Below are positions 1 to 64,000 of a stretch of DNA of 64,000 nucleotides, one piece after another. The notes beneath the pieces were generated by a model, which saw nothing but the letters and a program-made list of their open reading frames with translations, had not been told where the DNA came from and did no database searches. The position numbers and the translations under genes were made by a program. Source of the DNA: Corallium rubrum (taxonomy: Eukaryota > Cnidaria > Anthozoa > Scleralcyonacea > Coralliidae); contig OZ035997.1 in NCBI GenBank assembly GCA_964035015.1, positions 60,390,285-60,454,284 on the forward strand. Direction: 5' to 3'. The stretch's first letter is position 1, and each line of letters begins with the position of its first letter.

Positions 1-427
1 AAACAACAAAACCTACAATTAGACTTTTCATAGTAAACAAATAATATATAATCCATGATATTATTGTACAATGCGATTATATTCACATCTGCCTGACAAG
101 AACCGAAAAAAGTTTCCTACAACAGTAAGATATATTACCTTCATCAATAACAAACAAAGCTGCTCTTGATTTAATTTCTAGAATTAAAAAACAAACAATC
201 GTGCTAAATGAGAAAGTGTAAAAGATGGGTGGCAATAATAATATAATAAATATAATAACATATACAGTGTATGTCCTAGTTCTGGTAACACTGCATATAC
301 TGTATATACTGGAGGAAATGGACAAAGCGGCTGAGTTATTTAACCTATTCCTGGAAAGACAATATGTGACACCAAGGCAGGTTGTCTAGACAAGAATGGG
401 TTAAGAATCCAGAAATGTACTACAATA
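1..427. other. AT-rich non-coding sequence
   Basis: No recognisable coding segment, RNA gene or repeat end was found here. The short open frames are low-complexity and resemble no family I know. Confidence 0.4.
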
Positions 428-1041
428 GGTGACTTGCACTATTGAAGTCACATGATCGCAATCCTCATAAAACAACAGGTATAAAATTATAACTCTATAA
501 AATGGATATACTACTATACGTTGGTGTTTTAACTAAAGTTTCAGAATTTTTATTTTCAAAAGATGCATTGTCTTAGAGAAAACAGCGATATTGTAGCTGG
601 TCATGTGATTACAGTATAATAAAAATTTGTAATGAGTCAGTTTGATATTGTTCATATCAAGTTTTAGCAGAAGTTATGACCTTTCACAGTATCTACAGTA
701 AATGTATTTTGATTTTGATTTTCAAAAACAAAATGTGTTTTGATCATGCTACAAAAATGTAAACGTTAATTATGAATATCAAACCATTTTTCTATATGTT
801 TGTTGAGATTTGACTGTAAAAAATTGCTTTTGAAGATGTTGTTGTACATGCATGAAATTTTTATTTTAGTCACGTGACCAGCTACAATATCACTGTTTTC
901 TGAATCAAAAGTTTTGAAAATCAAAATTCCAAAATTTCACTTAAAACATCAACCTAGCTATGTCCATTTTGTGGGGTTATAATCTAATACCAGCTATTTT
1001 AAGAGAATTGAAATCACATAACTTAATTAGTGCAAGTCACC
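428..1041. repeat. Foldback element with ~200-bp inverted arms
   Basis: The left end GGTGACTTGCACTA (428-441) returns as its reverse complement at 1028-1041. The arms pair imperfectly for about 200 bp inward; for example GATATTGTAGCTGGTCA near 590-605 pairs with the sequence near 880. The ~200-bp centre is AT-rich and non-coding. This is the structure of a non-autonomous foldback or MITE-type element. No clear target-site duplication was identified. Confidence 0.7.
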
Positions 1042-1176
1042 AATTCTCCCACTTCAATGACCCTCTCATATACTGTATATTCTAAGGTATAATGTGAATA
1101 TACTAAGACAGTACTATACACTGTACGGGTGTACCAGATATAGTATCCAGCTGGATTATCCAATTGTATTTGTATA

Positions 1177-1440
1177 TACAGTCGTTGGCAGCTACTGTAA
1201 GCGTGCACACCACCCATCAAAACATGTTCTAAATTTAAGCCAAAGTTAACCGTTTTGAAATCAACACCATGGGATTGGCAAGATGTGATTGGCTAAGGGT
1301 GCATTTGTGTGACAATAATGTATTGGTTTGAATGTATCGAATGAAAACCGAATATGTTCCCAAGGTAAACAGTTAACTTTGGCTTAAATTTAGAACATGT
1401 TTTGACGGGCGGTGTACACGCTTAGATGCCAACGACTGTA
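1177..1440. mobile_element. MITE with ~70-bp TIRs and TA target site
   Basis: TACAGTCGTTGGCA at 1177-1190 is mirrored by TGCCAACGACTGTA at 1427-1440. The arms pair over most of 1177-1250 and 1371-1440, including GTTAACTTTGGCTTAAATTT. Counting the outer TA as the duplicated target, the ends are CAGTCGTTGGCA, as expected for a Tc1/mariner-type MITE of about 260 bp. There is no coding capacity. Confidence 0.75.
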
Positions 1441-1996
1441 ATAACTACAGTAATTTTTCCAAAGTAAACTCATAAAAATCATGTCAAAAGAAACAAGTCA
1501 GAGATAAGAATTCATTAGTAGAGCAAAGCAAGCACAGCACAATGTATCTCGTAACAAAACTATTGAAATCTACAGTATTAGTACATACCACGGTCAGTTT
1601 GAATTTTTCTACCAGTTACACGTTTTAACCTTGAATAATTATAAAGAACATGGTTGTAATATGACATTAGTACTGCTGCAATTTACTGTATAGGATATGT
1701 TTCCCCCCTACTGTGATGGAACATACAAATATTTAACTCTTGCTTGTTCAAACTCTGAGCTTCACTGTACAAAATAGTGTGGTTGCTGCTATAAGTTTAC
1801 CCCAATTGCCATATTTAAAATTATAGACATTATTTAGTTATTTCCTTTCAGTTTTTACTGTTCTCATTTTGCAAACGTTGATTAGTTAAGTCTAGCAAAA
1901 CTAACCTGGAAGTACAGTACAGTAAAAAGTACCCGCTAACAAGAACCTACCACTATTAAGAACCTCAGGCTGAAATTAAGAATTTATTATATGTAT

Positions 1997-2165
1997 AGGT
2001 AATCATATGATAGTGAGTACAATTAAGGATTTACACTACGAATGATATTTGAAATTTTTTGCCAAAATTGCACAAGCTGTTAGGCGAGTGCAATTTGGCA
2101 TAGTTTTCAAATATCACAAGTAGTGTAAATCCTTAATTGTACGAAGCAAAATCATATGATTACTC
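1997..2165. repeat. Small foldback repeat (~170 bp)
   Basis: GTACAATTAAGGATTTACAC (about 2017-2036) pairs with GTGTAAATCCTTAATTGTAC (about 2123-2142). ATCATATGAT occurs on both outer edges. Non-coding; probably a MITE or a snap-back repeat. Confidence 0.65.
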
Positions 2166-4250
2166 ATTTATTATATTCATGACAAAATTACAACACGTAC
2201 GCTTCGTACTCACTCATGCCTTTAAAAACATCTTGTTTCGTTACTTGACAAGAAACATTTTCACTCTGGGTGTTCTCTGTACTCATTTCAAAATATTTAC
2301 ATGGAATTTTTAGTCCATAGTGTACCACAAGTCGTCGGAAATGTGAAAACTTCTGTGTGAAACTTGAGTTTCATAGCATTTCATGAATTATATCCTCTTC
2401 TTTCACAAATAAATAAATTCATACTCCTTTGCCCACAACAAGTACATGTAAAGATTCACCAGAAACATGTAACCTTATGAGCTTACAAACCCCAAGGGCC
2501 CAAAACAACCCTTTCCCAAAATAACTTCCTCCCCTTTGTCATCTAAACCTGAAGTTAGCTGATCTCTTATTATAGTTTTGACATTTTTGGACTTCTTAAA
2601 ATTCAGGTTCGATATCAGATTACCATTGGTGGATTTTAAGAGAGTTTATAGTTCCGTGCGACATTTTCTCTTAATCTCAACTTTTAGCTTATCATTTTCA
2701 GATTTAAAATAGACTCAGAATTAATTCAAACTATTAATTGCCTTTTTCCTGGCTCTTCTATAATCTAAAAGTTTCTCTTTCTTGTAATTCACATGTGTTC
2801 TGTTTGGAAAAATATTAATAATCATATTTCTAATCTGTACAGTTCTGTTCCCACACAACATCTTTGCACCCACACATCGTGTTTAGGACAGAGTTCCAGA
2901 ACATAAAAATGTTCTTCCAACAGCCCTGCAGGTTCCCAAAGACTGTGTAGCCCATGTATATCATAGTACAGACCATAGAAATGTGATTAAATAAACATTT
3001 CCATATCAACAGCACTTGTAAAATTGATACATAGAATATGAATAAAAAATGGCGGATTTTGCATCAAATATTAAATGTAAATAACAAACATATAAAAGTA
3101 TATTAGAAATCTAAAATATCGCACAATATCAATACTTACGTCTCCAGACGATATTAAACAACCGATAGACCTGCTTGATCGGGAGAATCCTACAAATATA
3201 AACAAACAGAAAAGCTGAAATTACTAAATAGTTGTAGTATATAGATTCACCAGAATAGTATTACTAAATAGTTGTAGTCGTATCCACAGCCGACAACGAA
3301 TTTTGAATATGGCAATGTATAAATCGATCGTCCACACAAAGTATAAATGGTCCGCAACGATTAAAATTATCTCCCATTTAACTAGTTTACTAGTATAAGC
3401 GTTTCTCAAAGGTATTTTCCTGACAATTGGTAACATCTGAATAATAAGAAATACTGAAATGAACGAGGTTTTACCTCTTCCAAAGAAATCCCAACCGTCA
3501 CTTGCAAAGTTGGCGCCAATACTTAGTACGCATGGCGCATGCTCTAATATTATCTAAAACGTCATTGATCACGGGCGCGTGAAAGATCGTTCCCAGATTC
3601 CTGCGGTGAACACACCACACACTGAGTTCTTTCAAGGACAATAGTCATACAATAAAGAATTTGTAATATGAACTTTGTTACCTTTTCTCCTAAGACGTCA
3701 AAGAGCAATCCTTTAAATTTTTGGCGCAGTTTAATTAAAGGAAGGGAATTTGGAGAACTCAATTTCATCTTTATACAAGACTTGAATGTACTCGCCATTA
3801 CTCGCCATCTAATAATTCGTTCTCTATACACATACAAATATTTTAAAAATTAATACAAATTAAGTTACATTAATAATACAATATTCATGACCTGAAAAAT
3901 AGGATGGGTAACTCACCGAAACGTTCCACAACATCATTAGGAAAATCATGGTACACCAACCAGTCTTTCACTGAACTCCAAACACGTAAAAGTCTTCTTG
4001 TAGATATTCATTGATGTACAGTAGGCTTGCTCAGGCTAAGTCTGACTTACAAAAGCTCGGACTGATATACTCAAAATAGAGTAGAAGGCTCATATTTCTA
4101 CTCCCCTAATAATATGTCACATGACCAGAAGATCGGTTACTCCCGACCAATAGAAATTTTTGAAACGAGATAAGAGCACTTCTTTCACAGTTTAACTTGA
4201 AGCTGTTTTTGTTGCCAAAATCAGATAAAAAGCACTTTCTCCTGATCCCA
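2166..4250. other. Unassigned non-coding region
   Basis: No confident gene. Possible weak minus-strand exons with canonical splice edges lie at 3140-3189 and upstream of 3475 (see findings). Otherwise the segment is AT-rich with short, unconserved open frames. Confidence 0.35.
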
Positions 4251-4640
4251 ATCCGATTTGACGCGAGAGTCGAATTGGCACAAGAGTCAGATTGGCACAA
4301 GATCAGAGTCGATTTGATCAGTAAAAGAGTCGATTCGCAAACAGGAGCCAAAATGGGGCCAACTGGGGCTGATTTGGACATCTTAATCGACCCCAAAAGT
4401 GGGGCTAAAACAGACCTTAGCGTGAGAGTCGTTTTGATTTGAGGGGCTAAATTGGAAAACGGTGGGGCTGATTTGGAAAATGAAGGGGCTGTTACGGAAA
4501 TGGATAGGGCTAATTCAGCGTTTTGCTGTACCTAAAATGGCCCTGTGAGTGTCGATCTAGCTTCCAAATGCCGAAATGGCTTTCGCATGGGGCCAAAACA
4601 GCTTTGGCCCCAAAGGGGCTAAAACGCAAATTTGGGTCGT
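4250..4640. repeat. Degenerate short tandem repeats (GGGGCT-type and GAGTCG-type)
   Basis: From about 4260 to 4340 the unit AGAGTCGATTTG recurs with variation. From about 4340 to 4640 units built on GGGGCTGATTTGG or GGGGCTAAATTGG recur every ~20-25 bp. No family was recognised. The array lies immediately outside the left inverted end of the next element. Confidence 0.55.
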
Positions 4641-4661
4641 TTCAGCCCTTTTTCATTTACA

Positions 4662-5000
4662 GTGTGACAACAGTTGCTGAGGCCCGATGCGTGTATATTT
4701 CTCACCCACTGTCACTGTCGCTGTAGTTGGAAGATTTTCTGAGCGTTTTTTCTGGAATTATTTGGAATCTGTCGATCGCGTAAGTGATTGTGAACAAGTC
4801 TTATAACTATTCAAGAACAAGTAGCGGTATCTTAATCATATATGTATCATTTTGTACCTAAAATCGAAGTGTATTGTGATGGTAATTTACCGTCGACGCC
4901 ATTGAGCGTGTAAACAAGGCCATTATTCTCATTAAAATGCATCGTTTAATTCCAACTTTATTTTTTCAGATTGTTATAGTATATACTCTATGTCCTATAT
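4662..5000. repeat. Left inverted end of the 4.1-kb element
   Basis: Pairs with about 8450-8785 in reverse complement, with scattered mismatches and small indels. The degree of decay indicates an old insertion. The inner end near 4990 is diffuse. Confidence 0.65.
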
Positions 5001-5089
5001 GTAATTCGTGCATATTTTGCGGGAATTTTTATGTCAATTGTAAAAAAAATATGCAAAGGCGTTCAGTGCCGTGGCTAGCTAGATGAAAT

Positions 5090-5235
5090 GTCGGACACCT
5101 GTTGTGTTCCACAGTAGCCGAAGTTATTGCTACACAGGAGATAGCTTCTGAAAGAATTCATGTTGAAAGAGCAATCAAAGTTTTCAATATATATTAATTT
5201 TATTCCAATTTCAATTGTTGGTCTGGTTTTCAAGA
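5090..5235 (+). pseudogene. Transposase C-terminal remnant (DDE_Tnp_4-like)
   Basis: The plus-strand translation includes IATQEIASERIHVERAIK at about 5130-5185, which matches the conserved IA..RIHVER.I..IK block near the end of DDE_Tnp_4 transposases. It continues with an NFIPISIVGLV-like segment. The rest of the transposase is missing. The family is recognised from this single block only, so the exact superfamily is uncertain. Confidence 0.45.
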
Positions 5236-5254
5236 ATCCTTGGTTGAATAATTA

Positions 5255-5560
5255 CTGGCATTACTCCTCCAGAAACAGTACAGAAGCCTGGCATTTCTTG
5301 TTCATAAAAACAAAAAGCTCCACATAAAAACAATCATGTTCATCTGTGGAATTCTTGACAAATACCCTATACATCTCAAATGGCTTTTAATAATCATGTA
5401 ATCTGCACATTTTGCATACGTTTTCCTGACTTTCGAACATGCCTAACAATTGAATTAAAAGTAAATGGAGGAAGCCCATCCAGTACTTTGATCATGCTCC
5501 AAGTTTCAGGACACTTTTGCAAGGCTTTGGCTGATTCTGCAGGGTATAATAATTAATAAA
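5255..5560 (-). pseudogene. Fragment of a minus-strand transposon protein
   Basis: Two minus-strand segments read as protein: ETWSMIKVLDGLPPF...RHVRKSGKRMQNVQIT (about 5548-5415), then, after frame breaks, YRVFVKNSTDEHDCFYVEL... (about 5375-5265), ending at a stop just before the convergent transposase remnant. Convergent two-gene transposons of the ISL2EU type carry a second protein with SWIM/YqaJ domains, and this could be its decayed N-terminal part. That identity is not established. Confidence 0.3.
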
Positions 5561-5726
5561 GTACCACAATTTTTTACTTGTAGTTGTGCCTGCAAATCGT
5601 ATTTCTTACTCTGAAGAAATTCTTTAACCCTAAAAGGTGGACCTATTTTGATATAATTTAACAAAAAAATCCCGGAAATTATATGTTACTCAAAAAAACC
5701 AGGAAAATATTGCTGAGATTAGGAAC

Positions 5727-7856
5727 ATGAAAAATTTTGATAATCAAAAATTCATTGATGGATTACTTAATCAACATTGGGAATATGTTTACTTTTTCGG
5801 TGACAATCCAGACACTATGTGGGAAATTTGGAAACAATTATTCCTTGAAATCTTAGATAAGCATGCACCACTTCAACAAAAAAAAGTAAAATCAAAAAAA
5901 CTCCCTTGGATTACGAGCAATGTTAAAATGCTTATAAACATGAGGGATAAATTAAAAAGAAAAGCCATTGTTACAAACCTAGAAACGGATTGGATAAATT
6001 ATAAAAATGCCAGAAACAAAGTAAATATAGAATTAAGAAATGCTAAAAAAGAGTATTACTCCAAGAGAATTGCTGGTCAAAAGTTCAATCCTAAAGAAGC
6101 TTGGAAAACAATAAATAGTTTACTAGGCAGAAAAAATAAACCAACAATAATAAATGAGCTTACTATAAATGGAAATAAACTGACAAATACTAAAGACATT
6201 GCAGACGGCTTTAACAATTTCTTTACTGATATAGGCCCTGATTTAGCTAGCAAAATTAATACTTCAAATCACAACTTTCAGGACTATATTAAGAGTTCGG
6301 AGTCAGAATTCAATGCATTCAAGCCAATAACAACTGACAAACTTTATCAACTACTTCATGGCCTTTGCAGTGCTAAAGCTACTGGCATTGATAAAATTTC
6401 TAATAAAATTCTTAAGATTGCATCACCAATTATCTCAGATTCATTGACATTCATCTTAAATCAGGCTATTACACTATGTTCTTTTCCAAATGAATGGAAA
6501 ATAGCTAGAGTAACACCACTTTATAAAAATGGCCATCGGAACCTGCCTGGGAACTACAGGCCAATTTCAGTATTGCCAGCTATAAGTAAAATTATGGAAC
6601 GGATTCTCTATAATCAATTATATGACTACTTGACAGAAAATGAACTACTTTCTGAACATCAGTTTGGTTTTCGTAAATTTCATTCTACTTCAACTGCATT
6701 ACTAGACTGTACAAACAGCTGGTATATAAATATGGACAAAAAATTGTTTAATTTAGTAGTATTCATAGACCTGAAAAAGACTTTTGATACAGTTGATCAC
6801 CAAATTTTGCTAAAAAAATTAGAGCTATACGGAATCAAAGGGAAAGCATTATCCTTACTAAAATCATATTTAGAAGAACGTAACCAAAAATGTCAAATAA
6901 ATGGCATTGTTTCATCAGGGCGGAAAATTAAATGTGGTGTTCCCCAGGGCTCAATCTTGGGGCCACTATTCTTTTTATTATACATAAACGATTTAGCTGA
7001 ATGCCTAAATGAAACTAAACCACGATTGTTTGCCGATGATACAAACTTAACAGCATCTGGTGAGACAATAAATGATGTCGAAATTGCAATGAATTCTGAC
7101 TTAGAAAATCTAAGGAAATGGTTAATAGCTAACAAACTTAGTCTGAATGTAGCAAAAACTGAATTTATGTTAATCGGTTCAAAACAAATGTTAAGCAATG
7201 TATCACAACCAAATGTCAGTATAGAAAATAACTCAATTAAACAAGTGTTTGAAAGCAAAGCTCTGGGAGTGACTGTTGACCAACATTTGTCGTGGAAAAG
7301 TAATACTGGGCATATCTGCAAGAAAATCACATCAGGGTTAGGTGCTCTCCGACATGTACGAGAATTTGTTGACAAAGACACTCTTCTTGCCATCTATAAT
7401 GCCCTTGTTCAACCATATTTCAACTATTGTTGTGAAGTGTGGGATGTATTTGGTGCGACTCAATCAACGCGTTTACAGAAGCTCCATAACAGAGCGGCTA
7501 GAATTATAGGAAATATGAGCAATGATGTAGACCACAAAATTGCATTAAATGCACTGGGGTGGCAGCCTCTTCAAATGCAAAGAAAAAAATCAAAAGCTAA
7601 GATCATGTTCAAAGTTTTAAATAACATGGGACCAAAGAGTCTCACAAAATACTTTACTTATAAGAAAGAAAAATCAGATTACAATCTTCGGAATATTTCA
7701 AAGGCTGTCTGTTTGCCAAAACCTCGTACCAATAACATGAAAAAGAGTTTCATGTATGATGGGGCATCTATATGGAACTCTTTGCCCACAGAAATTAGGG
7801 AGAGCAAGACCCTGTCATACTTTGAACATAAAATCGCTGCTCATACCTTAGAATAA
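5727..7856 (+). CDS. LINE reverse transcriptase ORF (CR1/L2/Jockey-like), 5'-truncated
   Basis: The open frame is 709 codons and can be read back to 5652. It begins in the linker that follows the endonuclease in CR1/L2-type ORF2 proteins. RT motifs are in order: KATGIDKISNKIL (~aa 213), NYRPISVLP (~aa 276), the QFGFRKFHST block (~aa 312), VFIDLKKTFDTVDH (~aa 346), GVPQGSILGPLFF (~aa 404), FADDTNL (~aa 434) and the thumb. It ends with the usual YNLR...WNSLP segment. Both catalytic Asp of FADD are present and there are no internal stops. The endonuclease domain is absent upstream, so the copy is 5'-truncated and cannot be autonomous. It was inserted into the IR-flanked transposon. Confidence 0.9.
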   Translation: MKNFDNQKFIDGLLNQHWEYVYFFGDNPDTMWEIWKQLFLEILDKHAPLQQKKVKSKKLPWITSNVKMLINMRDKLKRKAIVTNLETDWINYKNARNKVNIELRNAKKEYYSKRIAGQKFNPKEAWKTINSLLGRKNKPTIINELTINGNKLTNTKDIADGFNNFFTDIGPDLASKINTSNHNFQDYIKSSESEFNAFKPITTDKLYQLLHGLCSAKATGIDKISNKILKIASPIISDSLTFILNQAITLCSFPNEWKIARVTPLYKNGHRNLPGNYRPISVLPAISKIMERILYNQLYDYLTENELLSEHQFGFRKFHSTSTALLDCTNSWYINMDKKLFNLVVFIDLKKTFDTVDHQILLKKLELYGIKGKALSLLKSYLEERNQKCQINGIVSSGRKIKCGVPQGSILGPLFFLLYINDLAECLNETKPRLFADDTNLTASGETINDVEIAMNSDLENLRKWLIANKLSLNVAKTEFMLIGSKQMLSNVSQPNVSIENNSIKQVFESKALGVTVDQHLSWKSNTGHICKKITSGLGALRHVREFVDKDTLLAIYNALVQPYFNYCCEVWDVFGATQSTRLQKLHNRAARIIGNMSNDVDHKIALNALGWQPLQMQRKKSKAKIMFKVLNNMGPKSLTKYFTYKKEKSDYNLRNISKAVCLPKPRTNNMKKSFMYDGASIWNSLPTEIRESKTLSYFEHKIAAHTLE

Positions 7857-7894
7857 ATTTTATGCAAATAAAATGTGTAAATAATGACCCTTCT

Positions 7895-8270
7895 TAAAAT
7901 AGCCTATAGCATCTGTTCTTTACTTAGTGTGCACTCCACTGACCTATATAATATAACTGTGAATGGTCTGTTTAACTGTTATATGCATGTAGATCAGTGG
8001 TGCACACCCGTTATATTTTTTTACTATAGCATATAAATTTGTTCTTTACTTAGTATACACTCCACTGACCTATATGTAACTGTGAATTTTAAAATGGTTA
8101 TGTGTAGGTCAGTGGTGCATGCCCATTACTTACTTTTTTACTATAGCATATAAATTATCTATTATCTATTCTTACTTAGTGTGCACTCCACTGACCTACA
8201 TATAACCATTGTAAACCGTTATACGCGAGTTGTCGGTTGTATAACTGTTATATGTGGGGCAGTGGTACAC
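7895..8270 (+). repeat. Three ~120-bp tandem repeats in a LINE 3' UTR
   Basis: The blocks TTACTTAGTGTGCACTCCAC and GGTCAGTGGTGCATGCCC-like sequence recur three times (starting about 7920, 8045 and 8172). Within each unit the CACTCCACTGACCT block is partly complementary to the AGGTCAGTGGTG block, so each could fold as a hairpin. Such repeats in a LINE 3' end may be structures used for template recognition; this is inference. Confidence 0.7.
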
Positions 8271-8449
8271 GCCCATCGTGGAAATCAGCTTTTGTTGACG
8301 TTGTAAGCGTGTTTAAATAAAGTTATCTATCTATCTATCTATCTATATTGCAGACCTTTCACGCTTTACAGAATGATCAGTAAGGAACTTTTTTAATTCT
8401 GAAACGTGCATTTTTTCAGGTCGATCCATCTTTCGATTCGAAAATGGAG

Positions 8450-8785
8450 TGTATACTTACAAAGCTAAAATAACAGTCTGAACAAAGAAAGTTGGAATTA
8501 TAAACGATGCATTTTAATGAGAATAATGCCTTGTTTACACGCTCAATGGCGTCGACGGTAAATTACCATCACAATACACTTGGATTTTAGGTACACAATG
8601 ATACATATATGATTAAAATACCGCTACTTGTTCTTGAATAGTTATAAGACTTGTTCACAGTCTCCTACCCGATCGACAGATTCCAAATAATTCCAGAAAA
8701 AAAACCGCTCAGAAAACCTTCCAACTACAGCGACAGTGAGTGAGAAATATACACGCATCGGGCCTTTGCAACGGTCGTCACCGAA
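8450..8785. repeat. Right inverted end of the 4.1-kb element
   Basis: Reverse complement of ~4662-5000. It ends near AACGGTCGTCACC, which corresponds to GTGACAACAGTT at the left end. Confidence 0.65.
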
Positions 8786-9095
8786 AAGTCTCGCTTTGTG
8801 CAATCGGCGCCATATTTGCAATCGGCGTATTGGAAGGTGTGAAACGGGTTTGTTCGTGAGCTAGCGAAAGAACTTAGTTGATGTATGTCTGGGTTCTAGT
8901 AACAAGAAACTATTACAACCTGAAGCCATGAATGCAAGAAAATACATGTATTTTAAAAAAAGACAAAACAGTTGAGATTTCACATCTTCATATCCTCAAT
9001 AAAACTCAAAGTTTTCAAATTTGTCGATTTTTTGAGAAATTAAGAATCGGTTAAAGTGATTATGGAGTGTTTGCTTATATCTGGCTTAAACCCGT
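8786..9095. other. Unassigned spacer
   Basis: No gene, RNA or repeat end was recognised in this ~310-bp stretch. Confidence 0.35.
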
Positions 9096-9246
9096 TTTCC
9101 AGTCATCGCTGAAACAGCCAGCGAGCTGCGAGTACTTGCATCTAATTAAAGAGAACTCCGAGCGAAAAAATAAGCACTGCGAGCTCTCTTTAATTAGATG
9201 CAAGTACTTGCTGCGGGCATCGAGCTAGTTCCTGCGATGACTGGAA
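9096..9246. repeat. Foldback repeat (~150 bp)
   Basis: TTCCAGTCATCGC at the left pairs with GCGATGACTGGAA at the right. The inner arms GTACTTGCATCTAATTAAAG and CTTTAATTAGATGCAAGTAC pair perfectly. Probably a small MITE. Confidence 0.7.
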
Positions 9247-9544
9247 ATCTGCCTTTAACACTTGTTATACGCCAGATGCATTCTCGTACCCAGACCCACG
9301 CGCTTCCCCTCTTGTGAGGCTCTCAGTGGGAACCCTGGAGCTCTGCGTCGGTTCCAAACTCTCGTACTGAGACGCATGATCACGGCTTGTCATTTCCCTT
9401 CTTTCAACAAATCTTGTGTAAGTCGTATCGTATCCATCATCATTAATCGTGAGCTATACGAAGCTCTGCGTTAGAAAGGACAGGGCAATCAAGTTTATTG
9501 TTAATAAGAGAACAGAAAGATGGCATAACAGCCATCGTTAGCAG

Positions 9545-9606
9545 AGGGTAGGGTAGGGTAGGGCAGGGTAGACTAGGGTAGAGTAGAGCAGAGCAGAGCA
9601 GAGGGT
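9545..9606. repeat. GGGTA-type minisatellite
   Basis: A short run of AGGGTAGGGTAGGGC-like units grading into AGAGC units. It is not a TTAGGG telomeric array: the period is five bases and the unit changes along the run. Confidence 0.6.
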
Positions 9607-10100
9607 ATTGAGAGGATTCGAACGATATATTTTATTCCATAAACGGATAAAAACTTCCAGAGACATTTTGCACTGAACATGACAAAAATAGGGTTTTTAG
9701 AAACATGGCCGAGAGAAATGGCCGAGAGAAAAGAAAACTGAGGGGCGACAACACACTCTGACGATGTTGAAGGGTCGACTTCGGTAGAAATTTTACCTTC
9801 ATCTTCTTGTTTTCTTATTTAATCAAGTCATTTTACCCAAATTGGTCAAACTTTAGCGTTTAGGGTCAACTAAATCTTTCTTGATTTCTCACTTACGTTG
9901 TATCACTCTTGTGGCTCTCCCTGAAAGTTCATAATCTTCTCTTTGACGTGCGGTAAGTATGCCTACATGGCTAGGGAATTATTCCTATATTTATCCCTTC
10001 TCAGCCACTGCAGTACATATTTTTCTTGCCTTGGAAGAGGAGACAAATGAACTTTTTGAACTAAATTTTCTGACTTTAATAAAATGTTTGGAACGGGCAC

Positions 10101-10148
10101 AACTTGTGCTGTAAGGCCCCCAGGGGGGGGGCCTTACAGCACAAGTTT
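10101..10148. repeat. Strong hairpin
   Basis: ACTTGTGCTGTAAGGCCCCC and its exact reverse complement are separated by only a few G/A bases. It lies 220 bp upstream of the transposase start and could be a small MITE or a transcription-terminating structure. Confidence 0.6.
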
Positions 10149-10368
10149 TTGCATGGAAGATTGAGAGGTACCTTTTGCAGGTCTGGGTACTAATAAGCAA
10201 CGTACATGTGCACGTGCGTCGACGTCACAATCATTCGGCAATGCTCCTTGCTTTGTGACGTATTATAAATTATTACACATCAGTACATAAAAAGTTGTGC
10301 TGAAGCGTTTTAAGGTCTAATTTTTTTATATTCCTATAATACGTTAAACTTTTAAACTTTGCGTCAGA

Positions 10369-11471
10369 ATGGTGTACAACGGACAAATCTCCGCAGAACA
10401 GAAATATTTAAGCGCTTGCTTTGTATTTAAAAACAGAAACTCAGCCTTTTTGCCGAGAGATAGCAAAAAAGTGCAACATTTCAAAGTCATCCGCTCAGAG
10501 GATATGTAAGACTGGTCTGACGCCCAAGAAGAAATCGAAATCTGCAAAAATGGGCAGACCGAGGAAAATTAACCAAAGAAGTACACGCATCTTAGTTCGT
10601 TGTTTGAATAAGTGTAGACATGAAAATGTCAACGTGACAGTTAGTTCCTTGGTCATGAAAAGTGGATTAAGTTTGCAGTTGGCTAGTCGACGAACATTTT
10701 CGCGACACTTAAACGCGTTAGGATATGGTTATTTACAAGCTCGTAAAAAAGGCCTAGTCACCGAAAAGGACAGACAAAGACGTCAAAGTTACGCAAAAAA
10801 ACCCAAACGACTTTGCTTGAATAGAAATCCCAAATTTTGGTCAAACGAAGTTTCATTTTACTTGGACGGTGTTTCTTTTGTCCACAAGCATAATCCCTTC
10901 AACAGTGCTACTACCCCAAAATCGAGAGTTTGGCGAAAGAAAAGCGAGGGATTGGCAATTACTGCAAAAGGATCTAAAGATCTTGCAGGTGGACGAAGAT
11001 TGCATGTTATCGTGGCCATCGCTTACGGGAAAGCGGTGGTGCTACGAGTACCATATGAAAAAATGAACGGGCAATTTTTCGCAGTTTATAAGAGAGCATT
11101 TCCGTCTTTGTTTTGCACGGGCCGGCCCAAAACATGCTCGCCGTCGTTTGTTCATAATGGACAACGATCCTTCGCAAACAAGTAAAGTGGCTAAAAAGGC
11201 TCTTGAAGAAATCGAGGCCGAGATGCATGTAATTCCTGCACGCTCCCCAGACCTCAATCCAATTGAAAACATATTCCACTTAATAAAGACACAGTTACAG
11301 GACGAAGCCATTTCTCGCAATATTTTCACGGAATCATTTCAAGAATTTCAAACAAGAGTTTTAACTGCGTTTGACAGTTTTTCAGCTGATATTATAGATC
11401 GTACAATCGACAGTATGTCAAGAAGAATCCAAGCTGTCATTGACTCAAAAGGATACCGAATAAAATATTAA
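10369..11471 (+). pseudogene. Tc1/mariner-type (DD34E) transposase, frameshifted
   Basis: The probable start is ATG 10369 (MVYNGQISAEQKY). A one-base shift near 10415 leads into the main frame (10421-11185) with an N-terminal helix-turn-helix (EIAKKCNISKSSAQRICK) and a basic GRPRKI hinge. The first catalytic Asp is probably in SFYLDGVSF. A second shift near 11150 leads to frame 11148-11471 with MDNDPSQTS (second Asp) and SPDLNPIEN (Glu). The Asp-Glu spacing is 34 residues as in Tc1. Length is about 365 aa once the two frames are counted together, normal for the family. With two frameshifts the copy is probably inactive. It converges on the Rep gene 555 bp downstream. No TIR pair was found around it. 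Confidence 0.8.
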
Positions 11472-12025
11472 CTAATTAATTAAAATTTAACTACATACAT
11501 GTCTTCAGCATTTAACGATGTCTGAAAATAGAACCGGAAGTATACAGGCGACATTTCTCATCCACAGTTCTCACTTACAAATTGGAAGAGAAATGTAGTA
11601 TTATTACGTTTTGGTAATAAATTATGTTCATAGTTGTCTTGTTGATTATTTTAACAGTAATTAATCCGGAAATAACGGCGAATAAAACAACTTCTGCGTT
11701 ATTTTCAACAGTTCTCACTTCAACGTTACTAAAATCAGATTTCATTGTTTACTTTATTAATATAGAACTGGGTGAGTACTGTGAGAACTACACAAAACTA
11801 AATTATTTAAACATAACAAACGTGTTTAAGAGGGTTAACATGTCACGCTTATCATTGTTTAGCTATAGTTTAACTAGATCATAATAGCATAGTGCAAAAA
11901 TTTCGCTTACATAATTGATGACACTGTGTGTGAGTAGACCGAGTACTGTTCATTTTATCAAATATTAACCATGCAGCAACTGTTGTTGTGTATTTTTTAA
12001 ATAATATATTACAACTGCCGTTTTT
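11472..12025. other. Spacer between convergent transposase and Rep genes
   Basis: AT-rich; the short open frame at 11624-11884 has no recognisable features. CAGTTCTCACTT occurs twice (about 11568 and 11709) and once in near-inverted form (about 11780). Presumably it holds the 3' ends of the two flanking genes. Confidence 0.35.
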
Positions 12026-13354
12026 TCACTCGTTGCCAACGTTGTCAAATACAAGTGTCGCAAAACAGCGTCCACATGGATTCAAACGAAGTTGCTCAGA
12101 CTGTGGAATTTGTTTCCAAAAGTGGAAAAACCGCCATCTAACTTGCATCATTTCGGTGTTGCATCGATCAACACATCCACCTTTAATCAGAACAAGTGGT
12201 GCGTCTGATGTGGCAAAAAATGGCGTGTCGTTGCTAAGTTCTAAGTCTCGCTTGCAAAAGTTTTTGGGCGCTGGCAAATGCACCGTGTCTCCTTCCAAAA
12301 CTTGCAATAGGTCTGGCCAGGCAATGATTGCAGGATTCCACCTAAAATCATTTAGAAATATGATTTTGGATTCCTCGGCCCCCATCCACGCAAATGTGCC
12401 AGTAGCTGGATTGCAGAAAGCGTGGTAAATACATTTCAGAGGTGATAAAATAAATGTTTTACCACTGTTTGCTGGACCGTGGATAAAAATGTTCTGATAT
12501 TTGCCTCTCCCCTTTTTTAGAGCGGTGTTGATAGCTTGGCAGAATGCCGGGACCGCAATGCCATTATTACGAAGTACTTGCAACGCTGCTTGCAACCATC
12601 TCCCTTCACATCCATCGCAACACACTCCTTCTTTTGTCTCGTGTAACAACTGAAGGCGTGTTTTCTTTGAACGAACGTGTCTCGTCTCAGCTTCTGAAAA
12701 TTCCTTCGCAACTGCTATTGCCTCGTCAACCCTGCTTGCTTTGTTGGCTATGAATTCTGCTAAGCTGCTTTTGCCTTCGCGATTTTTCTCTACGGCTAAA
12801 CAGACTAGCTGTAACCTCGTTGTTATCTTCTTTGCCAGAATAATTTGCGTAACATCGTACACGCTTAAGCATTTTTCTTTGCGGCCTTGTTTTAGACGTC
12901 GTGAACTCTCTCCTCTAGCTTTTCTTTTCTTGCTTGCCAAGGCTTTCTCGGTTCTTGGGACTGAAGACAGATCAGGATGTTGTTGGGAGTGCAATGCTTC
13001 TTTGTCTTCTTTAGTGACATACTTATAGGCACTATAATAAGTGTTATGGTTATCACTAAAGTTCACCTTCATGGAAAAGGTTTCGTCCAAGAACCCTCGT
13101 ACTTGCAGCCATCTTCCTCTTTTTGTTAGCTTTAGAGCCATATGGAAATGATACCGATTTAACTGATCATTATTTTCTGTCTCCGCATGAGCTTCCAGAG
13201 AAACTACCCAATGCAACACTCGCAGACCACAATTTTGCCAGGCTTGTAACACTGCTTCAGCAAAGCTCTGTCTTGTCGGGAATTTTTCAGTATCAGCCCT
13301 GCTATAGGTCAGAACATAAACAAGTCTTTGGTGTCCACTTTTCAAAGACGTCAT
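12026..13354 (-). CDS. Rep-like protein: HUH endonuclease plus SF3 helicase
   Basis: An uninterrupted 442-codon frame. The N-terminal part has the three rolling-circle nuclease motifs: VYVLTYSRAD (motif I), YHFHMAL with His-x-His near residue 69 (motif II) and YKYVTKED with the single YxxK tyrosine near residue 111 (motif III). The C-terminal part is a superfamily 3 helicase: Walker A GPANSGKT near residue 293, Walker B KIIFLNDF near residue 335, and a motif C-like PFFATSDAP. This architecture is that of replication initiators of CRESS-DNA viruses and related transposons or endogenous copies. All motifs are intact, unlike most neighbours. Its orientation towards a Tc1-type transposase suggests both may belong to one element, but no shared ends were found. 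Biochemical role (nicking and unwinding DNA) is inferred from the motifs. Confidence 0.85.
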   Translation of the reverse strand: MTSLKSGHQRLVYVLTYSRADTEKFPTRQSFAEAVLQAWQNCGLRVLHWVVSLEAHAETENNDQLNRYHFHMALKLTKRGRWLQVRGFLDETFSMKVNFSDNHNTYYSAYKYVTKEDKEALHSQQHPDLSSVPRTEKALASKKRKARGESSRRLKQGRKEKCLSVYDVTQIILAKKITTRLQLVCLAVEKNREGKSSLAEFIANKASRVDEAIAVAKEFSEAETRHVRSKKTRLQLLHETKEGVCCDGCEGRWLQAALQVLRNNGIAVPAFCQAINTALKKGRGKYQNIFIHGPANSGKTFILSPLKCIYHAFCNPATGTFAWMGAEESKIIFLNDFRWNPAIIAWPDLLQVLEGDTVHLPAPKNFCKRDLELSNDTPFFATSDAPLVLIKGGCVDRCNTEMMQVRWRFFHFWKQIPQSEQLRLNPCGRCFATLVFDNVGNE

Positions 13355-13825
13355 TTTCGTTGCTCGTGACTTCTGCTTTCACATTGTCACATATAAATTG
13401 TTGTAGGAGTATATCACAGAATATCGCGGGCTTATTTGTTATAAAATGACGTCATATTTTTAAACAAAATAACGTTTTAATGATTCTTTCAGTTTAGCTA
13501 AGCTCCCATAAAACTAACAATATTAAACGCCTTTTTTATTGCAAACATTGTAATTGTAATAGAAACAAAGCACGTGCTTGCGCACCCGATAATTAGAATT
13601 GCTAAATAACCAATCCCAACCCTTCCTCCCTCCCTTTTTTGCAAATTAACATGTATATCTCACAACTTATTTATAATTCATATAAATTTCGATTGGCCTA
13701 TTGTATCCAATTTAATAGAATACGTTACTTCTTAATATGTACAGAATTAAAAATAATCTTATGTATTTGATTTACGAAATATTCTCTGGTTTTGGAGGCG
13801 ATAACTTACCAATGGTTGATTCAGA
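13355..13825. other. Unassigned region upstream of Rep gene
   Basis: Presumably contains the Rep promoter on the minus strand. It has a TGACGTCA palindrome near 13447. No gene recognised. Confidence 0.3.
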
Positions 13826-14103
13826 CAATCCTGGCCAAAAGTCTTGGGTCACTACGATATTTTTAAACAAATTTTGTTGTTTTCCTCTCTCTGACCACCA
13901 CACCCCCCCCCCCCCCCCCCCGTTCAATGTTGAAAATTTCGAAATTTTTACTCACCTATGTTTCTAGATGCAACATTGATCGGGGGGGAGGGGGGGGGAT
14001 TCGAATGTGTAATTTTACCTTTTTGGACGCATGCGAAGTAGGGTGTGTGCCAAATCCCAAAACTTCTAGAGGTGGCCCAAGGACTTTTGGCCAGGATTGT
14101 ACC
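13826..14103. mobile_element. MITE with AATCCTGGCCAAAAGT ends
   Basis: ACAATCCTGGCCAAAAGTC at ~13826 is mirrored by GACTTTTGGCCAGGATTGT-like sequence ending ~14102. The interior carries a poly-C tract (13905-13921) and a matching G-rich tract (13981-13999), so the centre is also self-complementary. No obvious target-site duplication. Confidence 0.6.
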
Positions 14104-15815
14104 TACTAGGCGTTTGTTATAAAACAACAAGATGGTAAGCGTTCGATTGCTTTTTCTTTTTTCTGAACCGTTATTGCACAAACAAAGTATAACATGAAGC
14201 GACGCATTTTCCTCATTCGCAGTGTTGTTGAAGCGCCAAAACGCATTTATTGACGATTTTTAAAAATAGAGAGTTGAACTTGTGGCTAAAATTCCTAATA
14301 ACCGCACTGTTGACAAAAAAATTTAGGCGTGCCGGAATTTTCGTCAAAGATGCTACTAAAATCACGCCCCTTGGAAACTCTGTCGTGAATCAATATGGCC
14401 ACTATTTCACGCCGATTTTCTAAATTTTAACTTTGGTCATTGATATAGCTAAGGATTTAAACAAATTCAAAAGCTTTTTAAGAAAATACTTAGACAACAC
14501 TATCATTTAAAGAATAACTAGAAATTCATAAATGCAACAACCCCTCGCTGGCTTTTATACGATTTTTTAAATACACCCCACCCACCTCACCTTCCAATTA
14601 AAATAAGCACTCCTGATACACAGCAAAAACAAATGATAATCCTCAGGATAATTACAGAATTTATGATTAGGATGACTAAAAGAAAGTTGAACATATCAAA
14701 GGAAAACTTACAGATTTCATATTAAACTCTGGTTGTAAAAATATATTGTTCTTAGCCATTTAGGAGGTTTCCAAAAGAATTACTTTTATGTTTTGCAAAG
14801 GCAAAATGCAAAGGCAAAATTTTTTAATGCACTAAGCTAAAAATGCACTTTTGTCTTAATATTATTTTTTCCATGTATGACCTTTTTTGTTTTTGTATTT
14901 GACTTGTATTTGATTACGATCTTTTCACGCCGCTCACACAATATTGTTTATTTAAGCTATGGTGAATTAGGTAGCTCAAAACGTGATAAGCGTTCGGGTT
15001 TCTATTTGAGCATCCTCGCTGCTAACTACTACATATTTGTATTTGTTTCTTAATTATTTTTTTTCTTGGTGGCAAATGAATGTCTATGTCTATGTCTATG
15101 TCTAAGGCAAGATTAAAAGTTAACAGCTCAAAAACTACATTTCTAATAGGAGATAAAAACAACAGACAACCCTTTCAGTCTGTATAATACAGGACAAAAG
15201 AAAATGGACAAAGCCTATGAGTATTTATGATAACTGATAAGTGCTTGTAATTAAGTCAATGAAATCATCACGTCCACAGTAGCAAAGGGAAAGCACGAAA
15301 ACGTGAAGCTGTATACTGCTTAATGGACAAAAACTTGAAAACAACATATTAAAGGGACAAGGTATATAACGTTATATAATAGTTCTAGATTACGTTTACA
15401 GTAACTGACGAGCGCCTACGGTTCTATTTAAACGTCTTGCCGTTCTTGCCGTTTACATAATATATTAATGAATAAATGCTGATTACAATCAGCAAAATAA
15501 ATAAATACAAATGTCTTACCGTCAACTTTAAAATGATATTGAGACCACTGAGTGACCTGTGACCACAAACACTACAATTCACATCCAGTTTTTGTTTGCC
15601 ATACGGCGTTTAGTTTCTTCAGGTTTTCTGGTTTCTCTTCAAGATATATTAAACCGGCTGTTTGTATCCTGCTTTTATCCGTTGTTCTGCTTCTTTCCGT
15701 TTAAAACGAAACCATTTGAAACCATTTTGTTTCGCAAAATATGGAAATTATATAAAGTTTGCTTCAAAGCTAGTCACCAGTGGCCAATTATTTTTACCGC
15801 GTGACACCCTACCAC

Positions 15816-15816
<1 letters not shown>
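14104..15816. other. Unassigned region
   Basis: Non-coding as far as can be seen. It contains a (TGTCTA)n run near 15080-15105 that may be the tail of a lost LINE, and AT-rich filler. No gene, RNA or element end recognised. Confidence 0.35.

Positions 15817-15882
<66 letters not shown>
15817..15882. repeat. (TA)n microsatellite, ~33 units
   Basis: Uninterrupted alternating TA tract. Open frames across it that spell Ile-Tyr repeats are artefacts. Confidence 0.95.
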
Positions 15883-15884
<2 letters not shown>

Positions 15885-15920
15885 AACTATTTCCAGATTT
15901 TGTCTCCCTTGCTTTTTCTA

Positions 15921-16005
15921 CACGCGTGTAAAGTGGACTCGACGCATGTCGAGATTAGCACCCTCACCGGGCTCCGGGCCTTCGGCCCTACGCCCGGCTC
16001 AGGGA
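15921..16005. repeat. Copy 1 of a dispersed GC-rich hairpin repeat
   Basis: GTGGACTCGACGCATGTCGA, then GATTAGCACCCTCAC, then CCGGGCTCCGGGCCTTCGG. Nearly the same sequence recurs at ~63857-63942, and both copies follow a TA-rich microsatellite. The GGGCCTTCGGCCC core forms a hairpin. Family unknown to me. Confidence 0.65.
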
Positions 16006-16214
16006 AAAACGTTTGATTGGACAATTATTTGTGAGGGTATATTCATTGCTATTATTTTCATATCGTTATATTGGTGCATATATGCTCTATATTTGAACAC
16101 ATTGAATTATTTTAAGTGAAGAACCGAGTTTGGAGACTCAATTGTTACTGTAACAATATCAATAATGTTGTTTCGTATGCTTTTTCCTGTACAAGCTGTC
16201 GTAAGTTAACTCAG

Positions 16215-16312
16215 AGAAAAAGTCTGAGCTCCAGACGGGACTCGAACCCACAACCTTCCGAATGCCAGCTGGACGCTCGCACAATTGAGCCAATGGAACT
16301 CAGATGGTAGAC
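16215..16312 (-). mobile_element. tRNA-derived SINE-like sequence
   Basis: On the minus strand there is an A-box-like TGGCTCAATTGTGCGAGC followed at tRNA spacing by a B-box GGGTTCGAGTCCC. Flanking stems do not pair well enough for a functional tRNA. The plus-strand artefact peptide RRDSNPQPSE is the usual signature of such tRNA-like repeats. Confidence 0.6.
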
Positions 16313-16439
16313 CGAGGTTGTTTTCGATATTTATACGCCTGGGAACTAGTCAAACCGTACGTGTGTTACAAGTACTTGTTGGGCTATACAAGTCGCATTG
16401 TGTCAGTTTATTTTCAGTAAATGTTTTTTTTTGTATGTT

Positions 16440-16589
16440 ATTAGTGTTTTCAGCTTGAGTTGGTAAAATTTTTTCGTATGTTTTTTGCTGTACAAGCTGT
16501 CGTAAGTAAATTCAGAGTTTTTCTCTGAGTTTACTTACGACAGCAAAAAGCATACGAAAAACCTTTACCAACTCAAGCTGAACACTAAT
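16440..16589. repeat. Foldback repeat (~150 bp)
   Basis: The left arm TTAGTGTTTTCAGCTTGAG pairs with CTCAAGCTGAACACTAA at the right. The inner arms around TACTTACGACAG also pair. The GCTGTCGTAAGT block also occurs at 16194-16206 next to the SINE-like sequence. Confidence 0.7.
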
Positions 16590-16714
16590 GACGTACAATA
16601 TCAATAGTGATGTGTAGTTTAATTAGAAAGAACAACACTTAAAACCTTTTCCTCTTTTTAAATTTATTCACAAGGCATATGTGCTTTCCCTCTTAAAGCG
16701 ACCTAACGTAGAAT

Positions 16715-16816
16715 TCCCCCCTTACTTTCGGTTTTATTCGCTGTTGAGGGGCGCTACTTTCGGGGAAGGGCGCTACTTTCGGGGGGCTACTTTCGGGGGC
16801 CGCTACTTTCGGGTGG
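16715..16816. repeat. GCTACTTTCGGGG minisatellite
   Basis: Five to six units of (G)CTACTTTCGGGG with variable G number. Two further units lie at 17187-17217 after a poly-G tract (17137-17155), so the unit brackets a ~370-bp segment. Function unknown. Confidence 0.65.
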
Positions 16817-17259
16817 TAAAATACGTTAACATATATACTGTCGGATGCTCTTCTTTATTCCGCTTTCTATTTACCACATTTGCTCTATTTCCTCCCCCTT
16901 ATATACCGTTGCAACTGACTGTTTTCCAATTTAGTTTTGTGCAGTTGATTTGATTTGATACGAACTAAATTTGCCGTACATAAAACGAATGCATGATATC
17001 CTTTTAACATATGAACGTAAAGTTTTTGGTTCGGATTTTCTTCTTCTTTCAAGTCATTTTATCATCATTAATCGTATTCACCAGTATTCACTGCATTATG
17101 CGGAAGTGCGCTCTTTTCAAAAGAGACGTTACTTACGGGGGGGGGGGGGGGGGGTATATCTCTATTCTAAACATCTCAAATTTGCCGCTACTTTCGGGAG
17201 GCCGTTACTTTCGGGATTGTACGGCAGTACTCCACTCTTGTGACGTCATATGCCACTTT

Positions 17260-17799
17260 ATTTATACCTGAATTAATAACTAAATAACGAGGTTTAAAAT
17301 GCTGTAAACGCATCATAATAATTGTAACATAAATTCCTCTAACAATTGAACAAAAGTAATATGTGATTTTTGTATCTATATTGCTGTCGTGTTGTTGTGT
17401 CTAGATATATTGCTGTCGTGTTGTGTGTGTGTATTAGCTTTTTTGTGTAACTCTAACCAATGCTCGACGATTAAATCCGGGCCAATCAAAGCTCAGAATT
17501 TTTTGGCGTCCCGTACGAGCTGTCAGTTTGAACGTTAGAAACAAGACTGGTCTTCTTTAATCCCTGATCGTGTTTATAATATTTCGTCGCCATGTTGTAC
17601 GAATTCGAAGCTAGAGAAGAGCAACCACTGCGCATACTATTTTTGAAGAAAGACAATATTATGATGACAATAATGCTGGTACAACTGGCAAGTATTTTTA
17701 ACATTACTTATAGTAATAGTAAACTTAGATCATACTAAGCAAGTGTGATCTACCACAGTGACTATTTATCGAGTCAGGCCAACACGTGTTTTAAATGAA
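17260..17799. other. Unassigned region
   Basis: Non-coding; contains a short duplication of ATTGCTGTCGTGTTG near 17380-17422. No gene seen. Confidence 0.35.
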
Positions 17800-18247
17800 G
17801 GACCCACCAAAACAGATTGCTTTTAAAGAGATCCCCACATGACAATATCATTTATTTCTTCCTCTACTAGTTGAGGGTACTTTTGACGTGTAATGTTTCC
17901 TTTACCGGACTGCTTTGGAGGCCTATAACCAGCCAGAAGCACTATATCCCTCCTTCCTATCTTGGCTTTGACTGCAATAGCCTCAACTGCACGTCTTATA
18001 TGACTTGGCTAAGGCTATTTTGCTTGATGGTATACTAGCAGCAAGGTACACAAGCAGGCCTCCGCCACCTTTTGCCCTATCGCGACGATACATACTCGGT
18101 ATCCGTTAATAATAAACTGACTATTTGGATAAGAGCTATCATGCACTCTTTGTCTCTAAAATAAGTATTAGCTACGTGCGCTTTTAGTGCTTCATTCAAC
18201 AACTTTAATTCATCATGTTTATTTTGTACTTTTGTTTGTCTCTTGAA
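17800..18247 (-). pseudogene. Inverted 5' part of a LINE endonuclease
   Basis: The minus-strand translation runs DDSYPNSQFIINGYRV, then GGGGLLVYLAASIPSSK, GRRDIVLLAGYRPPKQSG and EEEINDIVMWGSL, with frame breaks. This is the central part of an APE-type endonuclease of a CR1/L2-like LINE. It stops near 17800 at about the residue where the plus-strand endonuclease fragment beginning ~18248 takes over (MDRLRPTEREGK). Head-to-head inversion of the 5' portion is the signature of twin priming. Confidence 0.7.
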
Positions 18248-20515
18248 GACGGGGTCTAAATATGGATAGGCTTAGGCCTACGGAGCGTGAGGGGAAAATA
18301 CTTATAGACGTGGAGGGTGTTCACAACTTAAAGTGCATGATCTCTGAACCTACGAGGATTACACCTAACTCTCAGACCCTTCTGGATGTAATATTAACAA
18401 GTACACTCGAATTATTCAAGAATGCTGTGTTTACCACCCAGAAATTAGTGACCACCTCCTTGTTTATGGAGGTAATGGCCGAAAACGTATGTAAGCATGG
18501 ATCAAAGATCATAACATTTAGAAATGTGAAAAACACGGATTTCGAACAACTTAATCAGGACCTCTTGGAGGCTCCGTGGCACGTTGCCGAGATCTTCAGT
18601 GATATTGATGATAAGTGTGACTATTGAAACGGGCTGTTTGCGAGCATAGTTAATGAGCACGCTCCTATTAAGAGGAAAAGAGTTCGTGAGAAAGATTTAC
18701 CGGAATATTGCTAGTAAAGAACGGAGAAAGGCAATTCGTACATACTGGCAAAAAAATTCTGAGGAGTTGCATAGCAAGCCATGCAACTGCATTTTACAAC
18801 ACGTTTAAACCATTAAAAAGTGATAAAGTCAAACATTATCCAGAAATAAGTTTATGAACAAATGAGGAAACTGTAATAAAGAACAAATCTGATTGCAGAG
18901 ACGCTAGCCAATTATTTTTCTACTGCAGCTTCCAGTATAGGAGGTAATCATGTTAATGACCATTGTGATCACAGTAGTGTAAAGGCTATACCGAGGAAGC
19001 ATATGAAGGCTTTACGTTCGAGTTCAAGCAATTTAGCCAGGACGAGGTACAAAGTGTTATGGAAAAGCTCAACCCCAGAAAGTCATGTGGATGGGATCCG
19101 GGAGCACCGCCTAAACTGTTGGAGAATGTAGCCGCTGGGGTCGCCTAACAAGGTTATTCAATGATTGTATAGTGCAGAGCAGATGGCCACATTTGTAGAA
19201 ACTGGGGGAGTGGAAACCTGCGTTTAAGAAGGGTGATGTTCATGAAAAACAAAATTGTAGACCTATTACGTCACTTTTGACTGTCGATAAGATATTCGAG
19301 CAGATCCTTAGCAAGCAGGTGAACAGTCAATATGATCCTACTCTGTATAAAAAATGACGGCCTATAGAAAGAGTTATAGCTGCGAGACCAGCTTACTTCG
19401 TCTGGTTGAGGACTGGAAGCAGGCTATTGATTGAAAAGAACTTGTATGCGCGCTCTCCACAGACATGAGCAAGGCTTTCGATTCTTTGAAGCGTTTTCTG
19501 ATAATCGAAGGAACAGGGTAAAGTTGGACAATACTACCAGTGAGTGGAAGGAAATTACACGAGGCTGTCCTCAAGGTTCATCTTTTGGACCTCTGTTATG
19601 GAACCTTTTCCAAAACAATATGTGTTATTGCGTTAGGAACGCATAGCTTGACAATGTACGCCAATGATCACCAGTTGTACACATCAGGAACAGATTCTGA
19701 CACAACAAGCAATAGTTTGGAGGAAGAGGGTCAGCGAGCCGCATCATGGTATAAGGATAATTACCTCCTAGCAAATTGCGATAAGTTTCAGTCATTACTT
19801 ATTGATTCTAGGGGACTAAATAGAAACAACCAGAACCTCGATATACAAATGATGACCAGATAATTAAGAACACTAAGTATATATAAGCTACTGGGAGTAG
19901 ATATTGATGAAAGAATGAATTTTAGTTACCATATTAGCGAACTCTGTAAGAAGGCCAGTAAGAAAGTAGGAGTTCTAATGCGTTTGCGCAATATGATTCC
20001 TGTTCGGCTAAATTAACTATTTATAAGTCATCAATCCTCCCGTACCTTAGTTGGTGTCTGTAATATGGCATTTTTGTAAGGCCACTGATAGTAGAAAGGT
20101 AGAGCGCATCCAGGAACGGGCGCGGAGGGCTGTATATAGAAATAAGTTAGATTCTTATGAAGCGCTCCTTGAGCGAGCAAGGTTACCATCGCTACAGAAT
20201 AGGAGATTACAAGATATTGCTATTTATATGTATAAAGTAAAAAATCAATTGGTACCCAGCAGTGTAGCTGATATTTTCAATGTCAAAAAAGTACGTTATT
20301 CATTAAGAAACAGCGATTTTGACATACCAAGATGCAATACCATTAGCTATGGCAAGCACTCGCTGCGATATATAGCGTCGGTCTTATGGTTAAGGCTGAG
20401 TAGTGACATTAAAAACTCGCCTAGCCTTGATGTATTTAGGGGTAATATTCGTAAACTAGATATTGATAGTTTGTTGAAAAATAATTGCAACTGCTGTGAT
20501 CTCTGTAGTACTTGA
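18248..20515 (+). pseudogene. Degenerate LINE ORF2 (endonuclease end and RT)
   Basis: Starts with the end of the endonuclease (MDRLRPTEREGK; ISEPTRITPNSQTLLDVIL) and passes through the linker and a RT broken by many stops and frameshifts. Recognisable pieces are DMSKAF near 19465, RGCPQGSSFGPLLWN near 19560, MYANDHQLY near 19650 (catalytic ADD altered to AND) and a C-terminal YSLRNSDFDIP segment near 20300. It cannot be active. Its 3' UTR continues beyond the copia insertion at 25156-25210. Confidence 0.75.
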
Positions 20516-20569
20516 TTATGTTAGTTGCTGTTAGGTTATTATTTGTATTTATTGATTTAGTTTGTAGGA

Positions 20570-20680
20570 AACAACAGCAGGAAGTAAGCCCCTCAGAGAG
20601 CGTCTGGATAAATAACTATCTGTCAAGATGATTGATGATGTTCTCTTATTTTCGCACGTTAACCTGAATTAATATTAACA
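20570..20680 (-). repeat. Copia 3' LTR, truncated
   Basis: Matches the first ~110 bp of the 5' LTR, then stops abruptly at GCTGTTG next to LINE sequence. The loss of the second half is a secondary deletion or a recombination event. Confidence 0.75.
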
Positions 20681-20753
20681 CTCCCTCTCGAAAATAGAGA
20701 ACTATATATGTAAGTCTTTAGTCTAATAAAGTATTATCGTGTCCGTCAACTAT

Positions 20754-21215
20754 TCAGATAACATTAGTTACGCCCATAAGGTCTCTGAAACGTTGAAATA
20801 AAGTCTTTCCTAATGCTTTAGTTAATAGGTCTGCTACCATCTGGTCTGTAGGACAATGTTCCAAGGTGATTTCGGAATTGTCGACCTTTTCACGAATGAA
20901 ATGATGCTTGATGTCGATATGCTTCGTTCTGGAATGATACTTTGGATTCTTGGATAAGGCTATTGCTCCTTGGTTGTCCTCTTTGATGATTGTACTTCCT
21001 TCTTGAACAAAGTTGAGATCATGAAGTAATGCACGTAACCACACTGCTTCTTGACATGCAAGGGATGCTGCAACATATTCGGCTTCTGTTGAAGATAAAG
21101 CCACGGTACTTTGTCGTTTACTAGCCCAGCTAATAATTCCACCACACAAAGAAAATAGATATCCCGACTGAGATCTCCGTCCATTTGGGTTACTACCCCC
21201 AATCAGCGTCAACAA
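20754..21215 (-). CDS. Copia RNase H portion, separated by a frameshift
   Basis: Continues the polyprotein in another frame: GGSNPNGRRSQSGYLF, SWASKRQSTVALSSTEAEY with the RNase H Glu, DNQGAIALSKNPKYHSRTKH and the usual VADLLTKAL end. The two frames overlap at a GGGGG run near 21200, so a one-base indel explains the split. No sign of programmed frameshifting is visible, and copia elements normally have one frame here. Confidence 0.85.
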   Translation of the reverse strand: MLTLIGGSNPNGRRSQSGYLFSLCGGIISWASKRQSTVALSSTEAEYVAASLACQEAVWLRALLHDLNFVQEGSTIIKEDNQGAIALSKNPKYHSRTKHIDIKHHFIREKVDNSEITLEHCPTDQMVADLLTKALGKTLFQRFRDLMGVTNVI

Positions 21216-24200
21216 ATCCAGATACTCGTACTGTATCTAGCTTAGAACCATCGAATTTAATTCCATAATCCATTGTTCCTTTAATGTAACGCAGGATTCG
21301 CTTTGCTAGTTTCCAATGTTCAAGGCCTGGATTTGAACAGAATTGACTAACCACTCCTAAAGCATGTGCAAGGTCAGGTCTTGTACCAGTTACTGCATAG
21401 GTCAGACTACCAACAAGTGCTTGATACTTGGTCTTCTCTATCGGATCTCCCTCATTTGGCAATAACTTTGTGCTTTGATCAAGAGGAGTTGAGACTGGTT
21501 TGCAATTCTCCATTCCAAACTTCTTTAGTAAGCTTGTGAGATACTTGGTTTGATGCAGCAGCATGAGCTTCTTGTTTCGTTTGCGTTCGATCTGGATTGC
21601 AAGACAGTAGTGGACTTCTCCAAGATCTTTCATTTCAAATCGGCTCTTCAAAGCTTCTTTCTCTCTGCGCAACATCTTCTTGCTGTTACTTGCTATTAAT
21701 AAGTTATCAACGTACAAGGCTACCAACATGAAACTGTCTCCCTCTCGCTTTATGTAGAGACATGGGTCGGACTTGCACTGTATATACCCTGAATTCTTGA
21801 GAAATTCGTCGATTGTATTGTACCAACATCTAGATGCTTGCTTTAGACCATAGATGCTTTTGTTCAACTTGCAAACCAAATGTTCCTGGCCTTTCTCAAC
21901 ATACCCTTCAGGCTGCGTCATGTAGATTTCTTCTTGTAATTCTCCGTTAAGAAATGCTGTGGAAACATCCATTTGATGAACTTCTAAGTTCAACTGATTT
22001 GCTAATGCGAGGATCGTACGGATTGATGTGTAACGTGCTACAGGAGAAAATGTTTCCTCGTAGTCTAGACCAGCTTCTTGTGAAAAACCTTTTGCAACAA
22101 GACGGGCTTTATGTCGCTCAATAGATCCATCAGCATTGTATTTCACTTTGAAAACCCACCGACAATCAACTGCATTGCGTCCTTCCGGGAGTGGTACAAG
22201 TGTCCAAGTGTTATTCTTTACGAGAGATGAGTATTCATTGTCGAGAGCTTCTTTCCATTGTGCTTTATCAGGTGAAGTTAAAGCTGCTTCAAGAGTTGTA
22301 GGCTCTTCAGAAATACCCTCTGTACTGCTACATGCAGCATTGTGTTTCCACCAATCACCAGTGATTGCACCATCTCTATAGGGTGGCATTCTACTTCGCT
22401 CTGAACGGCGTGGCAATTGTTCTGACTCTTCTTGATGGTTGTCAGTTTCTTGTACTTCAGTTTCTTCTTCAGCATCGTCATTGGTAACTACACTTTGATC
22501 TTCATTTACTGTCTCCTCTGGAAAATCTCCTGCCGCTTGCTTGTCAGCTTCTTGTTGGTTGCTTTCCTCAGCATCATCCTGGCGAATTACACTTTGTTGT
22601 TTCTCTGGCTCTTCTGGCGACTCTTCTTCCATTGCTTGTTCTTGGTTGTCAGGTGCACGTTCCAAACTCTTGGTGTACTGTGGTGCTCTGACACGTTCGT
22701 CAAAGTTATTCTCCTCAAACAGGACATCTCTGGATAAATGCACTTTTCTTGCTTTAGGATCCCATAGTCTATATGCTTTGCTCTCGAGGCTATATCCAAT
22801 GAAAATGCATTTCTTTGATTTAGCGTCCCACTTCTTTCTGGTTTCTTTGGCGATGTTCATGTAAGCGTTGCACCCAAAAACTTTCAAATTTGAAATATCT
22901 GCTTTCTTGCCCATGAAACTCTCGTAAGGGGTCATATTCGCTACTGCAACGGTTGGACTACGATTTCTAAGCATAACTGCAGTTGCCACAGCTTCACCCC
23001 AGTACCCATAATCAAGTCCTGCATTGTGCATCATTGATCTTGCTGCTTCTTGTATGGTTCTGTTTATTCTCTCGGCGACTCCATTCTGCTGTGGTGTTCG
23101 AGGAATGGTCAACTGCCTCTGGATTCCTTTCTTGCGGAGGTAGTCAACAAATACTTTCGAGGTGTATTCTCCACCATTATCTGAACGCAAGATCTTGATA
23201 TTCTTTCCAGTCACATTCGTAACCATTGCTTCATACTCCTTGAATTTCTCAAAGACTTGATCTTTATGTTTCATGAAGTAGACTGCCGTGAATCTGGATT
23301 TATCATCAATGAATGTTACGAAGTAACGATTTCCTCCATGACTCTTCGTTTGCATGGGACCACAAACATCGCTATGAACAATCCCTAGGATTTCGGTTGC
23401 TCGAGTTGCTTGTTCTTTAGGAAATGACATCCTGTTTTGCTTGCCCTTTGCACAACCATCGCAAACCGTTGATTCTTGTGAAGACTTGAATTTCAAACCT
23501 TGGACAAGTTCCTCGTCTCGTAGCTTCCTCAGGTTCTTTAAGCCCAAATGTCCGTATCTTTGGTGCCATAAATGTTCTGAGCACTCTCCGGTAGCAGCGT
23601 TGACATTATGTGACTTTTCCTTCACTTCAAGGACATCAAGAACGAAGAGCTTATCACTCACTTCACCAGAGCCCACCAGATTTCCACTCTTGTCTATGAT
23701 GACACACTTTTGCTGATCAAACGACATAGCATGTCCTTTCGTGGTGATGGCACTAACAGAAAACAGATTTTTGGCTAGGTCTGGCACATACAAAACATCT
23801 TGTAATTCAGCTTGCTTGTAATTCTCGCCAACTTTGACTTGTAAACAAACTGACCCTTTTCCAAGTGCTTCTATTACTCGGTTGTCTCCTAAGCGTACTT
23901 TCTCTGGAGTAGCAAATTCGACATAATCTTCCATTGAATCCTTTTGATGAGACATGTGCTGTGAAGCGCCTGAATCTATATACCACGTCGAACTGTTGTT
24001 GGCATGTTTCGAACTCCAAAATAAAGTGTGTTGTTCCACGGTAACAGTAGATTTACTCGCACAAGACGCATTGGCTTGAGTTGCTTTCTTTTCTTCAGAT
24101 TGAACTTTCTTCGGTTTCCGGCAATCTCTAGCCCAATGTCCTAGTATCCCACAATTGTAGCATTTCCCTTTCTTCTTACCTTTAGGCTTTTCGTGTTGTT

Positions 24201-24765
24201 TACCTTTCGATGTGAGAAGAGCTTTCTCTGTATTGTCAACAGGAAGAGAAATTTCTTTACGCTTGTGTTCTTCATGAAGTAATCTTGCAGTGACGAATTC
24301 CAGTTTTAAATCCTCAGCGCGAGACTCCAAAGCCATGATTAGATTATTATACGAATCAGGAAGACTACATAACAACGTTGCAACTTGATCATCTTCGGAA
24401 ATTGGAGCGCCTACAGCCTCAAGTTGTTCTGCCAAAGCTTTCAACTTGTTGATATGCTCCGTCATCGTATCGTTCTCGGCCATTGTCATTGTAAAATACC
24501 TCTTACGCAGAAATAACTTATTCGCTAACGATTTTACCTCGTAGTGGCTTTCTGCCAGTTTACACCAGGCTTCCTTTGAAGTGTTTGCAGATCGAACCAA
24601 CGCTAGTTGTTCATCTCCCAGAGATAAACAAATCGTCGCTAGCGCTTTACGGGCACGTCGTAGAAATTGTCGTCGTTGAGCTTCAGTAGTTCCTTCTTCG
24701 GCAGGTTCTACCTCATCGCCAGTCAGGATGCCCCAAAGATCCTTGTCTTCAAGAACCATTGGCAT
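21193..24765 (-). CDS. Copia Gag-Pol polyprotein, RT catalytic residue changed
   Basis: 1190 codons without a stop. In order: gag (UBN2-type, residues 1-170), CCHC knuckle CYNCGILGHWARDC (~200), aspartic protease WYIDSGASQHM (~263), integrase with a GAG_pre HLWHQRYGHLGL block and catalytic D in HSDVCGP (~465), D in RSDNGGEY (~527) and E in QNGVAER (~563), then RT from WVFKVKYNADG (~871). The RT active site reads YVDN (~1018) where copia elements have YVDD, so a catalytic Asp is replaced by Asn. The frame then breaks in a G run at ~21200, just before RNase H. The copy is recent but very probably defective. Confidence 0.9.
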   Translation of the reverse strand: MPMVLEDKDLWGILTGDEVEPAEEGTTEAQRRQFLRRARKALATICLSLGDEQLALVRSANTSKEAWCKLAESHYEVKSLANKLFLRKRYFTMTMAENDTMTEHINKLKALAEQLEAVGAPISEDDQVATLLCSLPDSYNNLIMALESRAEDLKLEFVTARLLHEEHKRKEISLPVDNTEKALLTSKGKQHEKPKGKKKGKCYNCGILGHWARDCRKPKKVQSEEKKATQANASCASKSTVTVEQHTLFWSSKHANNSSTWYIDSGASQHMSHQKDSMEDYVEFATPEKVRLGDNRVIEALGKGSVCLQVKVGENYKQAELQDVLYVPDLAKNLFSVSAITTKGHAMSFDQQKCVIIDKSGNLVGSGEVSDKLFVLDVLEVKEKSHNVNAATGECSEHLWHQRYGHLGLKNLRKLRDEELVQGLKFKSSQESTVCDGCAKGKQNRMSFPKEQATRATEILGIVHSDVCGPMQTKSHGGNRYFVTFIDDKSRFTAVYFMKHKDQVFEKFKEYEAMVTNVTGKNIKILRSDNGGEYTSKVFVDYLRKKGIQRQLTIPRTPQQNGVAERINRTIQEAARSMMHNAGLDYGYWGEAVATAVMLRNRSPTVAVANMTPYESFMGKKADISNLKVFGCNAYMNIAKETRKKWDAKSKKCIFIGYSLESKAYRLWDPKARKVHLSRDVLFEENNFDERVRAPQYTKSLERAPDNQEQAMEEESPEEPEKQQSVIRQDDAEESNQQEADKQAAGDFPEETVNEDQSVVTNDDAEEETEVQETDNHQEESEQLPRRSERSRMPPYRDGAITGDWWKHNAACSSTEGISEEPTTLEAALTSPDKAQWKEALDNEYSSLVKNNTWTLVPLPEGRNAVDCRWVFKVKYNADGSIERHKARLVAKGFSQEAGLDYEETFSPVARYTSIRTILALANQLNLEVHQMDVSTAFLNGELQEEIYMTQPEGYVEKGQEHLVCKLNKSIYGLKQASRCWYNTIDEFLKNSGYIQCKSDPCLYIKREGDSFMLVALYVDNLLIASNSKKMLRREKEALKSRFEMKDLGEVHYCLAIQIERKRNKKLMLLHQTKYLTSLLKKFGMENCKPVSTPLDQSTKLLPNEGDPIEKTKYQALVGSLTYAVTGTRPDLAHALGVVSQFCSNPGLEHWKLAKRILRYIKGTMDYGIKFDGSKLDTVRVSGFVDADWG

Positions 24766-24925
24766 TTTGAATTTCCAGAAATGAAAATTCGTTCCATTGA
24801 ACTTCTCGATGCGAGACAGCGCCGTTTCTTCTTTTTTGAAGCCATGCCAACATTCTCAGGTTACTTTCGCAAATAATAAATGTCGTACATCCAAGTTGCC
24901 CAAACTTAGCTCTGGGCCCATAACC

Positions 24926-25155
24926 TGTTAAAGTATACGTTTAACAGTGTAGAAAACGCGTGACGCTTGAATGGACTACATGATGTATAAACTTTAATAG
25001 AAACAACTGAGAGTTCAATCTATATGTCTAGTACATAAGATAACTACAACAACAGGAAGTAAGCCCCTCAGAGAACGTCTGGATAAATAACTATCTGTCA
25101 AGATGATTGATGATGTTCTCTTATTTTCGCGCGTTAACCTGAATTAATATTAACA
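24926..25155 (-). repeat. Copia 5' LTR
   Basis: Begins TGTTAATATTAATTCAGG and ends TTTAACA reading the minus strand. About 110 bp of it match the 3' LTR with very few differences, so the insertion is recent relative to the LINE it sits in. Confidence 0.75.
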
Positions 25156-25210
25156 ATATTGTCCCCAATTAGCTGTCAACGCTAAAGTAATCTAGACACT
25201 GTAATAAAGT

Positions 25211-25322
25211 TTATTATTATTATTATTATTATTATTAGTAGTAGTAGTAGTAGCAGTAGCAGTAGCAGTAGCAGTAGCAGTAGCAGTAGCAGTAGCAGTA
25301 GTAGTAGTAGTAGTATTTATTA
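25211..25322. repeat. Compound microsatellite (TTA)n(GTA)n(GCAGTA)n(GTA)n
   Basis: Directly follows the LINE AATAAAG signal and therefore probably grew from the LINE tail. Confidence 0.9.
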
Positions 25323-26035
25323 TTAAGTTACTAAAATGTTAGAAAAACATGATTATTAGACCATATGGACTATTAATATGACAATAGTCTTATTTTCTAT
25401 TATTTTAAGATGTTTGGATTAGGTTATAGGTTATTATTTGGTTATTTACTCAACCAATAATGTTTTTGTGTTTCTACAATTGTTTACTTCCAAATTTGAA
25501 ACATCATTTTGCGAAAAGATAACGTTGTTTTAAATTAAACCGAGAATGGTTTAATTTATACTTCAACAGTTATTGTGGTGGTAATTATGCTTCAACAGTT
25601 CCTATAGTAACTTCCACTTCGGTATTAAAGCTTTTGTTGATTTGTAAATTGTAATTATGTAGCCTGAAAACCATCTGGTTTATAAGGCTCCAAATTAAGT
25701 GACCTAGTGCATGTTAATCTTTAAAGAACTAGTATTTAGTGCTATTTGTATGAGAACAAGAAAATTTTGCAATAAATCTGATAATTAGTTTCGGAATAAA
25801 TTGTATAAGATCCATTTGGCAGTTTGGAGCTATTTTGATACGTCGTTGTTACGATATAAACGCCAGTGCAATTTGCTGGAGTACTTGATTCCCAAACCGT
25901 TTTTCAACTTGTTAGATTATGTTTTGTTATCTCTAAAACATCTATTCCTAATTTTACAGATCAAGCTAAATGCATTGTTTCACATTTTTTGAACCTATGT
26001 CAAGCCACCTTTACTTCAATTGTTTTACTTTCTTC
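25323..26035. other. Unassigned AT-rich region
   Basis: No gene recognised. It may include decayed 5' sequence of the LINE whose readable part begins at ~26036. Confidence 0.3.
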
Positions 26036-26305
26036 TGCACAGAAATGGTGTCAAAATCGCAATGCGTGAAGCAAGAATTTTGTATTACAGAAAAAGATTT
26101 GATATTAAGCATAAAAATAAACCCAAGCGTGCTTGAAAAATTGTAAATAATATTCTTGGTCGCAAGCAGAAGGATACATCTATTAAAGAAGTAAAATTAG
26201 ACAATCACTATTTCCTCACCAAATAAAATTGCTTGGTGATATTGGTGCAACCGTAACAAGTACTATAATTGATGACAGTGAGTATAGTTTTAAAGATTAT
26301 ATTAA
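26036..26305 (+). pseudogene. LINE fragment, part 1 of 3 (linker before RT)
   Basis: The plus-strand translation includes VKIAMREARILYYRKRFD, NNILGRKQKDTSIKEVKL and DDSEYSFKDYIK, which match the pre-RT linker of the LINE at 5727-7856 (AWKTINSLLGRK...FQDYIKSSESEF). It stops at TTAA 26302-26305, where Kolobok copy 2 begins, and resumes at 46291. Confidence 0.7.
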
Positions 26306-26522
26306 AGGGGAACTGTCACCCCAAAACAAGTTATATGTTTATATCAAAGGTCTTACCACAAGCAGTGTCATCGCGAAGTATTTTGAGACAACTCTTTTTC
26401 GTTTGCGAGATATGAGCGATGAGGTAAGTAGAAAATTACAACGTAGAACGGCGCCGTCTTTGCCTTTTCAGTGGGCGCTTATATTCAGCGGTATCTCGCA
26501 TGTGACGTCACTTGAGTGCTTC
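26306..26522. repeat. Kolobok copy 2, left TIR
   Basis: 217 bp, pairs with 46290-46154 followed by 35010-34933. Starts AGGGGAACTGTCACCCC after TTAA and ends near GTGACGTCACTTGAGTGCTT. Confidence 0.85.
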
Positions 26523-27839
26523 CACTGCTTCGATCTATTTTCGATTAAAGTTTTCGATTGTTTGTTTCAACAGTTTGGAATGGATTCTTCTAATTCTTCG
26601 TGCAAGTAGATCATCTATGAATGGATATGTGTCGATAATGAAGGCTGTGCGTCCAGTTTATCACGTTCGAATAATTCCGATGGGAGCGATACGGACACCG
26701 ATAGTTCAGAGTATTTATACATGGATATATGAAATGGGGAGAATGTATATATGTTATTTACCGGCTAATATTTTTCTATATGGACCGACCAAAACGGTAA
26801 ATAACGTATTTATTTTTTTTGTTACATAATTAGATAAATTAAAGTAATTATAATTTAGTTAAGTTGCGTAATCGAGATGACGTTCACGTGATATTCAAAA
26901 GTCCAAAGTTTATCGTTCGACAGGAAACAACTGCCGACATGCAGTCTTACAGGGAAGCTTGGAATCTTTTTTGTGATAAAAAAACAACATTCAAAACTTG
27001 TAGATCTAGTTACGAAGGGAAGTCAAAATGAAGTCCAAGTGTTTTTAAAGTTTAGTTGATAAAGATTCTTCGTCGTTCTTCTTCATCGCTTGCTCGTTTT
27101 TGGCTGTTCGCTTAGAAAGTCGCTTTCAATATTTGGCTGACTGCTTGAAAATTGAATGTGTGGTCCTCGAGTTTGAAGACGAAAATGCTTGTAGTAAGCC
27201 ATTTGTAATTTCAAGTTTCAAGGACATGAGACAATGAGGTTGGCATGTGGAAACTATTTGACTAAAAGGTAAAGACTTGTAGCGGTTTTGTTGAGTATAG
27301 CGGTTGGTAACAGAAGAAAGAATCAAAGACAGTTTAGTGTCAATTGTCAAAAGGTTTCAGCTTTTCTATCTTAATCTTGTGGTATGATTGTTTATATATA
27401 CTTCTATATAGTTTCATTTAGTGATTCAAAATACTGTGTTCACAAGTTTATGTATGTTTTCCCTACTGTTTTAAACTGTTTCCTTTATAAATATCGCTCG
27501 TACATTTTGCTTTGTCACAGTTTTCCCAGCGTTTCTTTTAAAATTCGCTGTTTGTATATGAAGTTGTCAAAACCATTTGTATAATAAAACTCATTTGCAT
27601 CCCCGTAGCTCTCTGTTGAATATATTTTTTTCTGTTGCAAGCGGCATAGTTATGAAAGCCGATCAATTTTAAATGACAGAATGTAAGAAAATAACTTGTT
27701 GGACCGCGGTCAGATATCGTAAAAAACTGCCCGCTCACGTAGCCAATTAAATTGCAGGAAAGCCTAGGATTCCGCCCGCTCGCGACTAAAAAAAAAATAA
27801 AAAACCTTATCAGTTTGAGTCAGTTAGGGAAGTAAATAC
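26523..27839. other. Kolobok copy 2 interior without recognised gene
   Basis: Non-coding stretch between the left TIR and the ballast-like gene; presumably its promoter and leader on the plus strand. Nothing else recognised. Confidence 0.35.
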
Positions 27840-28445
27840 AGACGGACGATGATTGGGACTCTTACGAAGAACTCGAAAACGAAGCTCACGAAAGCCGTTT
27901 TGATAACTTGAACTGGTAAGATATTTCATAAAACAAGATGAACAAACATGTATAACCATTATTAACCAATTCTGTTTTTACAATATTAGTAATAGTGCTG
28001 GTATTCAATTTATATATTTAAGGTGTGAATGTGGCCACTGCCAAATCATGGACAAATATGAAGAAAATGTTTGCTGCCATGAAATTAACGAGGTCGTCAA
28101 CAAAAATTGTGAAGTGGCTGAAGTTGATGGGTTAGCAGAGAAGCCAAACTGCATAACTGACAATCTTGGATTCAATGCTGTATGTCTGAACCATTGGGTA
28201 TTGCAAATTCTGTGGTATTTTTATAAGCAACAGTATGGCTCCAAGATTTATGGAGGTCCAGAGCATAAAAAGAATAGACATGTATCATACAGGCAACTGG
28301 CAAGATGGTACTGAGGATTTTAAGTGAAAGAGATAAGAGTGGCCGTAACTTCTTGTGCAGTTAGGTACATAAGAGCACATTTTCCACCTCCAGGATTAGA
28401 AGAAACCTTTGAATTTGAAGGTTTTCATTATGCTGATGAGTACCA
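27840..28445 (+). pseudogene. P2X7-ballast-like gene of Kolobok copy 2, decayed
   Basis: Exon 1 ends at 27915 (acidic DSYEELENEAHESRFDNLN, donor GTAAG). Exon 2 starts at 28023 after TTTAAG and completes the Trp codon to give WCECGHCQIMDKYEENVCC, then CITDNLGFNAVCL, RHVSYRQLARW and TSCAVRYIRAHFP, and a FEGFHYADE end. The WCxCxxC, CC, CIT..F..VC and SC.V..IR..FP pattern is that of the P2X7 cytoplasmic ballast domain. Two in-frame stops near 28313 and 28322 disable it. No channel or membrane segment is present. It converges on the transposase of the same element, as in copy 1. Confidence 0.7.
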
Positions 28446-28906
28446 TTTGTTTAGGTTCTTACTACCTTCTTACTAGTTCAAAATTCAAAGTTTTCTTAAT
28501 TGTCTGTTCTTCACCAAGAACTTATGATGCACTTTTTATGATGCACAACATTTTTTAATCTTTTACTCTTTCCTGTTGGAGGATTCACCCCTTAACGAGT
28601 AAAATATTATAGTGTTAGCCAGAGTTGAAAACTAAATTAGGTATACTTTAGGCCACTGATTACCTACACGAACAGGAAAGAGTTGAGGCATACCATGCAC
28701 CTCCCTACATGTATATGTGCTGATTAAACTTGTTTGGTCAGAATGACTGGCCATGGGGCACTGTGGGTATAAAAAGTAATGTTATCGTGGCATTTATTGT
28801 CAATGATAAATTCTACTTGTTCATTCTGGATTGGTGTCTACTAATTACAACATGTTTCTCTGGTTTGGGTTTCTTGGAAATACGCTTTGCCATGGTGGAT
28901 ATGGTT
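28446..28906. other. Kolobok copy 2 interior, decayed
   Basis: Presumably the decayed C-terminal part of the transposase gene on the minus strand and the 3' ends of both genes; no clear protein matches. Confidence 0.3.
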
Positions 28907-29290
28907 TCAACATCTGTTGTTCAACATCTGTTCCACACTCCACCAGAGATGATTTGATGCTGACTTTATCCAAGGTGTTAATTCTTGATTTCCCTTTTTC
29001 TTTGCCAGCTCGGTTAGCTTCTTAGTAATAGACTTTGATAAGTGCCACACATCATATTGATGTACAATTTTAGGGTATTCTTTTAGGGTATTCGTATCTT
29101 GGCAGTTATTGTTACATGCCTGACGGTTGCTAGACATCGAACTAGAATCTTTTCATTCAACAGTTTGTCAAGAGACCTCTTACACCCTTCATATTCCATG
29201 ACATTAGATGAGGTCACCTCCGACACTTGGAATAGACTAAACTCGATCACCTTTCCTGATGACTCATCCATTAAGCTATGTGTCCCATAT
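28907..29290 (-). pseudogene. Kolobok copy 2 transposase, C-terminal half
   Basis: Minus-strand KYGTHSLMDESSGKVIEF, QVSEVTSSNVMEYEGCKRSL, RCLATVRHVTI, then (shifted) YPKIVHQYDVWHLSKSI and WIKSASNHLWWS. It aligns block by block with copy 1. The second catalytic Asp (ATDRH in copy 1) reads ATVRH here, so the residue is lost. It joins directly to the fragment ending at 33762 across the inserted copy 1. Confidence 0.8.
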
Positions 29291-29294
29291 TTAA

Positions 29295-29516
29295 AGGGGA
29301 ACTCCACCCCGGCAACATGTTTGCGTTATATTAAACTTAGTACGGTAAAGAACTTACCTTCCAAGTTTGACTGTTCATATTTGAATAGTTCGTCAGAAAT
29401 TTGCCATCGGAGTTCGCAAAATTCAAACACTTTCATCGCCATTTTGTGCAAGATCTGTAGGCTCGGAAATGGACAGCGGAAGTACCCATACGGCCGCTGT
29501 GACGTCATTGCGTGAA
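29295..29516. repeat. Kolobok copy 1, left TIR
   Basis: 222 bp; begins AGGGGAACTCCACCCC and ends at GTGACGTCATTGCGTGAA, the mirror of the right TIR. Confidence 0.9.
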
Positions 29517-29605
29517 GATTGTTTCGCGGGAAATATACGAATAGTCGACATATTGTTTCAATCGCATTGCAATTTTATTTCTAAAGTATTCATGTTTCCG
29601 ACGTT

Positions 29606-29938
29606 ATGCCTCATTGCATGGTTCCGGGATGTACAAATTGTAGTCAACGCTGTGGTGGTCGTGTAAGTTTTTATAGAATCCCATCAGATCAGAAAACGCG
29701 AAAGATATGGGTCAACAGAATACCTCGTGTCAATCCACGTCCTGTTGCTTACTCGTATGTCTGTTCAGACCATTTTACTGAAGATGCATTCGAGGTTTCA
29801 TTCATGGAACAACTTACTGGCGAGAAACAGCGGCGTAGGTTGCGTACCGGAGCAATACCGACTATATTTTCACGGCGATCACCGATGAAATCTCGTAAAA
29901 ATAGTGAAGCAAGACTGGCGGAACAAGCTAAATACAAG
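29606..29938 (+). CDS. Kolobok transposase exon 1: THAP zinc finger
   Basis: 111 codons from ATG 29606, the first Met of a canonical THAP start (MPHCMVPGCTN). The C2CH residues are Cys in MPHCMVPGC and CSDHF (Cys and His), with the invariant VSFYRIPSD, KIWVNRIPR and final GAIPTIF (AVPTIF motif). THAP domains bind the element ends in P and Kolobok-type transposases. The exon ends ...KYK at a GT donor (GTCAGT, 29939), phase 0, and joins exon 2 at 30423 across a 484-bp intron. Readthrough would give only four more residues before a stop. Confidence 0.85.
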
Positions 29939-30422
29939 GTCAGTAGACAGTAAGTTTGGTTTTCTTTAGGCCAGGCCGCCAGGGGAATGGAAGTCATAGA
30001 ATACCGTCCGAAAATATTTTTTTACAAATAATGAAATTTTTTGCGCCGGGCTTCAAACCAATGCAGGCGGAGGACGATATTCTATGACTTTATACGGTCT
30101 TAGCAGTATCTGCAGTGTCCATGAATTGACGTATCAAAGGTTTTATGCAGTAGCAATTTAATTCAGTACATCACGTTTCTCTGAAGATGATTCTAAAATA
30201 GAATTGAAACACTGCACGTCGTCGAACATAATACAATACACACCACATTATATTTATACTGAGATACTAATTTGAAATTTAAAATTCAATTTATTTCTAA
30301 TGAACAAGGATATAGTCATTGTACATCAATTAAATTATAGTTGCATGTTTTGAATATGATGACCTCCATTTAAATCATCTCAATTTTTTTGTCTAAAATC
30401 TCCTTTAATCTATGTATTTTAG

Positions 30423-32516
30423 ATGCTGGAAGAACTTCTCACGTGTAACAAAGAAAATATAGCAACTCAACCAGAGGAGAAAACCCCAGTTGAAGCTAAT
30501 AACCCAATCCAAGAAACAGTGGGCACGCTCACTTCAACTTCCAACACACATCAAGTTCTACTTATACAACAACCAGAAGAAGATATGGATGTTATGATAG
30601 CCAGGTCTGAGCCACGTGACTTGTCCTGTGAAGACAACCTAGAAAATTGTAGAGAACCACTCAAACTGAACATAGGAACACAGTGTAACACCAGGGTTAA
30701 ATGTCTGGTTTCTGTTGAGGTTCAAACAGATGTTTTGAAATTTAACCAACCTGTACTTGCAGACAAGGCTGTTCAGTTTGATGGGTACAGCAGTGAATCA
30801 ATGAACATGACAACAGAGGACATACCAGCAGACAATGGTTTGAGTGTTTCTGTGGGACTAAAACAAATTGCCGACCAAGTGAATCAATCAGCAGAAAATC
30901 CCCTCTTTATGCCCACTCCTATATGCCCTGAGCTTCCAGAATCTCCAGCATCAACAAACATTGATGATGAAGAGTCTGATAGTGACTTCACTATAAGTGG
31001 TGTATCAACTTCTGAAGACTCAGATTCCTCAGATGAAATTGATGTTGCAAAAGAGCTGATAAATACTAAGAAGTATTTGGTTTTTGAGAGTCAACTTGAC
31101 AAATTATTTACTCTTTGCCCAGAATGTTCTGCACCAATTACAAGCACAACAAAGCAGAAAGTAGGTTCCCTACTTTCTGTCAAGTATTCATGCATCAATG
31201 GGCACAGCTCAAAGTGGGATTCACAACCACTGATAAATGCAATGCCAGCAGGAAACCTTATTCTATCTGCAGCAATTCTTTTCAGTGGAAACACATACTC
31301 CAGCATTAGCAGTTTTTCAAGCTTCTGTGGCATGTCATTGCTTTCTGAAACAAAATTTTATGATGTTCAGAAACTATACTTATGGCCAATTATAAATAAT
31401 GCATGGCAGAAAATTCACCGGAAAAGTGCCATTGATGAAGCGAAGAAATCTGGTCCTATTGATCTTTGTGGAGATGGTCGAGCAGATAGCCCAGGACACA
31501 ATGCCAAGTATGGAACATATAGCATGATGGAAGAGTCGTCTGGACGAATCCTTGATACTCAGGTAGTCCAAGTAAGTGAAGTAACATCGTCAAATGCGAT
31601 GGAGCCAGAAGGTTGCAACAGATGCCTCAACGCTTTGATCAGTGAAAAGGTCAAAATTCGATGCTTGGCAACAGACCGGCACACCACAGTTACTTCCAAC
31701 ATGAGGAAGCTCTATCCAAAAATAAAACACCAATATGACACATGGCACTTGGCAAAATGGGTAGTCAAAAAGCTGACGAAGAAAGCAAAGAGTAAAGGTT
31801 GTGAAGATCTTAACCACTGGATTCAGTCTATTTCCAATCACTTGTGGTGGAGTGCAGCGAACTGTGGAGGTGATGCCACTGTTCTCATGGAAAAGTGGAC
31901 ATCAATAATACACCACGTAACAAATAAGCATTCTTGGGGTGGTTGCAAGAAATTCAAGAAATGTGTCCATCACCGACTCACAAGGCGGGAAGTGAAAAGC
32001 ACTGACTGGATCAAGGCAGGCTCACCTAGCCACCAGGTATTACTAGAAGTTGTCCTCAATAAAAGGTTCCTGAAGGATCTACAAAAGATGACAGAGTTTC
32101 ACCACACTGGTGAATTAGAGGTCTTCCATTCATTGATGCTGAAGTACCTTCCAAAGCGTCAGCATTTCCCATACAGAGGAATGGTTGCTAGAACACAACT
32201 TGCAGCAATGGATCATAATTTTAACCTTGACCGATCTCAGGCAGTAACATCCAACAAAGATGGCCATGGTGGACAGGAACGTTACAAGGTGGTCTTTCCC
32301 AAAGGGCGCAAGAACTGGGTTGCAAAACCTATGAAGAAGAAAAAATCATACAAGCATGTTTTTGACATGTTGTATAATGTTGTCAAGGTGAAGTTGGAGG
32401 GCAGGAAAGTCACGGGTATCACAGTACCAGACAAAATTCCGAAAAATATTGCTCCAATGCCAAGACCTGAGAAAAACGCTATTATTGCCAGGCACAAGTC
32501 GAGATTTGGCAAGTAG
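30423..32516 (+). CDS. Kolobok transposase exon 2: catalytic domain
   Basis: 697 codons in phase 0 after a TTTTAG acceptor; with exon 1 the protein is 808 aa. An acidic, probably disordered segment (~aa 110-330 of the whole) precedes CPECSAPI and the catalytic region. The probable DDE residues are in LCGDGRADSPGH (~461), CLATDRHTTV (~528) and HTGELEVFH (~673). Other conserved blocks are QVSEVTSSNAMEPEGC, HQYDTWHLAKW, SISNHLWWSA and KYLPKRQHFPYRGM. These blocks recur in the decayed copy 2. It should act in the nucleus to cut and paste at TTAA. A possible poly(A) signal AATAAA is at 32653. Assignment to Kolobok rests on THAP, TTAA and the D-D-E blocks. Confidence 0.85.
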   Translation: MLEELLTCNKENIATQPEEKTPVEANNPIQETVGTLTSTSNTHQVLLIQQPEEDMDVMIARSEPRDLSCEDNLENCREPLKLNIGTQCNTRVKCLVSVEVQTDVLKFNQPVLADKAVQFDGYSSESMNMTTEDIPADNGLSVSVGLKQIADQVNQSAENPLFMPTPICPELPESPASTNIDDEESDSDFTISGVSTSEDSDSSDEIDVAKELINTKKYLVFESQLDKLFTLCPECSAPITSTTKQKVGSLLSVKYSCINGHSSKWDSQPLINAMPAGNLILSAAILFSGNTYSSISSFSSFCGMSLLSETKFYDVQKLYLWPIINNAWQKIHRKSAIDEAKKSGPIDLCGDGRADSPGHNAKYGTYSMMEESSGRILDTQVVQVSEVTSSNAMEPEGCNRCLNALISEKVKIRCLATDRHTTVTSNMRKLYPKIKHQYDTWHLAKWVVKKLTKKAKSKGCEDLNHWIQSISNHLWWSAANCGGDATVLMEKWTSIIHHVTNKHSWGGCKKFKKCVHHRLTRREVKSTDWIKAGSPSHQVLLEVVLNKRFLKDLQKMTEFHHTGELEVFHSLMLKYLPKRQHFPYRGMVARTQLAAMDHNFNLDRSQAVTSNKDGHGGQERYKVVFPKGRKNWVAKPMKKKKSYKHVFDMLYNVVKVKLEGRKVTGITVPDKIPKNIAPMPRPEKNAIIARHKSRFGK

Positions 32517-32689
32517 AATGTTATTGACCTCTTGATATGTGAATGTTATATATAAATTTAAATTCTAACTTAGAGAAACGTTTAAGCGAGAAACTATAAA
32601 ATCTAACTGAGTTGATTCAAATTCAAATACAAATGTATTATACAAGTATTTAAATAAAAAAACGAGCATCACAAACGATTCTTTACAGT

Positions 32690-33458
32690 TTACACTGGAA
32701 AATCTTCATCGTCATCTGGGTCTCGAAAGCCAGTGTAGCCGTTATTTTCTTCAGGATATGCATCTCTAATCGACCACACAGAACAAGATGGAATAACTTT
32801 CCTTACAGCCTTCCCCAATCGTGCATGTATCCACCAAGTGAACTGCCGATATGCTGCCAATCGTAGAATTCTAAATTTTACACAGAACAAATATGACAAT
32901 GTAAACATCGACAACAACTTTAAAAATAAAACAAAAGTACAATTTAGTTGTATTATTCCATATAATATTACATGTACATGAAAGTTATTATAAACACGCT
33001 AATGTCATATAAATACCTGTTTTCTAAAGGCTCCGGTAAAGCATCGCTTCTAACGTCGTGCATACAAACCAATGCAGTTCGTAAAACATCGGGATGTTTG
33101 CACACAACGTCGAATGATGGGACATTCGTAATGCAGATAGCACTTGCCTCTGAAAAATACATAAAACAACATATACATATAAACGAGTTTTTTTACCATA
33201 TGGGCGCAAATTTTATCACACTCCCTTACCATCCAGTTTCTGATTAAGTTCTGCCATCTCTTGACAACATAGACTTTCTCTTTCTGTGTCCATTGGCCTA
33301 CAAGCTTTGCACTTGCACCACGAAACATTTCCAGTCCGTACCTGGTCGTTGTCGCTCTCCATTTCATCAGATTCGCCACTGTTTTCTTCTGAATCACTTT
33401 CCTCAACAATTGGTTTTATTGGCTCAAATGCGTAAGGTTGAATACTCTCCGCTGTCAT
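32690..33458 (-). CDS. P2X7-ballast-like accessory protein of Kolobok copy 1 (3 exons)
   Basis: Exons 33230-33458, 33017-33149 and 32690-32870, each with GT-AG borders and matching phases. Together about 181 codons, with no stop. The N-terminus is acidic (EESDSEENSGESDEMESD). Then come VSWCKCKACRPMDTE, SLCCQEM, CITNVPSFDVVC, LAAYRQFTWWIHARLG, IPSCSVWSIRDAYPEENNGY and an acidic end. The Cys pattern and the YRQ...W..ARLG...IPSC.VW.IR..P....Y.GF block are those of the P2X7 C-terminal ballast domain, which in the receptor binds zinc and a guanine nucleotide. There is no transmembrane segment, so it is not a channel. It converges on the transposase gene inside the TIRs. A role in transposition is an inference. 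Confidence 0.75.
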
Positions 33459-33536
33459 TAGGTTTGTTATAAAATAAACAGTATAATAAAACAGACTTTC
33501 TTTATCAACTGTGTATTAAAGCTTTTTCGGCTCGCT

Positions 33537-33757
33537 TTCACGCAATGACGTCACAGCGGCCGTATGGGCATTCCGCTGTCCATTTCCGAGCCTACAGATC
33601 TTGCACAAAATGGCGATGAAAGTGTTTGAATTTTGCGAACTCCGATGGCAAATTTCTGACGAACTATTCAAATATGAACAGTCAAACTTGGAAGGTAAGT
33701 TCTTTGCCATACTAAGTTTAATATAACGCAAACATGTTGCCGGGGTGGAGTTCCCCT
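33537..33757. repeat. Kolobok copy 1, right TIR
   Basis: 221 bp, reverse complement of 29295-29516. Confidence 0.9.
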
Positions 33758-33761
33758 TTAA

Positions 33762-34499
33762 CTGAGTGACCTGGGTGTCACATCAGCCATCCCCACAAAT
33801 GTCAATTGCTCGCTTTGATTTCCCACTGGCGTTCCATTAACACAAGTTTGAGAATCCCAAATACAAGTATGTCCCTATAAGCAAACAGTTCTAACAGTCA
33901 GCATAGAACCTGTACATATTTTCTTTTTTCAATAACTGCCAGGCCACATGCAGAGCAAAATTTAAAAAGTTCGTTATCCTCAAGAACTAAAAACTTCTGT
34001 GTTTTGACAGTGTCAGTTATTGATGCAGTTCCTATTTCATTTTCACTGTCACTTTCAGACACAGAGGATTCCTTTGAGTAAGAATCATTGGTAGTCTCCA
34101 TTGCATTGTCACTGAGGTCATCACTGGCGCTGTGACCTTCGTCCATACTTTCAGTTTCAGGACAAGACTGCGCTGGCTGTTGAGATTCATCAAAATGAGA
34201 GGCTGGGTATACTGCTGGACCAAAGCTAAGGATGCAACACAATAGTTGTGGAACAACTTCTTCAATAATTTGCTGCCAATTTTTAGAAAAACAACTGTCA
34301 TCAGTTTGGGTGTCTACAGTTTTATACGCTTTAACGTACAAGTTACACTGTGTTCCAGTATCTACGCTCTTAGGGTGAGATTCTGAACAAGTGAAGGCAG
34401 CTTTTGTTTGGCTGTTTTCAACAGGGTTTTGACATTGTGGTTTGGCAACTTTCTCTTCGACTGGTTTGCCCGAAATGTTGTCCATCAACAATTCCATTT
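33762..34499 (-). pseudogene. Kolobok copy 2 transposase, exon 2 first half
   Basis: Starts MELLMDNISGKPVEEK after a CTCTAG acceptor (34500). It has the same acidic region (VDTGTQCN, SVSESDSENE) as copy 1 and FCSACGLAVI in place of CPECSAPI. After frame breaks it reads IDICGDG, stop, CDTPGHSV at ~33800-33762, equivalent to LCGDGRADSPGHNA of copy 1. The reading continues at 29290 (KYGTHS...), so copy 1 landed in this codon run at GTTAAATAT. Confidence 0.8.
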
Positions 34500-34585
34500 C
34501 TAGAGAGACAATCGCTAAAATTAGTTACATGTCCAGCTAAAGTTAACAGTGTTGCTAGCTTAATATTAAAGCGCAAGAATTTTAC

Positions 34586-34859
34586 TTGCCTCCTTCCTTT
34601 CCCGACAACGTTGTGCAAAAATATCGTTGGAACCGCATCTGGTTTCAAAGATCTTCTTGGGTTTAATATTCTTTGGGCTTGCGTATCTAGGAAACAATCC
34701 GGTGTAAAGTGCTCGCTGCATACAAATGAATTTTTGACATTGCGGGGATTTTCCTTGCGAATCTTCTGAAGCCAAACGTTCTGTAATTCTCCTTTCGGCA
34801 ATCGGTGGTACATTAATAAACCAGCCGTTGGTGTACCCGGGGACCATGCAGTGAGGCAT
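34586..34859 (-). pseudogene. Kolobok copy 2 THAP exon, frameshifted
   Basis: MPHCMVPGYTNG (the second zinc Cys is Tyr here), then in another frame YHRLPKGELQNVWLQKIRKE, SFVCSEHFTPDCF and DAVPTIF. A frame break near 34815 and the Cys-to-Tyr change make it non-functional. The donor is at ~34585 (CAAGTAAAA). Confidence 0.8.
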
Positions 34860-35010
34860 TTCTCAAATAACAGTATAAATTAATACTAATTATAAAATGC
34901 AAAGCAATAAACAAATCGATTGTCAACTGCTCGAAGCACTCAAGTGACGTCACATGCGAGATACCGCTGAATATAAGCGTCCACTGAAAAGGCAAAGATG
35001 GCGCCGTTCT

Positions 35011-35189
35011 TGTCATGATTGTATTAATGTCGTATGTCGTCATCGACTTCTTGACATGCACTTCGACATGTCACGTGAACAGACTGTAGTTCGAGGAAAC
35101 TATATATACTTTCTGAGTAAACGAAGCAATAAACATACTTTGTATTTGTGTGAGTAGTGGCAATCGACTATCCATTTGAACACGCGACA
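35011..35189 (+). repeat. Gypsy 5' LTR
   Basis: 179 bp, about ten differences from the 3' LTR. Contains the TATATATAC and AATAAA-like segments expected of a small LTR. Confidence 0.9.
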
Positions 35190-35227
35190 TGGTGTCAGGA
35201 GTGGGATTTGGATGCGTTTAAGTAGTC

Positions 35228-35424
35228 ATGGCCGAAGATCAGCCACAAGTAGCCGAAACACCACAGATTTTTATTGCTCCATCGAACTTGCCTCCGCCGA
35301 AGCCACTAACATTCGACGACAACTTGGCCACAACATGGAAGTCTTGGAAGAAAGCATGGTCACGGTATGAAATTGCCACCGGCGTACACAAACAAGAAGG
35401 AATTGTCTGAGTATCTACATTATT
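35228..35424 (+). pseudogene. Gypsy gag N-terminus
   Basis: MAEDQPQVAETPQIF, then PPPKPLTFDDNLATTWKSWK, the start of a gypsy gag. It is interrupted at TA 35424-35425 by a 4.7-kb element and resumes at 40143. Confidence 0.7.
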
Positions 35425-35429
35425 ACACT

Positions 35430-35920
35430 GCAAATTCTCCGAATCTTGTTTTAAGGATAAAAATCCTTGTTTCAAGGATAATTTTCCTTAAAATAAGAAA
35501 AATTATCTCGTCCCTTCTACAAGATAATTATCTTGATAAGATTTCTTGACAAGATTATTTTTCTTAAATTAAGGATTTTTATCTTGTTCACAAATCTTGT
35601 TTCAAGAAAAAAAATCTTGTTTTAAGGATAAAAATCTTTGTTTCAAGGATAATTTTCCTTAAAATAAGAAAAATTATCTCGTCCCTTCTACAAGATAATT
35701 ATCTTGATAAGATTTCTTGACAAGATTATTTTTCTTAAATTAAGGATTTTTATCTGGTTCACAAATCTTGTTTTAAGGAAAATTTTCCTTAAAATGAAAA
35801 AAATTATCTTGTCTCTTCTACATAATAATTACATGATAATTATCTTGAGACAAGATTATTTTCCTTAAATCAAGGATTTTTATCTTGTTTACAAAACCTT
35901 GTTTTAACATAAAAATCACA
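35430..35920. repeat. Left subterminal AAGATAATTTTCCTTAA repeats
   Basis: About three ~160-bp units, each with AATCTTGTTTTAAGGA and CTTAAATTAAGGATTTTTAT. The counterpart with inverted orientation is at 39720-40140. Confidence 0.75.
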
Positions 35921-36044
35921 ACATACAAATATAACAGAATGATTTAAATATTTAATAAGACATACAGTATATAGTTTAGAAGAAAAATGTTTAAACATGA
36001 AATCAATAAAGTACATGTATATTAAAAATATATATGTCAATAGC

Positions 36045-37190
36045 TCACTCTCCAGAGTAGAACTTTTCTACTTCATTTAAAAATCTTGTGACGTCCCCTT
36101 GGACATCTGGATGGACAGTCTTATCATTAAACACAATGTTCTGTAGCACAGATAACGATACTTGCCAACCATAGTCGTAGTCCAACAGGTAAAATGCCCC
36201 TAATAAAGCTGTGATGGCTCTCAACATTTCCTTTTTTGAAAACAGTTAGGATGTTTTGCCCAAGTAATAGTACAGCACCAGTTTTCGAAACCAGAAGCCC
36301 CGGGATAAAACCTGGCCGCTTCCACTGCCAATCATCAGGTTTCTTATCATCCTAAAATTATAGGACCAATCAAATCGATAAGAATGGAAGCTTGTAATAA
36401 ATGTATGAAGCCTTAATATCATACCTCAATAGTATGGAAGATCTCTTGCACTTTTGATTGTTTCAAAGATATTTTAGCTCTCCCGTTAAAAACTGAATTG
36501 ATTCTTTTGATGAGGTGAAGGTCAATTTTATCACAAATATTCTTAAAGTGCCTATCTAACATGTGTGGAGTTTACATATTTGTAATATTTAGAGCATTCT
36601 AAGAATAAATGCAATATATTTTCTTAGCCAAAAACTTCACCTTCATAGATTTTTTGGCTGTCAAATTTACTGAAAGAGGCAATGGACATCAGTTTTCTTT
36701 TGTTTCTCGCCACAGAAATGCCTCTTTCGGTGTCTGAAGATGATTTTTTGCCTGAGAAGATATATTGCATTTCTTCTCAGAATGTTCCAAATATTACAAA
36801 TACTGATATGTAAAATCCCAAGGATGAGATATGTCTATCTCATCCTTGGGATTTTACATGCACGTATAAATAAACTTAATTTTTCCTGGATTACATGCAA
36901 AACTTAACTGTTATGGAACTAATTGAACTAAAATATTGAACAGTTGTGTCTTGGTCCATACAATATACAGTATCGATCCATACACTGTCAGTTAAAGTTG
37001 CTATCATGTTGGGGGTTTTTTACCTTCAGTTAGGATGGTTGGGGGTTTCAAGGTTCCTTTGGAAATCCCATAATAGATCAGATTATCCAATTTTGCCTTT
37101 AGGGTATTAACAGATTTTCCCATAAAATCTTCCACATTTCCTGTAGATGACAGTATAGACCAAGAGTCCATCTCACCTCCTCAATCACCT
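36045..37190 (-). pseudogene. Unidentified multi-exon gene remnant inside the TA element
   Basis: Three minus-strand exons can be read. ~37180-37025 gives MDSWSILSSTGNVEDFMGK, ...LKAKLDNLIYYGISKG, donor GTAAAA. ~36566-36427 gives RHFKNICDKIDLHLIKRINS, ...KVQEIFHTIE, donor GTATGA. ~36350-36045 gives DDKKPDDWQWKRPGFIPGLL, then, after a one-base break in an A run (~36235), MLRAITALLGAFYLLDYDYG and VTRFLNEVEKFYSGE, stop. A C-terminal YLLDYDY...LQN block of this type occurs in uncharacterised invertebrate proteins, but I cannot name the family. Its upstream exons, if any, lie towards 39500. Confidence 0.5.
36560..36870. repeat. Foldback within the TA element
   Basis: TTTACATATTTGTAATATTT (~36572) pairs with AAATATTACAAATACTGATA (~36790). 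Just beyond is a near-perfect hairpin TGTAAAATCCCAAGGATGAG / CTCATCCTTGGGATTTTACA (36808-36860). Confidence 0.6.
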
Positions 37191-39719
37191 CAAGCAACAA
37201 ATACAAAAAATATTAAACTAGAGTTATACAGGTTATTCACAAGTTTGTCAAACAACAAATTAATTTTTATGAATACAAACCAGTTCACATAATAGTCTAA
37301 AAAGTAGTACATAACATACATTAAATGGTACTACATAATATGTAGGGTTTTATGCAAGCACTTTTTAGGTCTGGTTACTGGACCTAGAAACTTAAACTGG
37401 AATTGAGTTTTAATATTCAATCTTGAATTGCAAATAAATTATATGTGACTTTTGCATGTTCACGATCTTTAATCTTCCAAAATATTAATTTGTTGTTGTT
37501 AATGCAGTTTTATATTTCAGATAAAATATTAATGTTCATACCAGATTACATGTACCTAGGATTACATGTAACCTCGAGTCAGTGCTTGGATAAAACCCTG
37601 TAATATTATATAATATAATAATAGTATGTAGGATTACATCTAGTATATACACTATACTCTAGGGAAGTAAAGGGCTGGCCTTTCACACATTCAAACTTGC
37701 TGCCATTTGTGTTTTCTTACATGCCTTTTCTGATGTTACCTCCACCATGACCAAATACAAGTACTGTAATTAACACATCTTCCCTGGGAAGCCCCTTTTA
37801 TAGTGCAGCTTCCACTTCAAGCATGTTAAGGGTACTGTATATTTTCAAAATCCTGTAAATACCAGACTTTACAGAAAAGTGGGGCTCAGAGAGAATTGTG
37901 CCCTAATTATAAGACAAGTTGGCCTAGTAACTCTGGACTAGTAACTTCAGCTTTACCAGTTCCAGGAACAGTGTTTAAAAAAATTTATAAGGCCGAGCAC
38001 TCAAAAACTATATTCATATAGTAGATTCCTGATTTACTCAATCATAGCATTTGAGGTATAACTATATAGAATACCCCGCTGCTTTTACAACTACAACATA
38101 TTAATCAGGTCGAATATTGTCATATTCATTTCAAAATCATCAAATAAAATTGGTTTGTTCTCAGTCATGGGGATTCAATTAGGGTTAGTTTTTGGATTTG
38201 GGTAAGGTTTCATCATCACACTTTAAGTTCCAACACTTTGTACAAAGGGTTCATTGCTTTATTTTCATGCAAAAATACAAACTCAAAAGTGGCAGGGTAT
38301 TCCATAGTTGCTCCACATTTGTTAGTTTAAACTCCAAATAACTCAAAGCATTTTTGTTTGCACAAAATGTTCGACTTGCTAGAATTCTACTGTATATACA
38401 TGTGAGAAAGTGAAAATATGATGAAATGTTTCAAATCTAGTACTTTTTGATTGGATACTGATATCACCAGGCATAAGATAAATATCATATTCATATATAA
38501 TTTTTCTCTGAATAAAACTTACAGAGCTCTTTCTCCAAAATGTTCCATAATTTTCACCTTAGAATGAAATTCTGATGTCCATCAAAAAGATCTTTTAAGT
38601 CTTCTCTTTCAAAGTTCATCAAAGTTTCTTCATCCCCATTTGCATCTATAACAAGAGGCAATATTGACATAAAGACACAGGGATACTTCAAATGGAGAAA
38701 TGTATGACGTCACAACGACAACATGGCAAATTTTTCACTTTTACGCCTAAAACCCAATATTTCTTTATCTAAACTCGACTTCAATCATTGTTTATACAAA
38801 AATATTTTAACTAATTCACTAAACTCCCACATTACATTAATACACTTTAGTAATAGAGTGCTTTTCAATTTTAATACCTTCAAGAATGTTGAATGCTTCT
38901 GGTTCCAAGTTCCAACACTCTTTATCTGTTCCATGGTTTTTCAGTTCCTCAGTTGTTTCCCTAGTTGCTACCAAAGAAACGCAATTTAAAAGATTGTGAA
39001 ACAATCGTATAAGGACATTCTTACAGAATACTAAAGAAATCAAACACATATATCATTGTCATACTGAGACGAGTCACGAGTATCATACCTTGAATTTGTC
39101 CGCTCTTGAAAATCTTCGACTTTTAAAATACTAATATAGATTTCAAGGTTTCACTGATCTCCAGATTCAGTTCTTATAGAGCTTCCTCGAGTATATATAC
39201 ATCTTGGATGCTTAAATATACTTTCTGTAGAACAATAAATCGAGAATCCTTCGTTGAATGGTGGTGAAATCAGTTTGAAAAGGACGCGGAACAACGTGTA
39301 TCTTCCCAAGATGCAATTGTCTCGAAATCGGATAGTACCGCGACTCTCGCCCGGCAGTCGGTTAACAATCGGGGTCGATTCGGTCACGAGCGTCGCGACC
39401 AATATACAGTACCAACGGCTGTGATATTTATCGACAGAAGTGAAAAGATGGCGAGCACATGGATATGCGAGAAATGCATGTTGTTTTCAACCCTAACGTT
39501 GAAAATGTTAGTACGACATACTTCTACAGAGCACGCAGAACACGCAGAGAAGCCTCCTAGAAACCCGCCTAAACCCTATTAAACTCAAGTAATATTATAT
39601 TTATACCCAATTAAACAAATGTCATCATTTTACTCTATGCATAAATTGAGCAATTTCAGCAATACCGTATGTTGATCACGATACAAACAAATGTTTTTGC
39701 ACAAAATGCGTCTACTTAA
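37191..39719. other. Interior of the TA element, unassigned
   Basis: AT-rich introns or filler. Minus-strand open stretches near 38837-39049 and 39151-39402 could be 5' exons of the gene remnant but show nothing I recognise. Confidence 0.3.
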
Positions 39720-40140
39720 AAATATAAATTCTTGAAACAAGATATTTCATTTGCAGGCAAGATAATTTTTCTTGGTAAGATGATTTATCTTACATTTAAA
39801 AAGTAAAATCTTAAAACTGGATAATTTTTCTTAAAAAACAAGATATTTTATTTGCAGGCAAGATAATTTTTCTTGGTAAGATGATTGATCTTATAGTTTA
39901 AAAAGTAAAATCTTAAAACTAGATAATTTTTCTTAAAACAAGATAATTTTTCTTAAAAGTAAGATATTTCAGTTTTGTAGGCAAGATAATTTTTCTTGCT
40001 AAGATGATTTATCTTATATTTGAAAAATAAAATCTTAAAACAAGATACTTTTCCTTAAAACAAGATATTTTTCCTTAAAATAAGATATTTTTTCTTAAAA
40101 GTAAGCAAAAAAATCTTGGCAAGATTTGAAGAATTTGCAG
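39720..40140. repeat. Right subterminal AAGATAATTTTTCTT repeats
   Basis: Several ~110-130-bp units containing GGCAAGATAATTTTTCTTG and TAAAATCTTAAAAC, inverted relative to the left array. Confidence 0.75.
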
Positions 40141-40142
40141 TG

Positions 40143-40862
40143 TAAGTGTTATTGGAGGGGACCGTGTTAAGGCACATGACACTTTCACATGGGACGAAGG
40201 GGAAGATCAGAATGACATTGACATTGTTTTACGAAAGTTTGATCAATATTGCACGCCGAGAACACAAATAATTTACGAACGATACCGTTTCAACAATAGA
40301 AACCAAGAACCAGGAGAAAATATCTCAAACTATTTAACCGAACTGCGAACGATTGCAAAAAGTTACCCTCATGGTGATACAATTACGCCAGACGAAATCC
40401 TTCATGACCGCCTTGTGTTGGGTATTCGCGATGATCATGTACGAGAACGTTTATTGAGGTCAAACGAACTTACACTACAGAAGGCAGTCGACATCATAAA
40501 GGCAGCAGAACAAACCCAACAGCAAGTTAAGTTCATGACCGCGGGAGAAGATTCAGTTAACCTGTTACACAAACAACGAAGTGAACGGGCACAACAACCT
40601 TTGGAAATGAACCATCGCAAATGTCTAATCAGCGCCCTCAGAACAGGCTACCTCAGAATCAAAGAAATTTTAGACGACGCGCGAACAGGGAGAGTTTGCT
40701 ACAGAATGCGTAAATTGTGGCATGACACATGAAGAACGAAACTGTCCGGCATTTGAAAAAAAGTGTTTTAACTGTGACAAAATGAACCATTTTGCGCGCA
40801 AGTGTCGATCAGTAAAGAATAAAGAATCAAAGGTTCACCAGTTCTATTTTCGACAGCGCTGA
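40143..40862 (+). pseudogene. Gypsy gag C-terminal part with zinc knuckle
   Basis: Resumes gag: VKAHDTFTWDEGEDQNDIDI, ...GENISNYLTELRTIAKSYP, RLVLGIRDDHVRERLLR, then (frame change near 40620) CVNCGMTHEERNCPAF and the knuckle KCFNCDKMNHFARKCR. Frameshifts and a stop disable it. Confidence 0.75.
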
Positions 40863-40890
40863 GCCCACAGCACGAAAAGCTGTAATCAAT

Positions 40891-41243
40891 ATGCAAATTT
40901 CAAAACCTGAGAATACAGTTCAATTTCAAATAGATACAGGATCACAATGCGATATCCTACCAGCGAGCCTATACACACAAGTCACAGGTGACAAGCTGCT
41001 TCATCGTTTGAAGAAATGCAACAAAGAGATTGTTTCATATACGGGAGAGCGCCGCAGAATTACCAGTAAAGTGAAACTGCCTATTTGGTTCAAGGGTCAG
41101 CGAAGGTTTTTACAGTTCAACATCATTGACGGAGATTACCAATCAATATTGTCGTTAGATACAAGCATCCAGAACAGACCACACCAACAGAAAAGACCTC
41201 GCCAACAGACCTTGTCGAAGAGTATGCCGACGTTTTTGAAGGC
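40891..41243 (+). pseudogene. Gypsy protease
   Basis: Retropepsin-type FQIDTGSQCDILPASLY with the catalytic DTGS, followed by a region that leaves frame before RT. Confidence 0.75.
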
Positions 41244-42192
41244 TTGCGGGAGATACCAGGAACCTACGAGATTGTCCTTCATGACACAGTGAAGCCAGTT
41301 GTCCACGCACCTCGATGGGTACCAGTGGCATTGCAATCGCGAGTAAAAGAAAAGCTGGATGAATTGGTCAAACGCGAAGTCATAACACCTGTCACAGAGC
41401 CGACTTGTTCGGTGTCTAGCATGTTAGCAGTGGTACAACCAAACAAACTACGAAGATGTATTGATCCAAGAAGTTCTATACAAAGGGGACATTATCAGCT
41501 ACCCATCGTAGAAGAGACCTCAACGCGATTAACCGGAGCCAAGAAGTTCACTCTTTATGACGCAAAGGATGGATTCCACCAAATCAAGCTAGACAAGGCC
41601 TCAAGTTATCTGACCTCAAGTTATCTGACCACCTTCAGCACACCCTTCGGTCGGGACCGTTGGAACCGCATGCCCTTTGGAGTATCAAGCGCACCAGAAG
41701 TATGGCAAAGGCGAATACATGAGTTTGTTTAAGGTCTTAGTGGAGTTGAAGTTATAGCGGACGATTTCTTTATAGCTGGATTTGATGAAACAGAAGAAGA
41801 TGTACATCGTAGCCTAGAAGCGAATGAAAGAGCGTTTTTTTCAGAAGTGCCGCGAGTGGAACCTTAAACTAAACAGATCGAAGTTGAGGAGAGCGCAGAT
41901 GGAAGTTCGTTTCATGGGACATATTCTCACCCCCGCTGGCCTTAAAGCTGACCCAGCAAAAGTGGAAGCCATCCTCGACATGCCCACACCAAGTGACACC
42001 AAAGGACTAAAGAGATATTTTGGGATGGTGAATTATCTTGCTAAGTTCTTGCTTTTATTGTCGGACATGACAGAACCCCTAAGAAGACTCGAAGACAAGG
42101 ATGTCGAGTGGTGTTGGCTCGAACAACATCAGGCAAGCATTCGACACCGTCAAACAAACTATAGCGAAGGCTCCAGTCCTGAGATATTATGA
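41244..42192 (+). pseudogene. Gypsy reverse transcriptase, interrupted
   Basis: RT motifs RWVPVALQSRVKEKLDELVK, RRCIDPRSS, FTLYDAKDGFHQIKLD and TPFGRDRWNRMPFG, then a stop at 41730, VIADDFFIAG, and MGHILTPAGLKADPAK. A 15-bp tandem duplication at 41600-41630 repeats the residues SSYLT inside the palm. The stop, frameshifts and duplication make it inactive. Confidence 0.8.
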
Positions 42193-42740
42193 TGTCAAAG
42201 GTGAAGTGACCATTGAATGTGATGCTAGTGACACTGGCCTGGGTGCGGTGCTGATGCAAAAAGGATAACCTGTTGTTTTTGCTTCTAGGGCATTAACGGA
42301 TACAGAAACCAGCTATGCCCAAATAGAAAAAGAATTATTAGCTATCGTGTGGTCAACCAGCAAATTCGATCAGTACATCTTGGGCAGAGACGCCGTCACT
42401 ATAGAATCGGACCATGAACCCCTGAAGGCGGTTTTCAGTAAACCTATCCACAGATTCCCAAAGAGATTGCAGAGAATGTTAATGGCCCTCCAAAACTACA
42501 ATCTTAACATACAGTACAAAAAAAGGAAAACATATGTGGATATCAGATACATTGAGTCGTGCATATCGCAACACCACAGAGTCATGGCAACACGACACAA
42601 CTGTGGTACAAGCACTGGAAGAGATCGCTCACACATAGAATCTATATCAGTCTCTCCAGAAAAATTGGTGCAGTTCAAACAAGCGACATCATCGGACGAT
42701 AAGCGACATCATCGGACGCATAAAGCCCTTGAATACTAAT
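42193..42740 (+). pseudogene. Gypsy RNase H
   Basis: VTIECDASDTGLGAVLMQKG, a stop at 42266, then PVVFASRALTDTETSYAQIE, ...ESDHEPLKAVF. It breaks off near 42740, before the integrase zinc-binding region. A 21-bp unit AGCGACATCATCGGACG is duplicated at ~42684-42720. Confidence 0.75.
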
Positions 42741-42744
42741 TAGA

Positions 42745-44925
42745 AAAGAAATGAAGAAAAAGCTAGGAAAATCTTTGTCGAAGGTAGAAAAAATAGACAA
42801 AACTTTGTTGGAAAACCTCCTCAATAATTATTTAAGTCAGATAAATCCCTCGAACGTCGGGATTTATGCTATATAAAGCCCTCGGACGCTGTGCATCCTC
42901 GGGTCTTTATAATAGTATAAATCCCTCGTTCTCGTGCTTTATCCTATACGTAACCTGCTAATAGTATTTTGAGATATAAAGATGCCTATTGGAATAGATC
43001 ATTATGTCATTAATCAATAAATAAACTACCAGTATTATTTAAGGATTTTACTTACCAATATAGACAGCAAGTTGAATGGTTGAACACAACTGAACATGGT
43101 AACTCTACTCTATGGACTAGAAAACAAGAGAAAATAATATATGAATGAATAAGCAAACAAACAAACAAACAAACAAACAAACAAACAAACAAACAAACAA
43201 ACAAACAAACAAACAAACAAACAAACAAACAAACGAACGAACGAACGAACGAACGAACGAACGAACGAACGAACGAACGAACGAACGAACAAACAAACAA
43301 ACAAACAAACAAACAAACAAACAAACAAACAAACAAACGCACACAAAACATACTTTACTGTTAGTCTGTTTAATACCAACAATTTAATATTTCATATACT
43401 GTAATCACAAATAACTTTTACCTCAAAATCTGAATGCTTTAGTTTTACATAAGATAATCCTTATCATGAAAGCAACGGTGGCTAAAGAATGGTAAAAAAA
43501 GAAAGAATGATTTGAGAGTTTGTTAGGAACCACAATTGACTATTACTGTAAATTAAATTGTGAAGACAAGAAGAGATTTTATAAAGCCAACATTGTTGAC
43601 GACAAAAGATGATAAACATTGACTTCAACTACACTAACTTCGATCAGTATAAAATGGTTTGTATTGGACAATCAAACAGGAAATTGACAACGAGAGCCAG
43701 AGAAAATTTCACATTACAATAAGTAGGACGATAGAAAACAAACGATTACTGAATTTATAGCTTTACCTTGCTGGTAGCCTCGTGCGAGCGAAGCTTCTAG
43801 GACTTTCTTGGTTCAACTCGATTTCCATGGCTTTTAGTTAAATCTTTCCGTAGAAGAACATGTTATTTCGGTGAAGACTGTCTTCCTGATCTCTTCGCAA
43901 ACAAAAAGTCTTATTTCCAAGGGTTTATGTAGCTCACCATCTGACAGTTCATCACAAGTGAATTTCAAACGTGGCGCACTGAGATGGGATGACGCTATCC
44001 CAAGTATCAATGCGCGCTCGCTGCGCGGAGCATACGCGGTATCGTGGCTACGACACTGGCTAGAGGGGGCCTCTGCACTGGTGACGGCGTAATTAATCTT
44101 GCAAGCACATAACAGTGGTAGAATCATGTGAAACAACTTTAAGATTGATTGAATTGCTTCAAGTTGAACATAAATATGTAGTTTTTCAGAACAGCCCATC
44201 TCTCCCTGGCAAGATATGTTGTCAGCTTCCAAATCTTGTTGATAGAGATTAGATTATTTCCTAAGATTAATAGGTACTTGTATTATATATTTACAATTTT
44301 GAGCATGGTTATTCGCAAGATCGTAATTCTGTATCAAAGAATAGTTAAGTTTTAGTCTAGGTTAGCGAAAACTTATCGATCAATTTCTGATTATACAATT
44401 TTATTTTCTTGTATAAATTTAAAACTTTGGTGAGCTAGGAAACTATTGTCGAATATGATATCTTCAGATAACCATATAGCAAATATTGAAAATACTGATC
44501 TGTTACAGAATTTATAAATAAACATGTGCATATTTCTGTTTTTAGCTTAATAAAGTCAAGTTCCCTGTTTTTGTAACTATTTTTTACTGCAGCAAAGCAT
44601 TCCCTATCATAGTAGTATAAATTGGTAATAATTACAAAGTGATTTATTTCATGATTTTTTTTCCACATATGAAACTTAACTTTTACATATGAAATTTTTT
44701 ATTTCATATGTGAACAATTTTTCATATATGAATTTTTTTATTTCATATGTGAAAATTGTTATCACATATGAAATGAACAAAATTCATATGTGAAATTATT
44801 CATTTAACATATGAAATATGGCATTTCATATGTGGAATTGTTTTCCACATATGAAATTCGTCATTTCACATATGAAATAGTTCATTTCATATATGAAATT
44901 CCAACTTCATATGTGAAATGACATA
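42745..44925. mobile_element. Insertion within gypsy pol, unidentified
   Basis: About 2.2 kb separates RNase H from the integrase core and lacks gypsy coding sequence. The right part is an array of CATATG palindromes; the left part has a microsatellite. No clean TIR pair or target-site duplication was established, so the limits are approximate. A minus-strand frame at 43834-44232 is of unknown origin. Confidence 0.45.
43149..43337. repeat. (AAAC)n(GAAC)n(AAAC)n microsatellite
   Basis: About 21 AAAC units, a block of ~14 GAAC units, then ~12 AAAC units. Long open frames across it are artefacts. Confidence 0.95.
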
Positions 44926-44935
44926 TGAAGGGCGG
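44660..44935. repeat. Array of CATATG-centred palindromes
   Basis: Roughly sixteen copies of TTTCATATGTGAAA-like units spaced ~15-20 bp with variable centres (CATATG, CATATA). Each unit is itself a palindrome. The array ends exactly where gypsy integrase coding sequence resumes. Confidence 0.8.
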
Positions 44936-45890
44936 AAGACAGCAATTCGTCCTGCTTGTGGATGACTGGAGTGATTTTTTCGAAGTTCAGGAACTAATGA
45001 GCACTACCTCCGCTAAAGTCACAGCAGCCTGCAAGGTTCAGTTTTCACGACATGGAATACCAGAAACTGTCATAACAGACAATGGTCCCCAATTTTCAGC
45101 TGCGGAGTTCAACGCGTTTTCAACAGAATGGCAATTTTAACACCGTACTTCGAGTCCCGATTATCCACAATCAAATGGATGGGCAGAAAATGCTGTCAAG
45201 ACCTGCAAAATGTTACTAAAGAAAGCTAAAGCTGCTGGCGAAGACCCACTGTTGGCTTTCTTAGATTGGAGAAACACGCCGACAGAATGTTTAGAATCTT
45301 CACCTGCGCAGAGGTTGATGGGACGCCGAACACGAACATTGTTACCCACTCACAAAGAACTCCTTAAGCAGGACATCGTCACCGACACAAAAGACAAACT
45401 GGCATACCGAAAATCACGACAAAGTCGCCAATACAACAAGAAGCACTGTCCTCTACAACCATTGAAGCATGGACATGCCATTCGGATGAGATTACCAAAC
45501 GAAACAAAGTGGACACTTGGAACTTGTACCAATGTATTAGGAAACAGATCATACGAAGTGGAAGTCAGTGGTAGACGATACCGCCGAAATCGCCGACACC
45601 TTAGAGCAACTCAAGAAAAGCCTCCACCTAAAGCAACGCCATTCATGCCAAATGAGTCAGAAATCGAGCCCCACAAGCAAAACCAAAACAAACCTGGAGA
45701 TCCACATAATCCAACGGAATCCAACCTAGAACATCACTCTCAATTAGAACTTCCGGTACCTGGTGCAGAGTCAACTGAAATACGACCACGAAGTCCGAAC
45801 GCACACGAAGAACACCGTTGTGGCATAAGGATTATTCCATGCACTCTGTTCAGAGTATTGGACAACCGAAATATTGACTACTGTGTATAA
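44926..45890 (+). pseudogene. Gypsy integrase
   Basis: Catalytic core FVLLVDDWSDFFEV (D), VITDNGPQFSAAEF (D), a stop at 45138, then YPQSNGWAENAVKT (E). The C-terminal DNA-binding part runs to about 45890 with KWTLGTCTNVLGNRSYEVEV. The N-terminal H2C2 zinc domain is missing, lost at the insertion. No chromodomain seen. Confidence 0.8.
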
Positions 45891-45969
45891 TTACCGCATG
45901 TACATACCGTTCATATTACAAAAAAAGACAAAAACAAAAAAACAAACAAAAACGAAGAACGAAGGAAAA

Positions 45970-46148
45970 TGTCACGATTGTATTAATGTCGTATGGCGTC
46001 ATCGACTTGTTGACATGCACTTCGACATGTCACGTGAACAGACTGTAGTTCGAGGAAACTATACATACTTTCTGAGTAAACGAAGCAATAGACATACCTT
46101 ATATTTGTGTGAGTACTATCAATCGACTATCCATTTGAACACGCGACA
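45970..46148 (+). repeat. Gypsy 3' LTR
   Basis: 179 bp, preceded by the purine-rich GAAGAACGAAGGAAAA and followed by the target duplicate GTTCT. Confidence 0.9.
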
Positions 46149-46294
46149 GTTCTACGTTGTAATTTTCTACTTATCTCATCGCTCATATCTCGCAAACGAG
46201 AACGAGTTGTCTCAAAATACTTCGCGATGACACTGCTTGTGGTAAGACCTTTGATATAAACATAACCCTCTTTGGGTTGACAGTTCCCCTTTAA

Positions 46295-46370
46295 AGACAC
46301 TGAAAGAAATAACGTATTTTCTTTTCGACCTGTTGGTCAACCTAAGTTCGTCAAACTATGTAATAGTTTA
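46295..46370 (+). pseudogene. LINE fragment, part 2 of 3
   Basis: Continues the LINE interrupted at 26305: DTERNNVFSFRPV then KFVKLCNSL. It stops at the 13-bp duplication ATGTAATAGTTTA (46358-46370) where the Penelope insertion begins. Confidence 0.65.
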
Positions 46371-46473
46371 AATGGTGTAATAAAAGTAGTGTGCTGCGTA
46401 GGCAGTGTTGAAACAACAATCGAAATATGGTATAGTAGGTTAATACTGCCGAAACGGAGAACGTAAGTGGTCT

Positions 46474-46503
46474 AACGTTTCGAGCGAAGGCCCTTCGTCA
46501 GAG
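46474..46503 (-). ncRNA. Hammerhead-ribozyme-like motif of the Penelope element
   Basis: On the minus strand: CTGACGA, then AGGGCCTTCGCTC, then GAAAC. CTGANGA and GAAA at this spacing are the two core boxes of hammerhead ribozymes, which are known in Penelope-like elements. However, CGAAGG and CCTTCG also form a simple hairpin and the stem II pairing beside the core is imperfect, so the call is tentative. Confidence 0.4.
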
Positions 46504-46800
46504 AGAAACGTAAAGAGTAAAACAAACAACGAGCTTTTATACCCAAGATAATCACGTGATAAAAATTAGCCAATCACATAAAGGTAACCAAGACAAACTA
46601 ATCATGAGATTCAAAAGAATAAGCCAATCAGAGCAAAGTAACAATAACAAATAAATAATGAGATGCGAAAACCATTTGCTATTCTCACCATCGATAAGTA
46701 AAAAAAGGAGAGTAAAAAATAGAGAGTAAAGAATGGAGAAGTAAAGTGAAAACACTGTTTGTCTGCCCTTGCTAATACAAAAACAGCATCTTCAGAAGTG

Positions 46801-47074
46801 TTAAATAAAAGAAAAACCTTCGTTGAGTCCATGAGGATGAATGGTTCCAATTTTGAAAATGAGACGCTTTTCCTGTCGTTTGCGGCTATGATTGCCACCG
46901 GAAATGGGTGAGATAGCACAAACTTTCATGTCAGAAATATGATGGTTGACACTATTAAAATGTCGGGCAACAGGCTTGTCAACATCATTGTTCCTCACAG
47001 AACGAAGATGTTCAGCAAACCTGTCAGATAAACGTCTGCCAGTTTCACCAATGTAGAGCATGCAGCATTTACTG
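46801..47074 (-). pseudogene. Penelope GIY-YIG endonuclease end (minus copy)
   Basis: CCMLYIGETGRRLSDRFAEH, ...KPVARHFNSVNHHISD and KRLIFKIGTIHPHGLNEGFS, stop. Only the C-terminus is present; the upstream residues CISCSKC lie at 48680-48727 beyond the MULE-like insertion. Confidence 0.8.
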
Positions 47075-48679
47075 CAACCTCGTACCCAGGGTCTTATCTC
47101 CGCTGCTCCGCCCACCGCTGCGAAAAGACCCTGGTCTGGTCTGGTCACGTGTATCCCATATTCTGGGATGTTTTTCAACTTTGTCGTTAGGGAGGGGTTA
47201 GAGAACTTAGGATTTGTCATCATTGTTACGCGGAGACTATCGAGACTGGTGGAGGCAAGTCGCAAGAGAATCGTAAAATAAACACCGATATATGCCGACG
47301 ATAATATAATATACCGACGAAAAAACATTGGAAAAATATTTGGTTAAAGACCCTCAGACACTTCGCTGTTCGGTAAGGCCAAGAAACGGCAAGGCGCTTC
47401 GCAACAGTACGGCAGGCAACACTTTGCTGAAAGGTTGTCAGTGATTGTGAATATTTTCCCTATATCTTTCTGAACTTCCGACGAACAGCGAATTTGAGGG
47501 GATTCTCTTCCTCGAAATGAATGTTTACTTCATCAGTTACGACGCCAAGCTGTTACGCCTGTCGCCTGCCGTTTGCCAAAAGAGAGGATTTGGAATGTCA
47601 TCATTATTGTGAATAAATATATGGAAATCTGAAAGTCCTTGCGATTTAACATCGCCAAGATCGCTAAAACTCGACCTATAGCTTTCAACAAATAAAAGCT
47701 AAGGTTAGTGACATATTTTTTTATTGTTTTAAAAGTGCTTTAAATTTGTAACGCAACAGTTCAGTATGTGAATGCAGCGGAAGCAAATAATACCGCATGC
47801 AATCATGATCAGAGCTGAAAATCGATTCCTGTTTGGGAAGTGATGCCGTCATGTTGATCAAGAAAACACTGACCTTTTAAGAACATATTAATATCACTAG
47901 TCTATATCAATTCCCCTTTGACTAAAAAAACAACAAGGTTTTTAATATGAATTCGAAGTCACTCACTAATGAACCTATTGTTGAACGTTGTTTTTATTGC
48001 GTTCTTCTTTTATACACTTGTTGTTTTAAGAATAGATATAATTGCGCCGTGAGTGCATAAAGCAGTCAGAATAATAAAAAAGTGCTCAACATATTGCCAA
48101 GAATCATTAAATGTTGAATAATATAGCAATCACATAACTATACTGAGTATCGAACAATATTTAGTATACTGTTTACTTCGTAAATATACATCAAAGCCCA
48201 AGGTGTCAATACATTTCGATTGAAACTTTGCTCTAGTCACTTTAACACATTCTTCTATTCCTTATAATACCTAATGTGTTCATAATTTACCAATACTTTC
48301 ATTGTTATTTCGGTGTAATTTCGTCTGGTAGTTAATTCTGCAACTACAACGGATCTGGAATGCAAACAATCAATTCAAGTGCGGCGCAACAAACATTGTT
48401 CTTTGAAAACGGTTTGAAAACCATGACGGTTTGGTGAAGCAAACTTCAAACAACACATTGGAAGGTGCTATATATAAATCAACCAATAAAAGAAATTAAC
48501 ATTTCAAACATTGTCTCTGTGATTATTCCGCGGTCTTCTTTATAGTTCCTACAAAAGTACAAAGCCTACTAGCCCACTCCCAGTAAGTCTGCGTGACACA
48601 TGACCAGCCCAGACCAGGGTCTTTTCGCAGCGGTGGGCGGGGGCGGGGGAGCGGAGATAAGACCCTGGGTACGAGGTTG
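47075..48679. mobile_element. MULE-like non-autonomous element, ~1.6 kb
   Basis: Ends CAACCTCGTACCCAGGGTC and inverse. The TIRs extend about 65 bp (CTTATCTCCGCT, CCACCGCTGCGAAAAGACCC). It is flanked by the 9-bp duplication CATTTACTG (47066-47074; 48680-48688). The interior shows no coding sequence. The long duplication suggests the Mutator superfamily. A related element is at 58666-59595. Confidence 0.8.
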
Positions 48680-48727
48680 CATTTACTGCAAGAAATGCAG
48701 TAAATGAGGTTGGAAGAGGTGCATGTG

Positions 48728-50993
48728 AAGGCGTCCAAATTATCAAAATTATTAGGACCTCGTTCTGTTTCTCCTGCCTGTACTAGTTCTGTCAACGAAG
48801 ATAATCTAGATTTCACCATCCCTTCTGATTTAACCTTATCTGTCCCTGAGAGATCTGTTCTTGCGAAAGGTCTCAAGTTCGTTCCCAACTCCGGGCCCAT
48901 TGATTTATTTTCAGTCAAAGAAGACACCGAAGCATTTTTTCGACGAATACGCCTAAAAGCACATTTTCATAATCAATCCTCCACCTTTAATAAGGATGTT
49001 TTTGAGGAAGTCAACCCTAAAAAGTCTTGTTGGTCTCCACCTGAAGGACCAATTTTCGTCTGTTGATCTTTTTGTTCGGCAGGGCCGCCATGATATTGAC
49101 CTACTCAACAATTCACGCCCCAAAAGGGCCTCCAACCTCAGTAAAGATGAACTTCTAGCTTTCCAATCATTACGAAGTAGGAATGACATTGTAATCAAAC
49201 CTGCGGATAAAGGTGGTGCTGTCGTTGTCTGGAGAGCAGATTTGTACCGACAAGAAGCTCTTCGTCAACTGAGCGACACCACTTTTTACACTAAATTAAA
49301 TTCTGATCCCACCCTCACTCACCAAAAAACTGTCAAAACCACCGTTAACAATTTCATTCATGCAGGTGAATTGCCTGCCTCTGCCTCCAACCTTATAATA
49401 ACCACTCCCAGAACACCAGTCATTTATTTCCTACCTAAAATTCATAAGCTTAATAACCCTGGCAGGCCAATTGTTTCCGCCTGCAGCTGTCCTACAGAAC
49501 TCATTTCCAGCTTTTTAGATCGTGTTATGTCACCTTTGGTAAAGAAGTTGCCTTCTTATATCAAAGATACAAAACATGCCCTACAGATTTTTGATCAAAT
49601 ACATTTCACCGATCCCAGCAAATATATTTTCACCATGGATGTCAAGTCCCTTTACACTATTATTCCTCATGGTGATGGTCTTGAAGCTCTGAAGTTTTTC
49701 TTCAACAAACGCACCATTTTAGAACCTTCTACTTCTACATTACTTCGCTTTGCAGAACTTGTACTCACCCTCAATAATTTTTCTTTTGATGGTGAACATT
49801 ACCAACAAATAAGTGGAGTTGCTATGGGTACCAAAATGGGCCCTAGTTATGCAAACTTATTTGTTGGTTATGTTGAAAAACAAATCTTGGAACAATATAC
49901 TGGACCACTTCCTGATTTCTTCGGGAGGTACATAGATGACTGTTTAGGAACAGCATCATGCCCACGTGTGAATTTAGAGAAATTTATCAATTATGTCAAT
50001 GATTTCCATCCAGCACTCAAATTCACATGGGAAATCAGTGAAACCATTTTGTCATTCCTTGATGTTTTGGTGTCGATTAGTGGTAATGCGCTCACGACTT
50101 CTGTTTCCTACAAGCCTACCGACTCACACAACTACTTTCTATTTTCATCATCTCATCCCAACCACACTAAACAATCCATCCCATATTCTCAATTTCTGCG
50201 ACTTCGCCGCCTATGCAGTGATGATAAAGATTTTGAGACCAAATCTTTGGAAATGAGATCCTTTTTTGTCCAACGTGGCTATCCTAACCACCTATTAGAC
50301 TCCGCTATTCATATAGCTTCCAGTATTCCCCGTCCGGACACTTTAAAACAACCTTCGGAAAGACTTTCTGATAATAAAACTCCACTAGTTCTCACATTTC
50401 ATCCTTTCAACTATAAAGTTAAGGATATCATTAGCCGTAATTTTCACATCTTAAAGAATGACCCTGAAACATCTGCCATTTTCACTGATAACCCTTTGAT
50501 CTCTTTTCGACGCAATAAAAACATTCGGGATAATTTAGTACGCAGTACCCTTAGAGAAAATCTACAGGCACCTGTGGGCACTACTTCTTGTTCTCGCACA
50601 CGATGCTACACATGTTCGTTTCTTGACCCTGCCACATTAATTTCAGGACCCAAATCTAATTTCACCATTCGGCATAATTTCACATGCACCTCTTCCAACC
50701 GCATTTACTGCATTTCTTGCAGTAAATGCTGCATGCTCTACATTGGTGAAACTGGCAGACGTTTATCTGACAAGTTTGCTGAACATCTTCGTTCTGCGAG
50801 GAACAATAATGTTGACAAGCCTGTTGCCCGACATTTTAATAGTGTCAACCATCATTTTTCTGACATGAAAGTTTGTGCTATCTCGCCCATTTCCGGTGGC
50901 AATCATAGCCGCAAACGACAGGAAAAGCGTCTCATTTTCAAAATTGGAACCATTCATCCTCATGGACTCAACGAACGTTTTTCTTTTATTTAA
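48728..50993 (+). pseudogene. Penelope-like RT plus GIY-YIG protein, one frameshift
   Basis: Frame 48704-49066 carries the N-terminal region (NLDFTIPSDLTLSVPE, ...VLAKGLKFVPN, DTEAFFRRIRLKAHF). A shift near 49050 leads to frame 48996-50993 (665 codons). RT blocks are VIKPADKGGAVVVW, FLPKIHKLNNPGRPIVSA, FTMDVKSLYT, GVAMGTKMGPSYAN and GRYIDDCLGTA (catalytic DD intact, ~residue 311), then a Cys-rich linker (CISCSKCC) and GIY-YIG domain CMLYIGETGRRLSDKFAEHL (~578). Apart from the frameshift the protein is complete. Penelope RTs are telomerase-related and use the GIY-YIG nuclease to open target DNA. Confidence 0.85.
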
Positions 50994-51248
50994 CACTTCT
51001 GAAGATGCTGTTTTTGTATTAGCAAGGGCAGACAAACAGTGTTTTCACTTTACTTCTCCTTTCTTTACTCTCTATTTTTTACTCTCCTTTTTTACTTATC
51101 GATGGTGAGAATAGCAAATGGTTTTCGCATCTCATTATTTATTTGTTATTGTTACTTTGCTCTGATTGGCTTATTCTTTTGAATCTCATTATTAGTTTGT
51201 CTTGGTTACCTTTATCTGATTGGCTAATTTTTATTATGTAATAGTTTA

Positions 51249-51519
51249 TCGGTCCCAATAAAATAGACAAAATTATGACTAAAGTTTTAAAAATTTCTGC
51301 GCCAGTTATTGTAAATTCGTTAACAAAAATATTCAATTTTGCTATTGAAACTGAGATATTCCATCTGCATTGGAAAATTGCGAGAGTCACTCCTCCAACA
51401 GAGAGAAGAGTCATGTTCAAGATAATCAATAAAATGGCACCAAAGAACTCTCGGAGATGTTTTAGAAGGCCAATTCAGTGCATAATCATAATCTAAGAGA
51501 GACAAAGCCCAAACTATTT
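51249..51519 (+). pseudogene. LINE fragment, part 3 of 3, internally deleted RT
   Basis: Continues the LINE after the Penelope insertion: NKIDKIMTKVLKISAPVIVN, HWKIARVTPP. It then jumps directly to the C-terminal MFKIINKMAP and HNHNLRETKPKLF, so most of RT is deleted. Compare KISNKILKIASP and MFKVLNNMGP in the LINE at 5727-7856. Confidence 0.7.
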
Positions 51520-51592
51520 ATATCGTAGGATAGGATAGGATTTATACCGTAGGATAAGATAGGATAGGATAGGATAGGATCGGATAGGATAA
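51520..51592. repeat. (GGATA)n tail of a minus-strand LINE
   Basis: AGGATAGGATAGGAT repeats; on the minus strand they follow AATAAAGTT, so this is the 3' tail of the LINE at 51593-54540. Confidence 0.8.
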
Positions 51593-51936
51593 CTTTATTT
51601 AAACAGGTTGGCCTCATCAGCTATATAGCTTGTATTCATGAAGGACCTGTATCTAATTCTGGTCATCAATTTCAATCTAGCACTAATCGTCAGGCTCATT
51701 TCTTCCACGTGGTCTTTCCAATTTAACTGTTCATTCAAGACAACTCCCAGATATGTAAATTTGGCGACTTGCTCCAGTTTCTACTCCTGTAGGTAGATGT
51801 TGAATTCGACATCCGTGTCAAGTTTTTGCTTTGTACCAAATAGCGTTGTTTTGGTTTTTGACTTGTTTAAAAGCTGTCTATTGTCTTCAACCATATTACC
51901 AATCGGTTAAAATCATTTTGTAGTGATTCCTGAATT

Positions 51937-52205
51937 CTAGCAACGGATTTGTTTGAATATCGCGGTGTCATCTGCGTACATACTCACATGGCAGTTGTCG
52001 AGACAATGAGGAAGGTCATTAATGTATATAATAAAAAGTATGGGACCAAGTATGGAACCTTGTGGGACACCATAATCAATAATCGTTCTGTCTGAAAAAT
52101 CTTGACCAAATTTTATTCTGTGCGTCCTTGTAGTTAAGTAGTTTTGAAACCACTTTAGACTGTCTCCTCTTATAACCATAATGTTCTAATTTATAAAGCA
52201 GACAT
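51937..52205 (-). pseudogene. LINE RT core
   Basis: LLYKLEHYG, GDSLKWFQNYLTTRTHRIKF, DYGVPQGSILGPILFIIYIN and SMYADDTAIF with both catalytic Asp, ending shortly after. The protein is broken on both sides. Confidence 0.75.
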
Positions 52206-52312
52206 TGCAATGCAATGCAATGCAATGCAATGCAATGCAATGCAATGCAATGCAATGCAATGCAATGCAATGCAATGCAATGCAATGCAATGCAATGCAA
52301 TGCAATGCAAAA
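52206..52312. repeat. (GCAAT)n microsatellite
   Basis: About 21 perfect pentamers. It is the tail of the nested LINE. Confidence 0.95.
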
Positions 52313-52740
52313 ACATTTATTTAAACACGATAAGTCTAAAGTACAGCACAAGTGCTGATGTGGTCGTGCAACTTATTACAAACATATATATATATAGATA
52401 TCAATAAATATCATAACAAATTAATTCAGTATAAATTTAGAAATAATTAGGCCTACTTAAATTTCTTCAATGCGCATAAGGCTTTAATAGGCATTGAAAG
52501 TTTCAATGCTATCAATATAATATATGAGGATTGTTGTAAACTTGTTGATAACTTGTTCCACAAAACTGATCCCCTATACGATATTGATTTATGCATAATG
52601 TCCGTTGCACAGGCTGGTAAATTTAGCCTGTTCTGTCTTCTAAGGTTGTACGCTGTAATGTTGCGTTTAATGAACATACTTGAAATTTGCTGCGGTGTAT
52701 TACCGTGGTAACATTTATGAGTTAAAACCTACTAACCTAT
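52206..52740 (-). mobile_element. Nested LINE 3' end with (GCAAT)n tail
   Basis: The C-terminal ORF2 peptide (52453-52677: FIKRNITAYNLRRQNRLNLP, SISYRGSVLWNKLS), a short 3' UTR with AATAAATG, and a tail of ~21 TTGCA units at 52206-52312. It is a strongly 5'-truncated insertion inside the other LINE's RT domain. Confidence 0.75.
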
Positions 52741-53375
52741 GCTTGTAGTGCCATGATGACGATTTCCCCAAGATTAACAAGATCAAAGGCCTTTTTTATA
52801 TCTACGAAGCAGCTCCAGTCATTTTTTGATTGTCCATATCGTAAAGAATTTTGTCAACTGGGGATACCACGGTAGTTTGAGTCGAATGGCCCTTTCGAAA
52901 GCCGAATTGATGGTCAGAGAGAATGTTGTTTTCTGTTCTTTCAAGAAGTTGCATCTGTATGGCCCTTTCCATAATTTTAGAAATGATGGGAAGTACTGAA
53001 ATCGGACGGTAGTTGTTAACATCGTTTTTCTTGCCTTGTTTGTAGACCGGAATTACTTTCGCTTCTTTCCAATCAAAAGGAATTTGTCCAGTAGTGATAG
53101 TTAAATTTATTAAATAAGTAATAGATTTTGCTATCACTAGGCCTGCCTCTGATTAGCCTAGCTGTAATACCATGAAGACCTGTTTCTTTAGATGGGTCAA
53201 TCTTGTTTAATTGAACGTCGACAAAAGACATTGAAATTTCTCGCATTACAAAGTTATTCGGTATTCTTGCTGACAAGATACGAGGCATTGTCATGGTTTC
53301 TGGTCTGAAAATTTCACTCAGATTTGCTGCAATCGTTGAAAAATATGACAAAATTTCGTGGCTGTTAGGGCGCAA
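52741..53375 (-). pseudogene. LINE linker and RT N-terminal part
   Basis: EISMSFVDVQLNKIDPSKET then, shifted, FDWKEAKVIPVYKQGKKNDV, NYRPISVLPIISKIMERAIQ, HQFGFRKGHSTQT and, after another shift, FVDIKKAFDLVN at ~52760. Interrupted there by the nested LINE. Confidence 0.75.
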
Positions 53376-53818
53376 CCGTTCGTATTGTATAATTTATTTT
53401 TCGACAATAATTCATTAATTGACTTTCACATATCTTTTTTTATCTCCGTTTTTCCAATTAGTTGTGTACGGGAATAGTCTTCTTTACCTTTTCAAAGTTT
53501 TGCAGTTACTGTATTACGCAGTTTTCGATAACTACTCCAGTGACATTCTTCATTTTTGTTTATTGCCTTTCTGTGGTGGTAATCTCGTTGCCTCATAAGA
53601 TCTTTAATGTCATGGGTTATCCAGGGAAGTGACTTACCACGTACGCGTCATTTCAAAACAGGTGCATAAAATCCATACCATTTCAGGATTATTTTCCGCC
53701 TCAATGATGCCCCATGGGATATGACTAATATCAGATCTGAATAACTTTGCATCAAAACGTTTGTAATTTCTTTCCTCGATAAATTTTGGTGGCAGAAGCT
53801 TTATTCGATGTAATTTTC

Positions 53819-54475
53819 TTACCCGAAATGATCAGTAAAACAGACAGGCAAAACTCCAGAACAATAGAGCTCGGGTTTGGTGGTGAACAATAAATCAATC
53901 AGAGTTCTTGAATGTTCCGTGATTCTAGTAGGCTTTTTTATTAATTGTCGTAAGCAAAACTTTCTTGTGGTGCGTAGAAAACTTCTTGTTGATGTATTTA
54001 AAGAAGTTGAACAGGCCAAATTGAAATTTAAATCCCCCACTAAAATCGTCACCTTGTCATTTTGTGTTAATAATTTTAATATAACCTCAAGATTATCAAT
54101 AAATATTGTTGCATCAAAACTTGGAGGTCTATAAAGAAAGCCAAATAATATGTTCTTACTTTTTGATGGTTTTAATTCAATCCAAAGAGCTTCCATATCA
54201 GAGCGGATAATTATGTCATCCAAGTTCTTATTCAAACATTCAAAGTTTAATGATTCCACAATATAAACTGCCAAGCCACCACCATGGCAATTTCTATCCC
54301 TTCTAACAAGATTGTAGCCAGCAAGAGAAACCTGGTTATCAGGGAATGAGTCGTCTAGCCAAGTCTCATTTAATGCAAGAATATGTGGTTTGTGCTCATC
54401 ACAAAATAGTCGTATTTCAGCCATCTTGTTACGCAAGCTGCAGACATTTAGATGAATAATACTGAGGCCTTTCAT
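53819..54475 (-). CDS. LINE APE-type endonuclease domain
   Basis: 218 codons: LSIIHLNVCSLRNKMAEIRL (first Asn), LALNETWLDDSFPDNQV (Glu), YNLVRRDRNCHGGGLAVYI, EALWIELKPS, ILFGFLYRPP, ILVGDLNFNL (Asp/Asn) and RTLIDLLFT, ending CFTDHFG. The usual SDH near the end reads TDH. The domain is intact, but the rest of ORF2 is broken, so the element is dead. Confidence 0.8.
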   Translation of the reverse strand: MKGLSIIHLNVCSLRNKMAEIRLFCDEHKPHILALNETWLDDSFPDNQVSLAGYNLVRRDRNCHGGGLAVYIVESLNFECLNKNLDDIIIRSDMEALWIELKPSKSKNILFGFLYRPPSFDATIFIDNLEVILKLLTQNDKVTILVGDLNFNLACSTSLNTSTRSFLRTTRKFCLRQLIKKPTRITEHSRTLIDLLFTTKPELYCSGVLPVCFTDHFG

Positions 54476-54540
54476 TGCAGAAACTTTAATTTGAGCTGGG
54501 CCAGGGTTTTGTTCAACATCATCACACAGTAGGACAACAT

Positions 54541-54790
54541 CCTAAACCGAGTATAGCAAAAAAATGCTTAAGCTATAGTGGGACTATAATTTGTAATATT
54601 TCTAATTTTATATTTATATATCTAATTACTTCTTTGTACTTGAACTTTTTATATAATACTCTAATCTGCATGTATATAACTAATTGTACTACTTCTTTGT
54701 AAATGATTACGTGTTGTACTCCCATTTGGAAATCAGCGTTTTAGTTGAAGTGGCTAGCGTTCTCAAATAAACTTTTGCTCTATCCTATCG
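54541..54790 (+). mobile_element. LINE 3' UTR end (plus strand)
   Basis: TTTGGAAATCAGCGTTTTAG and TCAAATAAACTTTTGCTC followed by CTATCCTATCG. This resembles the 3' end at 8275-8346 (GTGGAAATCAGCTTTTGTTG ... AAATAAAGTT). It may be the 3' end of the plus-strand LINE whose coding parts end at 51519. Confidence 0.5.
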
Positions 54791-55275
54791 TATTCTCATC
54801 ACAATCCCCATTGTTTTTTACACCTTTGATTAGACATATTGTATATAGTCCAACTCTATTTTGTTGCATTTAAAACTATGCATAATTATGGACAATTCTG
54901 AAGAACTCAATCACCTGAAGAACGATGATACAACAGTATACAAATTAATAAATGTTTTCATTCGCGCAGCAGTAAAAATATTTGTATGAGGTGATAGATG
55001 CAGTGTTTTCCTCAAGAATGCGATGATACAACTGTAAACAAATTGATAAATGTTTCAATCGCGCAGTGGTACGAATATTTTTATGAGGTAAAAAATGCAG
55101 TGTTTCATTGAGTTGTGGCAACAATTGAATTGAATAGAACACTTCATCGTTTACCGAATGAAAACATTCTTACCATTGTGCGCATGAAAACAATTATATT
55201 TTATGTAACACTAAAATAAATACTCGTTATTTATTTAGTAACGTTTTAGAACGTCTTCTAAGGTTTTAGTGAGGT
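54791..55275. other. Unassigned region with a duplicated segment
   Basis: Two ~60-bp segments (about 54903-55005 and 55015-55095) repeat GATGATACAAC, AAATTGATAAATGTTT and ATTCGCGCAG imperfectly. No gene found. Confidence 0.4.
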
Positions 55276-55650
55276 CAGGGACGTAGCCAGGATTTTGAAA
55301 GGGGGGGGGGGGCCGAAATCAAAATAAATTTTTAGGGGGGTCCGGGGGCATGCTCTCCCGGGAAATTTTGAAATCGAGAGTCGCTGAAATGCCATTTCCT
55401 GGCTTCTGGAGAAAGATTTTACAGATTCTAAAGGTTAAGAAACATCATATAAAATACTCAAAACACGCAAACGTCACATAGATACTCAAAATGCATACAC
55501 TCAGTAGATTGAATACACTGTTTATACAGTTTATTTTCTGACACAATGGCATATTGCATCAGTTTTGTAGTTACATGTCTGTTGTTTTATATCAAAAGGG
55601 GGGAGGCGCAGCTCCCACGGCTCCCCCCGCCCCCCCTGGCTACGTCCCTG
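55276..55650. mobile_element. hAT-like MITE
   Basis: 375 bp with ends CAGGGACGTAGCCAGG and CCTGGCTACGTCCCTG, flanked by the exact 8-bp duplication AGTGAGGT (55268-55275; 55651-55658). Eight-base duplications and CAGGG ends are the mark of hAT elements. G-rich and C-rich tracts lie just inside the ends. Confidence 0.9.
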
Positions 55651-55982
55651 AGTGAGGTCTTAAAACATTGAACAGAATTTTTGCATGACGTGTGTCCTAC
55701 AATAGAAATTAATTAAATACTACGTGATCAATAACCTGGCAATCAAATGGCGACGATTTAGTAACGTGTTATTTATAGTCGAATGCGTTGGAATGTACGA
55801 TGCTATTCGAAAGCATCATGTGATGGTGCATTCGAATATCCCAGTAAACCTAAAATCAAAAATTTTGGTTTAGCTAGAGAAAATGTTTCAAACATTGATG
55901 TTAATGCAAACTCTGTGTATTATCTGCTGTTTATGCACAGAATAGAATTGCTTTAGTTAGTTGGGTTTTTTTGTTTGTTTAG

Positions 55983-57950
55983 AGAGAGTCATTTACGGCA
56001 ATGCTTATCGTGAAGCTCTCGAAGTTGGCGAAGCAAATAATACACGAATTCCTATTATGATCGTCGGCCAAGACAGATCCGGAAAGACTTCATTGAAAAA
56101 ACATCTGCTAGGACTGCCTTTCGATGATCAAGAACCAAGTACGAGTGGAATTGAGGTTGAAGTTGTAGAGTTAACGGGAAAAAATGCAGAAGATCCCTGG
56201 AAGAGAAAAGAAGTGAAGCAATTTATGATGAGTGAAGGTGAAACGAAGGAAGAAATTTTGAAACAAGCTGCGCGGTTTTCTTCCGAACAGCAAGCCAGTC
56301 CGGAAGCTCCGACGGAACTAACTTACCAATACCTACAACCTATATCCCTTCTATCTAGAGCCGAGGTTAATGACATCAAGTCGCTAAAAAAGAACGTCAG
56401 TGACGAATTTCCACCTGTTAGAGCGTTTGTTCATGATCTCGCCGGGCAAGATGTATATCATGACACACACCATTACTTTTTAAAGTTACCGTGTCCGTGC
56501 GTTTTGGTTTACGACCTTAGGAAGCCTTTTGGAAGTCCCGCTCAGCCACGATTCAAGCCAAGCCGCGTAGACGTCGATCGTAACTTGAACAATCCTCTGC
56601 TGGCAACCAACCTGGATTATGTTGTGTCCTGGTTAACTGTGCTGGCCAGATTAGGAGATTCCGCGAGTGAGCTAGTTTCAAAGGAGTTCGAGAATTTTAA
56701 GCTTCCACCAGTTTTAATTGTTTTAACCCACAGCGATTGTTTCGAAGGTGACATAGATGAAGTGAAAAAGAGAATCAAAGATATCCTGGTTGAGAAAGGA
56801 TTTGAGAATGTTTTCTCCGAGTGTTACGTCGTTGATAGCTCATCGTCTGGAAAGGGTAAAGATGAGGTGAGAAAACTTCGCTGGAAGTTGTATTGCCTCT
56901 GTAAGGCTATTCTGGAAAAGCAACGCCCAGTACCTATCCGGTGGTTGCAGTTCGAGTCGAGTCTTAGCAACATGATGGTGGCGGAACAGTTGAATTACAT
57001 TCCTGTCGAAGTTGCTCGTGAAACTGCGGAATGGTGCCACGTCGAGGACGTTAACGCAGCCATCAGCTTTCTTCATCACCAAGGTGTAATTGTACACCAC
57101 GTTGGGTCCCCAGTGGTCGTGCTTAACCCTCAATGGCTTATGAATGTATTTGCAGATATTATTACTGTCCCACAAGAAGATAAACCCTGCGACGCCTTGT
57201 ACCGAAAGCTGCTGAATAAAGGTATTTTGATGCAAGAATACCTGGAAAGGCAAGGCCACGGAAATCTATTGGAGAAGTTGATGGTGCAATTTGGTCTAAT
57301 TTGCCCGTGGGAGCATGAAGGAAAACCAGCGTTCATCGTTCCTTCAGTTGCCCCTTACATGGAAGATGGAAAAGATGTGCGAGAGGAACTATCAACTAGC
57401 CCCATTGGTTCCGTTTACTTCAAATTCCGGCGCGGTTATGTTCTGCCTGGTGTGTTTACAAGATTTCTTGTAAGAATGATCAACAAGTGCAGGGAATTCT
57501 TGCGCAATCAGCGACCTCGACTATTTTGTAATTACGCACTACTCTCGTTTCAGCACACCGAAGCCAAATTTGATGTGTACATCATAAAACAGCTCGCTGG
57601 AATCAAGATTGGCGTGGTTCCCGGAGCCACAGTCGGCCAACGCTGTTGCATCTTGTTTTCCACTTATCTCAAGCGGTCTATGGTTGATTGCATACGGAGC
57701 CTAAAACATGATGAGCAACTCTTTTATTGGAGCATCGACGCTTCTCTTCATGTAAAATGCTCAGTTTGCTTCGGAGAAATTCACCCGTGCGTCCGTCATG
57801 GTAACAACAACTGTGAACATGACGAATGTGGCCATTTCTGGTCTCTAGATGAGCTACAGGGAAGATCTGAGGATCCTGTTTGCGAATACGCCAGCATTGT
57901 AAGAACACAAGAGTTCCCTCTCAAATATGTCAAGCCTTGGATAAGGAAAG
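55983..57950 (+). CDS. ROCO GTPase (Roc-COR) main exon of a death-domain gene
   Basis: A 1968-bp exon after a TTTGTTTAG acceptor, phase 1, so earlier exons exist (an in-frame ATG at 55961 lies in the intron and is unlikely to be the start). Roc GTPase: P-loop IVGQDRSGKTSLKKHL, G3 FVHDLAGQDVYHDTHHYF and G4 LIVLTHSDCFEGD. COR domain: PIRWLQFESSL, VNAAISFLHHQGVIVHHVGS and VVLNPQWLMNVFADII, continuing through GLICPWEHEGKPAFIVPS. A Cys/His-rich segment follows (KCSVCFGEIHPCVRHGNNNC). Donor GTATGT at 57951. Together with the downstream death domain this is a signalling ROCO protein, probably of innate-immune or apoptotic pathways in cnidarians. The Roc domain would bind GTP and COR mediate dimerisation. 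Confidence 0.9.
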
Positions 57951-58499
57951 GTATGTATATACAGAGTAAAGAATAAAACGTAATCCGAAAATCGTCATTT
58001 TGTGAAAAGATAAGAAGTTACGAAACAAGAAATATTACCTTTCATTTTGCCTCATATCAAGTCACAAGATGACGATTTTCGGAATATGTTTTCTTCTTTA
58101 TTTTCTTAAATTGTCTGCTGGATATATGGTTTTTCTATACAGTGGGTTCAAAAAGAATCCCCCTCCCCCCAAACACACTTTTTTTTTATCGCATTTGTAT
58201 TACGATACAAGGAATAGATTAATATAACAATACAAAAAAACAATCATTTTTGCATTATTTTTTGCAAAACAACAGAACCAAAATAATTATCCGTTTTCAA
58301 GGCTACACCAACACGCCAGCAATCGTACTTGATTATACAACTTAATTATCGTCACTATTTCGATGTTATTTTTTTTTAGAAACGCCTACAGTGATACTTA
58401 GCGCGTTAACATTGACAACAAGGTTAAATATACGGCATAGTATACACAATTCAGTTGGTTCATTTTTCAACTGATTCTTCTCTTTTAAGACAATGTCAG

Positions 58500-58570
58500 C
58501 ACCTTCAGCCGTGCAGAGTGCTGCAGTTCAACCAACACTGGCGGAGAGGAATCTAGTTCGCTCATTCAAG
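58500..58570 (+). CDS. ROCO gene, linker exon
   Basis: 71 bp between AATGTCAG and GTTAGT. It completes the split codon of the preceding exon and gives APSAVQSAAVQP then TLAERNLVRSFK in phase. The alternative acceptor TTTTAAG at 58488 gives a different frame that does not fit the next exon as well. Confidence 0.55.
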
Positions 58571-58665
58571 GTTAGTATCCTAGTTTCATTTTGTAATGTA
58601 ATTGCATACAGTGTCCGAGACACTTGTTATGTATTTATGCTCCTCTAGTTTGAGGGTGTTTGGAC

Positions 58666-59595
58666 CAACCTCGTCCCCAGGGCCATTTTTGGGGGCTGGG
58701 CCAAGATGGCGGCCAAAAACAAAATGGCGGGAACAAATGGCCCTGGCACAGGCTGCAAAAAATGAGTCATATTCTGAATCATTTTTGACTCGGCCCAGTC
58801 TTCGCGAAGTTTATCGCCCCTAGTCAGGCTCAATTATTTTCTGAATATTTAGTTCAGGTTGACTGACCCAAACTGAAAACAATCAAAACATTCATTTCCA
58901 AATACATTGTCGAATTATTAAAATAAATTCACTTTTAATAAATATCTGTAAATCCTTATTATTTATCATTTGCTTCACCGTTGTACCAAATTCGCAAGAA
59001 ACTGGATTGCCGTTGTCTGACCGGGCCGCTTTGTTTTCGTAAGTTTTCGGTGGATTCAATTCAGGCGTTTTGAAAAACATTTAGGCTTCGTTTCGTCGAG
59101 AACTCTTGTTTGAAAAAAACCTACTTCTTAATGGCCAAACATGTAAATTCTGCCCTGTGTTGTACTTTCCTTTCGCAGCCAAAATACTTTTTGACTTTGT
59201 TCACCAAGTCTTTCGTTCGCCCGATTTAGAAAACACACTGAATTGCCGTCCCATGGACTTCGTTGTATGGCAGCCAGGGCACAGAGACGACACGACCCAT
59301 CATTACATATTCTTCCGACGTTTTCACGGGTGTTTCGCCCAGATTTCCTCACATTTTCATTCATTTCGAAGTTGTTTTTTAACAGCCGGCAATTCTGAAT
59401 ATAATTTGAGCCCGAAAAAACAAATGCCCGCGAGTTAGCCTGCCGCCCGCCTTGTTTCCACCAATCAGAACACCTAAAACATCCAAAGTTATCTCGACCA
59501 GTCAAATGTGGTGATAGCTCAGCCTGTGCCAGGGCCATTTGCTCTTGGCCGCCATCTTGGCCCAGCCCCCACAAATGTCCCTGGGGACGAGGTTG
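58666..59595. mobile_element. MULE-like MITE in ROCO intron
   Basis: Ends CAACCTCGTCCCCAGGG and inverse, TIRs of ~80 bp including GGGCCAAGATGGCGGCCAA. Flanked by the 10-bp near-duplication GTGTTTGGAC / GTGCTTGGAC. Related to the ends of the element at 47075-48679. Confidence 0.8.
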
Positions 59596-59655
59596 GTGCT
59601 TGGACATATTTTGTTGTTAAGCTACGGCAATTTTAGGGTATTTTAAGGTGGTACC

Positions 59656-60296
59656 ATACTGTTTCTTCAAAAGTAGAATAAATGCAAGTTTCAACCTCAG
59701 AAGTGCTCATGAATATATTGGAAAAGAGTGAAACTAACGATATACATAGAGTAACGTTCAGGGCATCAAATACTGTTAACAGATAATGTGTTTCATCCAT
59801 GACAACAGTGACGTTTCAAAATGGCCGTAAATTCACATTTAATCCAATTTATTTCAAAAACGAGTTTGATGACCGAGTGTTTTTTTTTTGCATTAAAACA
59901 TTTCTTTAAGTTTAAGTAATGAATTAAAAAAAAATCTGAAGATCCAATTTTTTTATTGAAGACAATTTATGGTTTTCTATTTTCAAAGAAAATTGGATCT
60001 TCAGAATTTTTTAAAATCTTACTATTGATTACTTAAATTTAAAGAAACGTTTTAATGCAAAAAAAATTGGTCGTCGCCGAACTCGTTTTTGAAATAAATT
60101 GGATTAAATGTAAATTTACAGCCATTTTGAAACGTCGCGGTTGTCATAGCAACGGTTTAGACACATTATCTATTAACAGTATTTGATGCCCTGAACGTTA
60201 CTCTATATATAACGTTAGTTCTACTCGTTTCCAAAAAAAATCATGAGCACTTTCTGAGGTTGAAACATGCATTTATTCCACTTTTGAAGAAACAGG
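59656..60296. repeat. Large foldback in ROCO intron
   Basis: About 300-bp arms: ACTGTTTCTTCAAAAGT-type sequence at the left pairs with TTTTGAAGAAACAG at the right. Near the centre GAAGATCCAATTTT pairs with AAAATTGGATCTTC. Non-coding. Confidence 0.8.
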
Positions 60297-60576
60297 AGGA
60301 AGCCTTTACAATAAAGAAACGATATCTCAGACAGATTTTCGATATTCTTAAAATCGATGCGTGCTTTCGTGATTAGGAATACAGTCCAGAGTCTAATTAC
60401 ACATTGATAAATTAACTTAAGTAACTAAGCAACTATGTAATTAATCAACTAAGAAGCCCCCATGCATGTCCGCCATATTTGGCTTCACTTTTTGACTATA
60501 GAGTTCACTAACGTCGTATTATAATGACGTCACCATGAAGTCATCAATAACATAAATATTCGAATATTCTGACTTA

Positions 60577-61285
60577 GGCCCGGTTCAAACGTCGCTCTTC
60601 TCATGCGCCGAACCTAATACAATTCGATTCGACTCTGGAGCGATTGAAGAGCGACGTGTGATTCAAACGTCGCTCCAGAGTCGCTCTTAATTGTTTTTCA
60701 TAAACAAACGTCAATTCTATTTTACGCACGTAATAATGTTATCGTCCCGACAGACTTTAATCCACACTACATCGAATGCATTTGAAGCACAAATTGCTCG
60801 AATTTAATAAAATTAGTTTGATTTTAGCTTGACGACACACTGCTGATAATTTATACATGACGCTGCATCTTTTGATTTGAGATTTTAAATCAAGTTTCAC
60901 TTTCAAGTCCGCCATATATTCTACTTGTCAGGCAATCATGGAAGAATTAATTCTGAAACGCATTACTGAAAGATATCATGTACGTGTGTTGTTGGAAATT
61001 TCACATAAAGCGCTTGTGCTACGATTCTACCGCATTTTCTTACTATTAACTTTTCGGTCTTTTTCGGTATACCTCTGCACATACACAGTTCTTCTTCAGC
61101 CCGAATTATAAGGTAAAATAATTTATGCATTAGGTTCGGCTCATGAGAAGTTCGACGTTTGAAGTGGAGTCGCTCCAACGTCGCATAATACGACAGGCCT
61201 TGCCGCTCCAAATACAATCTGCCGCTCTTAATTGATTCAAACTTCGCTCTTCTGCCGCACTTAATGCTTGTATTAGGTTCGGGCC
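60577..61285. mobile_element. Harbinger-like MITE in ROCO intron
   Basis: Ends GGCCCGGTTCAAACG and a matching inverse ...GGTTCGGGCC, flanked by TTA on both sides (60574-60576; 61286-61288), the PIF/Harbinger target. Interior repeats of CGTCGCTCTTC and CGCTCCAGAGTCG, and ~35-bp inner inverted segments containing GCCGAACCTAATAC-like sequence. Confidence 0.65.
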
Positions 61286-61353
61286 TTAGTGACTTCATGA
61301 CCTCGTGACTTAGTTACATCAGTGATCAGTGACTTAACGACTTAATTACTTAC

Positions 61354-61615
<262 letters not shown>

Positions 61616-61689
61616 ACTCATTGATTTAATTATTTAGTGACTTCATTACTGAGTACAATATATAATATATTCATGCATAAGTAAGAGTT

Positions 61690-61950
61690 ATTGAACCGAC
61701 CGAGATCAATTATAGTTGTTTTATAAACCGAGGGCGTTAGTGCGGTCGAAGTTTATAAAACAACTGATTGACCAAGGTCGGTTTAATAACTTTCTTATTA
61801 CCCGACAAATGAGATTTCTCTTGGGATATTAATTTGACGTAAGTAATTGGCAAGGGTAGTGTATATAGGTTATAGCACCGATTTTTTGGATATCCGTGAT
61901 ATATATTTTGTGGTAGATGAAAGAAAACCGAATTTGTCGACTAATAATTA
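61690..61950. repeat. Left inverted arm beside the death-domain exon
   Basis: TGTTTTATAAACCGAGGGCG (61718-61737), then, after a ~120-bp extra segment, GTATATAGGTTATAGCACCG through GTCGACTAATAATTA (61859-61949). It pairs with 62455-62573 on the other side of the exon. Confidence 0.75.
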
Positions 61951-62004
61951 CAGTACTTATAATGTACTTATTGTATATTAATTTTTATTTGAATAGTTGA
62001 TCAG

Positions 62005-62305
62005 CCAACGGACTGTCGTGTCATTGAACTCTGCATTAACGATCTTCCGCTGTTGACGAGACAGAAGATATGCAAATTGTTGGACGTAAGAGATTTGGTT
62101 AATGGAGATTTTCGTCAGCTTGCTGGCTATTTCAGAATGTCTGGTGACGACTTGGATCTCATAGCTCAAGAGGAGAATCCAACACATGCAGTTTTGCGAT
62201 GGGCCGCACGAGATCGTTGTAACACCATTGGGAAACTTCGGGACATCTTGTCGAGTATGGGACGCCTTGATTGCGTGGAAATTATGGATGAAGTTCTTAA
62301 ATTAG
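62005..62305 (+). CDS. ROCO gene, death-domain exon
   Basis: 301 bp between GTTGATCAG and GTATGG. It gives PTDCRVIELCINDLPLLTRQ, then the death-domain pattern KICKLLDVRDLVNGDFRQLA, MSGDDLDLIAQEENPTHAVL, RWAARDRCNTIGKLRDILSS, MGRLDCVEIMDEVLKL. The DWR.LA, PT..VL..W and L..ILSSMGR.D blocks are typical of death domains, which recruit other death-domain adaptors. It starts in phase 0, as the linker exon requires, and ends in phase 1. It lies between inverted repeats (61690-61950 and 62450-62580). Confidence 0.85.
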
Positions 62306-62449
62306 GTATGGCAAGTACAATATTTGTATAACCCTTATTTAACAATAAAAAGTAGATAAATCCATAAAAAATTTTTTTGTCTAATTTGCAATGATTTTGA
62401 CACAATAACATCTCAAGTCCTAAACTATATATCAAAGTTTTAAAATTAA

Positions 62450-62580
62450 ATAATAATTATTAGCCGACAAAGTCGGTTTTCTTTGATCTACCGCGGGATC
62501 AATATCACGAATATCCAGAAAATCGGTGCTATAACCTATATACGCCCTCGGTTTATAAAACAACTAATTGACCTCGGCAA
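62450..62580. repeat. Right inverted arm beside the death-domain exon
   Basis: Reverse complement of the left arm: TAATAATTATTAGCCGAC, CGGTGCTATAACCTATATAC, CGCCCTCGGTTTATAAAACA. It lacks the 120-bp extra segment of the left arm. Confidence 0.75.
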
Positions 62581-62932
62581 TAACCCTCACTTACTGACCC
62601 TTATCAAATTCCATTGTTACCGTCTGCATTATATCAACGATTTCAGCAAGCACACTGCGATATTTTTAATAGTGCAGTTAGCACACTACAATATTAAAAA
62701 TATTGCTAGAAATACGTAAACGCAACCCCCCTCGCCCGCTTTTAACACATTAAGTATACATAATCCCCCCCCCCCCCCCAATTTAAATAAGCACCTGATC
62801 TGTTTTTGTGTACAAATATAAACACCCTTGCCCTCCTGGCCAACTTTACATCCTGTTTTATCACTTTTATGAATGTAGTTTTTCTATTATTTACCAATTT
62901 ACAAAGCAGTGTTTTATTTCAAAATAATAAAG

Positions 62933-63000
62933 CAGTGGCTGAGGAAAATCTTGTGTCACGACCTAAAGCACCGGAAACTGATAGCAAAAACAAACAATAA
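62933..63000 (+). CDS. ROCO gene, terminal exon
   Basis: After ATAATAAAG, phase 1 joins to give AVAEENLVSRPKAPETDSKN and a TAA stop at 62998. Length and phase fit, but there is no family conservation to confirm this end. An alternative is that the real last exon lies farther on. Confidence 0.5.
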
Positions 63001-63856
63001 TTACAGACGCTTATATCAGAGGGCCTATTAAACTGTCTTAATAATATGATTCCTCATGCTCCAAATATAATGTTGAACCTCAAAGAAAAATATCAGAACA
63101 GAAAAAAACCACGTAGGTAACAACCTGAAACTATAGGTATAAGAGAGGAGAAACTAACCAGGGAAGAACTATAACTTAATGCAAAGTTTCACCCGAACCA
63201 TGGAAAAAAACGCCTGGGAAAATGTATATTATTTGACAAGATTTTCCCTGTTTTAACTGCATGAGTTTAATACTGAAAAGGTTTCGGATATATACAGACT
63301 CTAATCAGCTAAAGAAACGGCTGGTAAGTTAAATACGAATCACTGCTTACCGTTAAATTTTCTTTTGGCTCTTCTCAGATGCTGCAAACACTTCCATACG
63401 GGCTACGGCGTTTGGTTTCCGTGGTTTTCTCGTTCGGTTCTTAGCAAAAAGCAATCAATTCTCTTCAAAATGTGAAAAGCTGTTTGTGTTTATGTTCCTT
63501 TCAATTCACTGTTCTCTCTCGAGCCAAGATATACCAATGCACAAGCCTTTTGTTCATTTGAACAGGCACACGAAGATACATGTTTTTGGTTTTTTCAGTC
63601 ACATTTGGCGGCATCTTTTTCGATCTTTATCACAATTTTTCATGCTTTTTCAATGGTTTCTAGTCGTGTTTAATACTGTTTGGTTCATCCCACTGCAATA
63701 TCTCTTCTTAGCTTTCCTTTTTCGGACATTTGTAAACCAATTTTTCTGACAAAGATTTTGTTTCGCTTGAGCCGCGAAAGTTGGCGATTTGATGGATATA
63801 TATATATATATACATATAAACATCTCGCAGAATTTCTTTCCCCTTCGCGTGTAATT
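63001..63856. other. Region downstream of the ROCO gene
   Basis: Probably 3' UTR and intergenic. No clear poly(A) signal close to the stop, and no other gene recognised. Confidence 0.35.
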
Positions 63857-63942
63857 TCGCGTGTAAGTGGACTCCACGCACGTCGAGATTAGCACCCTCA
63901 CCCGGGCTCCGGGCCTTCGGCCCTCCGCCCGGGCTTGGGGAT
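63857..63942. repeat. Copy 2 of the dispersed GC-rich hairpin repeat
   Basis: GTGTAAGTGGACTCCACGCA, CGTCGAGATTAGCACCCTCA, CCCGGGCTCCGGGCCTTCGG. Matches 15921-16005 with few changes, and again follows a TA run (63798-63813). Confidence 0.65.
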
Positions 63943-64000
63943 AAGCACGTTTACAAGCCTTTCGTTTCTCGTTTATATACAAGGGTCTAAAATTGGCGTT

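Follow-up and report, generated by a model that had tools for sequence, protein, structure and literature searches.

Two DNA transposons of the Kolobok type are nested at one locus of the window, the 64,000-nucleotide stretch of the Corallium rubrum genome analysed here (Table 1). Copy 1 is a complete Kol0-type element that is flanked by TTAA at 29291-29294 and 33758-33761, and its terminal inverted repeats agree at 97% over ~200 bp and at 100% over a further 32 bp. The termini, AGGGG...CCCCT, have the 5'-RR ... YY-3' form of the Kol0 group, and a TTAA target-site duplication was found for copy 1 and for four of the six relatives with both ends aligned. The region of the transposase assigned as DDE yielded only a MULE match below the cut-off.

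Table 1. Positions in the window of the two Kolobok copies, their genes and the nested retrotransposon
Feature	Position	Strand	Evidence or remarks
Copy 1, complete Kolobok (Kol0-type) element	29295..33757	+	termini AG...CT
Copy 1 left terminal inverted repeat	29295..29516	+	repeat comparison
Copy 1 right terminal inverted repeat	33537..33757	-	repeat comparison
Copy 1 transposase exon, THAP DNA-binding domain	29606..29953	+	PF05485 E=6.2e-19
Copy 1 transposase DDE exon, 697 aa open frame	30423..32516	+
Copy 1 KolX exon 1	33230..33458	-	PYxFEP motif, acidic stretch, WCxCxxC, CC
Copy 1 KolX exon 2	33017..33149	-	CIT..F..VC
Copy 1 KolX exon 3	32690..32870	-	LRLAAYR ... IPSC.VW.IR
Copy 2 left part	26306..29290	.	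TTAA at 26302-26305
Copy 2 KolX exon	28021..28440	+	7/7 zinc cysteines (scored by eye); two in-frame stops
Copy 2 transposase DDE remnants	28940..29292	-	two frames
Copy 2 middle part	33762..35013	.
Copy 2 transposase remnants	33818..33999	-	two frames and a stop
Copy 2 THAP exon remnant	34619..34868	-	frame changes
LTR retrotransposon within copy 2, outside the transposase/KolX system	35014..46147	+	LTRs 94% alike; target duplication GTTCT
Copy 2 right end	46148..46290	.	TTAA at 46291-46294

The second gene of copy 1, KolX, is convergent to the transposase gene and has a predicted product of 180 amino acids from three exons with predicted limits. Its GT and AG splice sites are retained in all seven copies of this family, each of which carries the gene, with the frame open in only three and broken in four. 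An earlier note, made from the sequence alone, had described a THAP transposase on the plus strand and a three-exon, ballast-like second gene on the minus strand. The anatomy and the profile matches agree with this description, the KolX product matching both the Pfam family P2RX7_C (E=9.1e-23) and solved P2X7 in the PDB (E=4.5e-9).

Copy 2, an older related element from another family, is interrupted both by copy 1 and an LTR retrotransposon and has a net length of 4380 bp once these nested elements are subtracted. Its transposase is present as fragments in differing frames, and its KolX exon has 62% identity to a KolX query joined from the broken L051 and L052 copies, which belong to another family. 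The mirrored arrangement and diverged sequence previously described for copy 2 were confirmed, but its second gene is not intact, being broken by the two stops; likewise, the span 26306..46290 does end at TTAA on either side, but most of these 20 kb are later insertions.

KolX and the P2X7 ballast domain

KolX has clear sequence similarity to the ballast domain of P2X7 (PF20478; 6u9v and others), seen in the seven zinc cysteines and in the AYR and IR blocks. The seven cysteines are retained in 8/8 KolX representatives, including one assembled from two copies. KolX differs from the receptor domain in that it is free-standing, has no channel and keeps the nucleotide site only in part. Of the guanine-nucleotide site, which also comprises K583, four residues were scored: equivalents of R546 and R578 occur in 8/8 representatives, of H547 in 4/8 and of R574 in 0/8. 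The guanine-nucleotide link drawn in the earlier note has support in part only, and guanine nucleotide may have some role in KolX.

Copies 1 and 2 are new members of the published Kol0 group of Kolobok elements with KolX (Kolobok-1_XT type; PMC9587614). The published elements have in common with those of the window a transposase together with KolX, TTAA target sites, RR...YY termini and a ballast assignment by sequence, and are distinct from them only at the family level. Kojima and Bao (2022) assign the ballast domain to KolX and derive P2X7 from KolX, so that the bearing on the origin of P2X7 previously suspected at this locus is correct, yet already in print. The words THAP, CXC, purifying and synonymous are all absent from the main text of PMC9587614, and the passages drawn on do not treat elements that carry KolX only. 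Nanor and other zinc-cysteine-domain proteins (Rump 2020, PMC7016195) are likewise short and contain the same zinc-cysteine domain. That study, the main text of which is without any word starting 'transpos', gives each species a count of these genes below 10, whereas the C. rubrum genome has 155 exon-level matches, copies included.

A P2X7-type fusion in C. rubrum was rejected, as none was seen at the single P2X locus found in the genome (C30:10786539-10795881), which has no ballast match nearby among the matches listed. A candidate fusion protein of 1966 amino acids at C197 was also rejected, its frame being mostly a run of N.

Retention and selection of KolX across the genome

KolX lies downstream in 43 of the 50 transposase loci found in the genome, and in 43/43 it is on the opposite strand (convergent). 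A Pfam scan alone gave 23/50, and the idea that KolX is missing from the L051-type families was rejected when divergent KolX was recovered by reading the DNA. Purifying selection on the ballast exon is strong between families (omega 0.054; 19 sequences), with a log likelihood of -2967.9 for free omega versus -3333.5 for omega fixed at 1. The earlier note had taken the second protein to be a standing component of the transposon, a view to be checked by dN/dS and by loss of the gene from most copies. It is borne out on both counts, and by the presence of the gene in 7/7 copies of the copy 1 family.

Elements with KolX but without the transposase core also occur in the genome, and no purifying selection on KolX was detected in these. 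Ongoing selection on such copies was rejected, since six of the first seven are nearly identical; two older copies differ by 10 nonsynonymous versus 1 synonymous changes, and one of them is frameshifted.

The transposase and KolX trees match broadly, both recovering L069 with L035 and L070 with L071. The clade of L069, L035, L021 and L009 has a support of 99 in the transposase tree and of 60 in the KolX tree, where human P2X7 lies inside it, and the two trees conflict on the joining point of L070/L071. The P2X7 ballast is grouped with L009 in the KolX tree with a support of only 67.

A CXC-like cysteine module was not found in the window but occurs elsewhere in the genome: one lineage has it as part of the frame of the transposase, another upstream of the ballast exon. 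Transposase tail and module form a single open frame in 9/12 matches, from two families that are 45-46% alike, and a convergent KolX lies ≤3 kb from 10/12 of the matches. In the other arrangement, the CXC-like exon is upstream of the ballast exon on the same strand in 57/65 matches and is probably spliced to KolX. It is conserved between type-A families (pS 0.61-0.93 versus pN 0.10-0.14), and less so between type-B families (pS 0.71-0.91, pN 0.20-0.31).

In L070 and L071, the module on the transposase agrees with the consensus published for the CXC domain of MSL2 and LIN54 (PMC3447885), with its spacing of nine cysteines and closing CxN. In contrast, the closing CxN is present in 8/8 aligned KolX-side modules but the nine-cysteine spacing in 0/8: the Cys3-Cys4 loop, 4-7 in the consensus, is 11 or 14 in five modules and 8 in three that have one cysteine missing, the latter being the case in the L009-type. 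Pfam TCR matched the transposase-borne module of L071 at E=0.051 and 14.3 bits (versus a cut-off of 23.5) and did not match that of L070; for the CXC-like modules of either protein no Pfam family exceeded its cut-off and no match was obtained in the PDB. A genome search with Pfam TCR gave five matches at E≤0.01, none of them at one of these modules except possibly C12:3250921, the weakest of the 12 matches to transposase tail and module, and the L070 and L071 places were absent. No known name could be given to the N-terminal exon of the clade-2 transposase, for which no Pfam family was over the cut-off in 3/3. A simple exchange, in which an element has THAP or CXC but never both, was rejected since the L070/L071 transposase carries both. 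The pattern of THAP and CXC occurrence is drawn from a single genome and from a very small number of evolutionary changes.

A proposed role for KolX in transposition

We propose, with a probability of roughly 0.6, that KolX acts together with the transposase as its partner in transposition. Copies 1 and 2 represent two families of Kol0-type Kolobok DNA transposons, each encoding a transposase and, convergently, KolX as a free-standing zinc-cysteine ballast-domain protein. KolX would be a partner subunit of the transposase in which the ballast serves as a zinc-stabilised docking scaffold, and the contacts with DNA would be made by THAP and/or CXC-like modules on either protein. That the CXC-like domain is linked to either of the two proteins suggests that they share a complex, and its occurrence with both points to work on DNA, to which the module may bind. 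Arguing the other way are the misfit of the KolX-side modules to the published spacing, the few changes behind the THAP/CXC pattern, the conflict between the trees over L070/L071, the want of purifying selection on KolX in elements lacking the core, the weaker conservation of the type-B exons and the mere 3/7 open KolX frames in the family of copy 1.

The separate, convergent gene and the CXC-like module that adjoins it in one lineage would also suit a self-regulator that binds DNA or transposase as a free protein and so restricts transposition, for which P-element repressors are the comparison, and elements without the core could supply such a KolX without the enzyme. However, KolX in those elements is under no detectable purifying selection, and its strong conservation between families suits the need for an effector equally; we regard a self-regulator as unlikely. 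Less likely still is a host-interaction factor, for example in anti-silencing, or a sensor of cell signals through the guanine-nucleotide site, in that the two arginines of the P2X7 site are kept in 8/8 representatives but its remaining residues vary or are lost, and the module common to KolX and the transposase hints at DNA work instead. Elements without the transposase core and the 4/7 broken frames in the family of copy 1 would be expected of a passenger with no part in transposition, which is nevertheless very improbable and already disfavoured by the selection between families (omega 0.054) and the retention at 43/50 loci.

A more specific form of the partnership with the transposase is put forward tentatively, at somewhat less than even odds. 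KolX, from which the P2X7 tail is derived, may be a subunit of the Kolobok transposition complex that is bound to DNA, with the zinc ballast docking to the transposase and a DNA-binding CXC module having passed between the two proteins; the P2X7 tail would thus trace back to a cofactor of transposition in the nucleus. Where this tail came from is already in print, but the job of KolX for the transposon is not stated in the passages of PMC9587614 drawn on here. The CXC-like module on the transposase or beside the ballast exon offers a testable lead to a complex of transposase and KolX at the ends of the element. If this is true, a drug-target receptor would have a ballast domain that began within a DNA-moving machine.

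The two Kolobok copies and their published relatives

The window contains two Kol0-type Kolobok transposons of different families, copy 1 and, around it, copy 2, for both of which the earlier note had claimed a transposase paired with a gene resembling the cytoplasmic ballast domain of P2X7. In copy 1 the arrangement is as claimed. The gene for this second protein (KolX) lies on the opposite strand between the transposase stop and the right repeat, convergent with the transposase, and its product matches P2RX7_C in Pfam (9.1e-23) and solved P2X7 chains (4.5e-9). For copy 2 the claim stands only in that both genes are present and the KolX exon has its seven cysteines intact; the transposase is broken into pieces and the KolX exon carries two in-frame stops. 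The bulk of the copy 2 span is copy 1 and an LTR retrotransposon.

Features of the two copies and of neighbouring elements (window positions)
Feature	Position	Strand	Remarks
Copy 1	29295-33757		TTAA each side; inverted repeats ~200 bp
Copy 1 transposase, THAP exon	29606-29953	+	
Copy 1 transposase, DDE exon	30423-32516	+	697 aa
Copy 1 KolX, three predicted exons	33458-33230, 33149-33017, 32870-32690	-	180 aa
Copy 2	26306-46290		own length 4380 bp
LTR retrotransposon within copy 2	35014-46147		GTTCT duplicated at the target; LTRs 94% alike
Element with inverted ends, inside the LTR retrotransposon	35424-40144		4.7 kb
Polyprotein frame	21193-24855	-	1220 aa; presumably Copia-like
Frame to the right of copy 2	46801-47343		resembles the GIY-YIG nuclease of a Penelope-like element

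Kojima and Bao 2022 (PMC9587614) report that Kol0 Kolobok families encode KolX, state its ballast fold, derive P2X7 from a fusion with KolX and mention that a few piggyBac families have a similar protein. The earlier observation was right, and its interpretation, which linked the ballast-like gene to the origin of P2X7, was right but already in print; among the open-licence PubMed Central papers listed, the only other joint occurrence of Kolobok and P2X7 is a single mention of each in one review. Neither window copy stands out within this known Kolobok–KolX kind.

The zinc and nucleotide sites were compared in eight KolX representatives, namely copy 1 and related loci of the same genome (L051 joined with L052, L069, L035, L021, L009, L070 and L071), with P2X7 residues numbered after Rump et al. 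2020 (PMC7016195). All eight have the seven cysteines and the equivalents of R546 and R578, and none keeps R574. Outside deuterostomes, the accessible part of that paper has the two arginines alone, whereas here the H547 position is also histidine in four of the eight.

Retention of KolX and selection on the ballast exon

The P2RX7_C profile (PF20478) gave at least 155 genome matches at E≤0.01 (best 150 of 325 candidates scored). A search with the copy 1 transposase, biased toward relatives of copy 1, gave at least 68 matches (best 64 of 598 candidates scored). Merging these left 50 loci, which are not independent, several families being near-identical copies. Pfam-level KolX lies within 7 kb of 23 of these loci, and the count rises to 43 of 50 once a divergent KolX serves as an additional query, always on the strand opposite to the transposase (43/43). 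The seven remaining loci comprise a short fragment (C23:12723902), one near a contig end (C306) and five with no KolX within 7 kb among the matches listed; the partial downstream flanks of four of these five (all but C22:15004335) also lack it. A KolX match lies 15 kb from C1:63652095 on the opposite strand, and 12–18 kb from the two C22 loci on the same strand. At C39:3055441-3057111 the final third of the ballast profile occurs five times in tandem with 375 bp spacing.

Searched at the DNA level, the 474-Mb genome (best 40 of 299 candidates scored) yielded at least seven copies covering most of the coding part of copy 1, two of which (L041 and L042) look like a duplicated locus. All seven carry the two genes arranged alike, with KolX splice sites of GT-AG type, and five, including copy 1, are flanked by TTAA at either end of the alignment. 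Three have an open KolX frame; two have a transposase frame open to 697 aa and two others one open to 655 aa. In KolX exon 2, near copy 1 position 33062, L041, L042 and L043 carry insertions of 5, 5 and 7 bp at one place, which are perhaps excision footprints. Both this family and the wider search thus bear out the earlier proposal that the second protein is a standing component of the transposon lineage.

KolX in the copy 1 family has too few changes for a verdict on selection. Between families, the dN/dS comparison proposed in the earlier note indicates purifying selection: for 112 codons of 19 distinct ballast exons (copy 1 and 18 from loci L009-L038, where 26 of 30 have an open frame and 18 remain once duplicates are removed), omega is 0.054, with lnL −2967.9 versus −3333.5 at omega 1. 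Choosing open frames lowers omega somewhat, but not as far as this. Five pairs with dS of 0.86–1.3 gave omega of 0.07–0.08 and four close pairs (dS ∼0.04, 4 to 7 changes each) 0.09–0.50, all other pairs being left out as too close or saturated.

The elements at seven loci (L023, L026-L030 and L032) measure 2.4 kb and have 43-bp repeats, with TTAA at each of their seven separate sites. They lack the catalytic part of the transposase but retain the first exon and a fragment of the last. Among the matches listed there are ten full-length copies (query included) versus four long relatives of 6.3–6.9 kb with both ends present, one of which was read in sequence. Most 2.4-kb copies are young, and two older ones examined gave no sign of purifying selection on KolX. 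These elements show only that KolX can travel without the transposase core. L066 and L068 also belong to such ∼2.4-kb Kolobok derivatives.

Three architectures and a proposed role for KolX

Three architectures differ in the placement of a CXC-like module, a cysteine-rich stretch with a closing CxN. In the window type (copy 1 and the L051 family) the transposase has a THAP domain, which a frog study (PMC6004289) gives as usual for Kolobok transposases, and KolX consists of a PYxFEP-like motif, an acidic stretch and the ballast; the strict pattern for the module has no occurrence in the window, L039-L044 or L051-L054. In clade 2, exemplified by the complete 6867-bp element L069, the ballast exon is preceded on its own strand by a cysteine-rich exon with the closing CxN. 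The transposase stretches of all four clade-2 elements examined (L063, L064, L065 and L069) lack a THAP match, and their N-terminal exon differs from the THAP exon and has no Pfam name. This non-THAP start occurs beside CXC-like and ballast exons in L069, L061+L063, L021+L064 and L009+L065. In L070 and L071 the transposase has THAP at its N terminus and the module at its C terminus, and KolX lacks the module.

The pattern places the CXC-like exon ahead of the ballast exon in 22 of 30 loci (L009-L038); similarity gives 65 matches, of which 57 are followed by a ballast exon within 8 kb. The type-A exon is followed directly by GT in five of five families, and its divergence between families (pS 0.61–0.93 versus pN 0.10–0.14) points to a coding exon; the type-B values are pS 0.71–0.91 and pN 0.20–0.31. 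Transposase tail and module form a single open frame in nine of 12 genome matches, L070 not among them, and the nine belong to two families 45–46% alike.

Measured against the published CXC consensus (PMC3447885), the transposase-borne modules conform and none of eight aligned KolX-side modules fits fully, five departing in one loop alone and three in the loop and a missing cysteine. With the loop relaxed, the strict pattern occurs 25 times, is confined to clade-2 loci and L070/L071, and is absent from three shuffles (0, 0, 0); the 358 kb of partly overlapping DNA was chosen for KolX, and the 25 therefore give no genome rate. The L071 module matches TCR, the Pfam family for CXC, weakly (E=0.051), none of the five genome matches of TCR falls in L070, in L071 or at a KolX-side module, and the modules have no match in the PDB. 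At C12:3250921-3251067 a TCR-type CXC match above the Pfam cut-off coincides with the weakest hit of the transposase-tail query. Kolobok and CXC do not occur together among the matches listed from open-licence PubMed Central literature.

The simplest account is that KolX would work with the transposase, because of its retention, the selection on it, the broadly matching trees of the two proteins and the linkage of a CXC-like module to either protein. The last argument is a domain-fusion inference from few evolutionary events in one genome. The relatives of the window copies supply a fresh functional lead on KolX.
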